DNA from: Herbaspirillum sp. RTI4
Lineage (GTDB): Bacteria; Pseudomonadota; Gammaproteobacteria; Burkholderiales; Burkholderiaceae_D
DNA length: 64,000 bases
Direction of reading: 5' to 3'
Assembly: GCF_034313965.1 (NCBI RefSeq)
Contig: NZ_JAVIWQ010000002.1
Span: 310,001 to 374,000 of the forward strand
Below, in pieces: positions 1 to 64,000 of the stretch. Every line of letters begins with the position of its first letter. The stretch's first letter is position 1. The notes beneath the pieces are model-generated. The model did not search any database. It was not told where the DNA came from and saw only the letters and a program-made list of their open reading frames with translations. A program made the translations under genes and the position numbers.

Positions 1-485
1 GCTTCTTCCGAATAGCTTTGCGGCGAAACGTCCGCCCCGCCTTGCAGCACCAGCCCGTCCAGATGCTTGGCATAATCGCGCAAACGGATATGACTGGGAT
101 GCACCTTGCCGTTGGTATTGACCGTCGGGATCATGAACACCAGCACATCGCGCGACATCACCCACTGGGCAATCGACTCTTCCAGATATTGCAGGGTCCG
201 GCCACGCAAACCTTGTCCGCCCGGCTCAGGATGAAAAATACGCGCCGAAATGCCGATCTTGAGCGTGCGGTGCAAGACCTTGCGCCCGGCCTTATCCGAC
301 AGAGCGCGCAAACGCCCCAACAGTAAACGCCAGTTTTGCGCCCACGGTTTTTCTACATTTTCCGTGCTGCGGATGTAAGGCATTTCTGGCGGAGTCCAGT
401 CGACTTGCGGATTCCCGGCGGCCTTTTCGGGCGCGGGAGACGGTGCTTCGGGAGGGGGAGAATGAGGGTCTTTGGTATCGGGCAT
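1..485 (-). CDS. Gamma-glutamyl-gamma-aminobutyrate hydrolase-like protein (peptidase C26), partial
   Basis: The reading frame opens at an ATG at 485 and runs without a stop off the left edge, so about 161 N-terminal residues are visible and the catalytic part is missing. A Pro-rich, probably disordered head (about residues 1-30) is followed by a long basic stretch and then by the class I glutamine amidotransferase-like start of the C26 family: an 'ISARIFHP' strand, a 'VFMIPTV' strand and the 'LDGLVLQGGADVSP' turn that precedes the nucleophile region in PuuD-like hydrolases. Members of this family hydrolyse gamma-glutamyl amides, for example in polyamine breakdown. The catalytic Cys-His-Glu cannot be checked here. 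The long N-terminal extension is unlike E. coli PuuD. The family call is fairly sure, the substrate is not. Confidence 0.75.
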   Translation of the reverse strand, partial: MPDTKDPHSPPPEAPSPAPEKAAGNPQVDWTPPEMPYIRSTENVEKPWAQNWRLLLGRLRALSDKAGRKVLHRTLKIGISARIFHPEPGGQGLRGRTLQYLEESIAQWVMSRDVLVFMIPTVNTNGKVHPSHIRLRDYAKHLDGLVLQGGADVSPQSYSEE

Positions 486-680
486 GATGGAGTAAAGAAA
501 GAGGAACCGGAAGCCACGCTGCGTCAATGTCGAAACCCGCAGATCAGTCCGCAGGTTACGTCACCATCGCTAGAGTATAGGCCGATTGCCGGCATAAGTT
601 CGCGGGGATCATGTCTGAGCGGCAATAAAGCAAGCGCAGTACCCCAGGAGAAGGATCAGCAATGCCGTGCTATTGACGTG

Positions 681-878
681 CTATTTAAACAAGCGCGCCA
701 CCAGCAGCGCCGCCAGCGACAACAGAATTGTCGACGCGAAGGGCAGCGAAAAATTGCGTCCGAATAATCTGAAACGAAAATCGCCGGGCAAGCGCCCGAT
801 ACCGAATTTTTCCAGCCACGGCAGAATCGACGCAAGCACGATCAGCATCAGGAAAATCACCAGAAACCAGCGTATCAT
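681..878 (-). CDS. DUF2905 small membrane protein
   Basis: A 65-residue protein with two hydrophobic segments (about residues 2-20 and 43-62) separated by a loop with the 'GIGRLPGDFRF' motif that marks the DUF2905 family. The ATG at 878 is preferred over the upstream ATG at 947: it starts directly with the first membrane segment, as in the family, and the upstream extension has no membrane character. It lies 31 bp downstream of the MidA-like methyltransferase on the same strand and is probably co-transcribed with it. The function of the family is unknown. It is expected in the inner membrane. Confidence 0.8.
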   Translation of the reverse strand: MIRWFLVIFLMLIVLASILPWLEKFGIGRLPGDFRFRLFGRNFSLPFASTILLSLAALLVARLFK

Positions 879-909
879 CGCGCAACCTCGCCCATCAGAA
901 GCGAGAAAA

Positions 910-2058
910 TCACAAGCGATAGCTGCGGTCATGCGGCAGCAAGGCATCCGGCCAGTCGATGTTTTTCCCTAGCGCCAGCACTTTGAACAACTCTCCCATC
1001 TCGGCAGGGGAAATCAGCTTTTGCAGGGCGTTGGCCTGCGGCAAGTAGCGAGCGGCCTGCTCAGGGTCGGTACGCAGCAGCACATCCCCGGCTCCCGCAG
1101 CCAGCAAAAACGCCGCCTGACTGGTATAAGAAAGAACCTCCAGCCCGCGTTCGGCCGCGGCCAGCGCCATCGCCGTGAAATCGACATGCGCGGTCAGGTC
1201 CTGCAAACCGGGCCAGTAGAAAGGGTCGGGATGCGCATGGTGGCGGTAGTGGCACATCAGCGTGCCCTGATTGCGCTGGGCCAAATAATATTCCCGCGCG
1301 GGAAAACCGTAATCGAAGAAAATCGCGGCCGCCCGGTTATCGGGCGCGGCCAGCATATCGGCCAGCGACTGCATGAACCCGATCGCCAGCGGATGCACTT
1401 CGGTCAGATAACCGGGTGGCAAGTCATCGGCATCGGGAATTTGTGCGATCAGCGCCACGTCGGCAGGCCGGTCTTCGAAAACGAAGCCCTGTTCCGACCA
1501 GGCCACGCCGCGTTCCAGCCAACCTTCGGCAGTGCGCAGCACCAGATGCACCGGCATCGCGTCGAGTACCTCATTACCCAGCACCACCCCGGAAAAACGC
1601 GCTGGCAGACTATCAAGCCACTGCACCTGAGGGAAATCGCGCAGCGTTACCTGCTGCCGCGCGCGCAGCTGCGCCGACACCTCGACAATGAAATAAGTCA
1701 CCGAGGGCGCGCCCGCCAAGCGCAGTTCGCTCAGGATATCGAAGGCCAGTTTGCCGGTCCCGGCACCGAACTCCATGATGGCCGGCGCCGTCTGCGCCAG
1801 TAGCCCGATGGAGAATTGCGCCAGGGTTGCGCCGAAAATAAGCGTAAGTTCCGGCGCGGTTGTAAAATCACCCTCTTTTCCGAGTTTCGCTGCGCCCCCG
1901 CTGTAATAGCCGAGATCCGGCGCATACAGCGCCAGCTCCATGTAACGGGCGAACGAAATCCATCCTTGCCGACGCGCAATATCGTCGGCAATCAGGGCCA
2001 CCAGCGCCTGCGAGGCGTCCTGCGCGGCAGCGGAGGGTTGAGGTAATTGCAGTTGCAT
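910..2058 (-). CDS. MidA/NDUFAF7-like SAM-dependent methyltransferase (DUF185)
   Basis: About 382 residues. The 'GYYSGG..KLGKEGDFTTAPE' signature and the 'EFGAGTGKLAFDIL' SAM-binding loop identify the DUF185/COG1565 family. Its mitochondrial member NDUFAF7 methylates an arginine of complex I; the bacterial role is not settled. I place the start at the ATG at 2058, where the protein begins 'MQLQLPQPS'; an in-frame ATG at 2067 is possible. A longer frame to 2265 would run antisense through the divergent SDR gene and is unlikely. Only 21 bp separate this start from that of the divergent SDR at 2080, so the two promoters must lie inside each other's genes or leaders. The substrate here is unknown. 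Confidence 0.8.
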   Translation of the reverse strand: MQLQLPQPSAAAQDASQALVALIADDIARRQGWISFARYMELALYAPDLGYYSGGAAKLGKEGDFTTAPELTLIFGATLAQFSIGLLAQTAPAIMEFGAGTGKLAFDILSELRLAGAPSVTYFIVEVSAQLRARQQVTLRDFPQVQWLDSLPARFSGVVLGNEVLDAMPVHLVLRTAEGWLERGVAWSEQGFVFEDRPADVALIAQIPDADDLPPGYLTEVHPLAIGFMQSLADMLAAPDNRAAAIFFDYGFPAREYYLAQRNQGTLMCHYRHHAHPDPFYWPGLQDLTAHVDFTAMALAAAERGLEVLSYTSQAAFLLAAGAGDVLLRTDPEQAARYLPQANALQKLISPAEMGELFKVLALGKNIDWPDALLPHDRSYRL

Positions 2059-2079
2059 GGGCCGCATTGTATTGAATCT

Positions 2080-2844
2080 ATGACACCACAGCCAGAAAAA
2101 ATCGCACTCGTCACCGGCGCCGCCAAACGCATCGGTCGCGCTATTGCCCTCGAACTTGCCCGTCAGGGCTGGGATGTGGTCGTGCATTACCACCGCTCCG
2201 AGACCGACGCCAGAACACTGGTCGAAGAAATCGCCACGCTCGGCCGCCGCGCCATCCTGCTGCAATGCGACCTCAGCGACGCCGCCGCCGTCAACGGCCT
2301 GTTAGCGCACACCACGGCCTTCGGCCGCGTCAGCTGCCTGGTCAACAACGCCGCGCTGTTTGAACACGATACCGCCGACACACTCACCGCCGCCGGTCTG
2401 GACCGTCACCTGCAAGCCAATCTGACCGCGCCGCTGTTGCTGGCGCAGCAATTGCACGCCCTCACGCCGGAAGGCGAACAAGCCGTCGTCATCAATCTGC
2501 TCGATCAGAAGCTGTACAACCTCAACCCCGATTTCCTTTCCTACACGCTGTCCAAAGCCGCGCTGCACACCGCCACCACACTGCTGGCACAGGCGCTCGC
2601 CCCAAAACTGCGCGTAGTCGGCATCGCCCCCGGCATCACCATGACCTCGGGCGACCAGACCGACGCCCAGTTTGAACAGGCGCATCGCATCACCCCGCTA
2701 GGTAAATCAAGCACGCCGGAAGACATCGCTGCCGCTGTTTGCTACGTTGCAAGCGCGCGCGCCATTACCGGCACGACGCTGCTGGTCGATGGCGGCCAGC
2801 ATCTGATCCCCTTGCAACGCGACGTCATGTTTCTCGCTAAATAA
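2080..2844 (+). CDS. Pteridine reductase-like SDR (FolM/PTR1 type)
   Basis: A 254-residue short-chain dehydrogenase. The nucleotide loop is TGAAKRIG, the TGxxxRxG form typical of pteridine reductases rather than the common TGxxxGxG. An Asp in 'NLLDQ' stands where most SDRs have the catalytic Ser, followed by YTLSK (Tyr and Lys), matching the Asp-Tyr-Lys triad of PTR1. It should reduce dihydro- or biopterins with NADPH in the cytosol. The next gene is folB, which supports a pterin or folate role. The start is the ATG at 2080; the longer frame from 2047 overlaps the divergent gene. Confidence 0.8.
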   Translation: MTPQPEKIALVTGAAKRIGRAIALELARQGWDVVVHYHRSETDARTLVEEIATLGRRAILLQCDLSDAAAVNGLLAHTTAFGRVSCLVNNAALFEHDTADTLTAAGLDRHLQANLTAPLLLAQQLHALTPEGEQAVVINLLDQKLYNLNPDFLSYTLSKAALHTATTLLAQALAPKLRVVGIAPGITMTSGDQTDAQFEQAHRITPLGKSSTPEDIAAAVCYVASARAITGTTLLVDGGQHLIPLQRDVMFLAK

Positions 2845-2935
2845 GCCCTACCCCAACACCACCCAAGAACACCGGAATCAAACGCCAGCACGGCCCCGGT
2901 ACACCGCCTCAGTTTTTAAAGAATAGGATTTCCCC

Positions 2936-3334
2936 ATGTTGACTTCCCTGTCCCACTCCGCCCTGCAAGATTGCCGTCGTCTGTTCCTGCGCAACTACGA
3001 AGTGCTGATCAATATCGGCGTGCATGAATTCGAAAAGAAAGGCGAGCAGCGCATCCTGATCAACGTCGACCTGTTCATTCCGCTCGCGCTATCGACCCCC
3101 AAGGGCGACCAGCTCGACGAAGTCGTCGATTACGACTTCATCCGCAGCACCATCGCCCGACGCATGGCGAAGGGACATATCCAGTTGCAGGAAACGCTGT
3201 GCGACGACGTCATCACCGCCATGCTGGAACACCCCAAGGTGCGCGCCGTACGCGTGTCGACCGAAAAACCGGATGTCTATGCTGACTGCGACGCCGTCGG
3301 CGTGGAAGTTTTCCGCATCAAGGGCGGCATGTAA
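2936..3334 (+). CDS. folB: Dihydroneopterin aldolase family protein
   Basis: A 132-residue FolB-family protein: '[31 protein letters not shown]' is the family N-terminus with the catalytic-region Glu, '[12 protein letters not shown]' the middle motif and '[23 protein letters not shown]' the C-terminal motif. It would convert dihydroneopterin to 6-hydroxymethyl-dihydropterin in folate synthesis, or epimerise the triphosphate as FolX does; the sequence alone does not decide. Its stop overlaps the ttcA start (TAATG), so the two are translationally coupled. It lies 91 bp after the pteridine reductase-like gene. Confidence 0.85.
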
Positions 3335-4308
3335 TGACAACGCAGATGGAAACGCTGACCATCCCTGCAGGGACGACCGCATCGGCCACCCCGGCCACCC
3401 CGGCCACCGGCCCGACTGCGCGGCAAGCGGAAAAATTCGCCTTTGAAAACAACAAGCTCAGCAAACGCTTGTGCCGTCTGGTCGGCCAGGCCATCGGCGA
3501 TTTCAACATGATCGAAGACGGCGATAAAGTCATGGTTTGCCTGTCCGGCGGCAAGGACAGCTACGCCATGCTGGACATCCTGCTGATGCTGCGCGAACGC
3601 GCCCCCATCCATTTCGACATCGTCGCCGTCAATCTGGACCAGAAGCAGCCGAATTTCCCGGCGCACATCCTGCCAGAGTATCTGCGCGCGCTCGGCGTGC
3701 CGTTCCACATCGAAAATCAGGACACCTATAGCATCGTCAAACGCGTGGTGGAAGAAGGCAAAACCACCTGCGCGCTCTGCTCCCGCCTGCGACGCGGCAT
3801 TCTGTACCGGGTAGCGACCGAACTGGGCGCCACCAAAATCGCACTGGGCCACCACCGCGACGACATCATGGAAACCTTCTTCCTCAACATGTTCTTCGGC
3901 GGCAAGCTCAAGAGCATGCCGGCCAAGCTGCAATCGGACGACGGCAAGCAGATCGTCATCCGCCCGCTGGCCTACGTCAAAGAAGCCGACCTGATCCGCT
4001 ACGCCGAAATCAAGCAATTCCCCATCATTCCCTGCGACCTGTGCGGCAGCCAGGAAAACCTGCAACGCAAGCAAATCAAGGGCATGCTGCGCGAATGGGA
4101 AAAAACCCACGTCGGCCGGGTCGACAACATCTTCGCCTCGCTCTCCACAGTCGCCCCGTCGCACCTGATGGACCGCAAACTGTTCGACTTCACCGGACTG
4201 AAAGCCACCGGCGTTGCCGATGCCAACGGCGATATCGCCTTCGATGAAGAACCCTGCTCCGTGGGCGGCAGCGACGCCAAAGTAATTACCCTGCATCAAG
4301 ACAATTAA
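3334..4308 (+). CDS. ttcA: tRNA 2-thiocytidine-32 synthetase TtcA
   Basis: A 324-residue PP-loop ATPase of the TtcA family. The ATP-binding SGGKDS motif is at residues 71-76. A CxxC pair (Cys146, Cys149) and a later 'PCDLCGSQ' cysteine carry the [4Fe-4S] cluster used for sulfur transfer to C32 of tRNA. The first 30 residues form a low-complexity Thr/Ala/Pro head. Its start codon overlaps the folB stop. It is followed directly by a strong hairpin. Confidence 0.95.
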
Positions 4309-4339
4309 GGAATGGGCGGACTGATCCCCGCCCCTCCTT
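4307..4339 (+). terminator. Hairpin at the end of ttcA
   Basis: AAGGAATGGGCGG (4307-4319) can pair with CCGCCCCTCCTT (about 4328-4339) around a short loop, overlapping the ttcA stop codon. It is GC-rich but is not followed by a T-run, so it may terminate poorly or simply protect the 3' end. Confidence 0.5.
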
Positions 4340-4742
4340 AAAACGTCACTGCCTACGCACCCGCCCTCTCCCGAAAAATCCCACTTGCGTACCGCATCAG
4401 CCAGCCATCTTGGCAGGCTTCTAACAAGGGGAAAAATGTCCGAACAGAAACATTGGACACGTCTCCCCAAAGAACTCTGCCAGATCGAAGCACGCCCTTT
4501 CCCATCAACATGCTGAAATCCTATGCGGGATAGGAAGAATACCGGGACTTTCCCCCACCATTTGCTTGCTACGACATGCGCACGCCCGGGTTACCCTCGT
4601 AGGCTTACCAGTGGGAATTAAAGCAATCGGAATCAAAGCCGATAATACAGAGATCGCATCACCGCATAACGAGCGCCCGCCTGATGCCCGACAGATCGCG
4701 CTTTGAAACACCACGGCTGAATTTCAAGAAAGATTTCCCCGC
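4340..4742. other. Intergenic region before the glycan cluster
   Basis: About 400 bp with no convincing gene. A 69-codon frame on the - strand has no recognisable motif. The promoter of the glycan cluster should lie here. I do not see a JUMPstart or ops element, and the best -10-like sequence (GATAAT in 'gccgataatac', about 4637-4650) lacks a good -35. Confidence 0.4.
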
Positions 4743-5321
4743 ATGCAACAGCTGATTAAAAATTATGCGGCCAAGTTATCGCATGCGCTGACGATGGATG
4801 CGATGCAGCAAGTCCCCGCGCTAGGCGCCGCCCTGCGGGAAGCCTGGGATCAAGGCCGCTCGATATTCCTGTGCGGCAATGGCGGCAGTGCCGGCAACGC
4901 CATCCATCTTGCCAACGACTTGCTCTACGGCGTCGGTGTCAACAGCACCCGCGGCGGCATGCGGATAGAAGCACTCAGCGCCAATGCGGCCGTCCTGACC
5001 TGTCTCGCCAACGACCTCGGCTACGACCGTATTTACAGCGAGCAACTACGCGTCAAGGCGCAAGCCGGTGACATACTGATCGTGCTATCGGGCAGCGGCA
5101 ACTCCGCCAACGTAGTGCAAGCCATCGAAACCGGCAACAGCCTCGGCATGCAGACCTTCGCCATCGTCGCCTTCAGCGGCGGCCGCTGCAAAGAAATTGC
5201 CACACACGCCATCCACTTCCCGCTCGACGACATGCAAATTGCCGAAGACCTGCAACTGGTCATTGGGCATGTCTGCATGCAATGGCTGTGCGCCAACCCG
5301 GTCGGCGAACAAAAACAATGA
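4743..5321 (+). CDS. gmhA: Phosphoheptose isomerase-like SIS protein (GmhA family)
   Basis: 192 residues with one SIS domain. 'FLCGNGGSAGNAIHLANDL' matches the GmhA sugar-phosphate loop and 'VLSGSGNSANVVQAIE' is the second SIS loop. GmhA converts sedoheptulose 7-phosphate to D-glycero-D-manno-heptose 7-phosphate. It is the first gene of the cluster and its stop overlaps the next start (ATGA). The reversed HldE-like fusion and the HddC-like gene downstream make a heptose pathway likely. It may be a pathway-specific copy rather than the housekeeping gmhA, which I cannot test here. Confidence 0.85.
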   Translation: MQQLIKNYAAKLSHALTMDAMQQVPALGAALREAWDQGRSIFLCGNGGSAGNAIHLANDLLYGVGVNSTRGGMRIEALSANAAVLTCLANDLGYDRIYSEQLRVKAQAGDILIVLSGSGNSANVVQAIETGNSLGMQTFAIVAFSGGRCKEIATHAIHFPLDDMQIAEDLQLVIGHVCMQWLCANPVGEQKQ

Positions 5322-6373
5322 CAGCCCAACTACCTACCTCAATGACTGAAGCAATCAAAGACGTCGCCGCCATGCACCACGCCAGCCGGCGCTTCATGGT
5401 CATCGGCAGCAACTCCTTCTCTGGCGCGCAATTCATCAAATACCTGCTGCAAAACGGCCATCAGGTACTGGGCGTGAGTCGTTCCGCTGAATTGCACGAC
5501 GTCTTTCTGCCTTACAAAGATCTCGCAGCTAGCGAGCGTTTCCGTTTCGCCCAGATCGACATCAACCATCAGCTCGACGAATTAATCGTCCTGAGCAAAG
5601 AATTTCAGCCCGAATACGTCGTCAATTTTGCGGCGCAAGGCATGGTCGCGCAAAGCTGGCAAACACCGGCAGACTGGTATCAAACCAACGTCGTCGGGCA
5701 GGTCAAACTGCACGACCAATTGCGCAAACTGCCTTTCCTCGAGCGCTACGTGCATGTATCGACACCAGAAGCCTATGGCAGCACCGACGGCTGGATCAAG
5801 GAACGCTTCGTGTTTGCCCCGAGCACGCCCTACGCCGTTTCACGCGCCGCCTGCGATTTGCATTTGATGAGTTTTTTCAAGGCCTACCAATTCCCGGTCG
5901 TCTTCACCCGCGCTGCCAATGTCTACGGCCCCGGCCAGCAGTTGTACCGCATCATCCCGCGCACACTTTTGTTTGCACGCCTGGGACGCAAACTGAAACT
6001 GGACGGCGGCGGACATTCGATACGCTCGTTCATCCACATCGACGATGTCGCGGATGCCACCTGCCGCATCGCCATCGCCGGCACAGCGGGCGACACTTAC
6101 CATATCTCCACCAAAGAAACGATCTCGATACGCGGACTGGTGGAACAGATCTGCGCCGTCATGGGCATCGCCTTCGACGATCTGGCCGAAGTGGTTGGCG
6201 ACCGACTCGGCAAAGATCAGGCCTATTTGCTCGACAGCGAAAAAATCCGCACCGAACTCGACTGGCAAGACCGCATCTCGCTGGAAACCGGCATACAACA
6301 AACGCTGGCGTGGGTCGACGACAACCTCGACACGCTCAAAGCTCTGCCGGCCGACTACATCCATAAACCTTGA
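5318..6373 (+). CDS. NAD-dependent sugar epimerase/dehydratase (extended SDR)
   Basis: 351 residues from the ATG at 5318, which overlaps the gmhA stop. The Rossmann loop reads 'GSNSFSGAQF', then 'VSTPEAYGS' supplies the Ser/Thr and 'ANVYGPGQQLYRIIPR' the substrate loop, as in nucleoside-diphosphate-sugar 4,6-dehydratases. The catalytic YxxxK motif reads YAVSR, with Arg in place of Lys. Likely substrate is a nucleotide-activated hexose or heptose. An upstream ATG at 5282 would extend deep into gmhA and is less likely. Family call sure, reaction unknown. Confidence 0.8.
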   Translation: MTAQLPTSMTEAIKDVAAMHHASRRFMVIGSNSFSGAQFIKYLLQNGHQVLGVSRSAELHDVFLPYKDLAASERFRFAQIDINHQLDELIVLSKEFQPEYVVNFAAQGMVAQSWQTPADWYQTNVVGQVKLHDQLRKLPFLERYVHVSTPEAYGSTDGWIKERFVFAPSTPYAVSRAACDLHLMSFFKAYQFPVVFTRAANVYGPGQQLYRIIPRTLLFARLGRKLKLDGGGHSIRSFIHIDDVADATCRIAIAGTAGDTYHISTKETISIRGLVEQICAVMGIAFDDLAEVVGDRLGKDQAYLLDSEKIRTELDWQDRISLETGIQQTLAWVDDNLDTLKALPADYIHKP

Positions 6374-6381
6374 GAATCTGA

Positions 6382-7326
6382 ATGAAAATATTATTGACTG
6401 GCGGTTGCGGTTTTATCGGCACGGTACTCACCGGCCTGCTCCTGAAAGACGGACATGATGTCTGCGTGGTCGATAACCAATGGTTCGGCAACCACCTCGC
6501 CGCACACCCGCGCCTGACCGTCTTGCAACAAGACACGCGCGACGTTGATGCCATCCCGCTCGACGGCGTGGAAGTCGTACTGCATCTGGCCAATATCGCC
6601 AACGATCCCGGCGTCGAACTCAATCCGACCCTCTCGTGGGAAGTCAACGTCCTGGCCACGCAGCAACTGGCGGACCGCGCCGTGCGCGCCGGCGTCAAGC
6701 ACTTCATGTTTGCCAGCTCCGGCAGCGTGTACGGCGTCAAGGACGAACCGCAAGTGACCGAAGACCTGTCGCTAGTACCAATCTCCGCCTATAACAAAAC
6801 CAAGATGGTGGCCGAGCGCGTCGTCCTCAGCTACGCCGATCACATGCAGGTGCACTGCATCCGTCCGGCCACCGTGTGCGGTTTTTCGCCACGCATGCGA
6901 CTCGATGTCAGCGTCAACATGTTCACCTGGCAAGCGCTGCAAAACGGCCGGATCACCGTGTTCGGCGGCACGCAGACGCGCCCCAACATCCACATCCAGG
7001 ACATGGTCAACGTCTATCGCCACTTCATCACCCAACCGGACATTGCCTCCGGTTGCTACAACGCCGGCTTTGAAAACATTTCCATCCTCGATATCGCCGA
7101 ACGCGTGCGCAGCAAAATCCCGGCCGAACTGGTGGTATCGGAATCCAACGACCCGCGCTCGTATCGCCAGAATTCAGACAAGCTGCTGGCCACCGGCTTC
7201 GTGCAAGGTCACACCGTCAACGACGCCATCGACGACATCATCGCCATGCACCGCAGCGGCGCGATCAAGGAAAGCGACCAGTGCTATACCGTGCGCTGGA
7301 TGAAGCACCTGAATTTGCAAAGTTAA
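6382..7326 (+). CDS. NAD-dependent sugar epimerase/dehydratase (second copy)
   Basis: 314 residues of the extended SDR family: 'TGGCGFIG' binds NAD, 'ASSGSVYG' gives the Ser and 'YNKTK' the intact Tyr/Lys pair. It lies 8 bp after the previous epimerase. The two are clearly different proteins, so they probably catalyse successive steps on one nucleotide sugar, such as dehydration and then epimerisation or reduction. The exact reaction cannot be read from the sequence. Confidence 0.8.
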   Translation: MKILLTGGCGFIGTVLTGLLLKDGHDVCVVDNQWFGNHLAAHPRLTVLQQDTRDVDAIPLDGVEVVLHLANIANDPGVELNPTLSWEVNVLATQQLADRAVRAGVKHFMFASSGSVYGVKDEPQVTEDLSLVPISAYNKTKMVAERVVLSYADHMQVHCIRPATVCGFSPRMRLDVSVNMFTWQALQNGRITVFGGTQTRPNIHIQDMVNVYRHFITQPDIASGCYNAGFENISILDIAERVRSKIPAELVVSESNDPRSYRQNSDKLLATGFVQGHTVNDAIDDIIAMHRSGAIKESDQCYTVRWMKHLNLQS

Positions 7327-7356
7327 CAACGAAAACCCGATTGGCCAAAGATTTGA

Positions 7357-8028
7357 ATGGAGCGCACCGTGAAGCAAGAAATTGATTTATTGATCGACTA
7401 CCCCAAAGCCAAGCGCAATGTCGAAGAACGCGGCGCAGGAAAAACCGAAGAAGATCGCGCCATTGCGCGTCAGTTCGGCAAAGAGTTTTTTGATGGCGAC
7501 CGTCGCAACGGCTACGGCGGATTCAATTATTTCCCGCGCTTCTGGCAGCCAGTCATTCCGACGCTGCAACAGCATTTCGGGCTGACTGCCGCCAGTTCGG
7601 TCCTCGATGTCGGCTGCGCCAAAGGCTTCATGCTGCACGATCTGGCGGCGTTAATTCCTGGCATCACAGTCAAGGGTCTCGACGTCTCGGCCTACGCAAT
7701 CGAACATGCCATCGATGACATGCAGCAGCATGTCCAAGTCGCCGATGCGCGTCACCTGCCCTTTGAAGACAAGTCGTTTGACGTCGTCATTTCCATCAAC
7801 ACCGTCCACAATCTGAATCGCGCAGACTGCGCCCAAGCGCTGCGGGAAATAGAAAGAGTAAGCAAGGGTAAGTCCTACATCACTGTCGACGCCTATCGCA
7901 GCGAAGAAGAAAAAATCCGCATGTTTGCCTGGAACCTGACGGCGCAAACGATTATGTCCGTCGATGAATGGAAAGCCTTTTTCGACGAAGTCGGTTACAC
8001 CGGAGATTACTTCTGGTTTATTCCATGA
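7357..8028 (+). CDS. Class I SAM-dependent methyltransferase
   Basis: 223 residues. The SAM loop is 'VLDVGCAKGFMLHDL' (about residue 80), followed by 'VKGLDVSAYAIEHA' and 'LPFEDKSFDVVISINTVHNL', the usual Methyltransf_11 motifs. The N-terminal 70 residues are charged and have no recognised domain. The stop overlaps the start of the E1 alpha gene (ATGA), so it belongs to the cluster operon. It may methylate the sugar made here; the target is unknown. Confidence 0.75.
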   Translation: MERTVKQEIDLLIDYPKAKRNVEERGAGKTEEDRAIARQFGKEFFDGDRRNGYGGFNYFPRFWQPVIPTLQQHFGLTAASSVLDVGCAKGFMLHDLAALIPGITVKGLDVSAYAIEHAIDDMQQHVQVADARHLPFEDKSFDVVISINTVHNLNRADCAQALREIERVSKGKSYITVDAYRSEEEKIRMFAWNLTAQTIMSVDEWKAFFDEVGYTGDYFWFIP

Positions 8029-8990
8029 CACCCGCTATCGCCCAGCAACTGCTTTTTTCCATGAAGCGCATCCGCCATGTGGAAGAAGAAATCAGCCGCC
8101 GCTATGCAGAGCAGGCCATGCGCTGCCCGGTGCATCTATGCAGCGGACAAGAAGCGGTTTCGGCAGCCGCCGGACTGGCTCTGCGCAAAGATGACTTCGC
8201 CGTCAGCGGCCATCGCGCCCACGGCCATTATCTGGGCAAGGGCGGCGACCTGCGCAAAATGCTGGCGGAAATTTATGGCAAAAAAACCGGCTGTGCCGGT
8301 GGCCGTGGCGGTTCCATGCACTTGATCGATGAATCGGTCGGTTTCAAGGGCAGCACTGCAATTGTCGGCAATACGATTCCCGTCGGCGTCGGCCTGGGAT
8401 ATTCCATCAAGCTTTCGGGCACGGATCAGGTCAGCTGTATTTTTCTGGGCGATGGCGCAGTCGAGACCGGCGTGTTTTATGAGTCGCTCAATTTTGCTGC
8501 GGTGAAAAAACTCCCGGTCCTGTTCCTTTGTGAAAATAATTTGTATTCGGTCTATTCGCCGCTGAATGTGCGTCAGCCAGTCGGGCGGGACATATTCAAA
8601 CTGGCGCAAGCCATCGGTGTTAATGCCACACAGGGCGATGGCAATGATGCGGCCGCCGTCTATCATCAGATCGCAGCCGCCGTTGCTGACATCCGCGCCG
8701 GCAACGGCCCGCAATTTATCGAGTTCAGCGTTTACCGCTGGCGCGAACACTGCGGCCCGGGATTCGACAACGACATCGGCTACCGAAGCGAGCAGGAATA
8801 TTTGCATCACCGACAACTGGAGCCAGTCCAGCGACTGCAAGACAAACTGCGGCAAGAAAACATCCTCTTGCCGGCAGACATCGCCGCGTTCGACCTCGCT
8901 ATCCAGGAAGAAACCGACGCCGCATTCCGCTTTGCCATCGACTCCCCCTTCCCTAGCCGTACGGATGCTTTTGCCAAAATATATGCGTGA
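8025..8990 (+). CDS. Thiamine-diphosphate dehydrogenase E1 alpha-like subunit
   Basis: 321 residues. The ThDP motif starts with GDG at 142-144 and ends with the NN pair at 171-172; 'GGRGGSMHL' is the other family landmark. This is the E1 alpha fold of pyruvate or acetoin dehydrogenases. There is no E2 or E3 gene nearby, which argues against a full dehydrogenase complex. Paired with E1 beta inside a sugar cluster, it resembles AviB1/AviB2, which add a two-carbon branch to a sugar of avilamycin (known from that pathway; the link here is inference). The start at 8025 overlaps the previous stop; the longer frame from 7968 lies inside the methyltransferase gene. Confidence 0.8.
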   Translation: MTPAIAQQLLFSMKRIRHVEEEISRRYAEQAMRCPVHLCSGQEAVSAAAGLALRKDDFAVSGHRAHGHYLGKGGDLRKMLAEIYGKKTGCAGGRGGSMHLIDESVGFKGSTAIVGNTIPVGVGLGYSIKLSGTDQVSCIFLGDGAVETGVFYESLNFAAVKKLPVLFLCENNLYSVYSPLNVRQPVGRDIFKLAQAIGVNATQGDGNDAAAVYHQIAAAVADIRAGNGPQFIEFSVYRWREHCGPGFDNDIGYRSEQEYLHHRQLEPVQRLQDKLRQENILLPADIAAFDLAIQEETDAAFRFAIDSPFPSRTDAFAKIYA

Positions 8991-10062
8991 ACCAACTTCT
9001 TTAGCGGGCAGACAGCTCAGCTTTTCAAAAGCGATCAATGAAGCATTGACCGTGGCAATGGAAGCCGACCGCAACGTCATTTGCTACGGCCTCGGTACCG
9101 ACGACCCCAAGGGCATCTTCGGCACCACGCTGGGCTTGCAGGAAAAATTCGGCGAAGCGCGCGTATTCGATATGCCACTCTCAGAAAATGCGATGACCGG
9201 CGTCGCCATCGGCTGCGCGCTCAACGGCGTGCTTCCCGTAATGTGTCACCAGCGGCTGGATTTTTTTCTGCTGGCAATGGATCAACTGGTTAACAATGCC
9301 GCCAAATGGTTTTATATGTTTGACGGCCAGTGCTCGGTACCGATCACCATCCGTCTGATTCTGGGACGCGGTTGGGGACAAGGGCCAACCCATTCGCAAA
9401 ATCTGCAAGCCTGGTTTGCGCACATTCCAGGACTCAAGGTCGTGATGCCCTCCTCCCCGGAAGACGCCAAGGGCTTGCTGCTGGCCTCTATTTTCGACCC
9501 GAATCCAGTCCTCTTCATTGAACACCGCTGGCTGCACAACATGGTCGGCGACGTGCCAGAAGGCGACTTCCGCAGCCCTATCGGACCGCTGCGCGTGGCG
9601 CGCGAGGGAAGCGACATCACCATCGTCTCCATGTCGTATATGACGATAGAAGCGCTGCATGCAGCGACCTATTTGCAGACACGCGGCATTTCCTGCGAAG
9701 TGCTGGATTTGCGCTGCGTTAATCCAATCGACTGGCCGGCTATTTTTGCGTCCGTAGAAAAAACCGGAAAATTGCTCACGCTTGATACCGGCGCAGCAAC
9801 TGGCTCCATCGCAGGTGAAGTTATCGCACGCGTCGCCATGGAACGCATGTCCAGCCTGCGCTGCGCACCGGCACGACTGGCCATGCCCGACGTACCGGAA
9901 CCAACCAGCTTCGGCATGACGGAAGGTTTTTATGTCCGCGCCGGCGACATCGCAACCAAGATCCTGTGCATGATGGGCAAGGAGCAGGGTGATGTGATGG
10001 CGAGCTTGCCAGAACCAACGCCGCACGATGTGCCGGGTGCGTGGTTCACGGGGCCATTTTGA
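8983..10062 (+). CDS. Thiamine-diphosphate dehydrogenase E1 beta-like subunit
   Basis: 359 residues with the transketolase-type pyrimidine-binding domain ('VFDMPLSENAMTGVAIGCAL', with the conserved Glu) and the C-terminal transketolase domain ('EVLDLRCVNPIDWPAI', 'PDVPEPTSFGM'). It overlaps the alpha gene by 8 bp, as expected for a heterotetramer made from coupled genes. The start at 8983 begins just before the 'LSFSKAINEAL' helix typical of E1 beta; the frame upstream of it overlaps the alpha gene and is spurious. Together with alpha it should decarboxylate a 2-oxo acid and transfer the two-carbon unit to an unknown acceptor. Confidence 0.8.
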   Translation: MREPTSLAGRQLSFSKAINEALTVAMEADRNVICYGLGTDDPKGIFGTTLGLQEKFGEARVFDMPLSENAMTGVAIGCALNGVLPVMCHQRLDFFLLAMDQLVNNAAKWFYMFDGQCSVPITIRLILGRGWGQGPTHSQNLQAWFAHIPGLKVVMPSSPEDAKGLLLASIFDPNPVLFIEHRWLHNMVGDVPEGDFRSPIGPLRVAREGSDITIVSMSYMTIEALHAATYLQTRGISCEVLDLRCVNPIDWPAIFASVEKTGKLLTLDTGAATGSIAGEVIARVAMERMSSLRCAPARLAMPDVPEPTSFGMTEGFYVRAGDIATKILCMMGKEQGDVMASLPEPTPHDVPGAWFTGPF

Positions 10063-10217
10063 TGAGGCAGTCATGAACAAGAAATGCCCTCTTTTCCTAA
10101 TTAAGAAATTATCTCCATCATAAAAAAACGCGCATCGCTGGATCATCAGACGGTGTCATTACTCAGAGATGGCCTTACAGTCTTGCTGTCATTTCAACTT
10201 TAAAGAGGAACGATCCA

Positions 10218-11075
10218 ATGTCACTTAACAGTTTCGATACGCTACTTGAATTCCTCGCAGCTTATCCCGATCAGCATGCAAGGGGAACGCCGTTTTATCG
10301 TTTTGTGGATAGTCTCGTGAAAGAGGCGTTTCATGAGGCACAACCGGCTTTTGCCGCAGGCCAGCCCGTTCCTATGGCGGAATTCGGCATGCTCACTTTA
10401 CCGTATGAAAAGATGGGGGCTATCGACTCTATCGACTTGTTCGGTTTGGATGAGCTGTTGATGTTTGCGTTTTACTATCGCAACAAAGGCCGTTATGCAC
10501 GTGCGGCCGATATCGGCGCTAATTTAGGCTTGCATACTATTTTGCTCTCCATGTCGGGATGCAAAGTAGAAGCATTCGAGCCAGATCCTGAGCACCATGA
10601 AAAATTGCTACGCAATCTCAAGCTCAACAACATCACTGATGCGATTGCCCATAAAGCAGCCGTCTCTGAACAAAATGGCCAAATGCAATTTGTGCGTGTG
10701 CTTGGCAATACCACTAGCAGCCACCTGGCCGGCGCTAAAGCCAACCCCTATGGTGAGTTAGATAAATTCGATGTCAATGTCATGGATATCCGCGAGATCG
10801 TTCAACGCGTCGACTTAATGAAAATTGACGCAGAAGGCCACGAAGCGGTGATTTTGCATGCTATTCCGATTGCAGACTGGAACCATGTCGATGCCTTTGT
10901 TGAAGTCGGCACTCCCGAAAATGCACTGGCGGTATTCAATACATTTGCCGGGACCCAAGTCAATATTTTTGCGCAGAAATCGGGCTGGAAGCGCGTAGAG
11001 AATCTGGCAGGAATGCCCATCAGTTACAAAGAAGGCGGCATTTTCATCAGCGCAAAGACGGAGATGCCCTGGTGA
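10218..11075 (+). CDS. FkbM family methyltransferase
   Basis: 285 residues. 'AADIGANLGLHTILLSMSGCKVEAFEPDPEH' is the FkbM SAM-binding region and 'VDLMKIDAEGHEAVILHAI' the second family motif. FkbM enzymes usually O-methylate sugars or polyketides. A good ribosome site (AGAGGA) precedes the ATG. A 155 bp gap separates it from E1 beta, so an internal promoter is possible. Its stop overlaps the GTG start of the next gene. Confidence 0.85.
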   Translation: MSLNSFDTLLEFLAAYPDQHARGTPFYRFVDSLVKEAFHEAQPAFAAGQPVPMAEFGMLTLPYEKMGAIDSIDLFGLDELLMFAFYYRNKGRYARAADIGANLGLHTILLSMSGCKVEAFEPDPEHHEKLLRNLKLNNITDAIAHKAAVSEQNGQMQFVRVLGNTTSSHLAGAKANPYGELDKFDVNVMDIREIVQRVDLMKIDAEGHEAVILHAIPIADWNHVDAFVEVGTPENALAVFNTFAGTQVNIFAQKSGWKRVENLAGMPISYKEGGIFISAKTEMPW

Positions 11076-12160
11076 CATCGCCTCTGCCACCATCCCACAT
11101 GAAAGCAGCCGTGCTGAAGGCGCTGTCACAGCCACTCGACATGGTGTCTGATATTGCCATTCCCGCTCCGCAACGCGGCCAGGTATTGGTAAAACTGGCC
11201 TACAGCGGCGTGTGCCACAGCCAGCTGATGGAAGTTCGTGGCCTGCGCGGGCCGGATGCGTATCTGCCGCATCTGCTGGGCCACGAGGGTTCGGCAAAGG
11301 TCATTGCCATTGGTGAGGGTGTCACTAAAGTGATCCCTGGCGATCTGGTGATACTGGGATGGATCAAAGGCAGTGGCCTCGACGGTGGCGGAATCCGGTA
11401 TGAATGCGGCCACTTGGATACGAGCATCAATGCAGGCGGTGTCACCACGTTCAACGAATATGCCCTCGTTTCTGAAAATCGCGTTGTGCCCTTACCTGCG
11501 GGCATTCCACTGGATGTGGCCGTGTTGTTCGGTTGTGCGTTACCGACCGGCGCAGGAATCGTCCTCAACGACATCCGGCCGCCGGCCGGTAGTACTGTCG
11601 CGGTATTCGGGCTTGGCGGGATCGGCATGAGCGCATTGATGGCGACGCAGCTGTTCGACTGCGCGCAGGTCATTGCGGTCGATGTGTCTGCCGACAAGCT
11701 GGAATTATCGCGCTCGTTTGGTGCCACTGCCGTTGTCGATGCAAAACAGTCTGATCCTGTCGCCGCGATTCGCGCGCTGACCAATGGCACAGGCGTCGAT
11801 TACGCAATTGAAGCCTCGGGACAAGTATCCGTCATCGAGCAGGCATTCGCCTCCGTCAGACGCGGCGGCGGCACCTGTGTGTTCGCCTCGCATCCGGCGC
11901 ACGGAGCGCGCATAAGCATCGATCCCTATGAGTTGATCTGCGGCAAGCAGATACGTGGAAGCTGGGGCGGCAGCAGCATGCCCGACCGCGACATTCCCTT
12001 GCTCGCTCAACTTTATCTGGACGGCAAACTGCCGCTTGAAAAATTGATAAGCCACAGGTATCGGCTCGATCAGATCAATGAGGCGCTAGATGATATGGAA
12101 CAGCATCGGGTAGGTCGTCCTTTGATTGAAATAGATACGACTCTTGGCCAGGACCGCTAA
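11072..12160 (+). CDS. Zinc-type medium-chain dehydrogenase lacking the structural zinc lobe
   Basis: 362 residues from a GTG overlapping the FkbM stop; an ATG at 11099 ('MKAAVLK') is the alternative. Catalytic-zinc ligands are visible: Cys in 'GVCHSQL', the His/Glu of 'LLGHEG' and Cys in 'LFGCALPTGAG'. The NAD loop is 'VFGLGGIGMSAL'. The four-cysteine structural-zinc lobe, normally just after the GHE region, is absent: that stretch ('LGWIKGSGLDGG..YECGH') has a single Cys. It is therefore an alcohol or polyol dehydrogenase relative of altered quaternary structure. Probably acts on a sugar intermediate of the cluster. Confidence 0.75.
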   Translation: MTSPLPPSHMKAAVLKALSQPLDMVSDIAIPAPQRGQVLVKLAYSGVCHSQLMEVRGLRGPDAYLPHLLGHEGSAKVIAIGEGVTKVIPGDLVILGWIKGSGLDGGGIRYECGHLDTSINAGGVTTFNEYALVSENRVVPLPAGIPLDVAVLFGCALPTGAGIVLNDIRPPAGSTVAVFGLGGIGMSALMATQLFDCAQVIAVDVSADKLELSRSFGATAVVDAKQSDPVAAIRALTNGTGVDYAIEASGQVSVIEQAFASVRRGGGTCVFASHPAHGARISIDPYELICGKQIRGSWGGSSMPDRDIPLLAQLYLDGKLPLEKLISHRYRLDQINEALDDMEQHRVGRPLIEIDTTLGQDR

Positions 12161-12168
12161 TTTTTAAT

Positions 12169-13632
12169 ATGGATAACAAAGCCACTTTGCATCCTCAACT
12201 TGTATTCGTATCGGGAAATTTCAACGTACTGCATCCGGGGCATGTTCGGTTGCTACGTTTTGCAAAAGAATGTGGCACGCGTTTGGTCGTTGCCGTTGAA
12301 AGCGACCGGATGGCCGGCAATGCCGCCCATGTTCCGGAACAATTACGGCTGGAGGGAATACAAAGCAATATCTGGGTGGATGAGGCGTTTTTGCTGGATG
12401 GCCCGGTAGCCGAAGCGCTGGCCCGTCTTAAACCGGATGTGGTCGTCAAAGGAAAAGAACACGAATCACTGTTTAATCCCGAGCTAGCGGCGGTGGAACA
12501 GTATGGCGGAAAACTATTGTTCAGTTCCGGTGAGACCTTGTTTTCATCGCTCGATCTTATCCGCAAAGCTTTTTACGAATCGGATCCACGGTCCATCTCA
12601 GCGCCCAAGGACTATCTCGGCCGCCATGCGATTAATTCAGCCAAGGCAGCCGACATATTGCGTCAATTTACCCGCCTCAGAGTATGCATTGTCGGCGACC
12701 TGATTATTGATGAGTACATTACCTGCCAGCCACTCGGCATGTCGCAGGAAGACCCCACCATCGTCGTGACACCGATCGACACCACTCAGTTTATCGGTGG
12801 CGCCGGAATTGTCGCCGCACATGCGGCAGGACTCGGTGCTTCTGTGCGGTTCTTGTCTGTCACCGGTGCCGATGCCGCGAGAGAATTTGCGCTGGAGCGT
12901 TTGGCTGCGGAAGGAATCGAAGCAGATCTGCTCGTTGATGAAAGCCGCCCCACTACACGCAAACAACGTTTTCGCAGCAAAGGGAAAACCTTGCTCCGCG
13001 TCAGTTACTTGCATCAGGCAGCGATCCCAATTGACCTGCAAAACCAGATACTGGAGCGACTAGAACAGTTTATGGATGAGATTGATGTTCTGGTCTTTTC
13101 CGATTTCAATTACGGCTGTTTGCCACAGTCGCTGGTCGATCAAATCATCGGCATGGCCAAGGCCCGCGGTGTTCTGCTGGCAGCCGACAGCCAGTCTTCT
13201 TCGCAGATCGGCGACATCAGCCGCTATCGTGGCATGGATTTGCTGACCCCGACCGAACACGAAGCACGTATCAGTACTCGCAATCATCAGGACGGACTGG
13301 TCATCCTTGCAGAGCAGTTACGACAACAGTCGGATGCGGCAAACATCCTTCTCAAACTAGGAGAGGAAGGTTTGCTGATTCATCCTGCTCACGATCCTGA
13401 GTGCGACTGGGTCACCGATCAACTAGGCGCGCTCAACATTGCTCCGCGCGATGTGGCCGGTGCCGGTGATAGTTTGCTAATTGCCAGCGCGCTCACGCTG
13501 GCCTGCGGCGGCACTATCTGGGAAGCGGGTTATCTGGGTTCACTCGCCGCAGCGGTCCAGGTCAGCCGCGTCGGTAATACGCCGATCCGCGCTAAAGAAT
13601 TGCTGCAACTGTTGCAGGATCTCTCCGAATGA
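12169..13632 (+). CDS. Nucleotidyltransferase-sugar kinase fusion, HldE-like with reversed domain order
   Basis: 487 residues. The N-terminal domain (about 1-135) is a cytidylyltransferase-type nucleotidyltransferase with the HxGH motif at 22-25 (HPGH) and an 'SSLDLIRKAF' end. The C-terminal domain (about 165-487) is a PfkB/ribokinase-type kinase: 'VCIVGDLIIDEYI', 'FIGGAGIVAAHAAGLGA' and the catalytic 'DVAGAGDSLL'. E. coli HldE has the kinase first and the adenylyltransferase second. Both activities suit the heptose pathway: phosphorylation of a heptose 7-phosphate and NMP transfer. The stop overlaps the start of the next gene (ATGA). No GmhB phosphatase is seen in the window. Confidence 0.8.
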   Translation: MDNKATLHPQLVFVSGNFNVLHPGHVRLLRFAKECGTRLVVAVESDRMAGNAAHVPEQLRLEGIQSNIWVDEAFLLDGPVAEALARLKPDVVVKGKEHESLFNPELAAVEQYGGKLLFSSGETLFSSLDLIRKAFYESDPRSISAPKDYLGRHAINSAKAADILRQFTRLRVCIVGDLIIDEYITCQPLGMSQEDPTIVVTPIDTTQFIGGAGIVAAHAAGLGASVRFLSVTGADAAREFALERLAAEGIEADLLVDESRPTTRKQRFRSKGKTLLRVSYLHQAAIPIDLQNQILERLEQFMDEIDVLVFSDFNYGCLPQSLVDQIIGMAKARGVLLAADSQSSSQIGDISRYRGMDLLTPTEHEARISTRNHQDGLVILAEQLRQQSDAANILLKLGEEGLLIHPAHDPECDWVTDQLGALNIAPRDVAGAGDSLLIASALTLACGGTIWEAGYLGSLAAAVQVSRVGNTPIRAKELLQLLQDLSE

Positions 13633-14339
13633 AAGCCCTTCTCCTGGCAGCCGGATTCGGCACGCGACTTCGGCCACTCACCAACACTATCCCTAAGTGC
13701 CTTGTCCCGATTCACGGCCAACCATTGCTGGATATGTGGCTAGAACGTTTGACCGCCGCTGGGATTGGCCCTTTCCTGATCAACACGCATTATTTAAGCG
13801 AACAGGTAAGTGCTTATGTTGAGGGCAGTCCTTATCGCGATCAAACGATTCTGGTGCATGAACCAGTTCTGCTCGGAACTGCCGCAACATTGATTGCTCA
13901 TCTGGATTTTTTCGACGATGAAGATGGTTTGCTGATCCATGCGGACAACTATTGCCTTGCAGACTTCAAGGGCTTTCTTCAAGCACATCGCCAGCGCCCT
14001 AATGGATGCCTGATGAGCATGATGACGTTCCGTACTGACACACCCTCTTCGTGCGGCATCGTCACGCTGAACGAACAAAATGTCGTGATCGGATTTGAAG
14101 AAAAGTGTGAACATCCAAATGGAAATCTTGCCAATGGCGCAGTCTATCTTCTGTCGGGCGAACTCATAGCTTTGCTTAACAAGAGCTGCGGAAATATCAC
14201 CGACTTTAGTAATCAGGTACTGCCGGGGCTACTAGGCAAAATATACGCATACGAAACTTTGGCTCCGTTGATCGATATCGGGACCCCTGAAAATTATGCA
14301 AAAGCAAACCAACTCGCGCGGGACCGTAGGCCTTATTAA
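13629..14339 (+). CDS. Sugar-1-phosphate nucleotidyltransferase, HddC-like
   Basis: 236 residues, NTP_transferase fold. 'LLLAAGFGTRLRPLTNTIPKCLVPI' is the nucleotide-binding loop with the catalytic Arg and Lys; 'LLIHADNYC' carries the metal-binding Asp; 'GFEEKCEHPNGNLANGAVYLL' is the sugar loop. Size and motifs resemble HddC (heptose 1-phosphate guanylyltransferase) and other short mannose-1-phosphate guanylyltransferases. It is coupled to the upstream fusion gene. The nucleotide (GTP, CTP or other) cannot be decided by eye. CDP would suit the CDP-glucose dehydratase downstream, but that gene is 9 kb away. Confidence 0.75.
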   Translation: MKALLLAAGFGTRLRPLTNTIPKCLVPIHGQPLLDMWLERLTAAGIGPFLINTHYLSEQVSAYVEGSPYRDQTILVHEPVLLGTAATLIAHLDFFDDEDGLLIHADNYCLADFKGFLQAHRQRPNGCLMSMMTFRTDTPSSCGIVTLNEQNVVIGFEEKCEHPNGNLANGAVYLLSGELIALLNKSCGNITDFSNQVLPGLLGKIYAYETLAPLIDIGTPENYAKANQLARDRRPY

Positions 14340-14408
14340 GTTATGCAAGTGCTTCCTAAACGATATTTTTCACATTAAAAAATTATTCAACCCTCTATAA
14401 GTTTAATT

Positions 14409-15596
14409 ATGCGCACATACGCCAAAGATATTGAGCATCGTCATCATTGTGTTATTTGCGAAGCGTTAATTTCTCCGATAATCAATCTTCCCAAATTACC
14501 GTTAACCGACTCGTTTAGTCGAGTCCCAGTTTCAGATCCATTAATGAGCGTCGACCAGCAGCTGCTTTTTTGTCCGGCATGCGGGCATGGGCAACTAGAG
14601 ACTTTAATCGCTCCAAATGTTTTATACGGGTCTAACTATTGCTTCCGTACATCAACGAGCACAAGTGCCCGAAAAGGGACTGAGTTTTTTTTATCCGTCA
14701 TCAATGAAGTTGCACCCGAGCGTCAATTTCGCTGCGTTCTGGATTTGGGCTGCAATGATCTTTTCTTGCTGGATTTACTGAAGGATAGAGCCGATTTTAG
14801 AGTTGGCATTGATCCTGTCTGGGAAAATCGCGAGAGCGATCGTGAGGATCAATCGATACAAATATTTGGCATGAATTTTGAAGACGTCGATTTACAGCAA
14901 CTCCCGGCGAAACCCGACCTGATCGTTTGCCGCCACACCCTTGAACATATTATCGATCCTTGCCGTGTTGTGAAGGCATTGATGGATATTGCTGCTGATG
15001 ATGCGGTATTTATTTTTGAAGTTCCTGGTTTCGACGGCCTAATTCAGCGATTCAGATTCGACCAAATTTTCCACCAGCACGCCCAGTATTTCACCTTGGC
15101 GTCCTTCCTCAAATTATTGGAAAAGACTGGCGGAAGACATTTACTGCATCGATATAACTTCCATGATTGGTGTGGGATGGCGGTGGCGTTTGTGAAGGGC
15201 CCGGCTGACATCTGCAAGGATGTGAAGCACTGGACGCAGACAGAAATCATTAGCCGTTATACGAACTTCCAAAAACAAATGTCTATCACGCGCGAGTTAT
15301 TAGATTTCCACACGGGATTACCGTTATATGGATATGGTGCAGCCCAAACCCTGCCCATACTTGGTTATCACATGAATACCGATTTTGGTCAGTTAATTGC
15401 AGTAATTGATGATGATGATGAAAAAGATGGCATCGGTTATTGGAATCTCCCGGTGAAGGTTGTCCCAGCTCGTAAAGTAGGCGACCTCCATGATGCGGCG
15501 GTTCTTATTACCGCCATCGATAACGTGCAGCCAATCATGAAGAAATTACTTACGAACCGGCCACGGCATATCTTGGTGCCGCTCAATATCATCTGA
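14409..15596 (+). CDS. Sugar C-methyltransferase (NovU/TylCIII type)
   Basis: 395 residues with the three-part layout of sugar C-methyltransferases: an N-terminal zinc domain (Cys14/Cys17 and Cys55/Cys58), a central SAM domain ('VLDLGCNDLFLLDLLK', 'RHTLEHIIDP') and a C-terminal Rossmann-like domain ('LPLYGYGAAQTLPILGY'). Relatives methylate C3 of 4-keto-6-deoxy sugars to give branched sugars. The region is more AT-rich than the flanking housekeeping genes. It ends with a TGATG overlap to the next gene. Confidence 0.8.
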   Translation: MRTYAKDIEHRHHCVICEALISPIINLPKLPLTDSFSRVPVSDPLMSVDQQLLFCPACGHGQLETLIAPNVLYGSNYCFRTSTSTSARKGTEFFLSVINEVAPERQFRCVLDLGCNDLFLLDLLKDRADFRVGIDPVWENRESDREDQSIQIFGMNFEDVDLQQLPAKPDLIVCRHTLEHIIDPCRVVKALMDIAADDAVFIFEVPGFDGLIQRFRFDQIFHQHAQYFTLASFLKLLEKTGGRHLLHRYNFHDWCGMAVAFVKGPADICKDVKHWTQTEIISRYTNFQKQMSITRELLDFHTGLPLYGYGAAQTLPILGYHMNTDFGQLIAVIDDDDEKDGIGYWNLPVKVVPARKVGDLHDAAVLITAIDNVQPIMKKLLTNRPRHILVPLNII

Positions 15597-16423
15597 TGGT
15601 GCAGTCTGTATCAAGCAGGTTTGATCAATTTAATGAAAATTGGAATCTTATGGATTTGGGAATTGTGGGTCGGCGTGCACTTGTTACTGGAGCCGGACGC
15701 GGATTGGGACGCGCTATTGCGCAAGCTTTGGCGAGTGAGGGGGTAAAGGTAGCATGTGTCTCTCGCACTATCGCAGATATCGATGGTTTGATGGAGAGCA
15801 TTGGCGGAGTTGCTGCGGGACATCTTGGCATTGCAATGGATTTGATGCCAGAAGGTGCGCCAGCAAACCTGCTGCTCAAGATGGCTGATTTTGGGCCGTT
15901 AGACATAGTGGTTCACAACGCAGGCGGCACGCTGGATATTTCAGATCCTTTTTGCTCGATTGAGGATTGGCGCAAAATATATCGCTTCAATTTTGAATTG
16001 GCCGTGGAGCTGAATTGCCTGATTATTCCTGGCATGCAACAACGCAAATGGGGGCGCATCTGCCACATCTCTTCCATCTCAGCGATGGAAAATCACGGTC
16101 CGGTTCCCTACTGCGCAATGAAGGCGGCATTAACGGCATACACCCGCAGTATGGGCGGCGTCGTGGCTCCGGATGGCGTGGTTCTGACTGCGGTATTACC
16201 TGGTGCCGTATTTACCGAAGGCGGGTACTGGGATCAGGCCTCGACGGAACGTCCGGAACACGTTAAGAAATATCTCGGCGAGCGACAGCGTATTGGTCGA
16301 TTTGGTCGGCCCGAGGAGATAGGCAATTTTGTTACTTATTTGTGTTCTGAATTAGCATCATTCAATACGGGTAGCATCGTCCCGATCGACGGTGGTCAAG
16401 GCAGGGGGTATTTCGGACAATGA
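15596..16423 (+). CDS. Short-chain dehydrogenase/reductase
   Basis: A classical SDR: 'VTGAGRGLGRAIA' cofactor loop, NAG in 'VVHNAGG', 'HISSISAM' with the Ser and YCAMK with Tyr/Lys, and an 'IDGGQGRG' C-terminus. The ATG at 15596 overlaps the previous stop. Most relatives would start at the ATG at 15650 ('MDLGIVGRRALVTG'), which has a weak GGAA upstream, so the first 18 residues are uncertain. Likely reduces or oxidises a keto group on a sugar of this cluster. Confidence 0.8.
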   Translation: MVQSVSSRFDQFNENWNLMDLGIVGRRALVTGAGRGLGRAIAQALASEGVKVACVSRTIADIDGLMESIGGVAAGHLGIAMDLMPEGAPANLLLKMADFGPLDIVVHNAGGTLDISDPFCSIEDWRKIYRFNFELAVELNCLIIPGMQQRKWGRICHISSISAMENHGPVPYCAMKAALTAYTRSMGGVVAPDGVVLTAVLPGAVFTEGGYWDQASTERPEHVKKYLGERQRIGRFGRPEEIGNFVTYLCSELASFNTGSIVPIDGGQGRGYFGQ

Positions 16424-17226
16424 ACAGTATTTCTCACTCAAATGACACAGTTCTGAATAAGGATTTGCGTCGAAAAATAATTGATATGGTCGTTGCCGGT
16501 GAAGACGGGCATATTCCAAGCGCTTTTTCTATTCTCGACATCATCACATTGCTCTATCGTGACATCTTGAAAATTGATGCAGTCAATCCTGAATGGGTGG
16601 ATCGGGACTATTTCATCTTATCCAAAGGGCATGGATGCTTGGCCCAGTATGTCAATCTTCATCGTCACGGCTTTATTACGGATCATGACATTGCCATGTT
16701 TTGCAAGCGTGGAGGGATTCTTGGTGAGCACCCTGACCGCACAAAAATTCCAGGCATCGAGGCTTCCACTGGCTCCCTTGGCCACGGATTGAGCTTTACC
16801 GTCGGTATCGCATTGGGTTTGAAAATCCAGTCACTCAATAATCGTTTGTTTGTTTTGTTGGGGGATGGCGAATGTCAGGAGGGGACGGTGTGGGAGGCAG
16901 TCAATGTCGCGCGAAACCGTCAGCTAGGTAACCTGTGCGCTATTGTGGATTGGAATCAATCCGCGATGCAATTAATGCCCGTAGATGATATGCCTAAAAA
17001 ATGGGCAGCCTTCGGCTGGAACGTGCAGGTTGTTGATGGGCATAGCGAAAGTGAAATTGCCGATGCGCTGCGGAATATTGAATTTAAGAAAGATGGAATT
17101 CCCTCCGTCATTATTGCAAAAACGATAAAGGGGAAAGGAGTATCTTTGCTGGAAGGCCATGGAATGTGGCACCACCGCATACCTAATCCCACTGAATATA
17201 AACAAATTATGGAAGCGCTATCGTGA
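16420..17226 (+). CDS. Transketolase, N-terminal (ThDP) subunit
   Basis: 268 residues covering the transketolase pyrophosphate domain only: 'SKGHGCLAQY', 'GSLGHGLSFTVGIALG', and the ThDP motif from GDG (148-150) to Asn179. The pyrimidine domain is in the next gene. Two-gene transketolases are common in archaea and in sugar or antibiotic clusters. The start overlaps the SDR stop (ATGA). With its partner it should transfer a two-carbon ketol group. The housekeeping-type, single-chain cbbT is at 56244-58259. Confidence 0.85.
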   Translation: MNSISHSNDTVLNKDLRRKIIDMVVAGEDGHIPSAFSILDIITLLYRDILKIDAVNPEWVDRDYFILSKGHGCLAQYVNLHRHGFITDHDIAMFCKRGGILGEHPDRTKIPGIEASTGSLGHGLSFTVGIALGLKIQSLNNRLFVLLGDGECQEGTVWEAVNVARNRQLGNLCAIVDWNQSAMQLMPVDDMPKKWAAFGWNVQVVDGHSESEIADALRNIEFKKDGIPSVIIAKTIKGKGVSLLEGHGMWHHRIPNPTEYKQIMEALS

Positions 17227-18143
17227 GCAAATCACTCCGTCAACAATTTGCCGATACCCTGACGTCGATCGGGAAAGAAGATTCTCAGCTGGTAGTGATG
17301 GTGGGGGATATCAGCCATGGCATTCTCAAACCATTTGCCGAAGCATGCCCCGATAGGTTTTATAACATTGGAATATTAGAACCAACCATGGTGAGCATGG
17401 GGGCGGGTTTGGCTGCGGCGGGACTTTGCCCGGTCATTCATACAATTGCCCCCTTTTTGATAGAGCGGTCCTTTGAACAAATCAAGCTTGATTTTTGTTA
17501 CCACAAATTACCTGGCAATATCGTCACCGTAGGCAGTGCTTTTGATTACTCAAATCTGGGATGCACGCATCATTGCTACGGAGATTTTGCGTTATTAAAA
17601 ACACTGCAAAGAATTCAAATATGCTTCCCCGCAAGCGCCATTGAATTTGACCAATTATTCCGACAAGCTTATCGCAATGACTTATTGACGGTTTACCGGA
17701 TGGCCGGACATCCACATCCGATTCAATTCAAAGCAGAAGACATTGTTTTTGGCAAGGCCATCAAAATCCATGATGGTTCTGATGTCACCCTCATTGCAAC
17801 TGGCCCTCAGCTTAAAACCGCACTCGATGCACGTGAAAAACTTTCTGCGCGAGGCATCCTGGCAGAAGTTATCTATGTTCATACTATCCGTCCGCTTGAC
17901 ACAGAGATGATCCAAGCCAGTGTGGAAAAAACGAGGAAAGTGGTGGTCATTGAAGAGCACATGATGTCCGGAGGTTTGGGAGATGACGTTCTTCGCGCAA
18001 CTTATCAGATTCCTGGAATGAAATTTCACTCAGTTTCTATTCCGGATGAATTTGTAACGGGTTACGGGACTTACGAGGAACTCTGCGAATCCTGTGGTTT
18101 AACGGCTGAAGCAGTGATAACGGCTATTGGCGCCTGGGAATAA
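17223..18143 (+). CDS. Transketolase, C-terminal (pyrimidine) subunit
   Basis: 306 residues from a GTG that overlaps the N-subunit stop. The pyrimidine-domain motif 'FYNIGILEPTMVSMGAGLAAAGLCPVIHTIAPF' includes the catalytic Glu, and the C-terminal domain runs from 'DVTLIATGPQLKTALDA' to 'VVIEEHMMSGGLGD'. Together with the upstream gene it forms a complete enzyme. The 4 bp overlap and separate starts show a true split pair rather than a frameshift. The role in the cluster is inferred: making or modifying a sugar by two-carbon transfer. Confidence 0.85.
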   Translation: MSKSLRQQFADTLTSIGKEDSQLVVMVGDISHGILKPFAEACPDRFYNIGILEPTMVSMGAGLAAAGLCPVIHTIAPFLIERSFEQIKLDFCYHKLPGNIVTVGSAFDYSNLGCTHHCYGDFALLKTLQRIQICFPASAIEFDQLFRQAYRNDLLTVYRMAGHPHPIQFKAEDIVFGKAIKIHDGSDVTLIATGPQLKTALDAREKLSARGILAEVIYVHTIRPLDTEMIQASVEKTRKVVVIEEHMMSGGLGDDVLRATYQIPGMKFHSVSIPDEFVTGYGTYEELCESCGLTAEAVITAIGAWE

Positions 18144-18207
18144 TTTCATCAGGAAAAACAAGTTACTTTAATTAAAATTAAATTCGTCGTTCGCTCAGGA
18201 GATCACC

Positions 18208-19305
18208 ATTAACATTCAACGTAAAGCTCGGTATGACGCTGTTCTGAAGCGCATGCGTCATCCGGATAAACGGACTTGGATCATCATGCTTCCAACCTCG
18301 ATAGGGGAAACGGCATTAGTCTGCTCATTTGCCGAGGCTTTCGTTAAAAAGCATGGTTATGGGATTACTCTTGTGGTGAAGCCTGAGCACTTTGCTTTAA
18401 CACAAATGTATCCGGGCAGGTTTGAACAAGTGATCGTGATGGAGCTAGATGAGATGGCTCAGGCCATGCGGTATTTCCCCCCGCATCAATTCGAAGTCGA
18501 TGTTCCATTTGCCGCATCATGCTGTCATCTTGGCGATGCGCGCATTGATTCAATCTGCTACCTGATGAAATTTCCTGGCCGCGGCGGCCTGAATTATCTT
18601 GATATGTTTCGCCATTTGCTCATGTTACCTTGGGATGCCCGCATAGAACGCCCCAAGGTTCCTGCGGACTGGCTTGTTAAAGCGCAAAATTACGCAAAAG
18701 AAATTGGATTGGTGCCAAACAAATCCATTATTTTATTTCCAGCCACCTCGTCAGATCCCCGAAAATGCCCAGATATTTTGTGGAATACACTCGTGGCGCG
18801 GTTAAAGACCAAGGGTTACAAAATTTTCTGCAACATGACTGGCGGAATACATAAACCTCAAACAATGCCGATAGAGGGAACTACCCCCATCGAAGTAAGC
18901 ATGGAGATGGCGCTACCATTAGTCAGCTTGGCAGGCGGGTCTGTTTGTACCGGCCATGGAATGCAGTTTCTCATCACACTTGGCGGCCAATTTCAAAGGA
19001 TGACCTCATTTTTCCCATTGACTGGAAATAGTAAAGATTATGAACAGGATGGCCATCTTTACGCATCGACGATGACTCAATCGCAATTGATGGCACCGGA
19101 AATGTACCTAAATATTCCATACATGGAATATGGCATTTCTACGGAAGCGTCCGATGAAGAAATAGAGCGTATCGCCATTGCGGCAGCAGACCAATCCGCC
19201 TTAGATCCAAATTGTTACCGTCATTTTTCCGCGCCAGGAGTTTTGTATGTGGATGCCCACGCCGATTGGCTAAGCAAATTGATCGAACCAATAAAGAGAC
19301 AGTGA
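18208..19305 (+). CDS. Glycosyltransferase-like protein (GT9/heptosyltransferase-like), ATT start
   Basis: 365 residues if read from an ATT at 18208; the first ATG in frame is 18253. An AGGAGA ribosome site (18197-18202) sits 5 bp before the ATT and nothing similar precedes the ATG. The 15 extra residues align without gaps to the N-terminus of the paralogue at 21592-22695. The two are about 60% identical by eye over the next 60 residues. 'LPTSIGETALVCSFAEAF' resembles the GT9 N-terminal loop and 'IILFPATSSDPRKCPDILWNTLVARL' the GT9 C-domain start. A heptosyltransferase role would suit the cluster, but the family call is tentative. A terminator follows directly. Confidence 0.6.
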   Translation: MNIQRKARYDAVLKRMRHPDKRTWIIMLPTSIGETALVCSFAEAFVKKHGYGITLVVKPEHFALTQMYPGRFEQVIVMELDEMAQAMRYFPPHQFEVDVPFAASCCHLGDARIDSICYLMKFPGRGGLNYLDMFRHLLMLPWDARIERPKVPADWLVKAQNYAKEIGLVPNKSIILFPATSSDPRKCPDILWNTLVARLKTKGYKIFCNMTGGIHKPQTMPIEGTTPIEVSMEMALPLVSLAGGSVCTGHGMQFLITLGGQFQRMTSFFPLTGNSKDYEQDGHLYASTMTQSQLMAPEMYLNIPYMEYGISTEASDEEIERIAIAAADQSALDPNCYRHFSAPGVLYVDAHADWLSKLIEPIKRQ

Positions 19306-19309
19306 CCAA

Positions 19310-19342
19310 GCAAGGCCGAAATAATTTCGGCCTTGCGTTTTT
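19310..19342 (+). terminator. Rho-independent terminator
   Basis: A perfect 13 bp stem: GCAAGGCCGAAAT (19310-19322) and ATTTCGGCCTTGC (19324-19336), with a one-base nominal loop, followed by G and five T (19338-19342). It starts 4 bp after the stop of the glycosyltransferase-like gene and closes the first part of the cluster. Confidence 0.92.
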
Positions 19343-19804
19343 CGGCAAACATCTCGTTGATCCACCGACATCCGCCTCAAAAGAACATCCATGCCACCGT
19401 ACTTACTACGTTATTCAAAGAATCAACAGAAATCATACTGGCCTAAAGACGCAGCCCCAGGGCTGCTTTACAGTTTTCAGTCCAAGCCACAAAACTGAAG
19501 ACCCGGCTATACCGAAGGCATGATTTTCTGAAGTTAAACTGCCTGGAAATTTCATATGAGAAAACTCCACCCATGAGATTTATTTACATTCTTATAATAT
19601 CTGATTATCTTATTAATCATCTATTGACGCATGCTGATTATTAATTATTAATCGCAAAAATTTCTTCGGCAGAAATTCCCAATCAAAAACCTTTACAAAA
19701 TAATTTAATAAAAAAAACTACCTACATTCAAATTAAAAACTATTTCTTTGTGATAATATTTTACCGCCTATAGCTTATCGCTAACCAACTTAAGATATCA
19801 AAAA
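19343..19804. other. AT-rich intergenic region
   Basis: About 460 bp, strongly AT-rich from about 19540 onward, with no recognisable gene. A possible extended -10 (TGTGATAAT, about 19748-19757) lies some 50 bp before the ATG at 19805, but no convincing -35 goes with it. The composition suggests foreign DNA together with the next gene. Confidence 0.4.
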
Positions 19805-21408
19805 ATGACCGTTAATAATGAAATAATACAAAATGCATTCGATGATCCACTGCAATTATTAATCAATTATTATTCCATTACTGAATCCATCTGCAGAAAA
19901 AACCTATTGACCAACAATATTACGATAGCGGATTTTATCTTTGGCCCATCCCAAGTGATTTAATTGGATCATTCGATGCTTTTTTTCTGGAGAGTCGAAA
20001 AATAGATTTTTCATCTCATGACGCATCTCCGGAATATTACAAATCACACTTTCAAAATAAGCAAGAAACAGAAGCAATCGTTAATTCACAAATTAATCAC
20101 TATAAAAAGCCTATTGCAGGCGATTCTGCATACGAGTCATATAAGGCATTACTAAATTATATCTCCCCTGGAATTGAAGAATTGCTGGGCTACTCTTTTA
20201 AAGTAGTTAATGTGCGAGCGACGAAACTAAAAAAACAGTCTGGTTATGGACAGCCAGCGTGGCATAACGATGGACTGCATAATTGTATAAAAAAAATAAT
20301 GATTTATCCGTCGCCCATGGATTCGGATAATGGAACATTCGAAATTATCGATCGCCAAGGAAAATACAATCTCATCGCCAATAGTCAACCGTCAATTATT
20401 TTGGCAGATGTAGCAGTCCTAGTACACAGAGGGATTCCACCGAAAGTTAGTGACTGTAGGCCAATGATTGAAATCACGATAATTCCATCATTAGTTACCA
20501 CTACTGACTACGTTACTGCGGGACATAATGCAAGGGTGCCTCTTCCGTCAACGGCTCAATTTGAAGAATTTTTTGATTTGAAATACCGAAAAGTCAATGA
20601 CTTCGAGTATTCAAGTAACTCTGAATTTATAAAACATGAAAATATCCGCAATATTAATTTAGGCGGAGGGTCTTGGTTTTCGGAAAATGGCTGGATAAAT
20701 TATGATGAATTTAGTCGGGACATAAGAGGAAAAATAAAATTTCATTCTCATACTGAATTACCTTATCCTAGCTCATATGCAGATGTCGTTTACTCTTCTC
20801 ACTGCTTAGAACATTTAAATGATTCTGTCGTAAATAAATTAATTCGGGAAGCGTATAGAGTATTAAATAATGGCGGCAAACTAGTAATTAAACTCCCTGA
20901 CTTTGATGCAGTACTGGATGAGTTTAGACGGGGTGTTGACAATGAAATTTTAAGTGTCAATCCCGATCGTTGGAACATCGTTCCTTTGAAAAAAATGTGG
21001 GAAAATTCAGGCATACCATTTTCATATGAAAGACTTGCTGCAATGATTTTTTGCGGATATTGGAAAAGAAATGGATACCAGCATTTTTCTGACATCCAAC
21101 AAGATAATTCCTACCATGGCCCATGCAAAATTTCAGATTCTGAAAATCGCCTTATCTTAGAAAAAGATATATCACCCCACTCCATAGCAATGACTTACGT
21201 TAATAAAGTTATTGAAATTGAAGGAGAGGAAAATATTGTTTTTAACCATCAAAATGCTTGGTCATATAAAGAATTTATAGCGCTGATTGAATCTATTGGT
21301 TTCGAATTTATCGAAACATCAACAAAAGTCACCAATAGTATTTCGCAGGTACCGTCCATACATGATGGGGAAAGCATTAGTCGATATTATGAATTTTTAA
21401 AACCTTAG
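19805..21408 (+). CDS. PhyH-like 2OG-Fe(II) dioxygenase fused to a class I methyltransferase, with -1 frameshift
   Basis: Reading starts at the ATG at 19805 and hits a TAA after 53 codons. A second frame, open from 19885, continues the same protein with no start codon of its own near the junction. The join falls on A6C at 19897-19903. With a -1 shift the product is about 534 residues. Dioxygenase part: HxD in 'AWHNDGLH', distal His in 'VLVHRGIPP' and Arg in 'CRPMIEI'. Methyltransferase part: 'INLGGGSWF', 'PYPSSYADVVYSSHCLEHL' and 'VLNNGGKLVIKLPD'. Very AT-rich (about one third G+C by eye), unlike its neighbours, so probably acquired. Either a programmed frameshift or a broken gene. Substrate unknown. 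Confidence 0.6.
19897..19903 (+). other. Slippery heptamer A_AAA_AAC
   Basis: In the frame of the ATG at 19805 the codons here are AGA AAA AAC, which places A_AAA_AAC in exactly the phase needed for a -1 slip. Slipping leads into the long downstream frame. I see no strong stem-loop 5-9 bases downstream, so a simple one-base indel in the A-run is an equally good explanation. Confidence 0.5.
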
Positions 21409-21469
21409 CTTCTAACCTAAAAATACCGTGCTTTCAAACATCACAAACCAACATCGGCGGTGATAGCTC

Positions 21470-21509
21470 ACTGAGATTCCGTTACAGTAACGATGTAGGG
21501 AATCTCAGT
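21470..21509. terminator. Inverted repeat between convergent genes
   Basis: ACTGAGATTCC (21470-21480) pairs with GGAATCTCAGT (21499-21509), and the loop holds a second small palindrome, GTTACAGTAAC (21481-21491). It lies between the stop at 21408 and the convergent stop at 21592, so a bidirectional terminator is plausible. T-runs are weak. Confidence 0.5.
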
Positions 21510-21591
21510 CGATTTAATTAGTCATCATTTTATAGAGCAGATCATTGAGGACTCGATCTTTAACCTCAAAAAGCGAAATACCAAGGGGGGT

Positions 21592-22695
21592 TTATGACTG
21601 CCTTATTGGAATCGGCGCAATGAGAGCACGAAGCCATTGAGCATTGCCACTAATGTAATCACTTCCATCGGCTGAATAGCGTTGAAAACGGTCTGGATTG
21701 CCTAATGACTGATCAGCAATGGATCTCGCCAGCCGAATCAGTTCCTTTTCGGAACCAGAAAACGGGACTCCAAATTCAGAAAATGGAATATCCACGCATA
21801 CCTCTGGTGCCATAAATTGCATTTTAGAGAGATGTGCCGGATAGATCCGTTCATTGAGCAGAACATCTTCATCATTGGCGGTCATCGGAAACAAAACCGT
21901 CATCTCGTCAAACAGCCCACCCATCGCTTGCCAAAACAACATCCCATTAGCTCCCCCGATGACCTTCCCAATTAAACTGATTAATGGAAGGCCGAGCTGC
22001 ATCGATACATCAATAGGAATTGTGCCCGCAATCGGCATGGTGTCGGGTTGAAATTGTCCCCCCTTCATGTTGCAAAGTACCTGGTAGCCGTTTTGATTGA
22101 GCCTTGCAGCAAGCGTTGTCCAAAAAATATCAGGGAATTGCGTTATCGCAGAATTATTTGCGGGGAAAAGGATGATCGCATGTTGAGTATCAATCCCAGC
22201 CATAGTTACAAAATTCTGCGCTTGATCCATCCACTCGACTGGCACAATAGGTCGCTCAAGGCGCGCATCCCATGGCAACTTGAAAATGTGGCGATAAGTA
22301 TCAGTAAAAGTAAGGCCTCCGCGACCTGGATACTTGAACAGGTAAGAAATGGCATCTGCTCGGGCATCGCCAAGGTTGTAAAAAAACCCCGCAAGCGGGA
22401 CGTCAATGTCAAATTGGTGAGGGGGGCAATGCCTCATGATTTCCAAAATGACATCACGATCCTCCACAAGAACCTGCTCAAAACGATTCGGATACATCTC
22501 CGTAATCGCCAGATGATGCGGTTGCACCACCATAGTAATGCTGTAGCCGTGCGCCTTAACGAAAGCGTCGGAGAGGGCGCACACAGTCACGGTTTCACCT
22601 ATGGAGGCAGGATTTAAAATTATCCAAGTCCGTTTGTAAGGATGCCTCAGCTTTTTAAGCATTTCGTTAAACCAAGCCTGTCCTCGGACACTCAT
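21592..22695 (-). CDS. Glycosyltransferase-like protein (paralogue of 18208-19305)
   Basis: 367 residues, paralogous over its whole length to the gene at 18208-19305, including 'KRTWII', 'SIGET', 'HGY.IT.VV', 'MYP.RFEQV' and 'KFPGRGGL/KYPGRGGL'. The N-terminal 'NPASIGETVTVCALSDAF' and the 'IILFPANNSA..FPDIFWTTLAARL' stretch suggest a GT-B, GT9-like fold. It is the only - strand gene of the glycan cluster. An AAGGAG lies about 10 bp before the ATG. The duplicate pair brackets the AT-rich dioxygenase-methyltransferase gene. The enzyme activity is inferred from fold-like motifs only. Confidence 0.6.
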   Translation of the reverse strand: MSVRGQAWFNEMLKKLRHPYKRTWIILNPASIGETVTVCALSDAFVKAHGYSITMVVQPHHLAITEMYPNRFEQVLVEDRDVILEIMRHCPPHQFDIDVPLAGFFYNLGDARADAISYLFKYPGRGGLTFTDTYRHIFKLPWDARLERPIVPVEWMDQAQNFVTMAGIDTQHAIILFPANNSAITQFPDIFWTTLAARLNQNGYQVLCNMKGGQFQPDTMPIAGTIPIDVSMQLGLPLISLIGKVIGGANGMLFWQAMGGLFDEMTVLFPMTANDEDVLLNERIYPAHLSKMQFMAPEVCVDIPFSEFGVPFSGSEKELIRLARSIADQSLGNPDRFQRYSADGSDYISGNAQWLRALIAPIPIRQS

Positions 22696-23060
22696 ACGAA
22701 TCGCACTCCTTCACTGCCAAAAAACCGTTTTTTGTACCTGAAAAAATAAATCTGCTCTTTTATCTAGCACACTGATTCTCTCACTATTAACAAGGAATTT
22801 TGATTTCATACCGGCAATCGTACCGCATGCAATCAAATGTCGATCCCTGGGGAAAAAACAGTCGCATTTATTACCCCTCCTGCAAAGGCTCCTCCCCAAG
22901 ATCGCCCGCCTAGCCCTACCTTGAGTAATATTGGACGGAATGAGCATGAAACACCCCGCTGATCAGAGATTGAAGCAAGGAAGTTGCATGATTTAATCCA
23001 GATCGACAATATGCATTGTCTTTGCCTCATCTATTTGAACTATCGGACAGAATAAAAATT
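22696..23060. other. Divergent intergenic region
   Basis: About 365 bp between two divergently oriented genes, presumably holding both promoters. The only clear structure is a short A/T inverted repeat, CAAAAAAC-C-GTTTTTTG (22718-22734), just upstream of the - strand start. Short frames here have no recognisable motif. Confidence 0.4.
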
Positions 23061-23171
23061 ATGAAAGCCGTGACACTAACCGAAGCTGCGGACACCTGCA
23101 CCATCGAAGAAATCGCATCACTCCCTCCGCAGAACTACCCGATAGATCGCCAGATTTTCTACCAAGTGTAG
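23061..23171 (+). CDS. Small ORF upstream of the CDP-glucose dehydratase
   Basis: 36 codons from an ATG at 23061; the TAG stop overlaps a GTG that could start the next gene (TAGTG). The peptide is acidic in the middle ('DTCTIEEIA') and ends 'QIFYQV'. In many clusters the gene before rfbG is rfbF, and the peptide begins 'MKAV' like RfbF, but the rest does not match it. It may be a remnant, a leader or chance. No function is proposed. Confidence 0.35.
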   Translation: MKAVTLTEAADTCTIEEIASLPPQNYPIDRQIFYQV

Positions 23172-23185
23172 TGGAAAGCAATCCC

Positions 23186-24265
23186 ATGATCCAAGAATTC
23201 TGGCAAGGCAAAAAAGTATTCATCACCGGCCACACCGGCTTCATGGGCAGTTGGCTTACGCTCTGGCTGAACCGGCTCGGTGCCGAAGTGCACGGTTACT
23301 CACTCCCGGCCCCCACCCAACCCAGCATGTTTCACCTGGCACGGCTGCAAAACTGCGCCACCACTACCACCGGCGACATCGGCGATCTGCAATACCTGCG
23401 CGATATCCTCGCCGCAGCCAAGCCAGACATCGTGTTCCATCTGGCAGCGCAAGCTATCGCGCTCGATTCCTATGCCGCGCCAATCGAAACATTCGCCACC
23501 AATGTGATGGGCACGGCACATTTGTTGGAAGCGGTACGACACACGCCCAGCGTGCGCTCGGTTGTCATCGTCAGCAGTGACAAATGCTATGAAAACCGCG
23601 AATGGGTCTGGGGCTATCGCGAAGAAGAAAAAATGGGGGGACATGACCCCTACAGCGGCAGTAAAGGTGCGGCAGAAATAGTCACCGCCTCCTACCGCAG
23701 CTCCTTTTTTGGCCCGAATAGCAGCTCACAGACCGCCATCGCCACTGCGCGCGCGGGCAACGTGATCGGCGGCGGCGATTTCGCCACGGATCGCTTGATC
23801 CCCGACCTCATCCGCGCGCTGGAAAAAAATCAGCCGATCATGATTCACAATCCGCACGCGATACGCCCATGGCAATTCGTGCTTGATCCCCTGGCTGGTT
23901 ATATGCAACTGGCGCAGCGGCTCTACGAATCGGGCAGGAAATATGCCGAAGGATGGAACTTCGGCCCCGCCGATTCCGATTTGCAAACCGTCAGCCAACT
24001 GTGCGCCGCCTTCAACCATTCGCTGCAAAAAAACGAATGCCAAACGGCGGAAATTATCCTCGCCGCCCCCGCCGAAGCACCGCACGAAACCTCTTTTCTG
24101 CGGCTGGACATTTCCAAATCGCGACAACATCTCGACTGGATGCCCAAGCTGGAGCTGCATACCGCGCTCGAACTCACTGCTCAGTGGTATAGCGCATACC
24201 TGAACAATGAAGATCTGCGCGAACTCAGCGAACAGCAGATCGATTTTTTTCAGGGCTTTGGATAA
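23186..24265 (+). CDS. rfbG: CDP-glucose 4,6-dehydratase
   Basis: 359 residues from the ATG at 23186, with GGAAAG upstream; a GTG at 23171 would add five residues. 'FWQGKKVFITGHTGFMGSWLTLWL' is the RfbG N-terminus, 'VVIVSSDKCYENREWVWGYREEE' and 'PYSGSKGAAEIV' hold the catalytic Ser/Thr, Tyr and Lys, and 'ARAGNVIGGGDFATDRLIPD' is the RfbG-specific loop. It turns CDP-glucose into CDP-4-keto-6-deoxyglucose, the precursor of 3,6-dideoxy sugars and of yersiniose. The usual partner RfbF is not next to it. RfbH is not in the window. Confidence 0.88.
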   Translation: MIQEFWQGKKVFITGHTGFMGSWLTLWLNRLGAEVHGYSLPAPTQPSMFHLARLQNCATTTTGDIGDLQYLRDILAAAKPDIVFHLAAQAIALDSYAAPIETFATNVMGTAHLLEAVRHTPSVRSVVIVSSDKCYENREWVWGYREEEKMGGHDPYSGSKGAAEIVTASYRSSFFGPNSSSQTAIATARAGNVIGGGDFATDRLIPDLIRALEKNQPIMIHNPHAIRPWQFVLDPLAGYMQLAQRLYESGRKYAEGWNFGPADSDLQTVSQLCAAFNHSLQKNECQTAEIILAAPAEAPHETSFLRLDISKSRQHLDWMPKLELHTALELTAQWYSAYLNNEDLRELSEQQIDFFQGFG

Positions 24266-24411
24266 TTGCAGGTCTTTCCGGCTCAGGCTAAGCCACTCTC
24301 CGTCAGCGCTAAACTTATGGCGTAAAGTGTCGTTAACCTAATACACCTCCTCATTACTTCGTGGCGGTCGATCAGCGCGCCGCCATTCCCACATCATCGT
24401 CAGAGGTTTTT

Positions 24412-24642
24412 ATGAGTATCGATAATTTTTCCGCCGAATTCGCCGACGCAATTGAAGTCCCACCAGAAACAGTCACTGGCAGCACCGTATTCAAAGATTT
24501 GGAAATTTGGGACTCGCTGGCGATACTGGTCGTCATCGCCATGGTCGACGCGACCTATGACGTCGCCATCACAGGCGACGATCTGAAAAACACCAGCACA
24601 GTGGCAGAGCTACATCAGATCGTCCTGAGCCGGAGCAAATAA
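24412..24642 (+). CDS. Acyl carrier protein
   Basis: 76 residues from the ATG at 24412. Ser35 in 'WDSLAIL' is the phosphopantetheine attachment site (DSL motif). The acidic, helical composition and length fit a stand-alone ACP. Its pairing with two KAS III genes, an SDR and an N-acyltransferase suggests that it carries an acyl group destined for a sugar, rather than serving bulk fatty-acid synthesis. The frame from a GTG at 24361 is longer than any ACP needs. Confidence 0.85.
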   Translation: MSIDNFSAEFADAIEVPPETVTGSTVFKDLEIWDSLAILVVIAMVDATYDVAITGDDLKNTSTVAELHQIVLSRSK

Positions 24643-24664
24643 CACCGGCCGCATTGCCGGTGCA

Positions 24665-25768
24665 ATGAGGGATACGGATGAACAGTTCCTTGCCCGATGT
24701 AGCGGAAAATATTTTCCCCGAATAAAGAATGCGCAGATGTCCATCCCGATTAACAATTACATTGATCCAGCCATATTCGACGAAGAACTGGAAAAAGTTT
24801 TTTCGAGACAGATGTTTATCGCTCATCAAAACGATATCCCGGCAGCCGACGACTATTACAGTTTCCGTGCAGGGAAACGCAGCTACACGCTGCGCAATAT
24901 CGGCGCGCAAAATCGTTTGCTGGACAATGTCTGCCGACACCGATTCAATCTGATCGACCCGCCGGGATTCGGCAACCGGAAATTCCGCTGCGGCTACCAC
25001 GGCTGGACTTACGATGCCGATGGTGGCGCATCGTTCATCCCTTTGCGCAACACCTTCAAGAATCTGCCCGACGATATCCGTCTCACATCTGCGCCGCACG
25101 AAGACATTCACGGCTTCCAGTTCCTCATGCAAGCCGATCCTGCTCGTCGTCAGACTGTCGCCAGACTGCTCACGCAAATGGGAACGCCCGCAGGCGGTCA
25201 TTTTTTCCGTGGCGAAATCCGTCATCAATGCAACTGGAAACTGATCGTTGAAAACGTACTGGATTCCTATCATGTCTCCTTTGTGCATGCATCCACCTTC
25301 AGCAAGGCCGGTTACTCTTCCACCGGTCGCGTCGAACCAGTGCCGCTCAACAGTGAATACGACACTGCGGTAACCCACTATCCCGATGAAGCGAGCGCAA
25401 AGCAAATGCTGCGCATCGTTCGCAACATCACACCGGCATATCGGCATCTGCATATCTTTCCCAATTTATTTCTCAGCATCGGTAGCGAACTAGTGTATTA
25501 CGTCGCCAACGTCATGCCGGTCAGCACAAACGAAAGTGTCCTGCATTACCGTCTTTACCCAACCGAAAAAATGCTGGCACTCACTCCCGGCCTGCGCGAC
25601 TCGTTCATGCAAAGTGCCATTGATCTGACCGCACAAACACTGGAAGAAGACCGCCTGATGCTGGAATCCAATCAGATCGGCCTGCTCTCCGCGCAAGGTG
25701 CTTATACGCTTTGTGAAAACGAATTGCGCATCCGTCATTTTCACGACGCTTACCGGCGCTTTCTATGA
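24665..25768 (+). CDS. Rieske non-heme iron oxygenase
   Basis: 367 residues. The Rieske [2Fe-2S] motif CxH-x16-CxxH is complete (Cys90, His92, Cys109, His112). The catalytic region 'WKLIVENVLDSYHVSFVHAS' holds the two His of the mononuclear iron and the bridging Asp/Asn; a later 'EEDRLMLES' supplies the likely Asp ligand. It should hydroxylate a substrate using electrons from an unlinked reductase. Placed between an ACP and an SDR, the acyl-ACP or acyl-sugar is the likely substrate. An ATG at 24737 is an alternative start. The stop overlaps the next gene (ATGA). Confidence 0.85.
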   Translation: MRDTDEQFLARCSGKYFPRIKNAQMSIPINNYIDPAIFDEELEKVFSRQMFIAHQNDIPAADDYYSFRAGKRSYTLRNIGAQNRLLDNVCRHRFNLIDPPGFGNRKFRCGYHGWTYDADGGASFIPLRNTFKNLPDDIRLTSAPHEDIHGFQFLMQADPARRQTVARLLTQMGTPAGGHFFRGEIRHQCNWKLIVENVLDSYHVSFVHASTFSKAGYSSTGRVEPVPLNSEYDTAVTHYPDEASAKQMLRIVRNITPAYRHLHIFPNLFLSIGSELVYYVANVMPVSTNESVLHYRLYPTEKMLALTPGLRDSFMQSAIDLTAQTLEEDRLMLESNQIGLLSAQGAYTLCENELRIRHFHDAYRRFL

Positions 25769-26502
25769 ACTGTCAAAATAAAACCGTACTGGTAACCGGT
25801 GCCACCTCCGGCATCGGCCATGCCTGCGTCGAGCGATTCATCGCTGCTGGTGCGCATGTTGTTGCCGTTGGCCGCAATCCAGAGCGTCTGGCCGAATTAA
25901 GTGCCTCCTACGGCGCGCAATGCACCGTCATTTCTTACGACCTCGGCGATCCAGACAAATTAACCGAGCTGGTGTCCCAACTGCCGGCATTGGACGGACT
26001 TGTCATGTCCGCCGGCATCACCAAAAGTAATCCCATCAAATTTTTTAACCGTAAAGTATTCGATGAAACGCTGGCGATTAATCTGATCACACCCGTCGTG
26101 TTGGCCGTGGAAATCACGAATGCGAAAAAATTAAGGAATAACGGTTCCATCGTTTTTCTTTCTTCAACGAACGGTACTGCCGGCGGCGTCAAAGGCAGTC
26201 TGGCTTACGCAACGACCAAGGCGGCGCTTGTCGGCGCATCAAAAGTATTGGCGGCAGAACTGAGCGGCAAGGGTATTCGGGTCAACTGCGTCGCACCGGC
26301 AACGATTTCGTCGGAGATGGTGCTGAATTATTTTTCCCAATTATCGGAAGAAGCCATGCAGGCCGACATGCAAAAATATCCTTTAGGTAAACGCTACGGA
26401 AAACCATCCGAAGTGGCCGACCTGATCGCCTATCTGATCTCTGACAGCAGTAGTTTCATTACCGGGCAAACGATCACCATCGATGGTGGTCGCAGCCTGT
26501 GA
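25765..26502 (+). CDS. SDR, FabG-like 3-oxoacyl reductase candidate
   Basis: 245 residues: 'VLVTGATSGIGHACVERF', 'LVMSAGIT', 'VFLSSTNGT' and YATTK, ending 'TITIDGGRSL', the FabG-like layout. Coupled to the Rieske gene by ATGA. Among ACP and KAS III genes, reduction of a 3-oxoacyl-ACP to 3-hydroxyacyl-ACP is the simplest role. A sugar ketone is also possible. Confidence 0.8.
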   Translation: MNCQNKTVLVTGATSGIGHACVERFIAAGAHVVAVGRNPERLAELSASYGAQCTVISYDLGDPDKLTELVSQLPALDGLVMSAGITKSNPIKFFNRKVFDETLAINLITPVVLAVEITNAKKLRNNGSIVFLSSTNGTAGGVKGSLAYATTKAALVGASKVLAAELSGKGIRVNCVAPATISSEMVLNYFSQLSEEAMQADMQKYPLGKRYGKPSEVADLIAYLISDSSSFITGQTITIDGGRSL

Positions 26503-26526
26503 CACGACAAACAAAGAAGGACTGAT

Positions 26527-27594
26527 ATGTACAGTATTGCGGGTGTAGCCATACGCGGCATCGCGGCAGTCGTCCCTAAAGGGATTGAGCGCACGGAGAA
26601 TTACGAAATTCTGACCCCAGAGGAAAGAACGCGCTTTGCCAAAATTACCGGCATCGAAGAACGCCGCGTCGCCAATGCCGCGCAATGCGCGTCCGACTTG
26701 TGCGCCTTTGCGACTGAAGACCTGTTGAAGGGGCTTGAATGGCAAAAGCAGGATGTCGGAATGATGGTTCTGATTACGCAATCTCCCGACTATCCGGTGC
26801 CAGCCACCAGCATCGTGCTGCAAAATAAACTGGGCTTGAACCAGAGCTGCATTTGTTTCGACGTGAATCTGGGTTGCTCCGCCTATCCGTATGGATTGGC
26901 CATCGTGAGCGGCCTGATGAAGTCGCTCGGTATCAAACGCGCGCTGTTGCTCGTCGGTGATGTTTCCACCAAAAGCTGCGCGTATACCGACAAGGGGTCA
27001 TGGCCGCTGTTCAGCGATGCCGGCACCGCCACTGCGCTGGAACTGAGCGACGCCGATGCGCCCATGCAATTCCACTTGATGAACGACGGTGCCGGTTATG
27101 GCGCGATCATTGTGCCGTCGGGCTATGGCGCCTCGCGTGTTCCTATCACCCAAGAACTGCTGGAGCCTGTGCCGCAAGCCGATGGCACGACACGCCATGC
27201 CATGCAACTGGTTTTGCAAGGCGCGGACATTTTTAATTTCGCCATTCGTGAAGCACCGCTGTCGATCAACACCTTGCTCACCACTGCCGGCGTGCCGATA
27301 GGGGATGTCGATTACGTCGTCCTGCATCAAGCGAACAAACTCATCAACGATACGGTCAGGATGAAGATAGGCGCACCGAAGGAACGTGCGCTATCGACAC
27401 TGAAACAGTACGGCAACAGCAGCTCCGCATCGATTCCCTTGACGCTGTGCGCGCATGGCGGACAGTTGCAGGACGCGCCATTGGTCCTGTTGTCCGGCTT
27501 CGGCGTCGGCCTGTCCTGGGGTAGTGCGCTGGTAAAACTGCCGGAGAAATGTTTCTTTTCGCTGAACGAAACTGACCAGGCGTTTGGACAATGA
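26527..27594 (+). CDS. 3-oxoacyl-ACP synthase III-like (first copy)
   Basis: 355 residues of the FabH family. The triad is intact: Cys117 ('NLGCSAYPYG'), His in 'VVLHQANKL' and Asn in 'QYGNSSSASIP'. It condenses an acyl-CoA starter with malonyl-ACP, or transfers acyl groups. Fairly different from the second copy at 28271, so the two probably use different substrates. It begins 24 bp after the SDR. A dedicated sugar-acyl pathway is inferred. Confidence 0.88.
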   Translation: MYSIAGVAIRGIAAVVPKGIERTENYEILTPEERTRFAKITGIEERRVANAAQCASDLCAFATEDLLKGLEWQKQDVGMMVLITQSPDYPVPATSIVLQNKLGLNQSCICFDVNLGCSAYPYGLAIVSGLMKSLGIKRALLLVGDVSTKSCAYTDKGSWPLFSDAGTATALELSDADAPMQFHLMNDGAGYGAIIVPSGYGASRVPITQELLEPVPQADGTTRHAMQLVLQGADIFNFAIREAPLSINTLLTTAGVPIGDVDYVVLHQANKLINDTVRMKIGAPKERALSTLKQYGNSSSASIPLTLCAHGGQLQDAPLVLLSGFGVGLSWGSALVKLPEKCFFSLNETDQAFGQ

Positions 27595-27641
27595 GTCCCC
27601 TCCGATTTGATCATCCGGCCATTTGAATAGGAGCCGCTGCA

Positions 27642-28274
27642 ATGACTAGCTCCACCTCCGCTCCACAGCTGATCATCATCGGTGCCGGCGGCTTCGGTTA
27701 TGAATTACGTGGATTGATACGTCTGCACGGTATGCCATTCGAGGTCATTGGTTTTCTGGACAACGCCAAAACCGGACCAGACATTCTCGGCCCCATCGAT
27801 GGCCACCAGCCACGTTCCGATGCTTTTTACATCGCAGCGATTGGCGATTCCACATTGCGCTTTTCTCTGAGCGACCCGCTAGAAAAAGCAGGCGCTCGCT
27901 TTGCCAATCTGATCTCTCCTTTAGCTGTTCTCGATTCGGCGCTATCGCCCGAAAGCGGTATCGCACTGATCGGCAACAGCGGCATTTCAAACAACGTCAG
28001 TATCGGCGCGCACACTCGAATCCACGGCATGAACGTGATTGGCCACGATACGCGCATAGGAAAATACTGCGCTATCAACGCTTTTGCTTTCGTTGGCGGC
28101 GAAGTGGAAATCGGTTCCTTTGTCACCATTCACCCGCATGCCACGATTTTGCCGCGCATCAAAATCGGCGATGGAGCGATCATCGGTGCTGGCAGCGTGG
28201 TCATCAAGGATGTCGAAGCCCACACCACCGTGTTTGGCAATCCGGCCAAGGTCATCGAACGGCGGCAAGCATGA
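27642..28274 (+). CDS. NeuD/PglD-type sugar O/N-acyltransferase
   Basis: 210 residues. An N-terminal Rossmann-like domain ('LIIIGAGGFGYELRGLI') precedes left-handed beta-helix hexapeptide repeats (about 115-205, for example 'IGNSGISNNVSIGAHTRIHGMNVIGHDTRIG') and ends 'VFGNPAKVIE'. Family members move acetyl or longer acyl groups onto amino sugars. Lying between two KAS III genes and before an aminotransferase, it is the obvious candidate for attaching the ACP-built acyl chain to an amino sugar. Stop overlaps the next start (ATGA). Confidence 0.85.
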   Translation: MTSSTSAPQLIIIGAGGFGYELRGLIRLHGMPFEVIGFLDNAKTGPDILGPIDGHQPRSDAFYIAAIGDSTLRFSLSDPLEKAGARFANLISPLAVLDSALSPESGIALIGNSGISNNVSIGAHTRIHGMNVIGHDTRIGKYCAINAFAFVGGEVEIGSFVTIHPHATILPRIKIGDGAIIGAGSVVIKDVEAHTTVFGNPAKVIERRQA

Positions 28275-29239
28275 ATACGGCTTACCTCCGCGCCATCACA
28301 GTCTGTTTGCCCGCTGCAATAGAGAGCAACGACGATCTGGCACTGAAATATCCTGACTGGAATCCGCGCCGCATCGAAGCCAAAACCGGCATCTATCGTC
28401 GCCATATCGCCGCTGCGGACGAACTGACTTCGTCCCTGGCTATCGGCGCCGCACAGGCGCTGTTTGCGCAGCACGCCATTCGTCCCGAAGATATCGACCA
28501 TCTGATCGTTTGCACGCAAACCCCTGATCACCTGATTCCGTCGACATCGTGCAAAGTGCAGCACGCGCTTGGATTGCCGACCAGCTGCGCAGCATTCGAC
28601 ATCAACATGGGCTGCTCCGGCTTTGTCTACGGTCTGCATGTCGCACGCGCACTGGTGGCCTCGCAAGTGGCGACCAATGTACTGCTGATTAATGCCGATA
28701 CCTACTCCAAGCTGCTGCTGGAAGAGGATTTATCTACCCGCGCACTATTCGGTGATGGCGCGACCGCATCACTGATTTCAGCGCAACCCGGCGGCGCGGC
28801 CATCGGCGCAATCGAGTTAGGGACGGATGGTGCAGGCTATGCCGATTTCATCGCGCATAACTCGGCCATGGCACACGATGCCGACAAAGCGCGCCAGATT
28901 CATATGGACGGCCCGGCCATATTCAATTTCACAATCGAACGTATTCCGGCTGCGCTAGATGCCTTTCTGGCCGCACAGCAATTACAGAAATCGGATATTG
29001 CGTATTTTGTATTTCATCAGGCCAATGCATATATGTTGGAGCACTTGCGCAAAAAAATGGGCATCGATGCCGCGCGGTTTCCGGTTATTCTGGAAGATAT
29101 CGGCAATACTGTCTCAGCTTCGATCCCAACGGTGCTGGCTGGCTTGATGCCGACGCTAAAACAGGGCGATCGTTTGTTACTTGTTGGTTTCGGTGTTGGC
29201 TTGTCGTGGGGCATTTCCCTTCTTACGTGGGATATTTAA
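28271..29239 (+). CDS. 3-oxoacyl-ACP synthase III-like (second copy)
   Basis: 322 residues, FabH family, with Cys115 ('NMGCSGFVYG'), His in 'FVFHQANAY' and Asn in 'DIGNTVSASIP'. Closer in length to standard FabH than the first copy. Coupled to the NeuD-type gene. Two active KAS III genes beside a single ACP suggest two condensations, or one condensation and one acyl transfer. Confidence 0.88.
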   Translation: MNTAYLRAITVCLPAAIESNDDLALKYPDWNPRRIEAKTGIYRRHIAAADELTSSLAIGAAQALFAQHAIRPEDIDHLIVCTQTPDHLIPSTSCKVQHALGLPTSCAAFDINMGCSGFVYGLHVARALVASQVATNVLLINADTYSKLLLEEDLSTRALFGDGATASLISAQPGGAAIGAIELGTDGAGYADFIAHNSAMAHDADKARQIHMDGPAIFNFTIERIPAALDAFLAAQQLQKSDIAYFVFHQANAYMLEHLRKKMGIDAARFPVILEDIGNTVSASIPTVLAGLMPTLKQGDRLLLVGFGVGLSWGISLLTWDI

Positions 29240-29248
29240 AAAAAATTG

Positions 29249-30361
29249 ATGATGAATACGCACCTGCCGATTTACCTTTACGAACAATTTTTCGATCAAG
29301 CAGAAACGGATGCGGTCGCTCTCTGTATGTCCAGAGAGCGGTTCAATGACAACATCGAAATCAATGAATTCCAGGCCGGCTTCTCCCAAAAAATTGGCGT
29401 GCCGCATTCCATCGCCGTTGCCAACGGCAGCTGTGCTTTGCATCTCACGATGCTCACTGCCGGCATCACCGCAGGGGATGAGGTCATTGTTCCCTCACTG
29501 ACTTTTGTCGCCACCGCCAATGCCGTGAGCTATACCGGCGCGCAAGCAATTTTTGCCGACGTCAATCCTGACACCTGGCAAATGGGTGCCGCAGAAGTCG
29601 AGCCACTGATTACATCACGTACCAAAGCCATCATTGCCGTGCATTTATATGGGCATGCCTGCCCCCTGCGCGAGCTGCAGGAGTTGGCCGAACGCCACCA
29701 TTTATTATTGATTGAAGATTGCGCGGAAGCACTTGGCACTACTTATGCAGGTGAGCAGGTTGGCATCCATGCCGATGCCGCCATTTTCAGTTTTTATAAA
29801 AACAAAACTATCACCACTGGCGAAGGCGGCATGGTCATCACCCGCCATGCCAATTGGCATGAACACATCGTCAAACTGAAAAGTCATGGCATGCCCTTGG
29901 ATCGCCGCTTCTGGTATGAAATGGTCGGCTACAACTATCGGATGACCAATGTATCGGCCGCCATCGGTATCGCTCAGTTGGCAAAACTGGATCAATTCAT
30001 TGCCCGCAAACGCAATATCCGAGATCAATATCAAAAGGAACTCCGTAATTTGCCGATTGTTTTCCAGGCCGAAGTTCCGGACAGCGCCAGCGCCTGCTGG
30101 CTGATCTCCATGACTTTATCCAGCGAATCGGTTCGTGATGCCTTGGCGCAATTTCTTCTCGACAGGCAGATCCAATCGCGGCCAGTCTTTTTGCCGGTGC
30201 AACGCTTCCCTATGTATGCGGATGCGACATGGCCTACTCCAGCCGCAGACCGCATCGCCGAGTGTGGATTGTCATTGCCCAGCTGGCCTGGCTTGAGTGA
30301 TCCGCAAATCGACATCATCACCAATGCGATCCAGCTTTTTTTTGCTGAAACGCCTACCTGA
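29249..30361 (+). CDS. DegT/DnrJ/EryC1/StrS sugar aminotransferase
   Basis: 370 residues from the ATG at 29249 (29252 is equally possible). 'VANGSCALHLTML' binds the cofactor phosphate, 'LIEDCAEALGTTY' contains the ring-stacking region and Lys186 in 'NKTITTGEGG' should form the PLP aldimine. Such enzymes put an amino group on a 4-keto or 3-keto nucleotide sugar. RfbG upstream provides a 4-keto-6-deoxy sugar, and the NeuD-type transferase could acylate the amine formed here. The position aminated cannot be read directly. Confidence 0.87.
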   Translation: MMNTHLPIYLYEQFFDQAETDAVALCMSRERFNDNIEINEFQAGFSQKIGVPHSIAVANGSCALHLTMLTAGITAGDEVIVPSLTFVATANAVSYTGAQAIFADVNPDTWQMGAAEVEPLITSRTKAIIAVHLYGHACPLRELQELAERHHLLLIEDCAEALGTTYAGEQVGIHADAAIFSFYKNKTITTGEGGMVITRHANWHEHIVKLKSHGMPLDRRFWYEMVGYNYRMTNVSAAIGIAQLAKLDQFIARKRNIRDQYQKELRNLPIVFQAEVPDSASACWLISMTLSSESVRDALAQFLLDRQIQSRPVFLPVQRFPMYADATWPTPAADRIAECGLSLPSWPGLSDPQIDIITNAIQLFFAETPT

Positions 30362-30462
30362 CGAATGCCGACCTTATTCATCATCGTTCGTCTTTGTGCC
30401 GCGGCATCTCCGCGTTCACGCACAGCACAGCTCCCTATTTTTTATTTTTACTGGATGCATCC

Positions 30463-31866
30463 ATGAGTTCAAACGACGCGAAATCCTTGCAATACCTCGG
30501 CTTGCTTGATAAAAAACTGACCCAGACCAACTCCCGGCTCGACGCATTGGAAAATAGTCTGAAGCAGCTCGTTGAAGTCCTCAAGGAGCAAATCACCGGC
30601 GGCGATGCCAACCTGATTGACAATGCGGTTCAACGACATTTACAGCCGGTGCATACCTCGCTGTTCAAGCTCAAATCGACCACTTCCCTGATTGCCCGTG
30701 GTCTTCCGCGCCCCGGAAAAAAACTCATCCGCGTAGTGTTTTTGGTTCACAGCGTAGAAACCTGGGATGCCCTGCATGAGGTCTACACCCTGATGCTGCA
30801 ACATGAGCGCTTCGACCCGATTATCATTACGCTCAATCGCGATTATTTGAATGCCGAACAATTTGCACAAGAGGAAATTAATCACCAGGGCCTGGTGCAA
30901 CTCGGCATCCATCCCTACCGCTTCATGAATAGCGATGACCACGCGAATGATCTGGAAATGCTGAAACTGATGAATCCGGACATCATTTTCCGCCAGTCGC
31001 CATGGGATATCAGCATCCCTTCATCGTTCCATTTTCATGAACTCGACTTCGCCAAAATTTGCTACGTGTCATACGGCTTCGGTGTCGTTAATATGGGCGG
31101 AGTCGGCCAGTCCAACCTCTATTTCATGCGTAGTTGCTGGCGTGCTTACTGTGAAACAACCGCCCATTATGACGCCTGGAAATATTCAGTTTCAAAAGGA
31201 AATCTCGCCGTTTCCGGTTCGGCAAAACTGGATCGCATCGTCGAAGGCAAGGACAATGCCGCCTGGCCAATCGCAGAAGAAGCAGATTCGATCCGCATCA
31301 TCTGGGCCCCGCATCACAGCCTGACAGATGACTGGTTGTTCTTTTCGACATTCATGAGCAACTACCTGCAGTTTCTGCAGCTTGCGCGTGAATGCCCCAA
31401 CTTGCAGATCGTGCTGAAACCGCATCCTGCACTGTTTAACAAACTCGTCTCTTACGGATTACTGAAAGAACAAGAACTCCTTTCCTATCTCAAAGAATTC
31501 GTTGCGCTGCCTAATACAGCCCTCGTTACAGGCGCTAACTACATTCCAATGTTTTGGGGTTCAGACATCATGATCACCGATGGCATTGGTTTTTTTGCCG
31601 AATACATGGTGACCGAAAAACCGATTATCTGGACTGAGAATCCAGGGCATTTTCCACTGAATGAAATAGGTCTGATTTTGCAGAACGGCATGTATCGCGC
31701 CAATGTATTTGAAGATGTCGTCGCTTATCTGGAAATGCTGTGCGTCAACAAAGAAGACCCGCTCAAAGAGAAGCGGCTTGACATCATCAAGCAGATCGCC
31801 CCCCATTCGCATGGCAGCGCAAAATTCATTGTGGATGACATATTAAAAGGGATGGATGAGGAGTAA
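30463..31866 (+). CDS. CDP-glycerol glycerophosphotransferase-like GT-B protein with coiled-coil head
   Basis: 467 residues from the ATG at 30463. Residues about 10-50 form a coiled coil ('LLDKKLTQTNSRLDALENSL'). The rest resembles TagF-type transferases: 'VVFLVHSVETWDAL', 'IIWAPHHSLTDDWLFFSTF', 'IVLKPHP' and 'DIMITDGIGFFAEYMVTEKPIIW'. It may add glycerol phosphate or a sugar to the growing glycan, probably at the inner face of the membrane. No transmembrane segment is obvious. The last gene of the glycan cluster. Confidence 0.65.
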   Translation: MSSNDAKSLQYLGLLDKKLTQTNSRLDALENSLKQLVEVLKEQITGGDANLIDNAVQRHLQPVHTSLFKLKSTTSLIARGLPRPGKKLIRVVFLVHSVETWDALHEVYTLMLQHERFDPIIITLNRDYLNAEQFAQEEINHQGLVQLGIHPYRFMNSDDHANDLEMLKLMNPDIIFRQSPWDISIPSSFHFHELDFAKICYVSYGFGVVNMGGVGQSNLYFMRSCWRAYCETTAHYDAWKYSVSKGNLAVSGSAKLDRIVEGKDNAAWPIAEEADSIRIIWAPHHSLTDDWLFFSTFMSNYLQFLQLARECPNLQIVLKPHPALFNKLVSYGLLKEQELLSYLKEFVALPNTALVTGANYIPMFWGSDIMITDGIGFFAEYMVTEKPIIWTENPGHFPLNEIGLILQNGMYRANVFEDVVAYLEMLCVNKEDPLKEKRLDIIKQIAPHSHGSAKFIVDDILKGMDEE

Positions 31867-31885
31867 TCGTTTGCGTTATTAATAG

Positions 31886-31926
31886 GAGGAGGCTTATGTG
31901 GCGGTACTCGCCATACAAGCCTCCTC
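31886..31926. terminator. Long imperfect hairpin after the glycan cluster
   Basis: GAGGAGGCTT-type sequence (about 31886-31895) pairs with AAGCCTCCTC (31917-31926), with a further TGGCG/CGCCA inside. It stands 20 bp after the last cluster gene. No T-run follows, so termination is uncertain. Confidence 0.45.
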
Positions 31927-32050
31927 GCTCACCAGAGCCCGCAGCGCAAGACGCGCCCACCCCGCATGCTAGACTTTCCTTTTGCAGTGGGCTCTTTTAT
32001 TCCCCGCTTTAATCACGCATTCCATTGTCTCTCTACTTGCGCGCCAACTT

Positions 32051-33415
32051 ATGAACATCGTCATCCTCGCCGCCGGCATGGGCAAACGCATGCAATCCGC
32101 GCTGCCCAAGGTTTTGCACCCTCTCGCAGGAAAGCCCCTGCTGGAGCACGTCATCGATACAGCACGCACACTTGCACCGACCTCATTGTGCGTAGTGTAC
32201 GGCCATGGCGGCGACACAGTGCCGGCACGCTTCACCTCACCTGATCTGCAATTTGCGCTGCAAGAACCGCAACTAGGCACTGGCCACGCCGTTCTGCAAG
32301 CCATGCCACACGCAACCGATGATGTCCCGACGCTGATCCTGTACGGCGATGTTCCGCTCACCACCAGTGCCACATTGCAACGTCTGCTGGATTGCGCGGG
32401 CAAAGACAAGCTCGGCATCCTGACCGTCACACTCGATCAGCCCGACGGCTACGGCCGCATCGTACGGGAAGACGGCAAGATCGTCGCTATTGTGGAGCAC
32501 AAGGATGCGACTGCAACGCAGCGATCCATTCACGAAGTCAACACCGGCATCATCGTTGCGCCCACCAGGCAACTCAAGCAATGGCTGGCAACGCTGTCGA
32601 ACAACAATGTGCAAGGCGAATACTATTTAACTGACATCATCGCCAAAGCCGTTGCCGACGGCATGGAAATTGTTTCAGCGCAACCTGACACGGTCGCTGA
32701 AACTCTTGGCGTCAACAGCAAGGTACAACTAGCCGAGCTGGAGCGCGTGCACCAGCATCGTGTCGCTCATGCCCTGCTGGAACAAGGAGTAACGCTACTC
32801 GACCCGGCGCGACTGGATGTGCGCGGCACTTTGCGCTGCGGCAAGGATGTCAGCATTGATGTCAATTGCGTCTTTGAAGGGGAGGTCGAACTGGCGGATG
32901 GCGTTAGCATCGGCGCTCACTGCGTCATTGCCAACGCACGCATCGGACAAAACACCGTCATCAAGCCCTTCAGCCATATTCAGGATGCCAGCGTCGGCGC
33001 CTCTGCCCAGATCGGGCCGTATGCGCGCTTGCGTCCGGGTACCGTGCTGGAAGATGCTGTTCATATCGGCAACTTCGTCGAGATCAAAAATAGCCGGATC
33101 GCCGCTGGGAGCAAGGCTAATCACCTTGCCTATATCGGCGACGCGACTATCGGCGAGCGTGTCAATATCGGCGCGGGTGTCATCACCTGCAACTACGATG
33201 GCGTCAACAAATCGCGTACCGAAATCGAAGACGATGCCTTCATCGGCAGCGACACACAACTGATCGCACCGGTGCGTGTCGGCAAAGGGGCGACGATAGG
33301 CGCAGGAACGACCCTGACACGCGATGCGCCAGCCGGAACGCTGACACTTTCGCGCGCAAAACAAATGTCACTACCGAACTGGGTGCGGCCGGTGAAGATC
33401 AAGAAGCCGGAATAA
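32051..33415 (+). CDS. glmU: Bifunctional UDP-GlcNAc pyrophosphorylase/GlcN-1-P acetyltransferase
   Basis: 454 residues, standard GlmU length. The uridyltransferase loop '[20 protein letters not shown]' opens the protein; the left-handed beta-helix acetyltransferase domain occupies about 250-454 ('[21 protein letters not shown]', '[13 protein letters not shown]'). It makes UDP-GlcNAc for peptidoglycan and LPS. The start at 32051 gives the family N-terminus. glmS lies 0.8 kb downstream, as in several Burkholderiales. Confidence 0.96.
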
Positions 33416-33427
33416 AAGCGAATTGAA

Positions 33428-33470
33428 AAGGCCCGCCAGTATTGTTGCTCTGGCGGGCCTTCTCTTTTTT
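33428..33470 (+). terminator. Rho-independent terminator after glmU
   Basis: AAGGCCCGCCAG (33428-33439) pairs with CTGGCGGGCCTT (33450-33461), followed by a T-rich tract ending in six T (33465-33470). Confidence 0.94.
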
Positions 33471-33556
33471 GCCGTCGCGACAGCCCTGACTCTTAGCAAT
33501 TCGTCGTACGTTTTTAATGCACAGCATCCAAGACACCGCTCCCTGCCAACGCCCCT

Positions 33557-34021
33557 TTACACCGTAATGCGCGTTTCAAATTTGCTGCGATAAATGCTGA
33601 AATAGCTGCGCACATTGCGCACGTTTTTTTGCGTGGCAAACAATCGGTGTGCCAGCGCGTGATAAGCAGGCATGTCGGCCACCTGCACGATCACCACAAA
33701 GTCCGGTCCCGGCGATACGCGATAACACTGCAAGACCGCCGCTTCATGCGCGACCACCGCTTCAAACTCCTGCTGCCGCTCGGCACCCTGATGGTCCAGC
33801 GTAATTTCCACAATCGCGGTCAGTGCCGCACCGACCATTTCCGGCGTCACCAGCGCCACCTGCCGCGCGATGACCCCGGCATCGGTCAATCGCTTGACCC
33901 GCCGCAAACAGGTCGGTGGCGAGGCATGCACCTGCTCAGCCAGTTGCTGATTGGTCTGCCCGGCATTGTCTTGCAAGGCGTTCAGAATACGTCGATCCAA
34001 ATCGTCCAGAGGGAATGTCAT
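33557..34021 (-). CDS. Lrp/AsnC family transcriptional regulator
   Basis: 154 residues: an N-terminal helix-turn-helix ('LDRRILNALQDNAGQTNQQLAEQVHASPPTCLRRVKRL') and a C-terminal RAM ligand domain ('SPGPDFVVIVQVADMPAYHAL'). Such regulators respond to amino acids. It is transcribed away from glmS. The 157 bp AT-rich space between them probably holds both promoters and its own operator. No link to the hydrogenase cluster is apparent. Confidence 0.9.
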   Translation of the reverse strand: MTFPLDDLDRRILNALQDNAGQTNQQLAEQVHASPPTCLRRVKRLTDAGVIARQVALVTPEMVGAALTAIVEITLDHQGAERQQEFEAVVAHEAAVLQCYRVSPGPDFVVIVQVADMPAYHALAHRLFATQKNVRNVRSYFSIYRSKFETRITV

Positions 34022-34178
34022 GTTAGAAATTATCAGCGAATTAATATAGATTGTTGAAATAATATTCCATACTGCTAGCTTTGTGAATTATTACCCCTAA
34101 AATGATACATATTAGACAGATTATTTCACCGTCGCCGCGCTAAGATTCGCCATTACCTCCATTTACACAAGGCATCTC

Positions 34179-35996
34179 ATGTGCGGCATCGTCGGCGCAG
34201 TAGCGCAACAAAACGTCACTCCCATCCTGCTGGAAGGTCTCAAGCGGCTTGAATATCGCGGCTACGACTCTTGCGGCATTGCCCTGTATGTCGATGGAAA
34301 ACTGGAACGCTCTCGCAGTACTTCGCGCGTGGCCGACCTGCAACAACAAGTAGCCAACTCCCATCTGGCTGGATTTACCGGCATCGGCCACACACGCTGG
34401 GCTACGCATGGCGCACCCGCCACCCACAACGCTCACCCGCATTTTTCACGCAACCGTATCGCTCTGGTGCATAACGGCATCATCGAAAACCACGAAGAAT
34501 TGCGCGCCGAACTGCAAGCGGCTGGTTATGTGTTCGAAAGCCAGACCGATACCGAAGTCATCGCGCATCTGGTTAACCATCTCTATAACGGCGATCTGTT
34601 TGAAACCGTGCAACAAGCGCTCAAACGCCTCACCGGCGCGTATGCGATTGCCGTATTTTGTGTTGATGAACCGCACCGTGTCGTGGCGGCCCGCTTCGGC
34701 TCGCCCCTGATTGTCGGCGTCGGCGAAGGGCAGAATTTTGTCGCTTCCGATGCCATGGCACTGGCCGGCACCACCGACCGCATCATTTATCTGGAAGAAG
34801 GCGACGTCGTCGATTTGCAATTGCAGCGCTACTGGATCGTCGACATCAACGGCAAGCCGGTGGAACGCGAAGTCCGCACCGTGCAAGCCCACACTAACGC
34901 CGCCGAACTCGGCCCTTATCAGCACTACATGCAGAAAGAGATTTTCGAACAACCGCGCGCGATTGCCGATACGCTGGAAGGCGTGGCCGGCATCATGCCC
35001 GAACTATTCGGCGACCGTGCTGCCGGCGTATTCAAACAAATAGACTCGGTTCTGATCCTGGCTTGCGGCACCAGCTATTACGCCGGACTCACCGCCAAAT
35101 ACTGGCTGGAATCGATTGCCAAACTGCCAGTGAATGTCGAAATCGCCAGTGAATACCGCTATCGCGACAGTGTGCCCAATCCCGCGACACTGGTCGTCAC
35201 CATTACGCAAAGCGGTGAAACCGCCGACACGCTCGCCGCGCTGAAACATGCACGATCGCTGGGAATGGAACACACGCTGACGGTCTGCAACGTCGCCTCC
35301 AGCGCCATGGTGCGCGAATGCGCGCTGGCTTACATCACGCGGGCGGGGGTTGAAATTGGCGTGGCCTCGACCAAAGCATTTACTACGCAACTGGTGGGCT
35401 TGTTTCTGCTCACGCTGGCATTAGCGCAAAGCAAAGGCCGTCTCAGCGATACCGAAGAAGCCGCGCATCTGAAAGCCTTGCGCCATTTACCGGCCGCACT
35501 GCAAAGCGTCCTCGCACTCGAACCACAGATCGCGGCATGGGCATCGGTCTTTGCGCGCAAGGAAAACGCACTCTTTCTAGGCCGCGGCCTGCATTACCCG
35601 ATTGCATTGGAAGGCGCACTGAAGCTCAAGGAAATCACCTACATCCACGCCGAAGCCTACGCCGCAGGGGAACTGAAACACGGCCCTCTGGCGCTGGTAA
35701 CGCATGAAATGCCGGTGGTAGTGATCGCCCCGAACGACGCCCTGATCGAAAAACTCAAATCGAACATGCAGGAAGTACGCGCACGCAGTGGCGAGCTGTA
35801 TGTGTTTGCCGATGGCGATTCCTGCCTCGTTTCCAGCGAAGGTGTGCATGTAATCCGTTTGCCGGAACACTACGGCGTGCTGTCACCAATTCTGCATGTG
35901 GTCCCGCTGCAGTTGCTGGCGTACCATACTGCACTGGCGAGGGGAACGGATGTCGATAAGCCACGCAATCTGGCTAAATCTGTGACGGTGGAGTAA
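34179..35996 (+). CDS. glmS: Glutamine-fructose-6-phosphate aminotransferase
   Basis: 605 residues. Cys2 after the initiator Met is the glutaminase nucleophile ('[10 protein letters not shown]'), '[10 protein letters not shown]' follows, and two SIS domains form the isomerase half ('[10 protein letters not shown]', '[14 protein letters not shown]', '[20 protein letters not shown]'). The 'LAKSVTVE' C-terminus is typical. Makes glucosamine 6-phosphate, feeding GlmU. An isolated gene with a ribosome site (ACAAGG) about 10 bp upstream. Confidence 0.96.
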
Positions 35997-36037
35997 TTCT
36001 TCTCCGTTTTTAATAAGTAACAACAAGGATTGAATTC

Positions 36038-36295
36038 ATGACCGACATGACCTACGAAGTATTTCTTGATGAGGTAACCACCATCCTCACTGAACTCTAT
36101 GAACTTGATGACGCTGCGGCAATCAAGCTGGTAGTGGATGCACAAGACGCGAACTTTTTTATCCGGCACGACTTGCGTCCTGAGTTACGCACTGCCGAGC
36201 AAGCGAAAAAAGACGCGATAACGCTGTTTGAAAATAAGCAGAACAGACAAAAAACGCAGGAAAAGCAGCAGCAGCGACTCCGCGAAAAAAAATGA
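36038..36295 (+). CDS. Hypothetical protein, 85 residues
   Basis: A short acidic N-terminal half (helical, 'EVFLDEVTTILTELYELDDAAAIKLVVDAQDA') and a Lys/Gln-rich C-terminus likely to be an extended helix. An AAGGA ribosome site precedes the ATG. It lies 41 bp after glmS. No family recognised and no function proposed. Confidence 0.55.
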   Translation: MTDMTYEVFLDEVTTILTELYELDDAAAIKLVVDAQDANFFIRHDLRPELRTAEQAKKDAITLFENKQNRQKTQEKQQQRLREKK

Positions 36296-36424
36296 TGTGT
36301 CACAGCTCCAACTTGAGCGGCTGCAATCCGCTCATGCCGCCGTTGCGGAGAGCCGCACCTTAGTCAAACCACGACGGCAAGCAACTCCCACAGCAGCATC
36401 GCTCTAGCCTGGCGGAAAGATGAA

Positions 36425-36460
36425 GCGAATTGAATTGGCAGCGAGCCATTTTCAATTCGC
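36425..36460 (-). terminator. Hairpin at the end of the hox operon
   Basis: A perfect 9 bp inverted repeat, GCGAATTGA (36425-36433) and TCAATTCGC (36452-36460), with an inner TGGC/GCCA pair. It overlaps the hoxJ stop codon. Only a weak T-rich stretch follows on the - strand. Confidence 0.5.
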
Positions 36461-37825
36461 CGTCACCAAAGGCAGTTCAATCACAAACTCTGCGCCACCC
36501 TCAGGATGATTGCGCGCATACAGTTTTCCAGCATGCTGCTCAATAATCCCGTAACTAATGGAAAGGCCCAGACCCGTGCCTTTGCCTACCGGCTTCGTCG
36601 TGAAGAACGGATCAAATATGCGCGACAGATGGTCCGGAAAAATGCCGCTGCCATTGTCATGCAGGAAGATAGAAACAAGCTGATCGTTCGTTTGCGCAGT
36701 AATCCATAACTGCGGCGCGGCGGTACGGGTATCTGATGCCGCATCGCAGGCATTCTGGATAAGATTCATCACCACTTGCAATAATTTCCCCGTATTTCCC
36801 ATCACGAACAATTCTGCACCTGGCGTCCAGTGCACCGTAAAGGTAGGCGCAGCGCCCTTCCCTATCCAATGAATGGCTCGCTCAATGACTCCGTTCAGAT
36901 CAAGCTTGCTTTGCTCGTCACGATCAACCGCAGAAAATCGCTTGAGACCATTAACGATATCCGTGGTGCGCTGAGCCCCTTCCAGAGTGCCTTCGATCAA
37001 GGAGGGCAGATCATTGAGGATGTGATCGATGCGCAACTTCTCACGCATCGGTGCCGCCACCGCATTGGGCGCACTCTCATGCAGTGTTGCCACGTACAAG
37101 GCCAGCCGTTCGCTATACCGCTTTAAGGCATGCACATTACCCAGCACGAAACTGATGGGATTATTCAACTCATGGGCGACGCCCGCCACCAGTCGACCGA
37201 GCGACGCCATTTTTTCTGAATGGAGTAATTGCTGCTGAGTGCGCTTGAGTTCCTCATGGGTTTCACTCAACTCTTGATAAGCACGCTTGATTTCCCCCAT
37301 CGGGCGACCCACAAACACATAACCGGCATGTTTGCCCGCACCATCGAGTCGCTGCGTACAATTCACATCGACCTGCATCGGCCCGTGCAGCGGATGGATC
37401 AGATTAATCTCCACTACCTTGCTCATGCGCTGCGGCGTAGTTTGCTCAATCACCTGTCGAATGCAGTCAATGCTCGCAGAGTCCGCCAGCAACTTGTAGA
37501 TCGACATCCCATGCAAAGCCGATTGGTCCAGCCCGGTCAGTTCGCGCAGGGCGGTATTGGTTTCTTCAATGTCGCCAATCCGATTACAGGCAACCAACAC
37601 ATCCGACATCGCCGACAGTACGCTCACAATAAATTGCTGTGAACTTTCCAGCTGCTCGTTTTTTTCCTCCAAAACGATTTCGTCATTGACCAGCTGCGAA
37701 TACACCTCATCCATTTTCTGGATCACCTCCATCCACGTCGCCTCGTCGATACCTTCGACCTGTGATGGCCGAACATCGGGGCTTGGGGGGGGCGCTTCTG
37801 CAGAAATCAATTCAGTATGAGACAT
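36452..37825 (-). CDS. hoxJ: Hydrogenase-regulating sensor histidine kinase HoxJ/HupT
   Basis: 457 residues, cytosolic, no transmembrane segment. An N-terminal helical region and PAS domain (about 60-175) precede the H-box with His218 ('[17 protein letters not shown]'), then the N-box ('[10 protein letters not shown]'), G1 ('DNGSGIF'), F ('FDPFFTTK') and G2 ('GKGTGLGLS'). In Cupriavidus and Rhodobacter, HoxJ/HupT forms a complex with the H2-sensing hydrogenase and controls HoxA/HupR phosphorylation. It is the last gene of the operon, after hoxC. All kinase motifs look intact, so the H2 sensor chain is probably functional. Confidence 0.9.
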
Positions 37826-37875
37826 GCTTTTAATCCGGCAAGTAGATCAAGATTTAGTCGGCGGCGATACTTTCA

Positions 37876-37927
37876 GGTAGCACACTCAATTGGCTCACTC
37901 AGTTGCCACACTCAGTTGTCAAACTCA
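37876..37927 (-). repeat. 13 bp tandem repeats at the hoxC stop codon
   Basis: Four 13 bp units on the - strand: TGAGTTTGACAAC, TGAGTGTGGCAAC, TGAGTGAGCCAAT, TGAGTGTGCTACC. The first three bases of unit 1 are the hoxC stop codon. They fill about half of the 99 bp hoxC-hoxJ spacer. Confidence 0.85.
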
Positions 37928-39385
37928 ATGCACCGTGCACACCATGCACGGATCAAATGAACGCACGATATGCTGCACCGACACCGGCGTATCTTCACCC
38001 GGCAAAACCGCCGCACCGACCAATGCCGCTTCCAGTGCGCCGGGAACGCCTTGCGCATCTCGCGGTGAAAAATTCCAGGATGTCGGTGCAATGATTTGGT
38101 AATTGGAAATTTTTCCTTTACGAATCGCGATCCAGTGCCCCAGACTACCGCGCGCTGCTTCCGTCAAGCCCATACCGACCGCATCATCGGGTAGGGCATG
38201 CGCGACAAAGTAAGGCTCATCGGTACGCAGATTTTTTATCCACTCTTCCATGGCAGGCACAACCCGAGCCAACTCCAGCAAGCGTGCCAGCACTCGGGTG
38301 TACACCGTCCCGCCGCAACGCATCGCCGCATCGCGTATCAGTGGATGCGCATCCACCAGTTGCCTTGCCAAAGCCCCTGTTTCAATCACGCGACCATCCA
38401 GTCGCGGCGCCTTGTTCCAGGTATAGGCATCGGGCTTGTCGATATCCGGCACAGTCAGCCCATCAGCGGGATGACGCGCACCACCTGCATCAGAGAGCCA
38501 GGCATGCGTCGCATCTTCGCTAATACTATCGGTGTCGAGTGCCTGCACTTTATCGCTCACCTGGTCCCAGATTCCGCGTGCAAAAGTCAGGCCGCCATCC
38601 GGCGAGGGATACGAACCATTGGACATATACCGGCCCGGGCCCGGGCCCATCCGGTCTAATTCAAGTTGCCATGCCAGCGTCAGAAACAAGCGGAAATCGC
38701 CGCTGTCCGGTGCCGCCGTCGCATACCATTGTCGCAGTGCTGCTTCACTGTCGATGGCAGAGATCTGCTCCAGTGGCGCAGCAAACAGTGTCTGCTCCAG
38801 AAAGGCCCTGAATTCACGCACCCGCGCCAGCAGTCGCACCCGTTCTGCCGCTTCCACCGCGCGCGATGAACCCGTCGGCTGGATCGACTGCGTATGCGGC
38901 CATTTCCCGCCGAGTGTGCCGAGCAAGGTGAACAAACGCTGACGCGCTGCAAGCGCCAACCGTGCGTGACGTCCCTGCATCGCGGTGAATCGATCTTGCA
39001 CTGCTGCATGCCACGGCTGTTGCGCGTAAACAGGGCGGGCAAAGTCAGGCATGAAAAAGAGATAGAAATGCGTCAGATGATCGGCCATGTTTTCCGTGGC
39101 CAACATCAGATTGGTCACACGCGCACCATTTGGCGGCGGCGTCACGCCCATAGCATCGGCGAGCGCGCGGGCCGATGCGACCGACTGCGATACGGAGCAA
39201 ATGCCGCAAATGCGCGGCACATAAATCAGCGCATCCATCGCCGGCTTCTTCAACAAAATCTGCTCGAAGCCGCGATACATAGGCGAATTGATATGCGCGC
39301 TCTGAACCTGGCCATCGACCACTTCCAGACGCACTTCGAGATCACCCTCTACCCGATTAAACGGGCCGACAATCAATCGCGCCAT
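37925..39385 (-). CDS. hoxC: Regulatory (H2-sensing) [NiFe] hydrogenase large subunit
   Basis: 486 residues. The N-terminal nickel motif is RICGIC (Cys60, Cys63) and the C-terminal one DPCMVC (Cys480, Cys483). The protein ends at His486 directly after the DPCMVCTVH motif, with no cleavable extension. That is the hallmark of HoxC/HupV sensors, which need no endopeptidase. It pairs with HoxB, 7 bp upstream. It should bind H2 in the cytosol and signal to HoxJ. Confidence 0.95.
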   Translation of the reverse strand: MARLIVGPFNRVEGDLEVRLEVVDGQVQSAHINSPMYRGFEQILLKKPAMDALIYVPRICGICSVSQSVASARALADAMGVTPPPNGARVTNLMLATENMADHLTHFYLFFMPDFARPVYAQQPWHAAVQDRFTAMQGRHARLALAARQRLFTLLGTLGGKWPHTQSIQPTGSSRAVEAAERVRLLARVREFRAFLEQTLFAAPLEQISAIDSEAALRQWYATAAPDSGDFRLFLTLAWQLELDRMGPGPGRYMSNGSYPSPDGGLTFARGIWDQVSDKVQALDTDSISEDATHAWLSDAGGARHPADGLTVPDIDKPDAYTWNKAPRLDGRVIETGALARQLVDAHPLIRDAAMRCGGTVYTRVLARLLELARVVPAMEEWIKNLRTDEPYFVAHALPDDAVGMGLTEAARGSLGHWIAIRKGKISNYQIIAPTSWNFSPRDAQGVPGALEAALVGAAVLPGEDTPVSVQHIVRSFDPCMVCTVH

Positions 39386-39392
39386 AAGAACC

Positions 39393-40424
39393 TCATTTCA
39401 ATCGGGTCTTGCGAATAGCCGGCAAAATTTTCAGATGATCCGCTGTCGCGTTTTCTCTCACGCGCTTGGGCGTTGCCGATTTTGAAAGCGAGGCCAGCGC
39501 GACAAACCAGGCCTTCGGCATATCGGTCGGCAGGCCGATGGGAATACCGGCAATTTTTGGCGTGACATGAAAAGAATGGCCCGGCTCTTCGAATCCCGGT
39601 TCGGTGCAACTGATGCAGGCGTAACCGCCACGGGTGCAGGAACCGTCTCCATTCCACAGGCGCGTGTTGCAGTCGGCATGCACTTGCGTACCCTTGCAGC
39701 CCATGTTTTCCATCATGCAGCCCAGATCGGATGGCTTTTCGGCGCTGGCCTTGAACTCATAATATTCATTACGGGTGCAGCCGTGGTGCACCAGATGATC
39801 GGCGTAAAAACGCGGTCGTCCAAGCGCGTCCATCTGGCTCGCATCGAACAGATCGGCCGCTAGCGCCATCAGCGTTTCCAGCACCCAGTTCGGATGGGTC
39901 GGACAACCCGCCACATTGATAACCGGCAAGCCGGTACCTGAGCGATAAGCTGCACCCAGCAAGCCACCGATCTGATCGCCTTCATATTGCAAACCGCAGG
40001 CATCGGTAGGATTGCCACCTGCCGCAGTAATCCCGCCATAAGCAGCACAGGTGCCGACCGCCACCGTGTAATGAGCGACAGCCGCCAGAGCCTGCACCCA
40101 TTCAATCATCGGCTTGCCAGTACCTGCCAGTATATGAAACCGCCCGGTTCCATTGGGCCCGCGCAACATCGATCCTTCCACGCAAAGCGCGTGCAGGGGA
40201 ATGCGTCCGTCTATGCAAGCCTGCATGATGCGCACGGCATCGGCACCGCTCTCGATCGACAGCGATGGATGCCACAGCATGTTGATGTCTGCATCACTCA
40301 ACGCGCCGAAAAAATCCGGCGTGTCCGCGCACAACAAGGACATGCTGCAACCGCCACAGCCGCCAGACTGCAGCCATAGCACGTTGAAAGCGGGGGTCTT
40401 GCGGGAAAATGTTTCTGAAGCCAT
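39393..40424 (-). CDS. hoxB: Regulatory [NiFe] hydrogenase small subunit
   Basis: 343 residues of the hydrogenase small-subunit family with Cys23/Cys26 ('SGGCGGCSMS') for the proximal cluster, and 'GTCAAYGGI', 'AGCPTHPNW' and the Cys-rich C-terminal region ('GCMMENMGCKGTQ', 'CNTRLWNGDGSC', 'ACISCTEPGF') for the others. No twin-arginine signal and no membrane anchor, as expected for the cytosolic HoxB/HupU. Its start overlaps the hoxA stop. Confidence 0.94.
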   Translation of the reverse strand: MASETFSRKTPAFNVLWLQSGGCGGCSMSLLCADTPDFFGALSDADINMLWHPSLSIESGADAVRIMQACIDGRIPLHALCVEGSMLRGPNGTGRFHILAGTGKPMIEWVQALAAVAHYTVAVGTCAAYGGITAAGGNPTDACGLQYEGDQIGGLLGAAYRSGTGLPVINVAGCPTHPNWVLETLMALAADLFDASQMDALGRPRFYADHLVHHGCTRNEYYEFKASAEKPSDLGCMMENMGCKGTQVHADCNTRLWNGDGSCTRGGYACISCTEPGFEEPGHSFHVTPKIAGIPIGLPTDMPKAWFVALASLSKSATPKRVRENATADHLKILPAIRKTRLK

Positions 40425-41899
40425 TATTTTTTCTCCAGTCCCAACCGTAGCATTTTATTTCTCAATCCAACCCGCGACAGGCCCAACTCCTTGGCCGAGT
40501 GTGTTTTATTCCAACGAAATCGCAGCAGGGTTTCTTTAAGAATGGCCGCCTCAACCACTTCCAGTCGCTCCTGCAAGGTGCCGGTTTGACGCATGCCGCT
40601 TATCCCTGCCGCCGCCTCTATGCCGGCTGTCATCGCAGGATGACCTTGCAGCACTTTGCTGGAAAATGCCTGCGCATCAATCTCTGCGTTTTCATTGAGC
40701 GTCAAAGTAAGCGCCCGATAAATTTCGTTGCGCAACTCACGGACATTGCCCGGCCAAGGGTAAGTGATCAGGCTCGCCATTGCATCCGGCGCAAAACGTC
40801 GCGCTGGCATTTTGAGTTCCTGTGAGGCCTGTGCCAGTAAGGCCTCAGCAATCGGTACGATATCGCCAGGACGTTCGCGCAGCGGTGGCATGGTCAGTGT
40901 CATGCCGGCCAGTCGATAATACAAATCTTGCCGGAAGCGGCCAGCATGCACTTCCTGCTCCAGATCCCTATGCGTGGCTGCAATCACGCGCACATTGATG
41001 GGAATCGTTCGCGTACCGCCAACCGGACGCACTTCCCCTTCCTGCAATACCCGTAACAACTTGACCTGAAACGCGTGAGAAGTGTCGCCGATTTCGTCCA
41101 GAAATACGGTGCCGCCATCGGCGCGCTGAAAAATGCCGATATGGTCCTCATACGCGCCGGTAAAGGAACCGCGCTTATGACCGAACAATTCGGACTCGAG
41201 CAGATTGTCCGCTATCGCACCACAGTTCTCGATGACGAACATCGCCTCCGCACGCGGACTTGCATAATGTATGGCCCGTGCCAGCAACTCTTTCCCCGTG
41301 CCCGATTCGCCCAGTACCACGACCGATAAATCATAACGGGCCACGCGCGCGGCCAATTCGCAAATGCCATCCATAGGACTGCCCGCCACACGGATAATGC
41401 GGTCGAAATCGAAAGTGGATTTTAAGAGCGTGCGTTTGCCTTCCGCACGCGCACGCAATACCGAGGTGCTGGTGCGCAGTTCCAGATCGAGGCGATGCAT
41501 GTCGAGCTGCAAGATACGCGCTTCTACTGCGCCACGCACGGCGTCCAGCAGATGATCCGGCATCCAGGGTTTGAGAACGTATTGATAAATGCCCGCATCG
41601 TTGATGCCGGCAATAATGTCTTCGGTGTCGGTGTAGCCTGAGATGATGATACGCACCACATCCGGCCAGCGCTCGCGCACTTCCTTGAGAAGCTGCACGC
41701 CGGTCGTTCCCGGCATGCGCTGATCGCACAAAATCACTGCTATTTCATGCTGCGAGAGCAAGGCCCGCGCCTCCTCGGCAGAGCCCGCCATCAACACCGT
41801 GAAATCTTCTTCCAAGGTGCGCCGAATGGCGTCCTGCGAGCCTTTTTCATCGTCAACGACAAGAACCGTCGGCAGGCTGCTTCCCTCAGAATTATTCAT
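40424..41899 (-). CDS. hoxA: Sigma54-dependent response regulator HoxA/HupR
   Basis: 491 residues from the ATG at 41899; a longer frame to 41962 is possible. Receiver domain with phospho-acceptor Asp59 ('VILCDQRMPG'), AAA+ domain with 'GESGTGKE' (Walker A), GSFTGA (the sigma54-contact loop, normally GAFTGA) and 'GGTVFLDEIGD' (Walker B), then a Fis-type helix-turn-helix ('KTHSAKELGLSRVGLRNKM'). HoxA activates hydrogenase operons; two fitting -24/-12 promoters are read in this window. It lies 169 bp after hypE, so a separate promoter is possible. Confidence 0.93.
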   Translation of the reverse strand: MNNSEGSSLPTVLVVDDEKGSQDAIRRTLEEDFTVLMAGSAEEARALLSQHEIAVILCDQRMPGTTGVQLLKEVRERWPDVVRIIISGYTDTEDIIAGINDAGIYQYVLKPWMPDHLLDAVRGAVEARILQLDMHRLDLELRTSTSVLRARAEGKRTLLKSTFDFDRIIRVAGSPMDGICELAARVARYDLSVVVLGESGTGKELLARAIHYASPRAEAMFVIENCGAIADNLLESELFGHKRGSFTGAYEDHIGIFQRADGGTVFLDEIGDTSHAFQVKLLRVLQEGEVRPVGGTRTIPINVRVIAATHRDLEQEVHAGRFRQDLYYRLAGMTLTMPPLRERPGDIVPIAEALLAQASQELKMPARRFAPDAMASLITYPWPGNVRELRNEIYRALTLTLNENAEIDAQAFSSKVLQGHPAMTAGIEAAAGISGMRQTGTLQERLEVVEAAILKETLLRFRWNKTHSAKELGLSRVGLRNKMLRLGLEKK

Positions 41900-42068
41900 A
41901 TGTAGACGCCGGATTTCTTCAAAATAGCATTGCGATGTATCGCCAGATGGCGTGGCGTCCATGCATGCGGCGTCTTATGTACAAAATCATAACGCGCAAT
42001 AGGCGCGCCGGGGTGAAATGAAAAAAATGGCGATACATTCAAAAGCATGAAAAACGCCAGACGCAGGT

Positions 42069-43121
42069 TTAGCAGATGCGTGGCAGCTGTTCGCCGGACA
42101 ACCAGTCAACAACGCGGCGGCCGCCAAAACGCGTACGCATTTGCACGAAGCCATGCGGGTCATCGGTGACCGTGCCAATCCGAGCTGCTTGCGCGCCCAA
42201 GGGATGCGTGCGCATGGTCGCCAGCAGTAACCCGGCATCTTCAGGAGCGCAGATCGCAATCAGCTTGCCTTCATTAGCGACGTACAAGGGATCGAGTCCC
42301 AGAAATTCACAGGCCGCATCCACTTGCGCAGAAATCGGAATCGCTGCCTCGTCCAGCATCATGCCGACACCGGACTGCTTGGCGATTTCATTGAGCGTGG
42401 TAGCCAAACCGCCGCGTGTAGGATCGCGCAAAACATGTACTCCGCTCACGGCCGCCAACATATGCGCCACCAGTCCATGCAGAGCAGCGGTATCGGATTT
42501 AATTTCCGTTTCGAAATCGAGAGATTCGCGCTTGGACATGATGGCCACACCATGATCGCCCATCGTTCCTGAAACCAGAATCACATCACCGGGACGCGCT
42601 GCGGCACCGTCGATCACAATCCCCGACGGAATCACGCCCACACCGGTCGTCGTGATGAATACGCCATCACCTTTGCCGCGTTCCACTACCTTAGTATCAC
42701 CGGTCACGATAGACACGCCGGCCTCCCGCGCCGCCTGTGCCATCGATTCGACAATGCGTTTCAAATCCGCCAGCGGAAAGCCTTCTTCAATAATAAAACT
42801 GGCGGCAAGATAAAGCGGCTTAGCGCCGGACATGGCGACATCATTGATGGTGCCATGCACCGAGAGACAACCAATATCGCCGCCCGGGAAAAATAAGGGC
42901 GACACTACATGCCCATCGGTTGCCATCACCATGCGGCCTACTGGCGCGGCAAAGCTGGCCTGATCGTTACCCTGACGCAGCCACTCATTGTCGAAGGCGA
43001 CAAGAAACAACTCTTCGATGAGCTGGGCCGACGCACGACCACCCGCGCCATGCCCCATATCAATACAGCCTTTTTTGAAATCCAGCGATCTGACGTAGCT
43101 TTTTTTAACGATCGTGTTCAT
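42069..43121 (-). CDS. hypE: Hydrogenase maturation protein HypE
   Basis: 350 residues of the PurM/AIR synthase-like family: 'MGHGAGGRASAQLIEELF' ATP region, 'DGHVVSPLFFPGGDIG', 'DPTRGGLATTLNEIA' and the C-terminal 'PRIC' whose last Cys carries the thiocyanate that becomes the cyanide ligands. Works with HypF. Overlaps hypD by 4 bp. Confidence 0.95.
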   Translation of the reverse strand: MNTIVKKSYVRSLDFKKGCIDMGHGAGGRASAQLIEELFLVAFDNEWLRQGNDQASFAAPVGRMVMATDGHVVSPLFFPGGDIGCLSVHGTINDVAMSGAKPLYLAASFIIEEGFPLADLKRIVESMAQAAREAGVSIVTGDTKVVERGKGDGVFITTTGVGVIPSGIVIDGAAARPGDVILVSGTMGDHGVAIMSKRESLDFETEIKSDTAALHGLVAHMLAAVSGVHVLRDPTRGGLATTLNEIAKQSGVGMMLDEAAIPISAQVDAACEFLGLDPLYVANEGKLIAICAPEDAGLLLATMRTHPLGAQAARIGTVTDDPHGFVQMRTRFGGRRVVDWLSGEQLPRIC

Positions 43122-44257
43122 GCGGCTACCACGGCAATATCCTTGAAGCGGCCATACGAATAATGCGCCGCGCAGGCGCCTTCACTCGATACCATGCAGG
43201 AACCCATAGGATTTTCCGGCGTACACACCGTGCCGAATATTTTGCAATCGGCCGGTTCTTTCACCCCGCGCAAAATCGCACCACATTCACATGCCTTGTT
43301 GTCAGGCACAGGCTTGTAAGCCAGGTCATAACGGGTTTCGGCATCGAAACGCGCATACGTGGATCGGATGCGCAAGGCGCTGAACGGCACCTCGCCCAAT
43401 CCACGCCACTCAAAAGAGGGACGCAGTTCAAACACCTCGGCCACCATTGCCTGCGCGCGAAGATTGCCATGCGACGTTACCGCGCGCGTAAATTCATTTT
43501 CCACTTCACTGCGACCTTCATTGACCTGCCTAACCAGCATCAGAATCGCCTGCATCACATCAAGCGGCTCGAAACCGGCGATCACTACCGGCTTTTTATA
43601 CGCTTCTGCAAAATGCACATACGGTTCGGAACCGATCACGATGCTGACATGCGCAGGGCCGATGAAACCATCTATCGGTACGGTGCCGTAATCGCGCACT
43701 TCGGGCGATTCAAGAATATGCGTGATGGCAGACGGCGTCAGCACATGACAACAGAGAACGCTGAAATTATCGAGGCCGCGCGCGTATGCATCACGAATCA
43801 CCAATGCCGTCGGCGGGGTGGTGGTTTCAAAACCGATCGCAAAAAAAACCACTTCGCGATCCGGATTTTCCATTGCGATGCGCACCGCATCCATCGCCGA
43901 ATACACCATGCGAATATCGCCACCACGGGCCTTGGCCTTGGTCAGCGAGACCCCTCCGGAAGCCGGTACGCGCATGGTGTCGCCGTAAGTGCAGACGATT
44001 ACATTGCGCTCCAGCGCGAGGGTAAGCGCATGATCGATGCGGCCAATCGGCAGTACGCAAACCGGACAACCGGGGCCGTGAATCATGCGCACATTCGCTG
44101 GCAATAAATCACTGATGCCGTAACGCGAAATGGCGTGAGTATGGCCACCGCAAAATTCCATGAAACTGTACTTGCGTGCCGGATCTACCTCAGCCGCAAT
44201 ACGGTCGGCGATTTTTTGAGCGATGTCGCCATCGCGAAATTCGTTGATATATTTCAT
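43118..44257 (-). CDS. hypD: Hydrogenase maturation protein HypD
   Basis: 379 residues. 'FMEFCGGHTHAISRYGI' holds the catalytic Cys, 'GPGCPVCVLP' and the C-terminal Cys group ('KACECGAILRG', 'CKIFGTVCTP', 'GSCMVS') the [4Fe-4S] cluster. HypC-HypD assembles Fe(CN)2CO. Its start shares a base with the hypC stop. Confidence 0.95.
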   Translation of the reverse strand: MKYINEFRDGDIAQKIADRIAAEVDPARKYSFMEFCGGHTHAISRYGISDLLPANVRMIHGPGCPVCVLPIGRIDHALTLALERNVIVCTYGDTMRVPASGGVSLTKAKARGGDIRMVYSAMDAVRIAMENPDREVVFFAIGFETTTPPTALVIRDAYARGLDNFSVLCCHVLTPSAITHILESPEVRDYGTVPIDGFIGPAHVSIVIGSEPYVHFAEAYKKPVVIAGFEPLDVMQAILMLVRQVNEGRSEVENEFTRAVTSHGNLRAQAMVAEVFELRPSFEWRGLGEVPFSALRIRSTYARFDAETRYDLAYKPVPDNKACECGAILRGVKEPADCKIFGTVCTPENPMGSCMVSSEGACAAHYSYGRFKDIAVVAA

Positions 44258-44502
44258 TACAGAAAAACCTCCTCTGATCTGGCTTTGATCATTCCCAACT
44301 CACCAAATAAGGCCAGCGTACTCAGGGCTTCCTCCGCATCGAGTTTGCCAATCGCGTAGCCAACGTGCAGGATCACATAATCGCCTACTTCAACAGAATC
44401 GAGCAGTGCAATGGAAATTTCCTTGCGCACGCCATCGAGATCAATGACTGCCTGCTGATTCGGAAGTATTTCCACCACCAAAACCGGGATTGCTAAGCAC
44501 AT
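44257..44502 (-). CDS. hypC: Hydrogenase maturation chaperone HypC
   Basis: 81 residues beginning MCLAIP, with the essential Cys2, and 'GDYVILHVGYAIGKLD' in the beta-barrel core. It carries the Fe(CN)2CO unit to the large subunit precursor. Followed directly by hypD. Confidence 0.95.
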   Translation of the reverse strand: MCLAIPVLVVEILPNQQAVIDLDGVRKEISIALLDSVEVGDYVILHVGYAIGKLDAEEALSTLALFGELGMIKARSEEVFL

Positions 44503-44580
44503 TGGATTACCTCATTTAAAAATTATGGAGAAGTCCCTGATGAAGAGTGTTGAGTACCGTCCTTCGATGGCGCCACCCAG

Positions 44581-45774
44581 TCACATCATCAGCGGTTCCT
44601 GGTTTGCCAGAGCGCAATCCGCCTGCAATTGCTGCCGTGCTACCCACGCCTGACCAAGCGCCGAGCCACTATCCCCGCAAGAAACTGTTTTCGGTAGCAA
44701 TACCTTCAATCCGCGTCGGCTCAATCCTTTGACCAGGCGCTCAGTCAAAATGCGGTTGAAAAAACACCCTCCACCCAGTGCAATGATTTTTGCTCTGTGC
44801 AATCGAGCAGCCTGATCGGCCCACGCGATCAAGGCATCCGCCAATACCAGATGAAACAATACTGCGCCACGCGCTACGGTTTGCGGATCGCCACTATCCT
44901 CACAGGCAAACAAGTGCGCCAATAGCGGCAGCAAGTCGAGCTTGCCGTTAGCCTCCGGCACATAGCATCCGCTGTTCTCCGGCTCGCCATGCGCTACCAA
45001 ATAGTCTGCGGCCATTTTTTCCAATGCCATGGCCGCTTCGGCTTCAACACTTTGCTTGACGCTAATGCCGAGCGCACCCGCTGCGGCATCGAACCAGCGG
45101 CCTGCACCGGTGGTCTGCGGACAATTGAATCCGCGTTGCAGCATGGTCTGCACCGTGCGTGCGGCCATGACTCCGACACTGGCTGAAAATCTGCTCGCAA
45201 TTTCATCGCCGCGTCCCAATGCATGCAGCACTGCTGCCGCCATTCGCCACGGCTCACGCGCTGCCGCATCTCCCCCCGGCAATGCCAGCGCACCCAGATG
45301 GCCGATACGCCGCCATGAAGCTCCGTCTACCAATAACAGTTCCCCGCCCCAAGCCAGGCCATCCGTACCCAGCCCGACACCATCGAGCGCCAGACCGATT
45401 ACCGGCTCCTGCAATCCATATTCGGCCATCAACACACCGATGTGCGCATGATGATGTTGAACCGCCATTGCCGGCACACCGAGCTCTCCGGCAATCCGCT
45501 GCGCCAATCGCGTGCTGAAAAAATCCGGATGCAAATCATGCGCGACTGCAACGATAGAACCATTTGCCTGCACCACCAGTTGCGCCACTGACTGCTCCAG
45601 GGCCAGTCGATTAGCGGGGTCCCCCAGATCCCCATGCACGGGAGACCAACACACGCCGTCGCTGCGCAACAGACAGGCGGTATTTTTGAGCCAGGCACCG
45701 CAGGCGAGTATCGTCCTCGAAGCTGCGATTGACGTCGTTGTAGTCGATGGCAGAGGCTGAAACAAGATGCTCAA
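44581..45774 (-). CDS. hypF: Hydrogenase maturation carbamoyltransferase HypF, short form
   Basis: 397 residues, about half the usual HypF (about 750). It keeps the Kae1-like C-terminal domains: '[19 protein letters not shown]', '[14 protein letters not shown]', '[19 protein letters not shown]' and '[13 protein letters not shown]'. The acylphosphatase, zinc-finger and YrdC-like domains are missing. A short HypF1 in Cupriavidus necator is known to work, so this is probably functional and not a fragment. Its start overlaps hypB. Confidence 0.9.
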
Positions 45775-46850
45775 TCTCTTCCTGCTTGCGCTTTGAGTGC
45801 ATGTAATTCGTTTTCAAGAGCGGCAATACGGTCCGCCAATACTGGCGAAGAGGACGCTTCCGAACCGATCAAACTGCGGTGTCCTTCCTCAATCCAGTCC
45901 AGCCATGCCGACATGCCCTGTCCGTTCGACGCGGATAACTGCAACACTTCAATTTGCGGATTAACACGCTTGGCATACTCAATGCAGCGCGCCACATCGA
46001 ATTGCAGATAGGGCAATAAATCAGTCTTGTTGAGCACCATCAAACGGGCTGCGGCAAACATGTCGGGATACTTGAGCGGCTTGTCCTCGCCTTCCGTCAC
46101 CGACAAAATCACGACTTTCGCCGACTCGCCCAAATCCCACATCGCCGGACAGACCAGGTTGCCCACATTTTCAATGAATAGAATGCCGCCCTGATGATTA
46201 CCCTCATCAAGACCGCTTGTTTCCGCATGATCGTCGTGGTGGTGATGGTGATGATGCAAAGGCAGACGCGAGAATGCATCACTGACCATCAACGCATCCA
46301 GGTGACAACCTTTGCCGGTGTTGATCTGAATGGCCGGTGCGCCTGTTGCGCGTATGCGGTCTGCATCATGGCTAGTCTGTTGATCGCCTTCAATCACGGC
46401 AACCGGCAAATCGCCGGCGCGCAGTTTCAATGCTTCGATGGTGGCGCAGAGCAGCGTGGTTTTTCCCGATCCGGGGCTGGATACCAGATTGAGCGCAAGA
46501 ATGCCGTGCCCGGAAAAATGCTCCCGGTTATGCGCTGCATGGCGATTGTTTTCACCCAGCACATCCTGCTCCAGACGAATCGCGCGCGACTGACTCATTC
46601 CCGGCACCGATACCTTCGCCAGTCCGGCACCGAAATGCAGATCGCCGCTCGCTGCATCGACCGCCACATGCTCATGTGAATGGCTGTGCTTCGCATGACG
46701 GGAAGCTTCATCATGCGCATGTCCATGTGCATGACTATGGATGTGACCATGCGCATGGTCGTGGTCATGCTCATGTACTGAGTCTTCATGCTGCATTAGT
46801 CCCGATTGGCCGGGGCCTTCTTCCTTACTGCATCCGCAAACAACACACAT
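45771..46850 (-). CDS. hypB: Hydrogenase nickel incorporation GTPase HypB, with two His-rich regions
   Basis: 359 residues. An N-terminal CxxCGC motif (Cys2, Cys5, Cys7), a His-rich store (about 21-62), then the GTPase domain: Walker A 'SPGSGKTT' (about 125-132), 'EGDQQTSHD' and the metal-binding 'GCHLDA' (Cys182, His183). Unusually, a second His-rich insert (about 199-219, seven His at 199-205) interrupts the G domain just before '[16 protein letters not shown]'. HypB delivers nickel with HypA. A good AGGAG precedes the ATG. Confidence 0.95.
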
Positions 46851-46915
46851 AATTTATCTCCTGTTTGATTGCGATGTGGCTTATGTAGCCATGCGGCTTA
46901 TGCATTCCCTCATGT

Positions 46916-46943
46916 ATCGTCCACCATCAATCGTCCACCATCA
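46916..46943 (-). repeat. 14 bp tandem duplication at the hypA stop codon
   Basis: TGATGGTGGACGAT occurs twice in tandem on the - strand (46943-46930 and 46929-46916). The second copy begins exactly with the hypA stop TGA. A further imperfect 17 bp repeat (CATAAGCC-type) lies between here and hypB. Confidence 0.9.
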
Positions 46944-47271
46944 TCTCGATCACCCGCAACTCAGTGCCGCCAGTTGGCCGCAGCTGATAATTGCCACACT
47001 GCCCGCAAGGGTCGCCGCGCGCCATGATATTGACGGTGGCGCTGCATTCACTACACCAGGCCTCACCGGGCGGTGTTTCGATTTCAATGAGCGCATCCTG
47101 GAGACAGGTATCGCGCGCCATCACTTCCAAAGCAAAACGCAATGCACGCTCCTCCACTCCCGCCAAGGCGCCCGCCTCGATGCGTAGCAAGCTCACGCGA
47201 GCGAACTGCTCGCGCAACGCTGCCGCTTCGACAATTTTCAAAATGCCGCTGGCAAGACTTACCTCGTGCAT
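46927..47271 (-). CDS. hypA: Hydrogenase nickel chaperone HypA
   Basis: 114 residues. Begins MHEVSLA, with His2 as nickel ligand, and has the zinc-finger pairs 'CSEC' and 'CGQC' (about 73-91). It hands nickel to the large subunit together with HypB. It lies between hoxI and hypB. Confidence 0.95.
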   Translation of the reverse strand: MHEVSLASGILKIVEAAALREQFARVSLLRIEAGALAGVEERALRFALEVMARDTCLQDALIEIETPPGEAWCSECSATVNIMARGDPCGQCGNYQLRPTGGTELRVIEMMVDD

Positions 47272-47309
47272 AAGGACACTCGCTCTTGAAATGAAGGGGA
47301 AATCAGTGT

Positions 47310-47810
47310 TTACAGCCGGCCTCTTCCGCCTGTCTGTATATAGCTGAACAGTTCGTTTTGCTGGCGGTTAATTGCGGTTAAGGTGCTATGGACACGCTTG
47401 ATAATGGCGCGCATGAAATTGAAAATCAGCTCAGGATTGTCATTGATCAAGGGATCGATGTCCGCCTTGTTAAAGCTGATCACACAGGAACGACCTAAGG
47501 AACGAACCGTGTCCGGGTGCGCCGATCCGTCAATGAAACTAAGCTCTCCTACCAGATCGCCTTTTTCGAGGACATGCAAAATCGCAGGCGTCTGTTTATC
47601 TTTAACGTCGCTGGTAATGGCCAGCCGTCCTTTTGTCACGATATAAAAGCTGTTGGTGGAAATACCTTTTTCACACAGCACCTCATCATCGTCCAAATCG
47701 ATCTTTTGTGCTGCTCGTTCGGCAAGTATCTTTGCGCCACTCTCGCCAATATATTTCCCGATAGGGGCGTTGTGGATCAATGCTGCGATTTCATCTATAT
47801 TTGATTTCAT
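47310..47810 (-). CDS. hoxI: Cyclic nucleotide-binding domain protein HoxI
   Basis: 166 residues with a cNMP-binding fold: 'FYIVTKGRLAIT', 'LEKGDLVGELSFIDGSAHPDTVRSL'. There is no DNA-binding domain. In Cupriavidus necator HoxI is a subunit of the soluble hydrogenase that helps NADPH-linked activation of the enzyme; the gene position after hoxW agrees. It would make this enzyme the six-subunit HoxFUYHI2 type. Confidence 0.88.
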   Translation of the reverse strand: MKSNIDEIAALIHNAPIGKYIGESGAKILAERAAQKIDLDDDEVLCEKGISTNSFYIVTKGRLAITSDVKDKQTPAILHVLEKGDLVGELSFIDGSAHPDTVRSLGRSCVISFNKADIDPLINDNPELIFNFMRAIIKRVHSTLTAINRQQNELFSYIQTGGRGRL

Positions 47811-47847
47811 TATTTTTCTCCTGGTAATGCATCAAGTACGTGAGGAA

Positions 47848-48375
47848 TTACGCGCCGCCAATGACGTACTGCAAGCGATCGTCAGTTGTTGGTGCCGCGA
47901 CGCTGGTACCGCGCTGCATATAACTGCTTGCCAGACGCAGGTTTTTTTTCGCCTCGTCCGTCAAACCAATCTGCAATTCCCATTCATAACCTTTAATAGC
48001 GAGCACATAGACTTCAGGCATCTTCGCAAAACACTGCCAGCAAGTGGCCATGATGGTCTCTATCGACATGTCGTGCGAGGTGAAACTGAAATCCATTTTT
48101 TGCTCCGCCTTATAAAAGCGAAAGCGCTCATCGCTCACCTCTTTTGACGCATCGACAAACAAGACGCGCTGTTGATGACTGATCAGATCGGCATCTTCCA
48201 GATTGAGTTGATAGAACTTGACTCTCTCGGCTTTGGTGCAGACAGAGGCCGTTTCCAACCAATCGATAAATTCCCATCCCAGTCCATCGTCCTGACGGCC
48301 AATATTGCCGATGCCATAAATCAGGGAGGCCTCATTATCGAAATAATCGAGCGTGAGTTTACTTCCGGCGTTCAT
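47848..48375 (-). CDS. hoxW: Hydrogenase maturation endopeptidase HoxW
   Basis: 175 residues from the ATG at 48375, which has an AAAGGAAAT ribosome site and overlaps the hoxH 3' end by 17 bp. 'LIYGIGNIGRQDDGLGWEFIDWL' is the M52 peptidase N-terminus with the Asp/Glu metal ligands, 'VLFVDASKEV' and 'SFTSHDMSIETIMA' are the other landmarks. It should remove the HoxH C-terminal extension after nickel insertion. The longer frame to 48489 lies inside hoxH. Confidence 0.9.
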   Translation of the reverse strand: MNAGSKLTLDYFDNEASLIYGIGNIGRQDDGLGWEFIDWLETASVCTKAERVKFYQLNLEDADLISHQQRVLFVDASKEVSDERFRFYKAEQKMDFSFTSHDMSIETIMATCWQCFAKMPEVYVLAIKGYEWELQIGLTDEAKKNLRLASSYMQRGTSVAAPTTDDRLQYVIGGA

Positions 48376-49825
48376 CAATTTGATTTCCTTTCGCATCAAG
48401 AAGCGTGACCTCCAGTGGCATTTCTCCCAGCGCATGTGTGGCGCAACTGAGGCAGGGATCAAATGCGCGAATACCCACTTCAATGGCATTCATCATGCCT
48501 TCGGTGATTTCCGTCTCGCCTTCCAGATACTCCTCCGCCACACTACGCACGGTGCGATTCATCACCTGATTGTTTTGTGTCGTGGCAACGATCAGATTGG
48601 CGAAAGTGATATTGCCTTCCTGGTTTGCCCTGTAATGATGTAGCAGTGTGCCGCGCGGAGCCTCCACGACGCCGACGCCCTCGCCCGTCCACATCGACTC
48701 TGTTGCGGTAACGAGCAATTGATCTTTTTGCAGATCGGGGTCATTCAACAGTTCTTTAATCAGTTCGGCCGAATGCAATATTTCAATGGCTCTGGCCCAG
48801 TTGGTGTGCAGCGCCTTGTTGCTGGACTTGCCCTTGTTGTAGGCATGGAACTTCTCTAGCGCCACTTGCGCCAGTGGTGTCGAATACGACTTGGTGACGT
48901 TGACCCGCGCCAATGGCCCCACACGGACCGAACCTTTTTCGCGCCCGAGCTCCTTGAGGAAAGGGAACTTCATGTAACTCCATTCCTCCGTCGCTTCAGA
49001 GAAATGACCAAGATAATCGTGATAGTCGAGTTCTCGCACGATCTTCTTGTCGTTATCGATGATGCGCATTTTGCCGTGGTAATAATCGACGTCGCCATTG
49101 TCATCGACCAGGCACATATCCAATGCCGGCGCATCGCCAAAACCATCCACCATGGCGCGGTTTTTTTCATGGAAGTCATAGAACAACTCCAAACCATCCA
49201 TCGCATATTCCAGCATTTGATCAATGCTCGGAATGCTGTTGTCGCCCTTGATAAACCGGTCTCGCGCCTCGGCCGTGAGATTGTTGTTGACCCCGCCCGG
49301 TATCGAACTGATGCCGTGCATTTTTTTACCCAATACCGCCTGAATCAGTTCCTGCCCCCACTTGCGAAGCATGACAACGCGCTTGATCAGTTCAGGATTG
49401 GCGGTTGCCAGTCCCAGCACATTGCGTTTCTCTGGCGCGGCATCCATCCCCAGCACCATTTCCGGCACGATGCAGTAAAAATAGGCGGTGGCATGCGACT
49501 GCAATTGCTGCGCGTAATGACCCAAGCGGCGCATCTTCTCCGCTGTTGGCGTAATCAGATTGTGGGTCGAGTAACCGACACCAATCATGTCATCGAGCAC
49601 CTTGGCACCGCACAAATGATGGCTCACAAAACAGATGCCGCAAATGCGCTGCAACAGCATCGGCGCTTCCCAATACGGATGCCCCTGAATAAATTTTTCA
49701 AAACCGCGAAATTCAACCACCAGCAATTTTGCATCGACGACCTTATTGTCGTCATCGAGCTGGATGATGACTTTGCCGTGACCTTCGATGCGGGTGACCG
49801 GGTCAATAATCAATTTTCTGCTCAT
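48359..49825 (-). CDS. hoxH: NAD-reducing soluble hydrogenase large subunit
   Basis: 488 residues. Nickel motifs are RICGIC (Cys62, Cys65) and DPCLSC (Cys458, Cys461). His464 is followed by a 24-residue tail (from 'ALGEMPL') that HoxW should cut. Pairs with HoxY as the H2-splitting module of the cytosolic hydrogenase that reduces NAD+. Length matches the Cupriavidus protein. Confidence 0.96.
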   Translation of the reverse strand: MSRKLIIDPVTRIEGHGKVIIQLDDDNKVVDAKLLVVEFRGFEKFIQGHPYWEAPMLLQRICGICFVSHHLCGAKVLDDMIGVGYSTHNLITPTAEKMRRLGHYAQQLQSHATAYFYCIVPEMVLGMDAAPEKRNVLGLATANPELIKRVVMLRKWGQELIQAVLGKKMHGISSIPGGVNNNLTAEARDRFIKGDNSIPSIDQMLEYAMDGLELFYDFHEKNRAMVDGFGDAPALDMCLVDDNGDVDYYHGKMRIIDNDKKIVRELDYHDYLGHFSEATEEWSYMKFPFLKELGREKGSVRVGPLARVNVTKSYSTPLAQVALEKFHAYNKGKSSNKALHTNWARAIEILHSAELIKELLNDPDLQKDQLLVTATESMWTGEGVGVVEAPRGTLLHHYRANQEGNITFANLIVATTQNNQVMNRTVRSVAEEYLEGETEITEGMMNAIEVGIRAFDPCLSCATHALGEMPLEVTLLDAKGNQIDERRK

Positions 49826-49836
49826 AATAATTTCTC

Positions 49837-50487
49837 TCAGTCGTAACGGTTCATTGAGGTAGGCAGATCCACTGGCCGGCCATTCACGAGATCGTCCAGC
49901 ACCTTGTAAATTGCATCGCCATCAGGCGGGCATCCGGGAATGAAGTAGTCCATCTTGACCACTTCATGGCAGGGATACACTTTGGTCGTTACCTTAGTCA
50001 GATCAGGATGATTAGGAATGATGGGAATGACGCCGGGGACGGCGGTAATGGAATGGATATAGGCTTCATCCAGACATTCGCTCAGCGGCAGCATGTTGCG
50101 CATGGAAGGCACACCACCCCAGACGGCGCAAGCGCCGACCGAAATCAGAATGTCGCAGTTTTCGCGATAGTGTTCCAGTGTCTCGATATTTTCTTCGCTG
50201 GCAACGCCACCTTCCACAAAGCCGACCACGCAACGCTCGGGAATACGTTTGATGTCGGTCAGCGAAGAACGCAATATCGTGACCTTATCCAGCAGGGTAA
50301 ATATGCGTTCATCCATGTCGAGAAACGACAGCGTGCAGCCCCAGCAACCGACAAGGGCAATCATCGACACCTTGATTTTCCCCTCCTGCGTTGCCAGAAA
50401 TTCGGCATCCACCGGGGTCTTCGGCAAATCGTGACTGAACATGACGTTGTCAGCGGGATCAACATTTTTCAAAGAATGATTACTCAT
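49837..50487 (-). CDS. hoxY: Soluble hydrogenase small subunit
   Basis: 216 residues. 'ALVGCWGCTLSFLDMDERI' holds the proximal-cluster Cys pair; 'GACAVWGGVPSMRN' and 'IPGCPPDGDAIY' the others, giving one [4Fe-4S] cluster. Short form typical of HoxY. Its start overlaps the hoxU stop. Confidence 0.95.
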   Translation of the reverse strand: MSNHSLKNVDPADNVMFSHDLPKTPVDAEFLATQEGKIKVSMIALVGCWGCTLSFLDMDERIFTLLDKVTILRSSLTDIKRIPERCVVGFVEGGVASEENIETLEHYRENCDILISVGACAVWGGVPSMRNMLPLSECLDEAYIHSITAVPGVIPIIPNHPDLTKVTTKVYPCHEVVKMDYFIPGCPPDGDAIYKVLDDLVNGRPVDLPTSMNRYD

Positions 50488-51185
50488 TTCATGGCTCCCT
50501 CTAAAGCGCGATCACGGATGGACTTGATATCGAATTTCCGTTTTCCTATCGGGTCGTTGAAACCGATTTTTTTCTCGACAATGGTGCCGACCGGACACAG
50601 ATCAACCGCACGGGCAACCTGTTCTTCCGTCATCTTGTTGGCGAGTTCTTCATTGATTTCAATCCGTGAATTGGCACCTCGTCTACTGATGCTGAAGATT
50701 TTTTTACCGGTTTCCTCATCGCGCACAAATTCCACGCAGCGCTGGCAGAAAATGCAGCGGTCGCGTTCGAGCAGGATTTTTTCAGAGCCATAGTCTCTGA
50801 CCCGCGGCGTAAAGCGATATTCGAAGCGCGATACCATCATCTCCACTTCATAACCCACCGCCTGCAAATCGCAACGTCCGCTTTTTTCACAACTCGGGCA
50901 GTTATGATTGCCCTCGGCAAACAGGCTTTCCACCAGCGCCTTGCGCATATCGGTGATTTCCGGCTCGTTGACCACGACTTCCATGCCGTGCGAAACAGGA
51001 ACGGTGCAGGCCGCGGCGACAGTCCCGCCTACTTTCACCGAGCACACCCGGCAAGTACCCAGACATGGCTCACCTTTCATATAGCAAAGCGTAGGAATGT
51101 AGACGCCATTTGCCAGCGCAACATCGACCAGATTGTCGCCCTTGCGGGCGTTGATGTTTTTCCCATCTATGGTGATTTGAATCAT
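50484..51185 (-). CDS. hoxU: Soluble hydrogenase diaphorase subunit HoxU
   Basis: 233 residues, homologous to the N-terminal part of NuoG: a [2Fe-2S] domain ('CYMKGEPCLGTCRVC'), a His/Cys [4Fe-4S] region ('GNHNCPSCEKSGRCDLQ') and a further 'DRCIFCQRCVEF' cluster site. Electrons pass from HoxYH through HoxU to HoxF. Confidence 0.95.
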   Translation of the reverse strand: MIQITIDGKNINARKGDNLVDVALANGVYIPTLCYMKGEPCLGTCRVCSVKVGGTVAAACTVPVSHGMEVVVNEPEITDMRKALVESLFAEGNHNCPSCEKSGRCDLQAVGYEVEMMVSRFEYRFTPRVRDYGSEKILLERDRCIFCQRCVEFVRDEETGKKIFSISRRGANSRIEINEELANKMTEEQVARAVDLCPVGTIVEKKIGFNDPIGKRKFDIKSIRDRALEGAMK

Positions 51186-52990
51186 GAAGTGCTCCTATCG
51201 CTGAGTGTAGAGATCGCTTCCAGATAGCCTCTGCGGCTTTCCTTCAAATCAAATGAAGGCAGTAAAGGACCTTCCTGCTTGACCAGTTTTTCCTGGTAGA
51301 GCTGCGGAAAATTTTCCAGCGTCGTCAGAATCGGTTTCGGCGAGGTTCCGCCAAGCCCGCAACGACTGGTCTTGCGCACCAGTTTTCCCCACACCACCAC
51401 TTCATCGAGATCCTTTTGGCAGGCCTTGCCATCAATGACGCGATTGATTTTCTTGAACAGATCGACGTTACCGGAGCGGCAGGGAACGCAGATGCCGCAT
51501 GACTCATTGACAAAGAATTGCGTGAATTGCCTGACGATCCCCAACAAGTCGCGCGAGCGGTTAAAGATCATGAAGGACCCGTTGCACGAGAGATCTTCCA
51601 GCGCGATTTTTCTGTCGCCGTCTTTCTCTACCGAGACGCATTCGCCTGAGGGGCCACTGACCTGCACTGCCCAGGCATCTTTGGCACCGGCTTTTTTCAG
51701 CACTTCATTGAGCGTGATGCCCCATTCAATTTCATAAATTCCCGGCGCATCACAATCACCGGAAATACTCAGAAGCCGGGTGCCGGCGGATTCAGCGGTA
51801 CCCATCGCTTTGAACCAGGAAGCCCCTTTGTCGATGATGTGGGTCACGGCAACAAAAGTTTCTACATTGTTCGCGCTGGTCGGCTTGCCGAGATAACCCA
51901 TGTTGACCGGATAAGGCGGTTTGACGCGCGGCGTACCGCGATTGCCTTCCAGCGATTCAATCAAGGCAGTTTCATCGCCGCAAATGTAAGCGCCTGCGCC
52001 CATCTGGATGCGAATCTCAAAATTGAACTCCGGCTTGCCACCAATGGCCTTGCCCAGCAGGCCTTCGGCACGAAACTCGGCCAGCTGCTTTTCCAGATAA
52101 TTCTTAAGATAAAAATATTCGGAGCGCAGATAAATAATCCCTTCCTGCGCGCCAATGGCATATCCGGCGGTGATCATGCCAAAGATGACTTCCTGTGGCG
52201 ACTCCATCAATAAAACGCGATCTTTGAAGGTGCCCGGCTCTCCCTCATCGGCATTACAGATAACGAAGCGGGTCTTTTCCTCATTGTCGGAACACAGACG
52301 CCATTTCAGGCCAGTTGAAAATCCAGCGCCTCCGCGCCCGCGCAATCCCGATTCGGAAACCGTTTTAGTCACCACATCCGGCGGGCTGCAAATGACTCTG
52401 TTGAGCAAGGATTTGAAATCAGTTTTCCCCTGAAAAAACAGCGGTCCTTTGCTGCGAATCCCGGATTCCACCATGGTGTGGACATACGCCAGCGTGTCAG
52501 TTGCCAGACCGTTAGGATTGACGATTTCCGCAGGTGTTTCACCATTTTTCAAACGATGAATAATCCGCGCAATTTTTTCAGGCGTTAAGCGGGTAAATAC
52601 TTCTTTGCCAATCAACATGGCCGGTTCCTGGTCGCTTAGTCCGATGCAGGAAGTGGTTTCCAGGCAAAAGGGGCCGACCTCTTCATGTGCGCCAAAGACG
52701 CAGCCGGTCTCTTTTTCCAGCGCATCAAAAACAGCCTGATAGCCGTGCATCTTGGCGATGACCGTATCGCTGAGATAAATGTGATGCTTGGCTGCAGGCT
52801 TGCCGAGGAAGAAATGGTAAAAGGAATAAGTCTCCCTGATGTCCTGCTCGGTAGTGCCGAGTTTGTCCGCCATAGCAGGCAGCACTTTATCCGGGATGTA
52901 ACCCCATTGATGCTGGACATCCCAGAGAATATCCATTAGACGGGTTCTGTCGGAATGGTAGCGATCGAGGATTTCATTGATCTTTTTCAT
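51182..52990 (-). CDS. hoxF: Soluble hydrogenase diaphorase subunit HoxF
   Basis: 602 residues, a NuoE-NuoF-type fusion. The NuoE-like head (about 1-150) is followed by the FMN/NAD domain ('GLRGRGGAGFSTGLKW', 'GAGAYICGDETALIESLEG') and the C-terminal [4Fe-4S] site ('ESCGICVPCRSGN' with a later 'SRCGLGG'). It binds FMN and reduces NAD+. First large gene of the hydrogenase operon. The region upstream holds a sigma54-type promoter and a short leader ORF. Its own ribosome site ('TGGGATT') is weak. Confidence 0.96.
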   Translation of the reverse strand: MKKINEILDRYHSDRTRLMDILWDVQHQWGYIPDKVLPAMADKLGTTEQDIRETYSFYHFFLGKPAAKHHIYLSDTVIAKMHGYQAVFDALEKETGCVFGAHEEVGPFCLETTSCIGLSDQEPAMLIGKEVFTRLTPEKIARIIHRLKNGETPAEIVNPNGLATDTLAYVHTMVESGIRSKGPLFFQGKTDFKSLLNRVICSPPDVVTKTVSESGLRGRGGAGFSTGLKWRLCSDNEEKTRFVICNADEGEPGTFKDRVLLMESPQEVIFGMITAGYAIGAQEGIIYLRSEYFYLKNYLEKQLAEFRAEGLLGKAIGGKPEFNFEIRIQMGAGAYICGDETALIESLEGNRGTPRVKPPYPVNMGYLGKPTSANNVETFVAVTHIIDKGASWFKAMGTAESAGTRLLSISGDCDAPGIYEIEWGITLNEVLKKAGAKDAWAVQVSGPSGECVSVEKDGDRKIALEDLSCNGSFMIFNRSRDLLGIVRQFTQFFVNESCGICVPCRSGNVDLFKKINRVIDGKACQKDLDEVVVWGKLVRKTSRCGLGGTSPKPILTTLENFPQLYQEKLVKQEGPLLPSFDLKESRRGYLEAISTLSDRSTS

Positions 52991-53074
52991 ATGCTTTTAA
53001 TCCCATCAAAAGTTGGTCGAAAATAAACCGGCCTCAGGTGTGCCGATACTATTTTGAATGCCTAAAACAACCCA

Positions 53075-53137
53075 CTATTTGATTGGAGCGCCTGAAAATT
53101 TCTGGCTTTGCATATCTTCATTCATGTTTTCATTCAT
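53075..53137 (-). CDS. 20-codon leader ORF in the hoxF 5' region
   Basis: ATG at 53137, TAG at 53077-53075. A near-perfect AAGGAG (53150-53145) lies 7 bp before the ATG, better than that of hoxF. The peptide is hydrophilic, with three further Met-Asn/Asp repeats at the start ('MNENMNEDM') and a 'GAPIK' end. It sits 84 bp before hoxF, downstream of the predicted sigma54 start. No family recognised. It may be a regulatory leader or a small protein. Confidence 0.5.
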   Translation of the reverse strand: MNENMNEDMQSQKFSGAPIK

Positions 53138-53244
53138 TTCAAATCTCCTTCGGCTTTCACCGTATTTTTAAGTTATTGAATGCCGACCGAGTGAAACTGC
53201 GGATGCTGCAATCGCACAACGCTCTGGCTGGGTATTAGTTGATG

Positions 53245-53260
53245 AGCAGCTTTCATGCCA
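53245..53260 (-). promoter_or_regulatory. Sigma54-type -24/-12 promoter of the hox operon
   Basis: On the - strand TGGCAT-GAAAG-CTGCT gives GG-N10-GC with the GG at 53259-53258 and GC at 53247-53246. Consensus is TGGCAC-N5-TTGCA/T. The expected start, near 53234, leaves a leader of about 240 bp before hoxF. HoxA is encoded in the same operon. Confidence 0.65.
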
Positions 53261-53294
53261 TAACAATAAAAGACAAATAAGGGACAAATAAAGC

Positions 53295-53446
53295 GCGGGT
53301 AAAAAATCTGCGTTGTCGGGTTCAGGGCTGCCCATCCCTTTTCCGCATTGATAAAACGATCTGTCTAATCAGTACGTAGTGCAAAGTGGAAAGAAGTTGA
53401 CCGGCTGCCGCCATGGTGCGGCGCAGGATAGAAGCGGGTAAAAAAT
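53295..53446 (-). promoter_or_regulatory. 13 bp direct repeat upstream of the hox promoter
   Basis: GCGGGTAAAAAAT occurs at 53295-53307 and again at 53434-53446, about 60 and 200 bp upstream of the expected start. Candidate activator sites; no further evidence. Confidence 0.35.
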
Positions 53447-53685
53447 GCAACCGAGTGACGTGATGAAATGAGGCTGAAATGAAGATTGCCTTTCACCGCA
53501 AAGAAAATACGGACTGAAAATCTGATTCCGGCATGTTCACGCCGTATATCTTGTTGGATACGGAAACAATGGGAAGTTCATCGTTAATGATGACGATGCG
53601 GCGCCATGATCGGTCGAACTCTGATGGCGTCTCTGAATAAGCGTAAGGACGATGCCAACTCAGGCCTGCTTCCAGAGGCCTTGTA

Positions 53686-53788
53686 TCAATGGCAGGCTCA
53701 ATGGCTACGTTCAATGGCTACGTTCAATGGCTGCGTTCAATGGACCCCTGCAATGGACCCCTTCAATGGCCGTCTTCAATGACCTGCA
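53686..53788. repeat. 13 bp tandem repeats over the nickel permease stop codon
   Basis: About eight units of TCAATGGnnnnnn, mostly 13 bp (for example TCAATGGCTACGT at 53698-53710 and 53711-53723). The array covers the last permease codons and its stop (53763-53765), then runs on beyond it. Each unit reads CATTGA/C... on the gene strand. Confidence 0.9.
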
Positions 53789-54599
53789 CGCATTTTCTTG
53801 TGCCGACCTGATTCAGACTCCGTGCTGCAAAATACCCGATCAAGATAATCGCCAGCACCATCAAACCCACCATCAGCTCTTTGCCGTCGGCCCAGGAGTC
53901 CACCGCCTCTGAATAAAATTTCGCTGCGCCGAATCCCGCCACGATCAGCGCACTGCATGCGACCAGCAAGGAAAATAGCCGACCGGCCTGCTGCACAAAG
54001 TGCTCGCTGCGCTTGATGAGACTGGCAACAACCAATCCATTCACCGTATCCGTCGCCACCATTCCTAATACAAAACACAGGCCTAATATCAACGTCGCAG
54101 ACATCCCGCCATGCAGACTTCCAGCCAAACCAAACCAGGCGGCAATCGTCATCGCATCCAGTGAAAGCGCAAATAAAGCCCCCACCATCAGACTCCCGCC
54201 CACACCATGCGGGACCGACAAACGCATAATCCAGTTTGCCATGGGCGACATCCGTGGTGCCGATGCAGCATCTTTCGGTTGCCATGCATTACGCAGATTA
54301 ATCATGCCGATCGACAAAAGAAAAATAATGGAAATCCAAATGCCCAAAGAATCCAGCCAATACGGCAAGCGGCCGATGCCGTACCACGCAAACATCCACG
54401 CCGCACCCAGTACCACTACGCCATGCCCACCCGAAAACAGCAGTCCACACAGACGCGCCAGACGCGTTCGCCCATGACGCGACTGGAGTCGCGCTAGTCC
54501 ATCAATACTGGCTAAATGATCGGCATCAAAGCCGTGCTTAATACCGAACAAAACGGCAAACGCCATTAAGCTGGTCAATGCCAGGGAAGATTCGGGCAT
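53763..54599 (-). CDS. hoxN: NiCoT family nickel/cobalt permease
   Basis: 278 residues, mostly hydrophobic with about seven or eight membrane segments. The HxxxxDH signature is 'KHGFDADHLASIDGLARL' (His22-His28), and 'FSGGHGVVVLG', 'SLDAMTIAAWFG' and 'LGMVATDTVNG' are the other NiCoT motifs. It should import Ni2+ for the hydrogenases. The ATG at 54599 (GGAG upstream) is chosen over an ATG at 54845 that lacks family sequence. A -24/-12-type promoter is just upstream, suggesting control by HoxA. Confidence 0.88.
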   Translation of the reverse strand: MPESSLALTSLMAFAVLFGIKHGFDADHLASIDGLARLQSRHGRTRLARLCGLLFSGGHGVVVLGAAWMFAWYGIGRLPYWLDSLGIWISIIFLLSIGMINLRNAWQPKDAASAPRMSPMANWIMRLSVPHGVGGSLMVGALFALSLDAMTIAAWFGLAGSLHGGMSATLILGLCFVLGMVATDTVNGLVVASLIKRSEHFVQQAGRLFSLLVACSALIVAGFGAAKFYSEAVDSWADGKELMVGLMVLAIILIGYFAARSLNQVGTRKCVQVIEDGH

Positions 54600-54637
54600 G
54601 GTGGTCTCCGGTGATGGTGTAATTTTTTTACTATTGC

Positions 54638-54654
54638 ATACAAGAATTGTGCCC
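54638..54654 (-). promoter_or_regulatory. Sigma54-type promoter of the nickel permease
   Basis: GGGCAC-AATTC-TTGTAT on the - strand. The -24 box is near perfect; the -12 box has GT in place of GC. The expected start near 54628 lies about 30 bp before the ATG. Confidence 0.6.
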
Positions 54655-54973
54655 ATGCTGATTTGAGCGTCAATCCACTTCCTCAATGCGCAGCGCGCAC
54701 CATGACTCTTCCCCTCGGCAAGGAGTAAAGCCGGGGTTTGAGGCACATTCAATACGTAATGGGAAGGGCGGTAGTGCGAGGAGTGATGAGTACTATGGGC
54801 CCGCCAAAGTGGAAGCCATCTTTGCTTTTTCTCGCCAAAAAGCAAAGAAGTCTCTCGCTTTCTAGCGGCGGAGGCATATCAAAATGATGATGCCCTTTGT
54901 GAAGTAAGTCGCATGCGCAGAGGCGTGAGTCAGAGCGATGTAGTCAGAGGAAAATTAATTCGCTATGGAGAAC
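54655..54973. other. Intergenic region upstream of the nickel permease
   Basis: About 320 bp between cbbA and the permease promoter with no recognisable gene. It contains a perfect 11 bp inverted repeat, CTTTGCTTTTT (54820-54830) and AAAAAGCAAAG (54837-54847). Any HoxA upstream sites would lie here. Nothing else can be supported. Confidence 0.5.
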
Positions 54974-55012
54974 GTAAAACAGGCAAGACGTACCGCTTGG
55001 TCAGCCTTGCCT
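54974..55012 (-). terminator. Possible terminator after cbbA
   Basis: On the - strand AGGCAAG (55012-55006) pairs with CTTGCCT (54987-54981) around an 18-base loop with an inner ACC/GGT pair, followed by GTTTTACG. About 40 bp past the cbbA stop. Confidence 0.45.
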
Positions 55013-55051
55013 TGGAGTGTCACACTGCATTACGGTAGAGGATATGAATTC

Positions 55052-56116
55052 TCAACGGACAACGGCAAGCAGCTCACCTTTGGCATATCGTTGCGCCATT
55101 CGCTCCAATGGCGTCACCTGTATTTTCGATGCTTTCCCGGCAGAGCCAAACGCTTCAAAGCGCACCTGACAGATGTCCTTGGCTGCTGCCGTGGCATCTT
55201 TAAAAAATTTACGCGGATCGAATTCCGATGGATGCTGCGCCATCGTGCGCCGCATCGCCCCCGTCATTGCGAGCCGGATATCGGTGTCGATATTCACTTT
55301 GCGCACGCCGTATTTAATTCCTTGCAGAATTTCTTCCACCGGCACGCCATAGGTTTCCTTTATGTCGCCACCATACTGACGGATGATATCGAGCCACTCC
55401 TGTGGCACAGAAGATGAACCGTGCATCACCAGATGCGTATTGGGAATGCGCGCGTGAATTTCCTTGATGCGACTAATCGCCAGAATATCGCCGGTCGGCT
55501 TGCGGCTGAATTTGTAAGCGCCGTGACTGGTACCAATCGCAATCGCCAGCGCATCCACGCCGGTTTTTTGAACGAAGTCCGCCGCCTGCGCCGGATCGGT
55601 CAGCAATTGATCGTGGGACAAAATTCCTTCGGCCCCGGAGCCATCTTCCTCTCCCGCCTTACCCGATTCGAGCGAGCCAAGACAGCCCAGTTCGCCCTCG
55701 ACCGACACACCAATGTAATGCGAAAAATCCACCACTTTGCGCGTGACGTCAACGTTGTAATCGTAGGAAGAAGGTGTTTTCATATCCTCCATCAAGGAGC
55801 CATCCATCATGACGCTGGAAAATCCTGAACGAATCGACGCCTGACAAACCGCCGGACTACCGCCATGATCCTGATGCATGCACAGTGGAATATGCGGATA
55901 CGTTTCCACTGCCGCCTCTACCATTTTGCGCAAGAAAACTTCACCGGCATATTTTCTGGCCCCGGCAGAAGCCTGCAAAATGACAGGGCTATCGCAGGCA
56001 TCCGCCGCCTGCATGATCGCCAGAATTTGTTCCAGATTATTCACATTGAACGCGGGCACCGCGTATTGATGATCGGCGGCATGGTCCAGCAATTGACGTA
56101 GTGATACGAGGGACAT
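55052..56116 (-). CDS. cbbA: Class II fructose-bisphosphate aldolase
   Basis: 354 residues, zinc-dependent aldolase: '[29 protein letters not shown]' holds the metal His and catalytic Asp; 'GTSHGAYKF' and '[10 protein letters not shown]' give further ligands. In the Calvin cycle it joins DHAP with GAP or erythrose 4-phosphate. Last gene of the cbb operon. Confidence 0.95.
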
Positions 56117-56243
56117 GTCATCTCCTTGATGTGTTGTTGTATGTGTTGTTGCAATCAGATATGAAAAGTGTGGCGACGCAGATGAAGCGACGATGCGCCA
56201 AGTTGGCCGATCTAGCCGCGCCCGGATCGCTTGAGATCGTTCA

Positions 56244-58259
56244 TCACCAGGCTTTAAGTAAAGTCAGTGCGCATTCTGCCAAATGGGCAGGCGTGAGATT
56301 GAAATGTTCGTAGAGCTGCCCTGCCGGAGCCGATTCGCCAAACGTGTCGATACCGAGAGCAATGCCGTTTTCTCCGACGACCGCACGCCAGTACCACGTT
56401 ACGCCGGCTTCGATGCTGACGCGTGGAATTCCGACGGGTAAAACATGATGGCGATAGTGGATATCCTGCGCATAAAACAGCTCGACGCAGGGCATCGACA
56501 CGACACGTACCGCGACGCCCTCCTGCGCTAACTTCTCGGCGGCGGATGTCGCGATTTCCACTTCCGAACCGGTCGCAATCAACACTACCAGCGGCGAGGA
56601 ACAATCCAGCAAGATATATCCGCCACGAGCGATAGCATCGATCTGTTCGGCAGTGCGTGAATAAGGAGTCAATGCCTGTCGCGACAACACAAGACAGGTC
56701 GGGCCATCAGTGCGTGTGATTGCGGCTTGCCACGCGATGGCCGTTTCCACCCCGTCACATGGTCGCCAGAGCCGGTTATTCGGAATCAGGCGCAGGCTGG
56801 CAGCATGCTCGATAGGTTGGTGCGTCGGCCCGTCTTCTCCCAATCCGATAGAGTCGTGCGTGAGCACATGAATCACGCGCTGCTTCATCAATGCGGCCAT
56901 GCGGATTGCATTGCGTGAATAGTCGGAGAAGACCATGAAGGTGCCTCCATAAGGAATGAAACCGCCGTACAGCGCCATGCCGTTCATGATGCCCGCCATG
57001 CCGAATTCGCGTACGCCATAACTCAGGTAATTGCCGCTACCATGATGATTGACCCACACCGAGGCTTTGACATTGGTGAGATTGGAACCGCTCAAATCTG
57101 CCGATCCGCCAAAAAATTCGGGAAGCAGGGCCGTGATATGTTCGAGCACAATTTGCGAGGCTTTACGGGTGGCCACTTTTTTATGCAGCGCGCCATCGCT
57201 GTCGATGAGCTGTGAAAACGCAGCGGATAATCTGGCTGGTAAAATCCCTTCCTTGCGTCGCGTCAACTCCATTGCCAACTCAGGATAAGCCGCTTGATAA
57301 GCGGTGAATTCACTATCCCATTCCGTCTGACGCACCTTCCCGATTGCACGCGCATCCCATGCCTGCGCAAATTCGTCCGGGATATCAAATGGCGCGGCAG
57401 TCCAGCCTTTTTGCGCGCGCATGGCGGCGATTTCAACTGCGCCTAAAGGCGCACCGTGAACATCGTGACCGCCTGCCTTGTTAGGCGCGCCCTTCCCTAT
57501 GACTGTTTTGCAGCAAATGAGACTTGGTCGACTGCTCTGTGATTTAGCCTGATGAATTGCGGCATCAAGCGCCTCCACATCATGTCCATCCACCGAAGCA
57601 ATGACATTCCAGCCGTAGGCAGCAAAGCGCTTGGGGGTGTCATCGTTAAACCAGCCTTTGACATTGCCATCGATGGAAATGCCGTTGTCGTCATAAAAGC
57701 AAATCAACTTACCCAAACCCAGCGTGCCGGCCAGCGAACTGACTTCGTGACTGATGCCCTCCATCAGGCAGCCGTCACCGACAAATACATAGGTGTAGTG
57801 ATCGATGATCTCGTGTCCCGGCCGGTTAAAACTGACGGCCAGCATTTTTTCTGCCAGCGCCATACCGACCGCATTTGCCAGACCCTGACCCAGCGGACCG
57901 GTACTTGTTTCCACTCCGGGCGTCACCCCGATTTCAGGATGCCCTGGCGTTTTTGAATGCATTTGCCGGAACTGTTTGAGTTCCTCTATCGGCAAATCGT
58001 AGCCAGTCAGATGTAATAAGCCGTAGAGCAACATGGAACCATGTCCGTTGGATAAAACGAATCTGTCGCGATTGAGCCATGTCGGATCGGAGGGGTTGTG
58101 TCGCATGTGCCGACGCCACAGCACGTCGGCAATATCGGCCATTCCCATTGGCGCACCGGGATGGCCGGATTGCGCTTTTTCGACCGCATCGGCAGCCAGG
58201 AAGCGCAAGGCATCGGCGGGAGTGGCCTGTGAAATACGGCCTATATCAGGAGCATTCAT
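56244..58259 (-). CDS. cbbT: Transketolase
   Basis: 671 residues, full single-chain transketolase: '[18 protein letters not shown]', '[16 protein letters not shown]', the ThDP motif from 'GDGCLMEG' to '[10 protein letters not shown]', and the pyrimidine-domain Glu in '[17 protein letters not shown]'. Moves two-carbon units in the Calvin cycle. 12 bp after cbbP and followed by a 127 bp gap to cbbA. Confidence 0.96.
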
Positions 58260-58271
58260 GATGAGTCTTTC

Positions 58272-59156
58272 TTAGAGTGAACCCAGAGCGCGTTTTTTGC
58301 GCTCCATCATCCGCCAGATAAACGGTGTGAAAATCAGTTGCATCGCCAGCTCCATTTTTCCGCCCGGCACCACAATGGTGTTGGCCCGCGACATGAATGA
58401 ATCCGCCACCATGTTCAACAGATATTGGAAATCGATTCCCTTTGGATTGGCAAAGCGGATCACCACCAGACTTTCATCCGGCGCCGGAATTTCCCGCGCA
58501 ATGAAGGGGTTGGAAGTGTCCACGCAAGGCACGCGCTGAAAATTGACATGCGTGTGTGAAAACTGCGGACAGATGTAATTGACGTAATCCGGCATGCGAC
58601 GCAGGATGGTGTCGGTCACGGCTTCGGTCGAATAGCCGCGCTTGGACTTGTCACGCCAGAGTTTTTGAATCCACTCCAGATTGATGACCGGTACCACACC
58701 GATCAGCAGATCAGGATGCTTAGCGATATTGATCGTGTCGCTGACCACACCGCCATGCAGACCTTCGTAAAACAGCAAGTCGGTTTCTGGAGGTATGTCT
58801 TCCCACTCGGTAAAGGTACCGGGTTCTTGCTGGTAGGGCGCGGCTTCTTCACGATCGTGCAGATACTTGCGGCGCTTGGCGGTGCCTGTTTCGCCGTAAG
58901 TGCGGAACATGGTTTCGAGTTCTACGAATAAATTATTGTCTGGCCCGAAATGACTGAAGGTCATGTCGCCCGTCTTTTCAGCGGCAGCGAGCTTGAGCTT
59001 CATTTCATTGCGGTCGTAGCGGTGAAAACTATCGCCTTCCACCGTGACCGATTCTATTTTTTCGCGACGGAAAATATTTTCAAAAGTGCGAGTCACCGAG
59101 GTGGTGCCTGCGCCCGAAGAACCAGTAATTGCAATAATCGGATGACGTTCAGACAT
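58272..59156 (-). CDS. cbbP: Phosphoribulokinase
   Basis: 294 residues from the ATG at 59156 (AAGGT upstream). The P-loop is 'GSSGAGTTS' (12-20), 'EGDSFHRYDR' and 'LLFYEGLHGGV' follow: a bacterial-type, octameric phosphoribulokinase that makes ribulose 1,5-bisphosphate from ribulose 5-phosphate and ATP. Family members are activated by NADH, which fits NADH supply by HoxFUYH. Confidence 0.96.
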   Translation of the reverse strand: MSERHPIIAITGSSGAGTTSVTRTFENIFRREKIESVTVEGDSFHRYDRNEMKLKLAAAEKTGDMTFSHFGPDNNLFVELETMFRTYGETGTAKRRKYLHDREEAAPYQQEPGTFTEWEDIPPETDLLFYEGLHGGVVSDTINIAKHPDLLIGVVPVINLEWIQKLWRDKSKRGYSTEAVTDTILRRMPDYVNYICPQFSHTHVNFQRVPCVDTSNPFIAREIPAPDESLVVIRFANPKGIDFQYLLNMVADSFMSRANTIVVPGGKMELAMQLIFTPFIWRMMERKKRALGSL

Positions 59157-59180
59157 GGCTTGACCTTTCAAAAAGTGGAA

Positions 59181-60260
59181 TCAGAGAGGTATCTGGAACA
59201 GGCTGCGTTCATTGAACAAGGGCGCGCACATTTCCACCTTCGCAGGTTCGTTGTGATAAGCCTCGATGCGGTCCACTTCATTCTTTGAACCGAACACCAA
59301 GCCAATGCGTTGATGCAGCGATGAAGGCTGCACTGTCAGCACGGGTTTGCGTCCGGTACTGGCGCGGCCACCCGCCTGCTCGATAATGAAACCGATAGGA
59401 TTGGCTTCATACAACAAGCGCAAACGTCCCTGTCTGTCGGGGTCTTTGGTATCGCGCGGATAAAGAAATACGCCGCCACGCATTAGTATCCGATGCGCTT
59501 CCGCCACCATTGAGGCAATCCAGCGCATGTTGAAGTCTTTGCCCCGCGGCCCGGTACTGCCGGCCAGACATTCATCGACATAGCGTTTCACCGGAGCCTC
59601 CCAGAAGCGGCTGTTAGAGGCATTGATCGCGAATTCATTGGTGTCCGGCGGGATCTGCATGTCCGTATGCGTCAGAATGAATTCCCCCAGATTCGGGTCG
59701 AGAGTAAAGGCATTCACGCCTTTGCCCACGGTCAGTACCAGCATCGTGGTGGGCCCGTACACCGCATAGCCAGCAGCAACCTGCTCCATGCCCGGTTGAA
59801 AAAAATCCTCTTCGCTGACGGCCTTTGCGCCATGAGGCGCACGTACCACGGAAAAAATACTGCCCACCGAAACATTCACATCAATATTGGAAGAACCATC
59901 CAGCGGGTCAAACACCAGCAGGTATTTTCCCTTTGGATAACAGTCCGGGATTTGGTAAGGGTCTGCCATTTCTTCCGATGCCATACCAGCCAGATGTCCG
60001 CCCCATTCGTTGACCTGAATAAAAATATCGTTGCTCACAACATCCATTTTTTTCTGCGTTTCACCTTGCACATTGATCGCACCACCGGCATTGCCTTGCA
60101 TATCGCCCAGCGCGCCGAAAGCCACCGAGTGCGCAATGCTTTTACAGGCCAGTGCCACGTTCAAAATGAGACTGTTGAAATCGCCGCTGGCTTCTGGATG
60201 ATGACGCCGCTCTTCAATCAAAAACTGCGTCAGGGTAGTTCTATGTTCAATGATGGGCAT
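59181..60260 (-). CDS. cbbF: Class I fructose-1,6-/sedoheptulose-1,7-bisphosphatase
   Basis: 359 residues. '[23 protein letters not shown]' is the metal-binding signature, '[11 protein letters not shown]', '[15 protein letters not shown]' and 'GGVFLYP' are class I landmarks. 24 bp before cbbP in the same operon. Confidence 0.94.
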
Positions 60261-60343
60261 GGCAAATGTCTCCGATAAAGATGGAAGCTCTGATGACGCG
60301 ACTAGAAGATAGCTAGAAGACGCAATCTCAGAGAATGATTTTT

Positions 60344-61039
60344 TTATTTGACCGCAGCTTGTTCGCGCAGATGTTGCATGATGGTGATGTAAGCTTTATC
60401 CGCATCCGGTGCGCCAAATACCGCGCTGCCAGCGACAAAGGTATCGACGCCCGCACGTCTGATCGCCCCGATGTTGTCCGCTTTGACGCCACCGTCCACT
60501 TCCAGCCAGATGTCTTGTCCACCTTCCGCTTTATGCGCATCGATACGCGCACGCAGCATCTTGATCTTGTTGTACGTGGCCGTAATAAATTGTTGCCCGC
60601 CAAAGCCAGGATTGACGCTCATCAGCAGCACCATGTCGAGCTTGTCCATGACATGGTCCAGCAGATGGAGCGACGTGCCTGGATTGAGCGCCAGTCCGGC
60701 TTTGCAGCCGTGCTCGCGAATCAGGCTGAGTGTGCGATCAAGGTGACGGCTGGCCTCCGGATGGAAGCTGATGATATTGGCTCCTGCTTTTGCAAACAGA
60801 GGAATCAAGGCATCCACCGGCTCGGCCATCAGGTGCACATCGATAGGAATCGTCACATGCGGCCGTATCGCTTCGCACACTAAAGGCCCTATCGTGAGAT
60901 TGGGAACGTAGTGGTTATCCATGACGTCGAAGTGCACCAGATCAGCGCCAGCGGCCTGAATGGCGCGCACTTCTTCGCCCAGTCGCGAAAAATCGGCAGA
61001 CAGAATCGACGGTGCGATGCGGATATCTGAAATGTTCAT
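60344..61039 (-). CDS. cbbE: Ribulose-phosphate 3-epimerase
   Basis: 231 residues from the ATG at 61039, one base past the cbbY stop; a TTG at 61054 would add five residues. '[17 protein letters not shown]', '[18 protein letters not shown]', '[12 protein letters not shown]' and '[11 protein letters not shown]' are the family motifs with the metal His and Asp residues. Converts ribulose and xylulose 5-phosphates. Confidence 0.95.
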
Positions 61040-61040
61040 A

Positions 61041-61808
61041 TCATGCCGACTCAAACAGAGTGCCGTTGTGCCAGCGGCTCAGCGCAGCCAGATCGACCCA
61101 ACGCTGATCGGCGCCAGGAACATGCTGATGCATGAGCTGGTCGGGATCGCCCAGATGCGGCAAGACGAGAAGGGCGTCATTGAACTGATGCCCGGCGGTA
61201 TAGGCGCTCGGCGTGACCAGTGTTGGTATGCCTGCCGCACACGCAGCGCGCAAACCATTTTCCGAATCTTCAAAAGCGAGACAGTCACTTGCGGGAAAAT
61301 CCAGTGCGGCGAGTGCAGCCAGATACACATCCGGTGCGGGCTTCTTATGGATGGCGACAGAGGCGTCGCACACGCCGACAAACAAGCTTCGCCAATCCCG
61401 TCCCAAGGTCGTGCGCAGCAAGGCATCAACATTGACTGGCGTGGTGGTGGTGGCAATGGCCATCGGCATCTGCGCGTCATGCGCTTCATTGATGAGACGC
61501 AACATGCCGGGTCGCAGAGCGAGTTTTCCGCCGCTGACTATCGCTTCGTAATGCCGCGTCTTGATCGCATGTACTTCGGCAATCGTTTCTCCGACCTTCA
61601 TTCCATCGGCCTCTTCCGGGTCGATCATCTTCCAGTAGTAGAGAAGTCGCTCTTTGCCGCCGGCCACATCCAGCAGGCCGGCGTACAGCGATTCGCTCCA
61701 ATACCAATCGAGTCCAACATCGATAAATGCAGCGTTAAAGGCATCGCGATGCGCAGTTTCGGTATCGGCCAGTGTGCCGTCCACATCAAAAATCAGGGCG
61801 CTCAGCAT
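61041..61808 (-). CDS. cbbY: CbbY-type HAD phosphatase
   Basis: 255 residues, HAD superfamily: '[24 protein letters not shown]' holds the nucleophile Asp, with 'WYW' shortly after as in CbbY; 'KKPAPDVYL' gives the Lys and '[13 protein letters not shown]' the acidic residues. CbbY removes xylulose 1,5-bisphosphate, an inhibitor of red-type Rubisco. It follows cbbX, the usual position. A phosphoglycolate phosphatase (CbbZ) role is less likely. Confidence 0.88.
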
Positions 61809-61810
61809 AG

Positions 61811-62734
61811 TTATATTTCCTTTGGTTCGATCTGCAGGGAAGTCGTTGCAAACACCCTGCTGGCCAACAGATCGGGGGCAGTAATTGTCGTCAATGTCGC
61901 ATCGTCTGCTACCGCATTCACGTCAGTTAATAAGCGCGAGGCATGTCGCAGACGGGCGCGATCCAAGGCATTGCGCACGCTGCGAGCATTGGCGAAATGC
62001 GGCTGCTGCATGCGCCGTTCGAGATAATCGATGAAAACAATTTCCGCCTCACGGTCAAAGCGGTACTGCATCGTTTGCAGCATCAACTCGGCAATCTGTA
62101 ACAGCTCAGCCCCGTTGTAATCGGGGAAGTCGATGTGATGCGCTATCCGTGAGGACATGCCGGGATTCGATTCAAAAAACTGATCCATCCGATCTTTGTA
62201 TCCCGCGAGAATGACGACTAAGTCATCACGGTTGTTTTCCATTACCTGCAAAAGTATTTCAATGGCTTCCTGACCGTAATCGCGTTCGTTTTCAGGACGG
62301 TACAGGTAGTAGGCCTCATCGATGAACAGCACGCCACCCATCGCTTTTTTCAGCACTTCCTTTGTTTTAGGCGCAGTGTGGCCTATGTATTGGCCCACCA
62401 GATCGTCCCGCGTGACGGCAATCACATGCCCTTTGCGGACATAGCCAAGGCGATGCAACAGCGCTGCCATACGCATGGCAACCGTCGTTTTTCCCGTTCC
62501 GGGATTGCCATAAAAGCACATGTGCAAACTAGGCGCCACCGCCGAAAAGCCGCGTTCCGCACGCAATTTATCGACCAATAACAGCGCCGCAATATCGCGT
62601 ATCCGTGCCTTGACGGGTGCCAGACCGATCAGTTCGCGGTCCAGCTCGGCGAGCAGTTCTGTGATGCCGGAACTGGCCAGCGCGGCGGCGAAGGGATTGG
62701 CTGGTTTATCGGTGGAAACTTCGCGTGTGGGCAT
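61811..62734 (-). CDS. cbbX: Red-type Rubisco activase CbbX
   Basis: 307 residues, AAA+ ATPase. Walker A is 'GNPGTGKT' (76-83), Walker B '[13 protein letters not shown]', with '[17 protein letters not shown]' for the sensor and arginine finger. The pore loop '[16 protein letters not shown]' threads the CbbL C-terminus. The pore motif and the operon position after cbbS show the partner is form IC Rubisco. Confidence 0.95.
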
Positions 62735-62782
62735 GATGCGTCCGGTGATTGGTGCAGTTTCTGATCTGAAGAATTTTCCTGA

Positions 62783-63202
62783 TTAATATCGCGCGCCTTC
62801 AGGATTGCTTTGCACCGCGTAACTCTCAATGCTGTAGCGCACGGTGCGTCCTTTATCCTCATGTCGCACCAGACGGAATCCCGGCTCCACTGCCGGACGA
62901 TTGACGATAAAGGACATCACGATCGATTCCACCCCTTGGCTAGAGTCAAAGGCCGTCATGCGGATGTAATAGCGGGGAAATGTTGAGCGGCAGTTTGCCA
63001 ATTCCTGCATGATCCCGGCGGGATCGCGCAGATCGAACATAGGCGGGCCGAACATTTCCCAGTAGGTGTTGCGCGGATGCGGGTCGTCGGTATATTCGAT
63101 GGCAAGCGCCCATCCTTTGGCCAAACAATAATCAATCTGCTTCGTGATTTGCGCGTCGCTCAGTTCGGGCAAAAATGAAAATGTGCCTTGTGTAATTCGC
63201 AT
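62783..63202 (-). CDS. cbbS: Rubisco small subunit, form IC
   Basis: 139 residues from the ATG at 63202 with GAGGAAG upstream. 'GTFSFLPELSDAQITKQIDYCLAKGWALAIEYTDDPHPRNTYWEMFG' and a long C-terminal extension (beyond about residue 115, 'RPAVEPGFRLVRHEDKGR') mark the red-type small subunit. Confidence 0.96.
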   Translation of the reverse strand: MRITQGTFSFLPELSDAQITKQIDYCLAKGWALAIEYTDDPHPRNTYWEMFGPPMFDLRDPAGIMQELANCRSTFPRYYIRMTAFDSSQGVESIVMSFIVNRPAVEPGFRLVRHEDKGRTVRYSIESYAVQSNPEGARY

Positions 63203-63227
63203 GATCTTCCTCTTCAATTCTGTAAGC

Positions 63228-63246
63228 TAATGCAGCGTGTGCATTA
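63228..63246 (-). repeat. Short stem-loop between cbbL and cbbS
   Basis: TAATGCA (63228-63234) and TGCATTA (63240-63246) form a 7 bp stem with a 5-base loop, in the 92 bp cbbL-cbbS spacer. It may stabilise or process the mRNA. Confidence 0.5.
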
Positions 63247-63294
63247 AGGTGGCTCTGGTGGCTGCTCTGGTGTCGGTTCTCTTGGTGCTTCTGA

Positions 63295-64000
<706 letters not shown>

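Follow-up and report, generated by a model that had tools for sequence, protein, structure and literature searches.

A Rieske oxygenase clade associated with an acyl carrier protein/KAS III module in a putative sugar N-acylation locus of Herbaspirillum sp. RTI4

Results

Gene content of the locus

The window analysed here is a stretch of 64,000 nucleotides from Herbaspirillum sp. RTI4 (contig NZ_JAVIWQ010000002.1, positions 310,001 to 374,000). Positions 24412-30361 of this window contain a block of seven genes in the order acyl carrier protein (ACP), Rieske oxygenase, short-chain dehydrogenase/reductase (SDR), KAS III, NeuD/VioB-type acyltransferase, KAS III and DegT aminotransferase, which is directly preceded by a CDP-glucose 4,6-dehydratase gene. 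The features are as follows:

23171..24265, + strand, CDP-glucose 4,6-dehydratase (RfbG-type); TIGR02622, 479.8 bits, cut-off 278.45
24412..24642, + strand, dedicated acyl carrier protein with the Ser in WDSL; PP-binding, 27.3 bits, cut-off 20.8
24665..25768, + strand, Rieske non-heme iron oxygenase, alpha-type subunit, cassette clade; Rieske and Ring_hydroxyl_A
25765..26502, + strand, FabG-like SDR, probable 3-ketoacyl-ACP reductase; adh_short_C2, 165.8 bits, and motifs
26527..27594, + strand, KAS III of the KAS1 clade; ACP_syn_III_C and tree
27642..28274, + strand, NeuD/PglD/VioB-type hexapeptide N-acyltransferase; NeuD_NnaD TIGR03570, 164.7 bits, cut-off 160.8
28271..29239, + strand, KAS III of the KAS2 clade; ACP_syn_III and tree
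29246..30361, + strand, DegT/DnrJ/EryC1/StrS sugar aminotransferase with the PLP lysine; PF01041, 368.8 bits

All seven assignments within the block are backed by Pfam or NCBIfam models, and the gene calls agree with the place, strand and order given in an earlier note on this DNA, although the coordinates of that note omitted the adjoining dehydratase gene. From the ACP to the DegT gene, the successive spacings are 22, -4, 24, 47, -4 and 6 bp, so that the 4 bp overlaps described before lie at the Rieske/SDR and the acyltransferase/second KAS III junctions. The Rieske gene has an alternative start at ATG 24737, and the protein database lists the enzyme in its 343-aa form; ATG 29249 is a possible start of the DegT gene.

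The motifs are intact, as had been claimed for the two KAS III, the Rieske and the PLP enzymes. The catalytic residues are Cys117-His267-Asn297 in the KAS1-clade and Cys115-His249-Asn279 in the KAS2-clade protein, the SDR contains TGxxxGIG and YxxxK, and the PLP lysine of DegT lies within SFYKNK. The Rieske protein has CxH...CxxH and N-x2-D-x2-H-x4-H, and 47 of the 47 rows with at least 180 bits conserve the ligands of the [2Fe-2S] cluster, the 2-His-1-Asp site and the bridging Asp/Glu. The block thus unites an ACP with its serine, KAS III proteins with Cys-His-Asn and a FabG-like SDR, and this acyl module is adjoined by a VioB/PglD-type acyltransferase and a sugar aminotransferase.

The probable sugar side of the pathway

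The CDP-glucose 4,6-dehydratase is the sole match over the cut-off in the genome, and it is likely the enzyme that makes the 4-keto substrate of DegT. An RfbF-type gene is present elsewhere in the genome (472.4 bits, cut-off 300.25), which means that both genes of the CDP-hexose pathway are available. The sugar handled by the block is probably CDP-linked, which the earlier note had missed, and would be a CDP-4-amino sugar. The best solved relatives of DegT and of the acyltransferase are perosamine synthase (3bn1, 271.3 bits, with 3dr7 and 3dr4 also among the closest chains) and VioB (7txp, 93.1 bits). VioB and perosamine synthase act in dTDP- and GDP-sugar pathways, respectively, whereas the sugar of the window appears to be of the CDP type.

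A Rieske clade linked to the acyl module

Other genomes, including those of distant bacteria, contain this set of genes in at least five different orders, and this recurrence indicates that the block is more than a chance arrangement. The search proposed in the earlier note for the same gene order elsewhere hence recovered the set, but not a fixed order. In a scan for the Rieske gene, all 27 loci scoring 354-442 bits were cassettes with a KAS III gene within 6 kb, versus 0 of 53 at 105-170 bits; one profile, A3, was partly built from loci that it afterwards scored. A full cassette is also present in genome G287, which was outside the training sample. All 10 Rieske matches among 199 Flavobacterium genomes are in cassettes, and a cassette is also present in Flavobacterium johnsoniae CI04 (locus L023). 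Among 399 genomes of the order to which the window belongs, 11 matches were found in 10 genomes; 10 of these matches adjoin a KAS III gene, and the remaining one lies next to an SDR and a NeuD-type transferase gene on a contig of 3.9 kb.

A clean split by score between the cassette Rieskes and all others holds at 286 bits or more, but fails for the group from the order search (174-220 bits), because the cassette Rieske of locus L203 has only 174 bits and overlaps with non-cassette Rieskes at 166-175 bits. Quick trees, which have long branches, separate the two groups nevertheless. In the first, for which 26 of the 53 non-cassette loci were taken and nine Flavobacterium rows were omitted as near-identical, 27 cassette and 29 non-cassette rows are parted by a branch with 97% support; in the second, from which two long-branched non-cassette rows were additionally left out, a single 99% branch splits 38 cassette from 27 non-cassette rows. 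The nearest solved Rieske protein by sequence is the oxygenase subunit of carnitine monooxygenase (6y8j), which shares the Rieske and 2-His-1-carboxylate motifs with the window enzyme but is remote from it (profile score 105 bits), the latter being placed in the separate, cassette-linked clade.

While the Rieske enzyme stays with the acyl module, its sugar partners change: they include a CDP-glucose dehydratase, a DesI-like DegT protein, and a LegC/PglE-like DegT protein accompanied by Polysacc_synt_2 and Bac_transf genes. Within the stretches examined at the 27 scanned cassette loci, a NeuD-type gene is present in 26 and a DegT gene in 26; no NeuD-type enzyme was recognised in the cassette locus L013. 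At L117, L118 and L126, a GNAT-like gene (under the Pfam cut-off in L118) lies beside the module in place of the NeuD-type enzyme.

A Pfam search revealed no electron-transfer partner of the Rieske enzyme among the genes of the block. The view that such reductases are absent from every cassette is contradicted by two of the 45 cassette loci, L025 and L031 of Weeksellaceae. There, the SDR and DegT genes are separated by a gene on the opposite strand for a reductase of the type that partners Rieske oxygenases, with FAD, NAD and 2Fe-2S domains. No close relative of this reductase is encoded within the window; the unlabelled gene families that recur in the 27 cassette loci were annotated in part.

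The number and type of KAS III genes

The presence of two KAS III genes fits two condensations and thus a C6 chain, a reading that the earlier note had missed. In Flavobacterium, two KAS III genes are found in 10 of 10 Rieske-bearing genomes versus 2 of 14 Rieske-less ones (Fisher test, kinship ignored; G055 was left out as its contigs end at the locus). The view that the Rieske enzyme always requires two KAS III proteins is broken by eight Rieske-bearing cassettes with a single one (L016, L030 and L178-L183), and the Rieske enzyme is therefore not tied to a C6 chain. According to a KAS III tree, from which one short fragment fell out, the single KAS III is of the KAS1 type in 8 of 8 loci with a Rieske gene and in 11 of 14 without one; KAS2 stands alone in three Rieske-less loci, one of which is on a broken contig.

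The KAS2 clade is closer to housekeeping FabH than the KAS1 clade, and the fabH model gives 247.2 bits for the KAS2-clade and 180 bits for the KAS1-clade gene of the window, both under the cut-off of 292.1. The genome has a separate FabH (406.9 bits) at C2:2013066, with an ACP gene about 2 kb away at 2016002. We therefore rejected a role of the block in housekeeping type II fatty acid supply, and among the loci examined we saw no homologues that serve fatty acids or a product unrelated to glycans.

Discussion

Related systems

The core module encountered here is of a kind already known from other bacteria. In Pseudomonas syringae pv. tabaci 6605, the viosamine island comprises vioA, vioM, vioT, vioS, vioB, vioR and acp; of these, acp, vioS, vioR, vioB and vioA are described as leading to N-(3-hydroxy-1-oxobutyl)viosamine, and vioA, vioB, vioT and vioR mutants lack modified viosamine (PMC3927599). 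As described there, this island and orfA-orfE of the PAK glycosylation island resemble the window in uniting an ACP, a KAS III, a FabG-like reductase, a VioB-type acyltransferase and a DegT protein; the viosamine island differs in having one KAS III, dTDP-viosamine and a flagellin glycan, and the word Rieske does not occur in the text of the account (PMC3927599). The wfpC-wfpG genes of the Flavobacterium psychrophilum O-polysaccharide locus, proposed to provide 3,5-dihydroxyhexanoyl on Qui2NAc4N, resemble the window in their described gene content, with two KAS III, an ACP, a ketoreductase and a PglD-type transferase; their sugar is UDP-Qui2NAc4N, unlike the CDP-sugar predicted for the window, and the terms oxygenase and hydroxylase are absent from the main text (PMC6519341). 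Genome G181 (locus L125) has the gene types of wfpC-wfpG in the same order, without the cassette Rieske.

These three systems, together with the relatedness to perosamine synthase and VioB, support the core of the earlier reading, in which DegT makes an amino sugar, a short chain is built on the dedicated ACP, and a NeuD-type enzyme joins the two. What appears to be new is the Rieske clade that travels with this acid-building module. Among the matches listed in our literature searches, no paper ties a Rieske oxygenase to an ACP/KAS III sugar cassette, nothing relevant concerns dihydroxybutanoyl groups, and the two papers with the term trihydroxyhexanoyl concern, by their titles, marine peptides and solid-phase synthesis rather than glycans. 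A review on the Oxalobacteraceae O-antigen contains none of six searched terms (PMC9834719).

A possible route to an oxidised N-acyl group

We infer the following chemistry, including the chain length and the position and timing of the oxygenation. RfbF and the CDP-glucose 4,6-dehydratase would produce CDP-4-keto-6-deoxyglucose, of which DegT would aminate C4. On the ACP, the two KAS III proteins and the SDR may perform two rounds of malonyl extension and keto reduction, giving approximately 3,5-dihydroxyhexanoyl-ACP, to which the Rieske enzyme would add one more oxygen, most likely while the chain is ACP-bound; its electrons would come from a host reductase, which is proposed because the block contains none. 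The NeuD/VioB-type enzyme would then N-acylate the amino sugar, and the product would enter a surface glycan. That the cassette as a whole builds a C6 hydroxyacyl chain on the ACP, oxidises it with the Rieske enzyme and attaches it to a surface-glycan sugar of the 4-amino-4,6-dideoxy type is the account we lean towards, with belief somewhat outweighing doubt.

The gene order varies and the sugar genes change while the Rieske gene stays, which makes the acyl chain, rather than the sugar, the most likely substrate. The same observations weigh against oxidation of the sugar ring or the amine, a reading suggested by the position of the Rieske gene in a sugar locus and by the known N-oxygenation by Rieske enzymes: the enzyme is constant with ACP, KAS and SDR while aminotransferase and dehydratase types change, and 15 Flavobacterium genomes have a related KAS III without the cassette Rieske, even though their loci L119-L125 share the PglE/PglF-type genes of Rieske-bearing loci. 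We consider such sugar oxidation improbable. Hydroxylation of the N-acyl group after its transfer, on the nucleotide sugar, with the ACP genes building the unmodified chain only, would fit the linkage between Rieske enzyme and module equally well and has a chemical precedent, as CMP-Neu5Ac hydroxylase hydroxylates the N-acetyl group on a nucleotide sugar. However, since the partners include CDP-, DesI-like and LegC/PglE-like types, a single Rieske clade would then have to handle nucleotide sugars of differing bases and sugars; this argument is not decisive, and we regard late hydroxylation as rather unlikely but as deserving serious attention. Rieske, ACP and KAS III proteins also occur in natural-product clusters, which could mean that the product of the block is a membrane lipid or a free small molecule and that the position of the genes in a polysaccharide island is incidental. 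We give this very little credence, in view of the NeuD-type and DegT genes at nearly all scanned cassette loci and of the FabH and ACP that the genome has of its own.

Under the preferred reading, oxidation of the ACP-bound chain, a distinct Rieske family of Pseudomonadota, Bacteroidota and one bacterium of the Vampirovibrionales may hydroxylate ACP-tethered short chains. In LPS and flagellin, 4-amino sugars would then carry polyhydroxy N-acyl groups such as trihydroxyhexanoyl, of C6 length with two KAS III and of C4 length with one, and these glycans would be undescribed ones. We put this wider proposal forward tentatively, with doubt slightly prevailing. Unusual N-acyl groups help to set the serotype and the recognition of bacterial surface glycans, and little is known about their oxidation. 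If true, the coupling of a Rieske enzyme to acyl assembly on an ACP would represent a new route to sugar decoration, and an ACP-bound acyl chain would, to our knowledge, be a new type of substrate for Rieske enzymes. Gene content would also suggest the chain length, through the number of KAS III genes, and the oxygenation, through the presence or absence of the Rieske gene.

The earlier note had likened the block to flagellin glycosylation islands. For the window locus this likeness is not supported, as the two flagellin genes lie at C2:1.809 and 1.829 Mb, about 1.4-1.5 Mb from the window (0.31-0.37 Mb); it does hold for four related cassette loci (L176, L178, L008 and L203), which contain a flagellin gene.

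The gene block and its surroundings

Family searches identified the cassette genes as ACP, Rieske ring-hydroxylating oxygenase, FabG-like SDR, KAS III, NeuD/PglD/VioB-type acyltransferase, KAS III and DegT aminotransferase, confirming the seven genes named in the earlier note. They are tightly packed, with a 4-bp overlap in two pairs, and the active-site motifs, which had been described as complete, proved to be intact on checking. The main features are:

24412-30361, + strand: seven-gene cassette
23171-24265: CDP-glucose 4,6-dehydratase, directly upstream of the cassette (479.8 bits, cut-off 278.45)
about 4.7-31.9 kb of the window: polysaccharide island with sugar-kinase, nucleotidyltransferase, epimerase and methyltransferase genes and a split transketolase

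The dehydratase is the only one over the cut-off in the genome, and the only glucose-1-phosphate cytidylyltransferase over the cut-off (472.4 bits) is located ~610 kb away. The island is followed by a nucleotidyltransferase plus hexapeptide gene and an amidotransferase plus SIS gene, Pfam domains that can be read as a glmU-like and glmS-like layout. Within the island, a methyltransferase with a putative zinc-binding N-terminus, an SDR and the split transketolase, whose two genes encode 268 and 306 aa, lie consecutively at 14409-18143, and their product may be a branched or two-carbon-extended sugar. Another thiamine-dependent pair, with E1_dh and transketolase-type domains, is present at 7968-10062. 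Genes at 18253-19305 and 21592-22695, on opposite strands, encode look-alike proteins of 350 and 367 aa that had no Pfam match at E 0.1.

The core of the cassette is of a known kind

The core of the cassette is of an already known kind. The viosamine island of P. syringae pv. tabaci contains vioA (DegT), vioS (KAS III), vioB (acyltransferase), vioR (reductase) and acp, and the PAK glycosylation island has counterparts of its genes (PMC3927599). The modified viosamine, N-(3-hydroxy-1-oxobutyl)-2-O-methylviosamine, is absent from vioA, vioB, vioT and vioR mutants (PMC3927599). In F. psychrophilum, wfpC and wfpE (KAS), wfpD (ACP), wfpF (reductase) and wfpG (PglD homologue) are the proposed makers and transferrers of a 3,5-dihydroxyhexanoyl group, with UDP-Qui2NAc4N as the acceptor (PMC6519341); the structure of this group is also given in a review (PMC3210612). 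In both examples the KAS III gene count agrees with the chain length, one corresponding to C4 and two to C6, and the window has two, as in wfpC-G, whereas the viosamine island has one. The best solved relatives are VioB for the acyltransferase of the window and perosamine synthase for its DegT protein.

What is new with respect to this known core is the Rieske oxygenase as a recurring member. The words "oxygenase" and "hydroxylase" do not occur in the main text of the wfp paper (PMC6519341), and no published account of a Rieske enzyme as a recurrent cassette member was found in a search mostly confined to papers outside subscription. The cassette with its Rieske gene yields a chemical prediction that is open to test.

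The Rieske gene recurs with the cassette in distant groups

The gene block is real, rare and recurs in distant groups. A protein search for the Rieske gave 39 relatives, 20 of which formed the first alignment. Scanning one genome per species (84,980 species) matched at least 591 stretches, and the best 80 loci were taken. With a profile built partly from those same loci, 27 of the 80 scored 354-442 bits. Each of these 27 has its cassette partners no more than 6 kb away, and two KAS III genes lie in that range in 24 (the exceptions are L016, L030 and L019, a 5.6-kb contig). The other 53 scored 105-170 bits, with a KAS III within 6 kb in none and an SDR in 10. Among the hosts of the 27 are Dyella, Rhodanobacter, Stenotrophobium, Massilia, Sphingomonas, Sphingobium, Methylobacterium, Flavobacterium, Chryseobacterium and a Vampirovibrionales MAG. 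The order of the genes varies from group to group, so the linkage of Rieske and cassette goes beyond an inherited order.

Among 199 Flavobacterium genomes, 25 have a cassette-type KAS III (E ≤ 1e-75). A cassette-type Rieske (287-400 bits) was found in 10, beside the cassette KAS III in every case, and six more genomes have only weaker Rieske matches (115-132 bits). Fifteen genomes carry the KAS III without a cassette-type Rieske; one of them, G181, has the order KAS2-ACP-KAS1-SDR-NeuD, which agrees with the gene types of wfpC-G. Two KAS III genes are present in all 10 Rieske-bearing genomes vs 2 of 14 Rieske-less ones, a count that excludes G055, whose contigs end there; the G198 stretch likewise stops at a contig end.

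In the class of the window's organism (369 genomes), five genomes had a match at E ≤ 1e-45: the window and G287 are in cassettes, and the remaining three (166-175 bits) are outside cassettes. In the order (399 genomes), 11 Rieske matches were found in 10 genomes, window included. Ten lie in KAS III-bearing cassettes, two of them in the single locus L177. The eleventh (G627) has just SDR and NeuD beside it on a contig of 3.9 kb. A second search, set to 399 genomes of the order, gave KAS1-type KAS III at E ≤ 1e-95 in 11, nine of them shared with the Rieske list; of the remaining two, G872 has a cassette Rieske (174 bits) missing from the first list, and G670 has a cassette without Rieske on a 14-kb contig.

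In the first Rieske tree (94 rows), a branch with 97% SH-aLRT support divides 27 cassette rows from 29 non-cassette ones; in the second (103 rows), to which the order-level cassettes were added, a 99% branch divides 38 from 27. Both trees were built quickly and contain some long branches, and in each 38 rows without context information stand outside these counts. Judged from these sequences, the cassette Rieskes may have a single origin.

Cassette variants

In the KAS tree, KAS1 and KAS2 form separate clades. The 22 two-KAS loci with a Rieske gene all have one member in either clade, and L127 has a third KAS. The order search also brought up a second Rieske group in the one-KAS cassettes L178-L183 and L203. 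These contain ACP, a KAS1-type KAS III, NeuD, a single SDR or two, and a Rieske gene scoring 174-220 bits; together with L016 and L030, they show that the Rieske is not confined to two-KAS cassettes. Two SDR genes are present in L180-L183 and L203, and L180 has an additional hexapeptide transferase after the Rieske.

Two cassettes have two Rieske genes, hinting at two oxidations: L177 (8447-11999; 325 and 211 bits, opposite strands) and L011 (10001-14807; additional Rieske at 13590-14807). In L117, L118 and L126 a GNAT-like acetyltransferase gene adjoins the module and no NeuD-type enzyme was found, so that a GNAT-like enzyme has likely replaced the NeuD-type one; in L013 that position is occupied by a 217-aa gene of no assigned family. 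An alpha/beta hydrolase, possibly an editing thioesterase, adjoins KAS2 in the Sphingomonas/Sphingobium cassettes L014 (5979-6803) and L033 (5985-6821).

Target of the Rieske oxygenase and its electron donor

The Rieske gene is constant beside ACP, KAS III and SDR, whereas the sugar genes vary between cassettes. A CDP-glucose dehydratase is found in the window and in L178, which also has RfbF- and RfbH-type genes over the cut-off; L176 and L009 have a DesI-like DegT (503 and 497 bits, under the 650 cut-off), and L017 and L129 a LegC-family DegT (369 and 377 bits, under the 420 cut-off). Bac_transf- and Polysacc_synt_2-family genes, which might be read as PglC-like and PglF-like, are present in L017, L127, L128 and others. 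Since the Rieske keeps its acyl genes while the sugar genes change, action on the sugar is unlikely, and the substrate would be either the acyl-ACP or the finished N-acyl sugar.

The seven-gene block of the window has no reductase, and its Rieske would presumably receive electrons from a host reductase. A candidate donor is present in the Weeksellaceae cassettes L025 (13181-14254) and L031 (13165-14253), where a reductase with FAD_binding_6, NAD_binding_1 and Fer2 domains is encoded on the opposite strand in the interval from SDR to DegT. Neither the window nor any of the remaining 43 cassette loci has a close relative of it; L012 has a weak match ~8 kb from its Rieske.

Flagellin genes near cassettes

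The cassette had also been likened to Pseudomonas flagellin glycosylation islands. At the window locus this link fails, the two flagellins of the genome being ~1.4-1.5 Mb away. A screen of 44 cassette loci plus L203 and L204 found flagellin genes in the fetched stretches of L176, L178 and L008 (domains confirmed) and L203 (by similarity), so the idea suits some relatives. The L176 flagellin (4670-5602), from a host of the same family as the window's organism, is nearest to lateral-type models, although under the cut-off, and lies beside a complete Rieske cassette.
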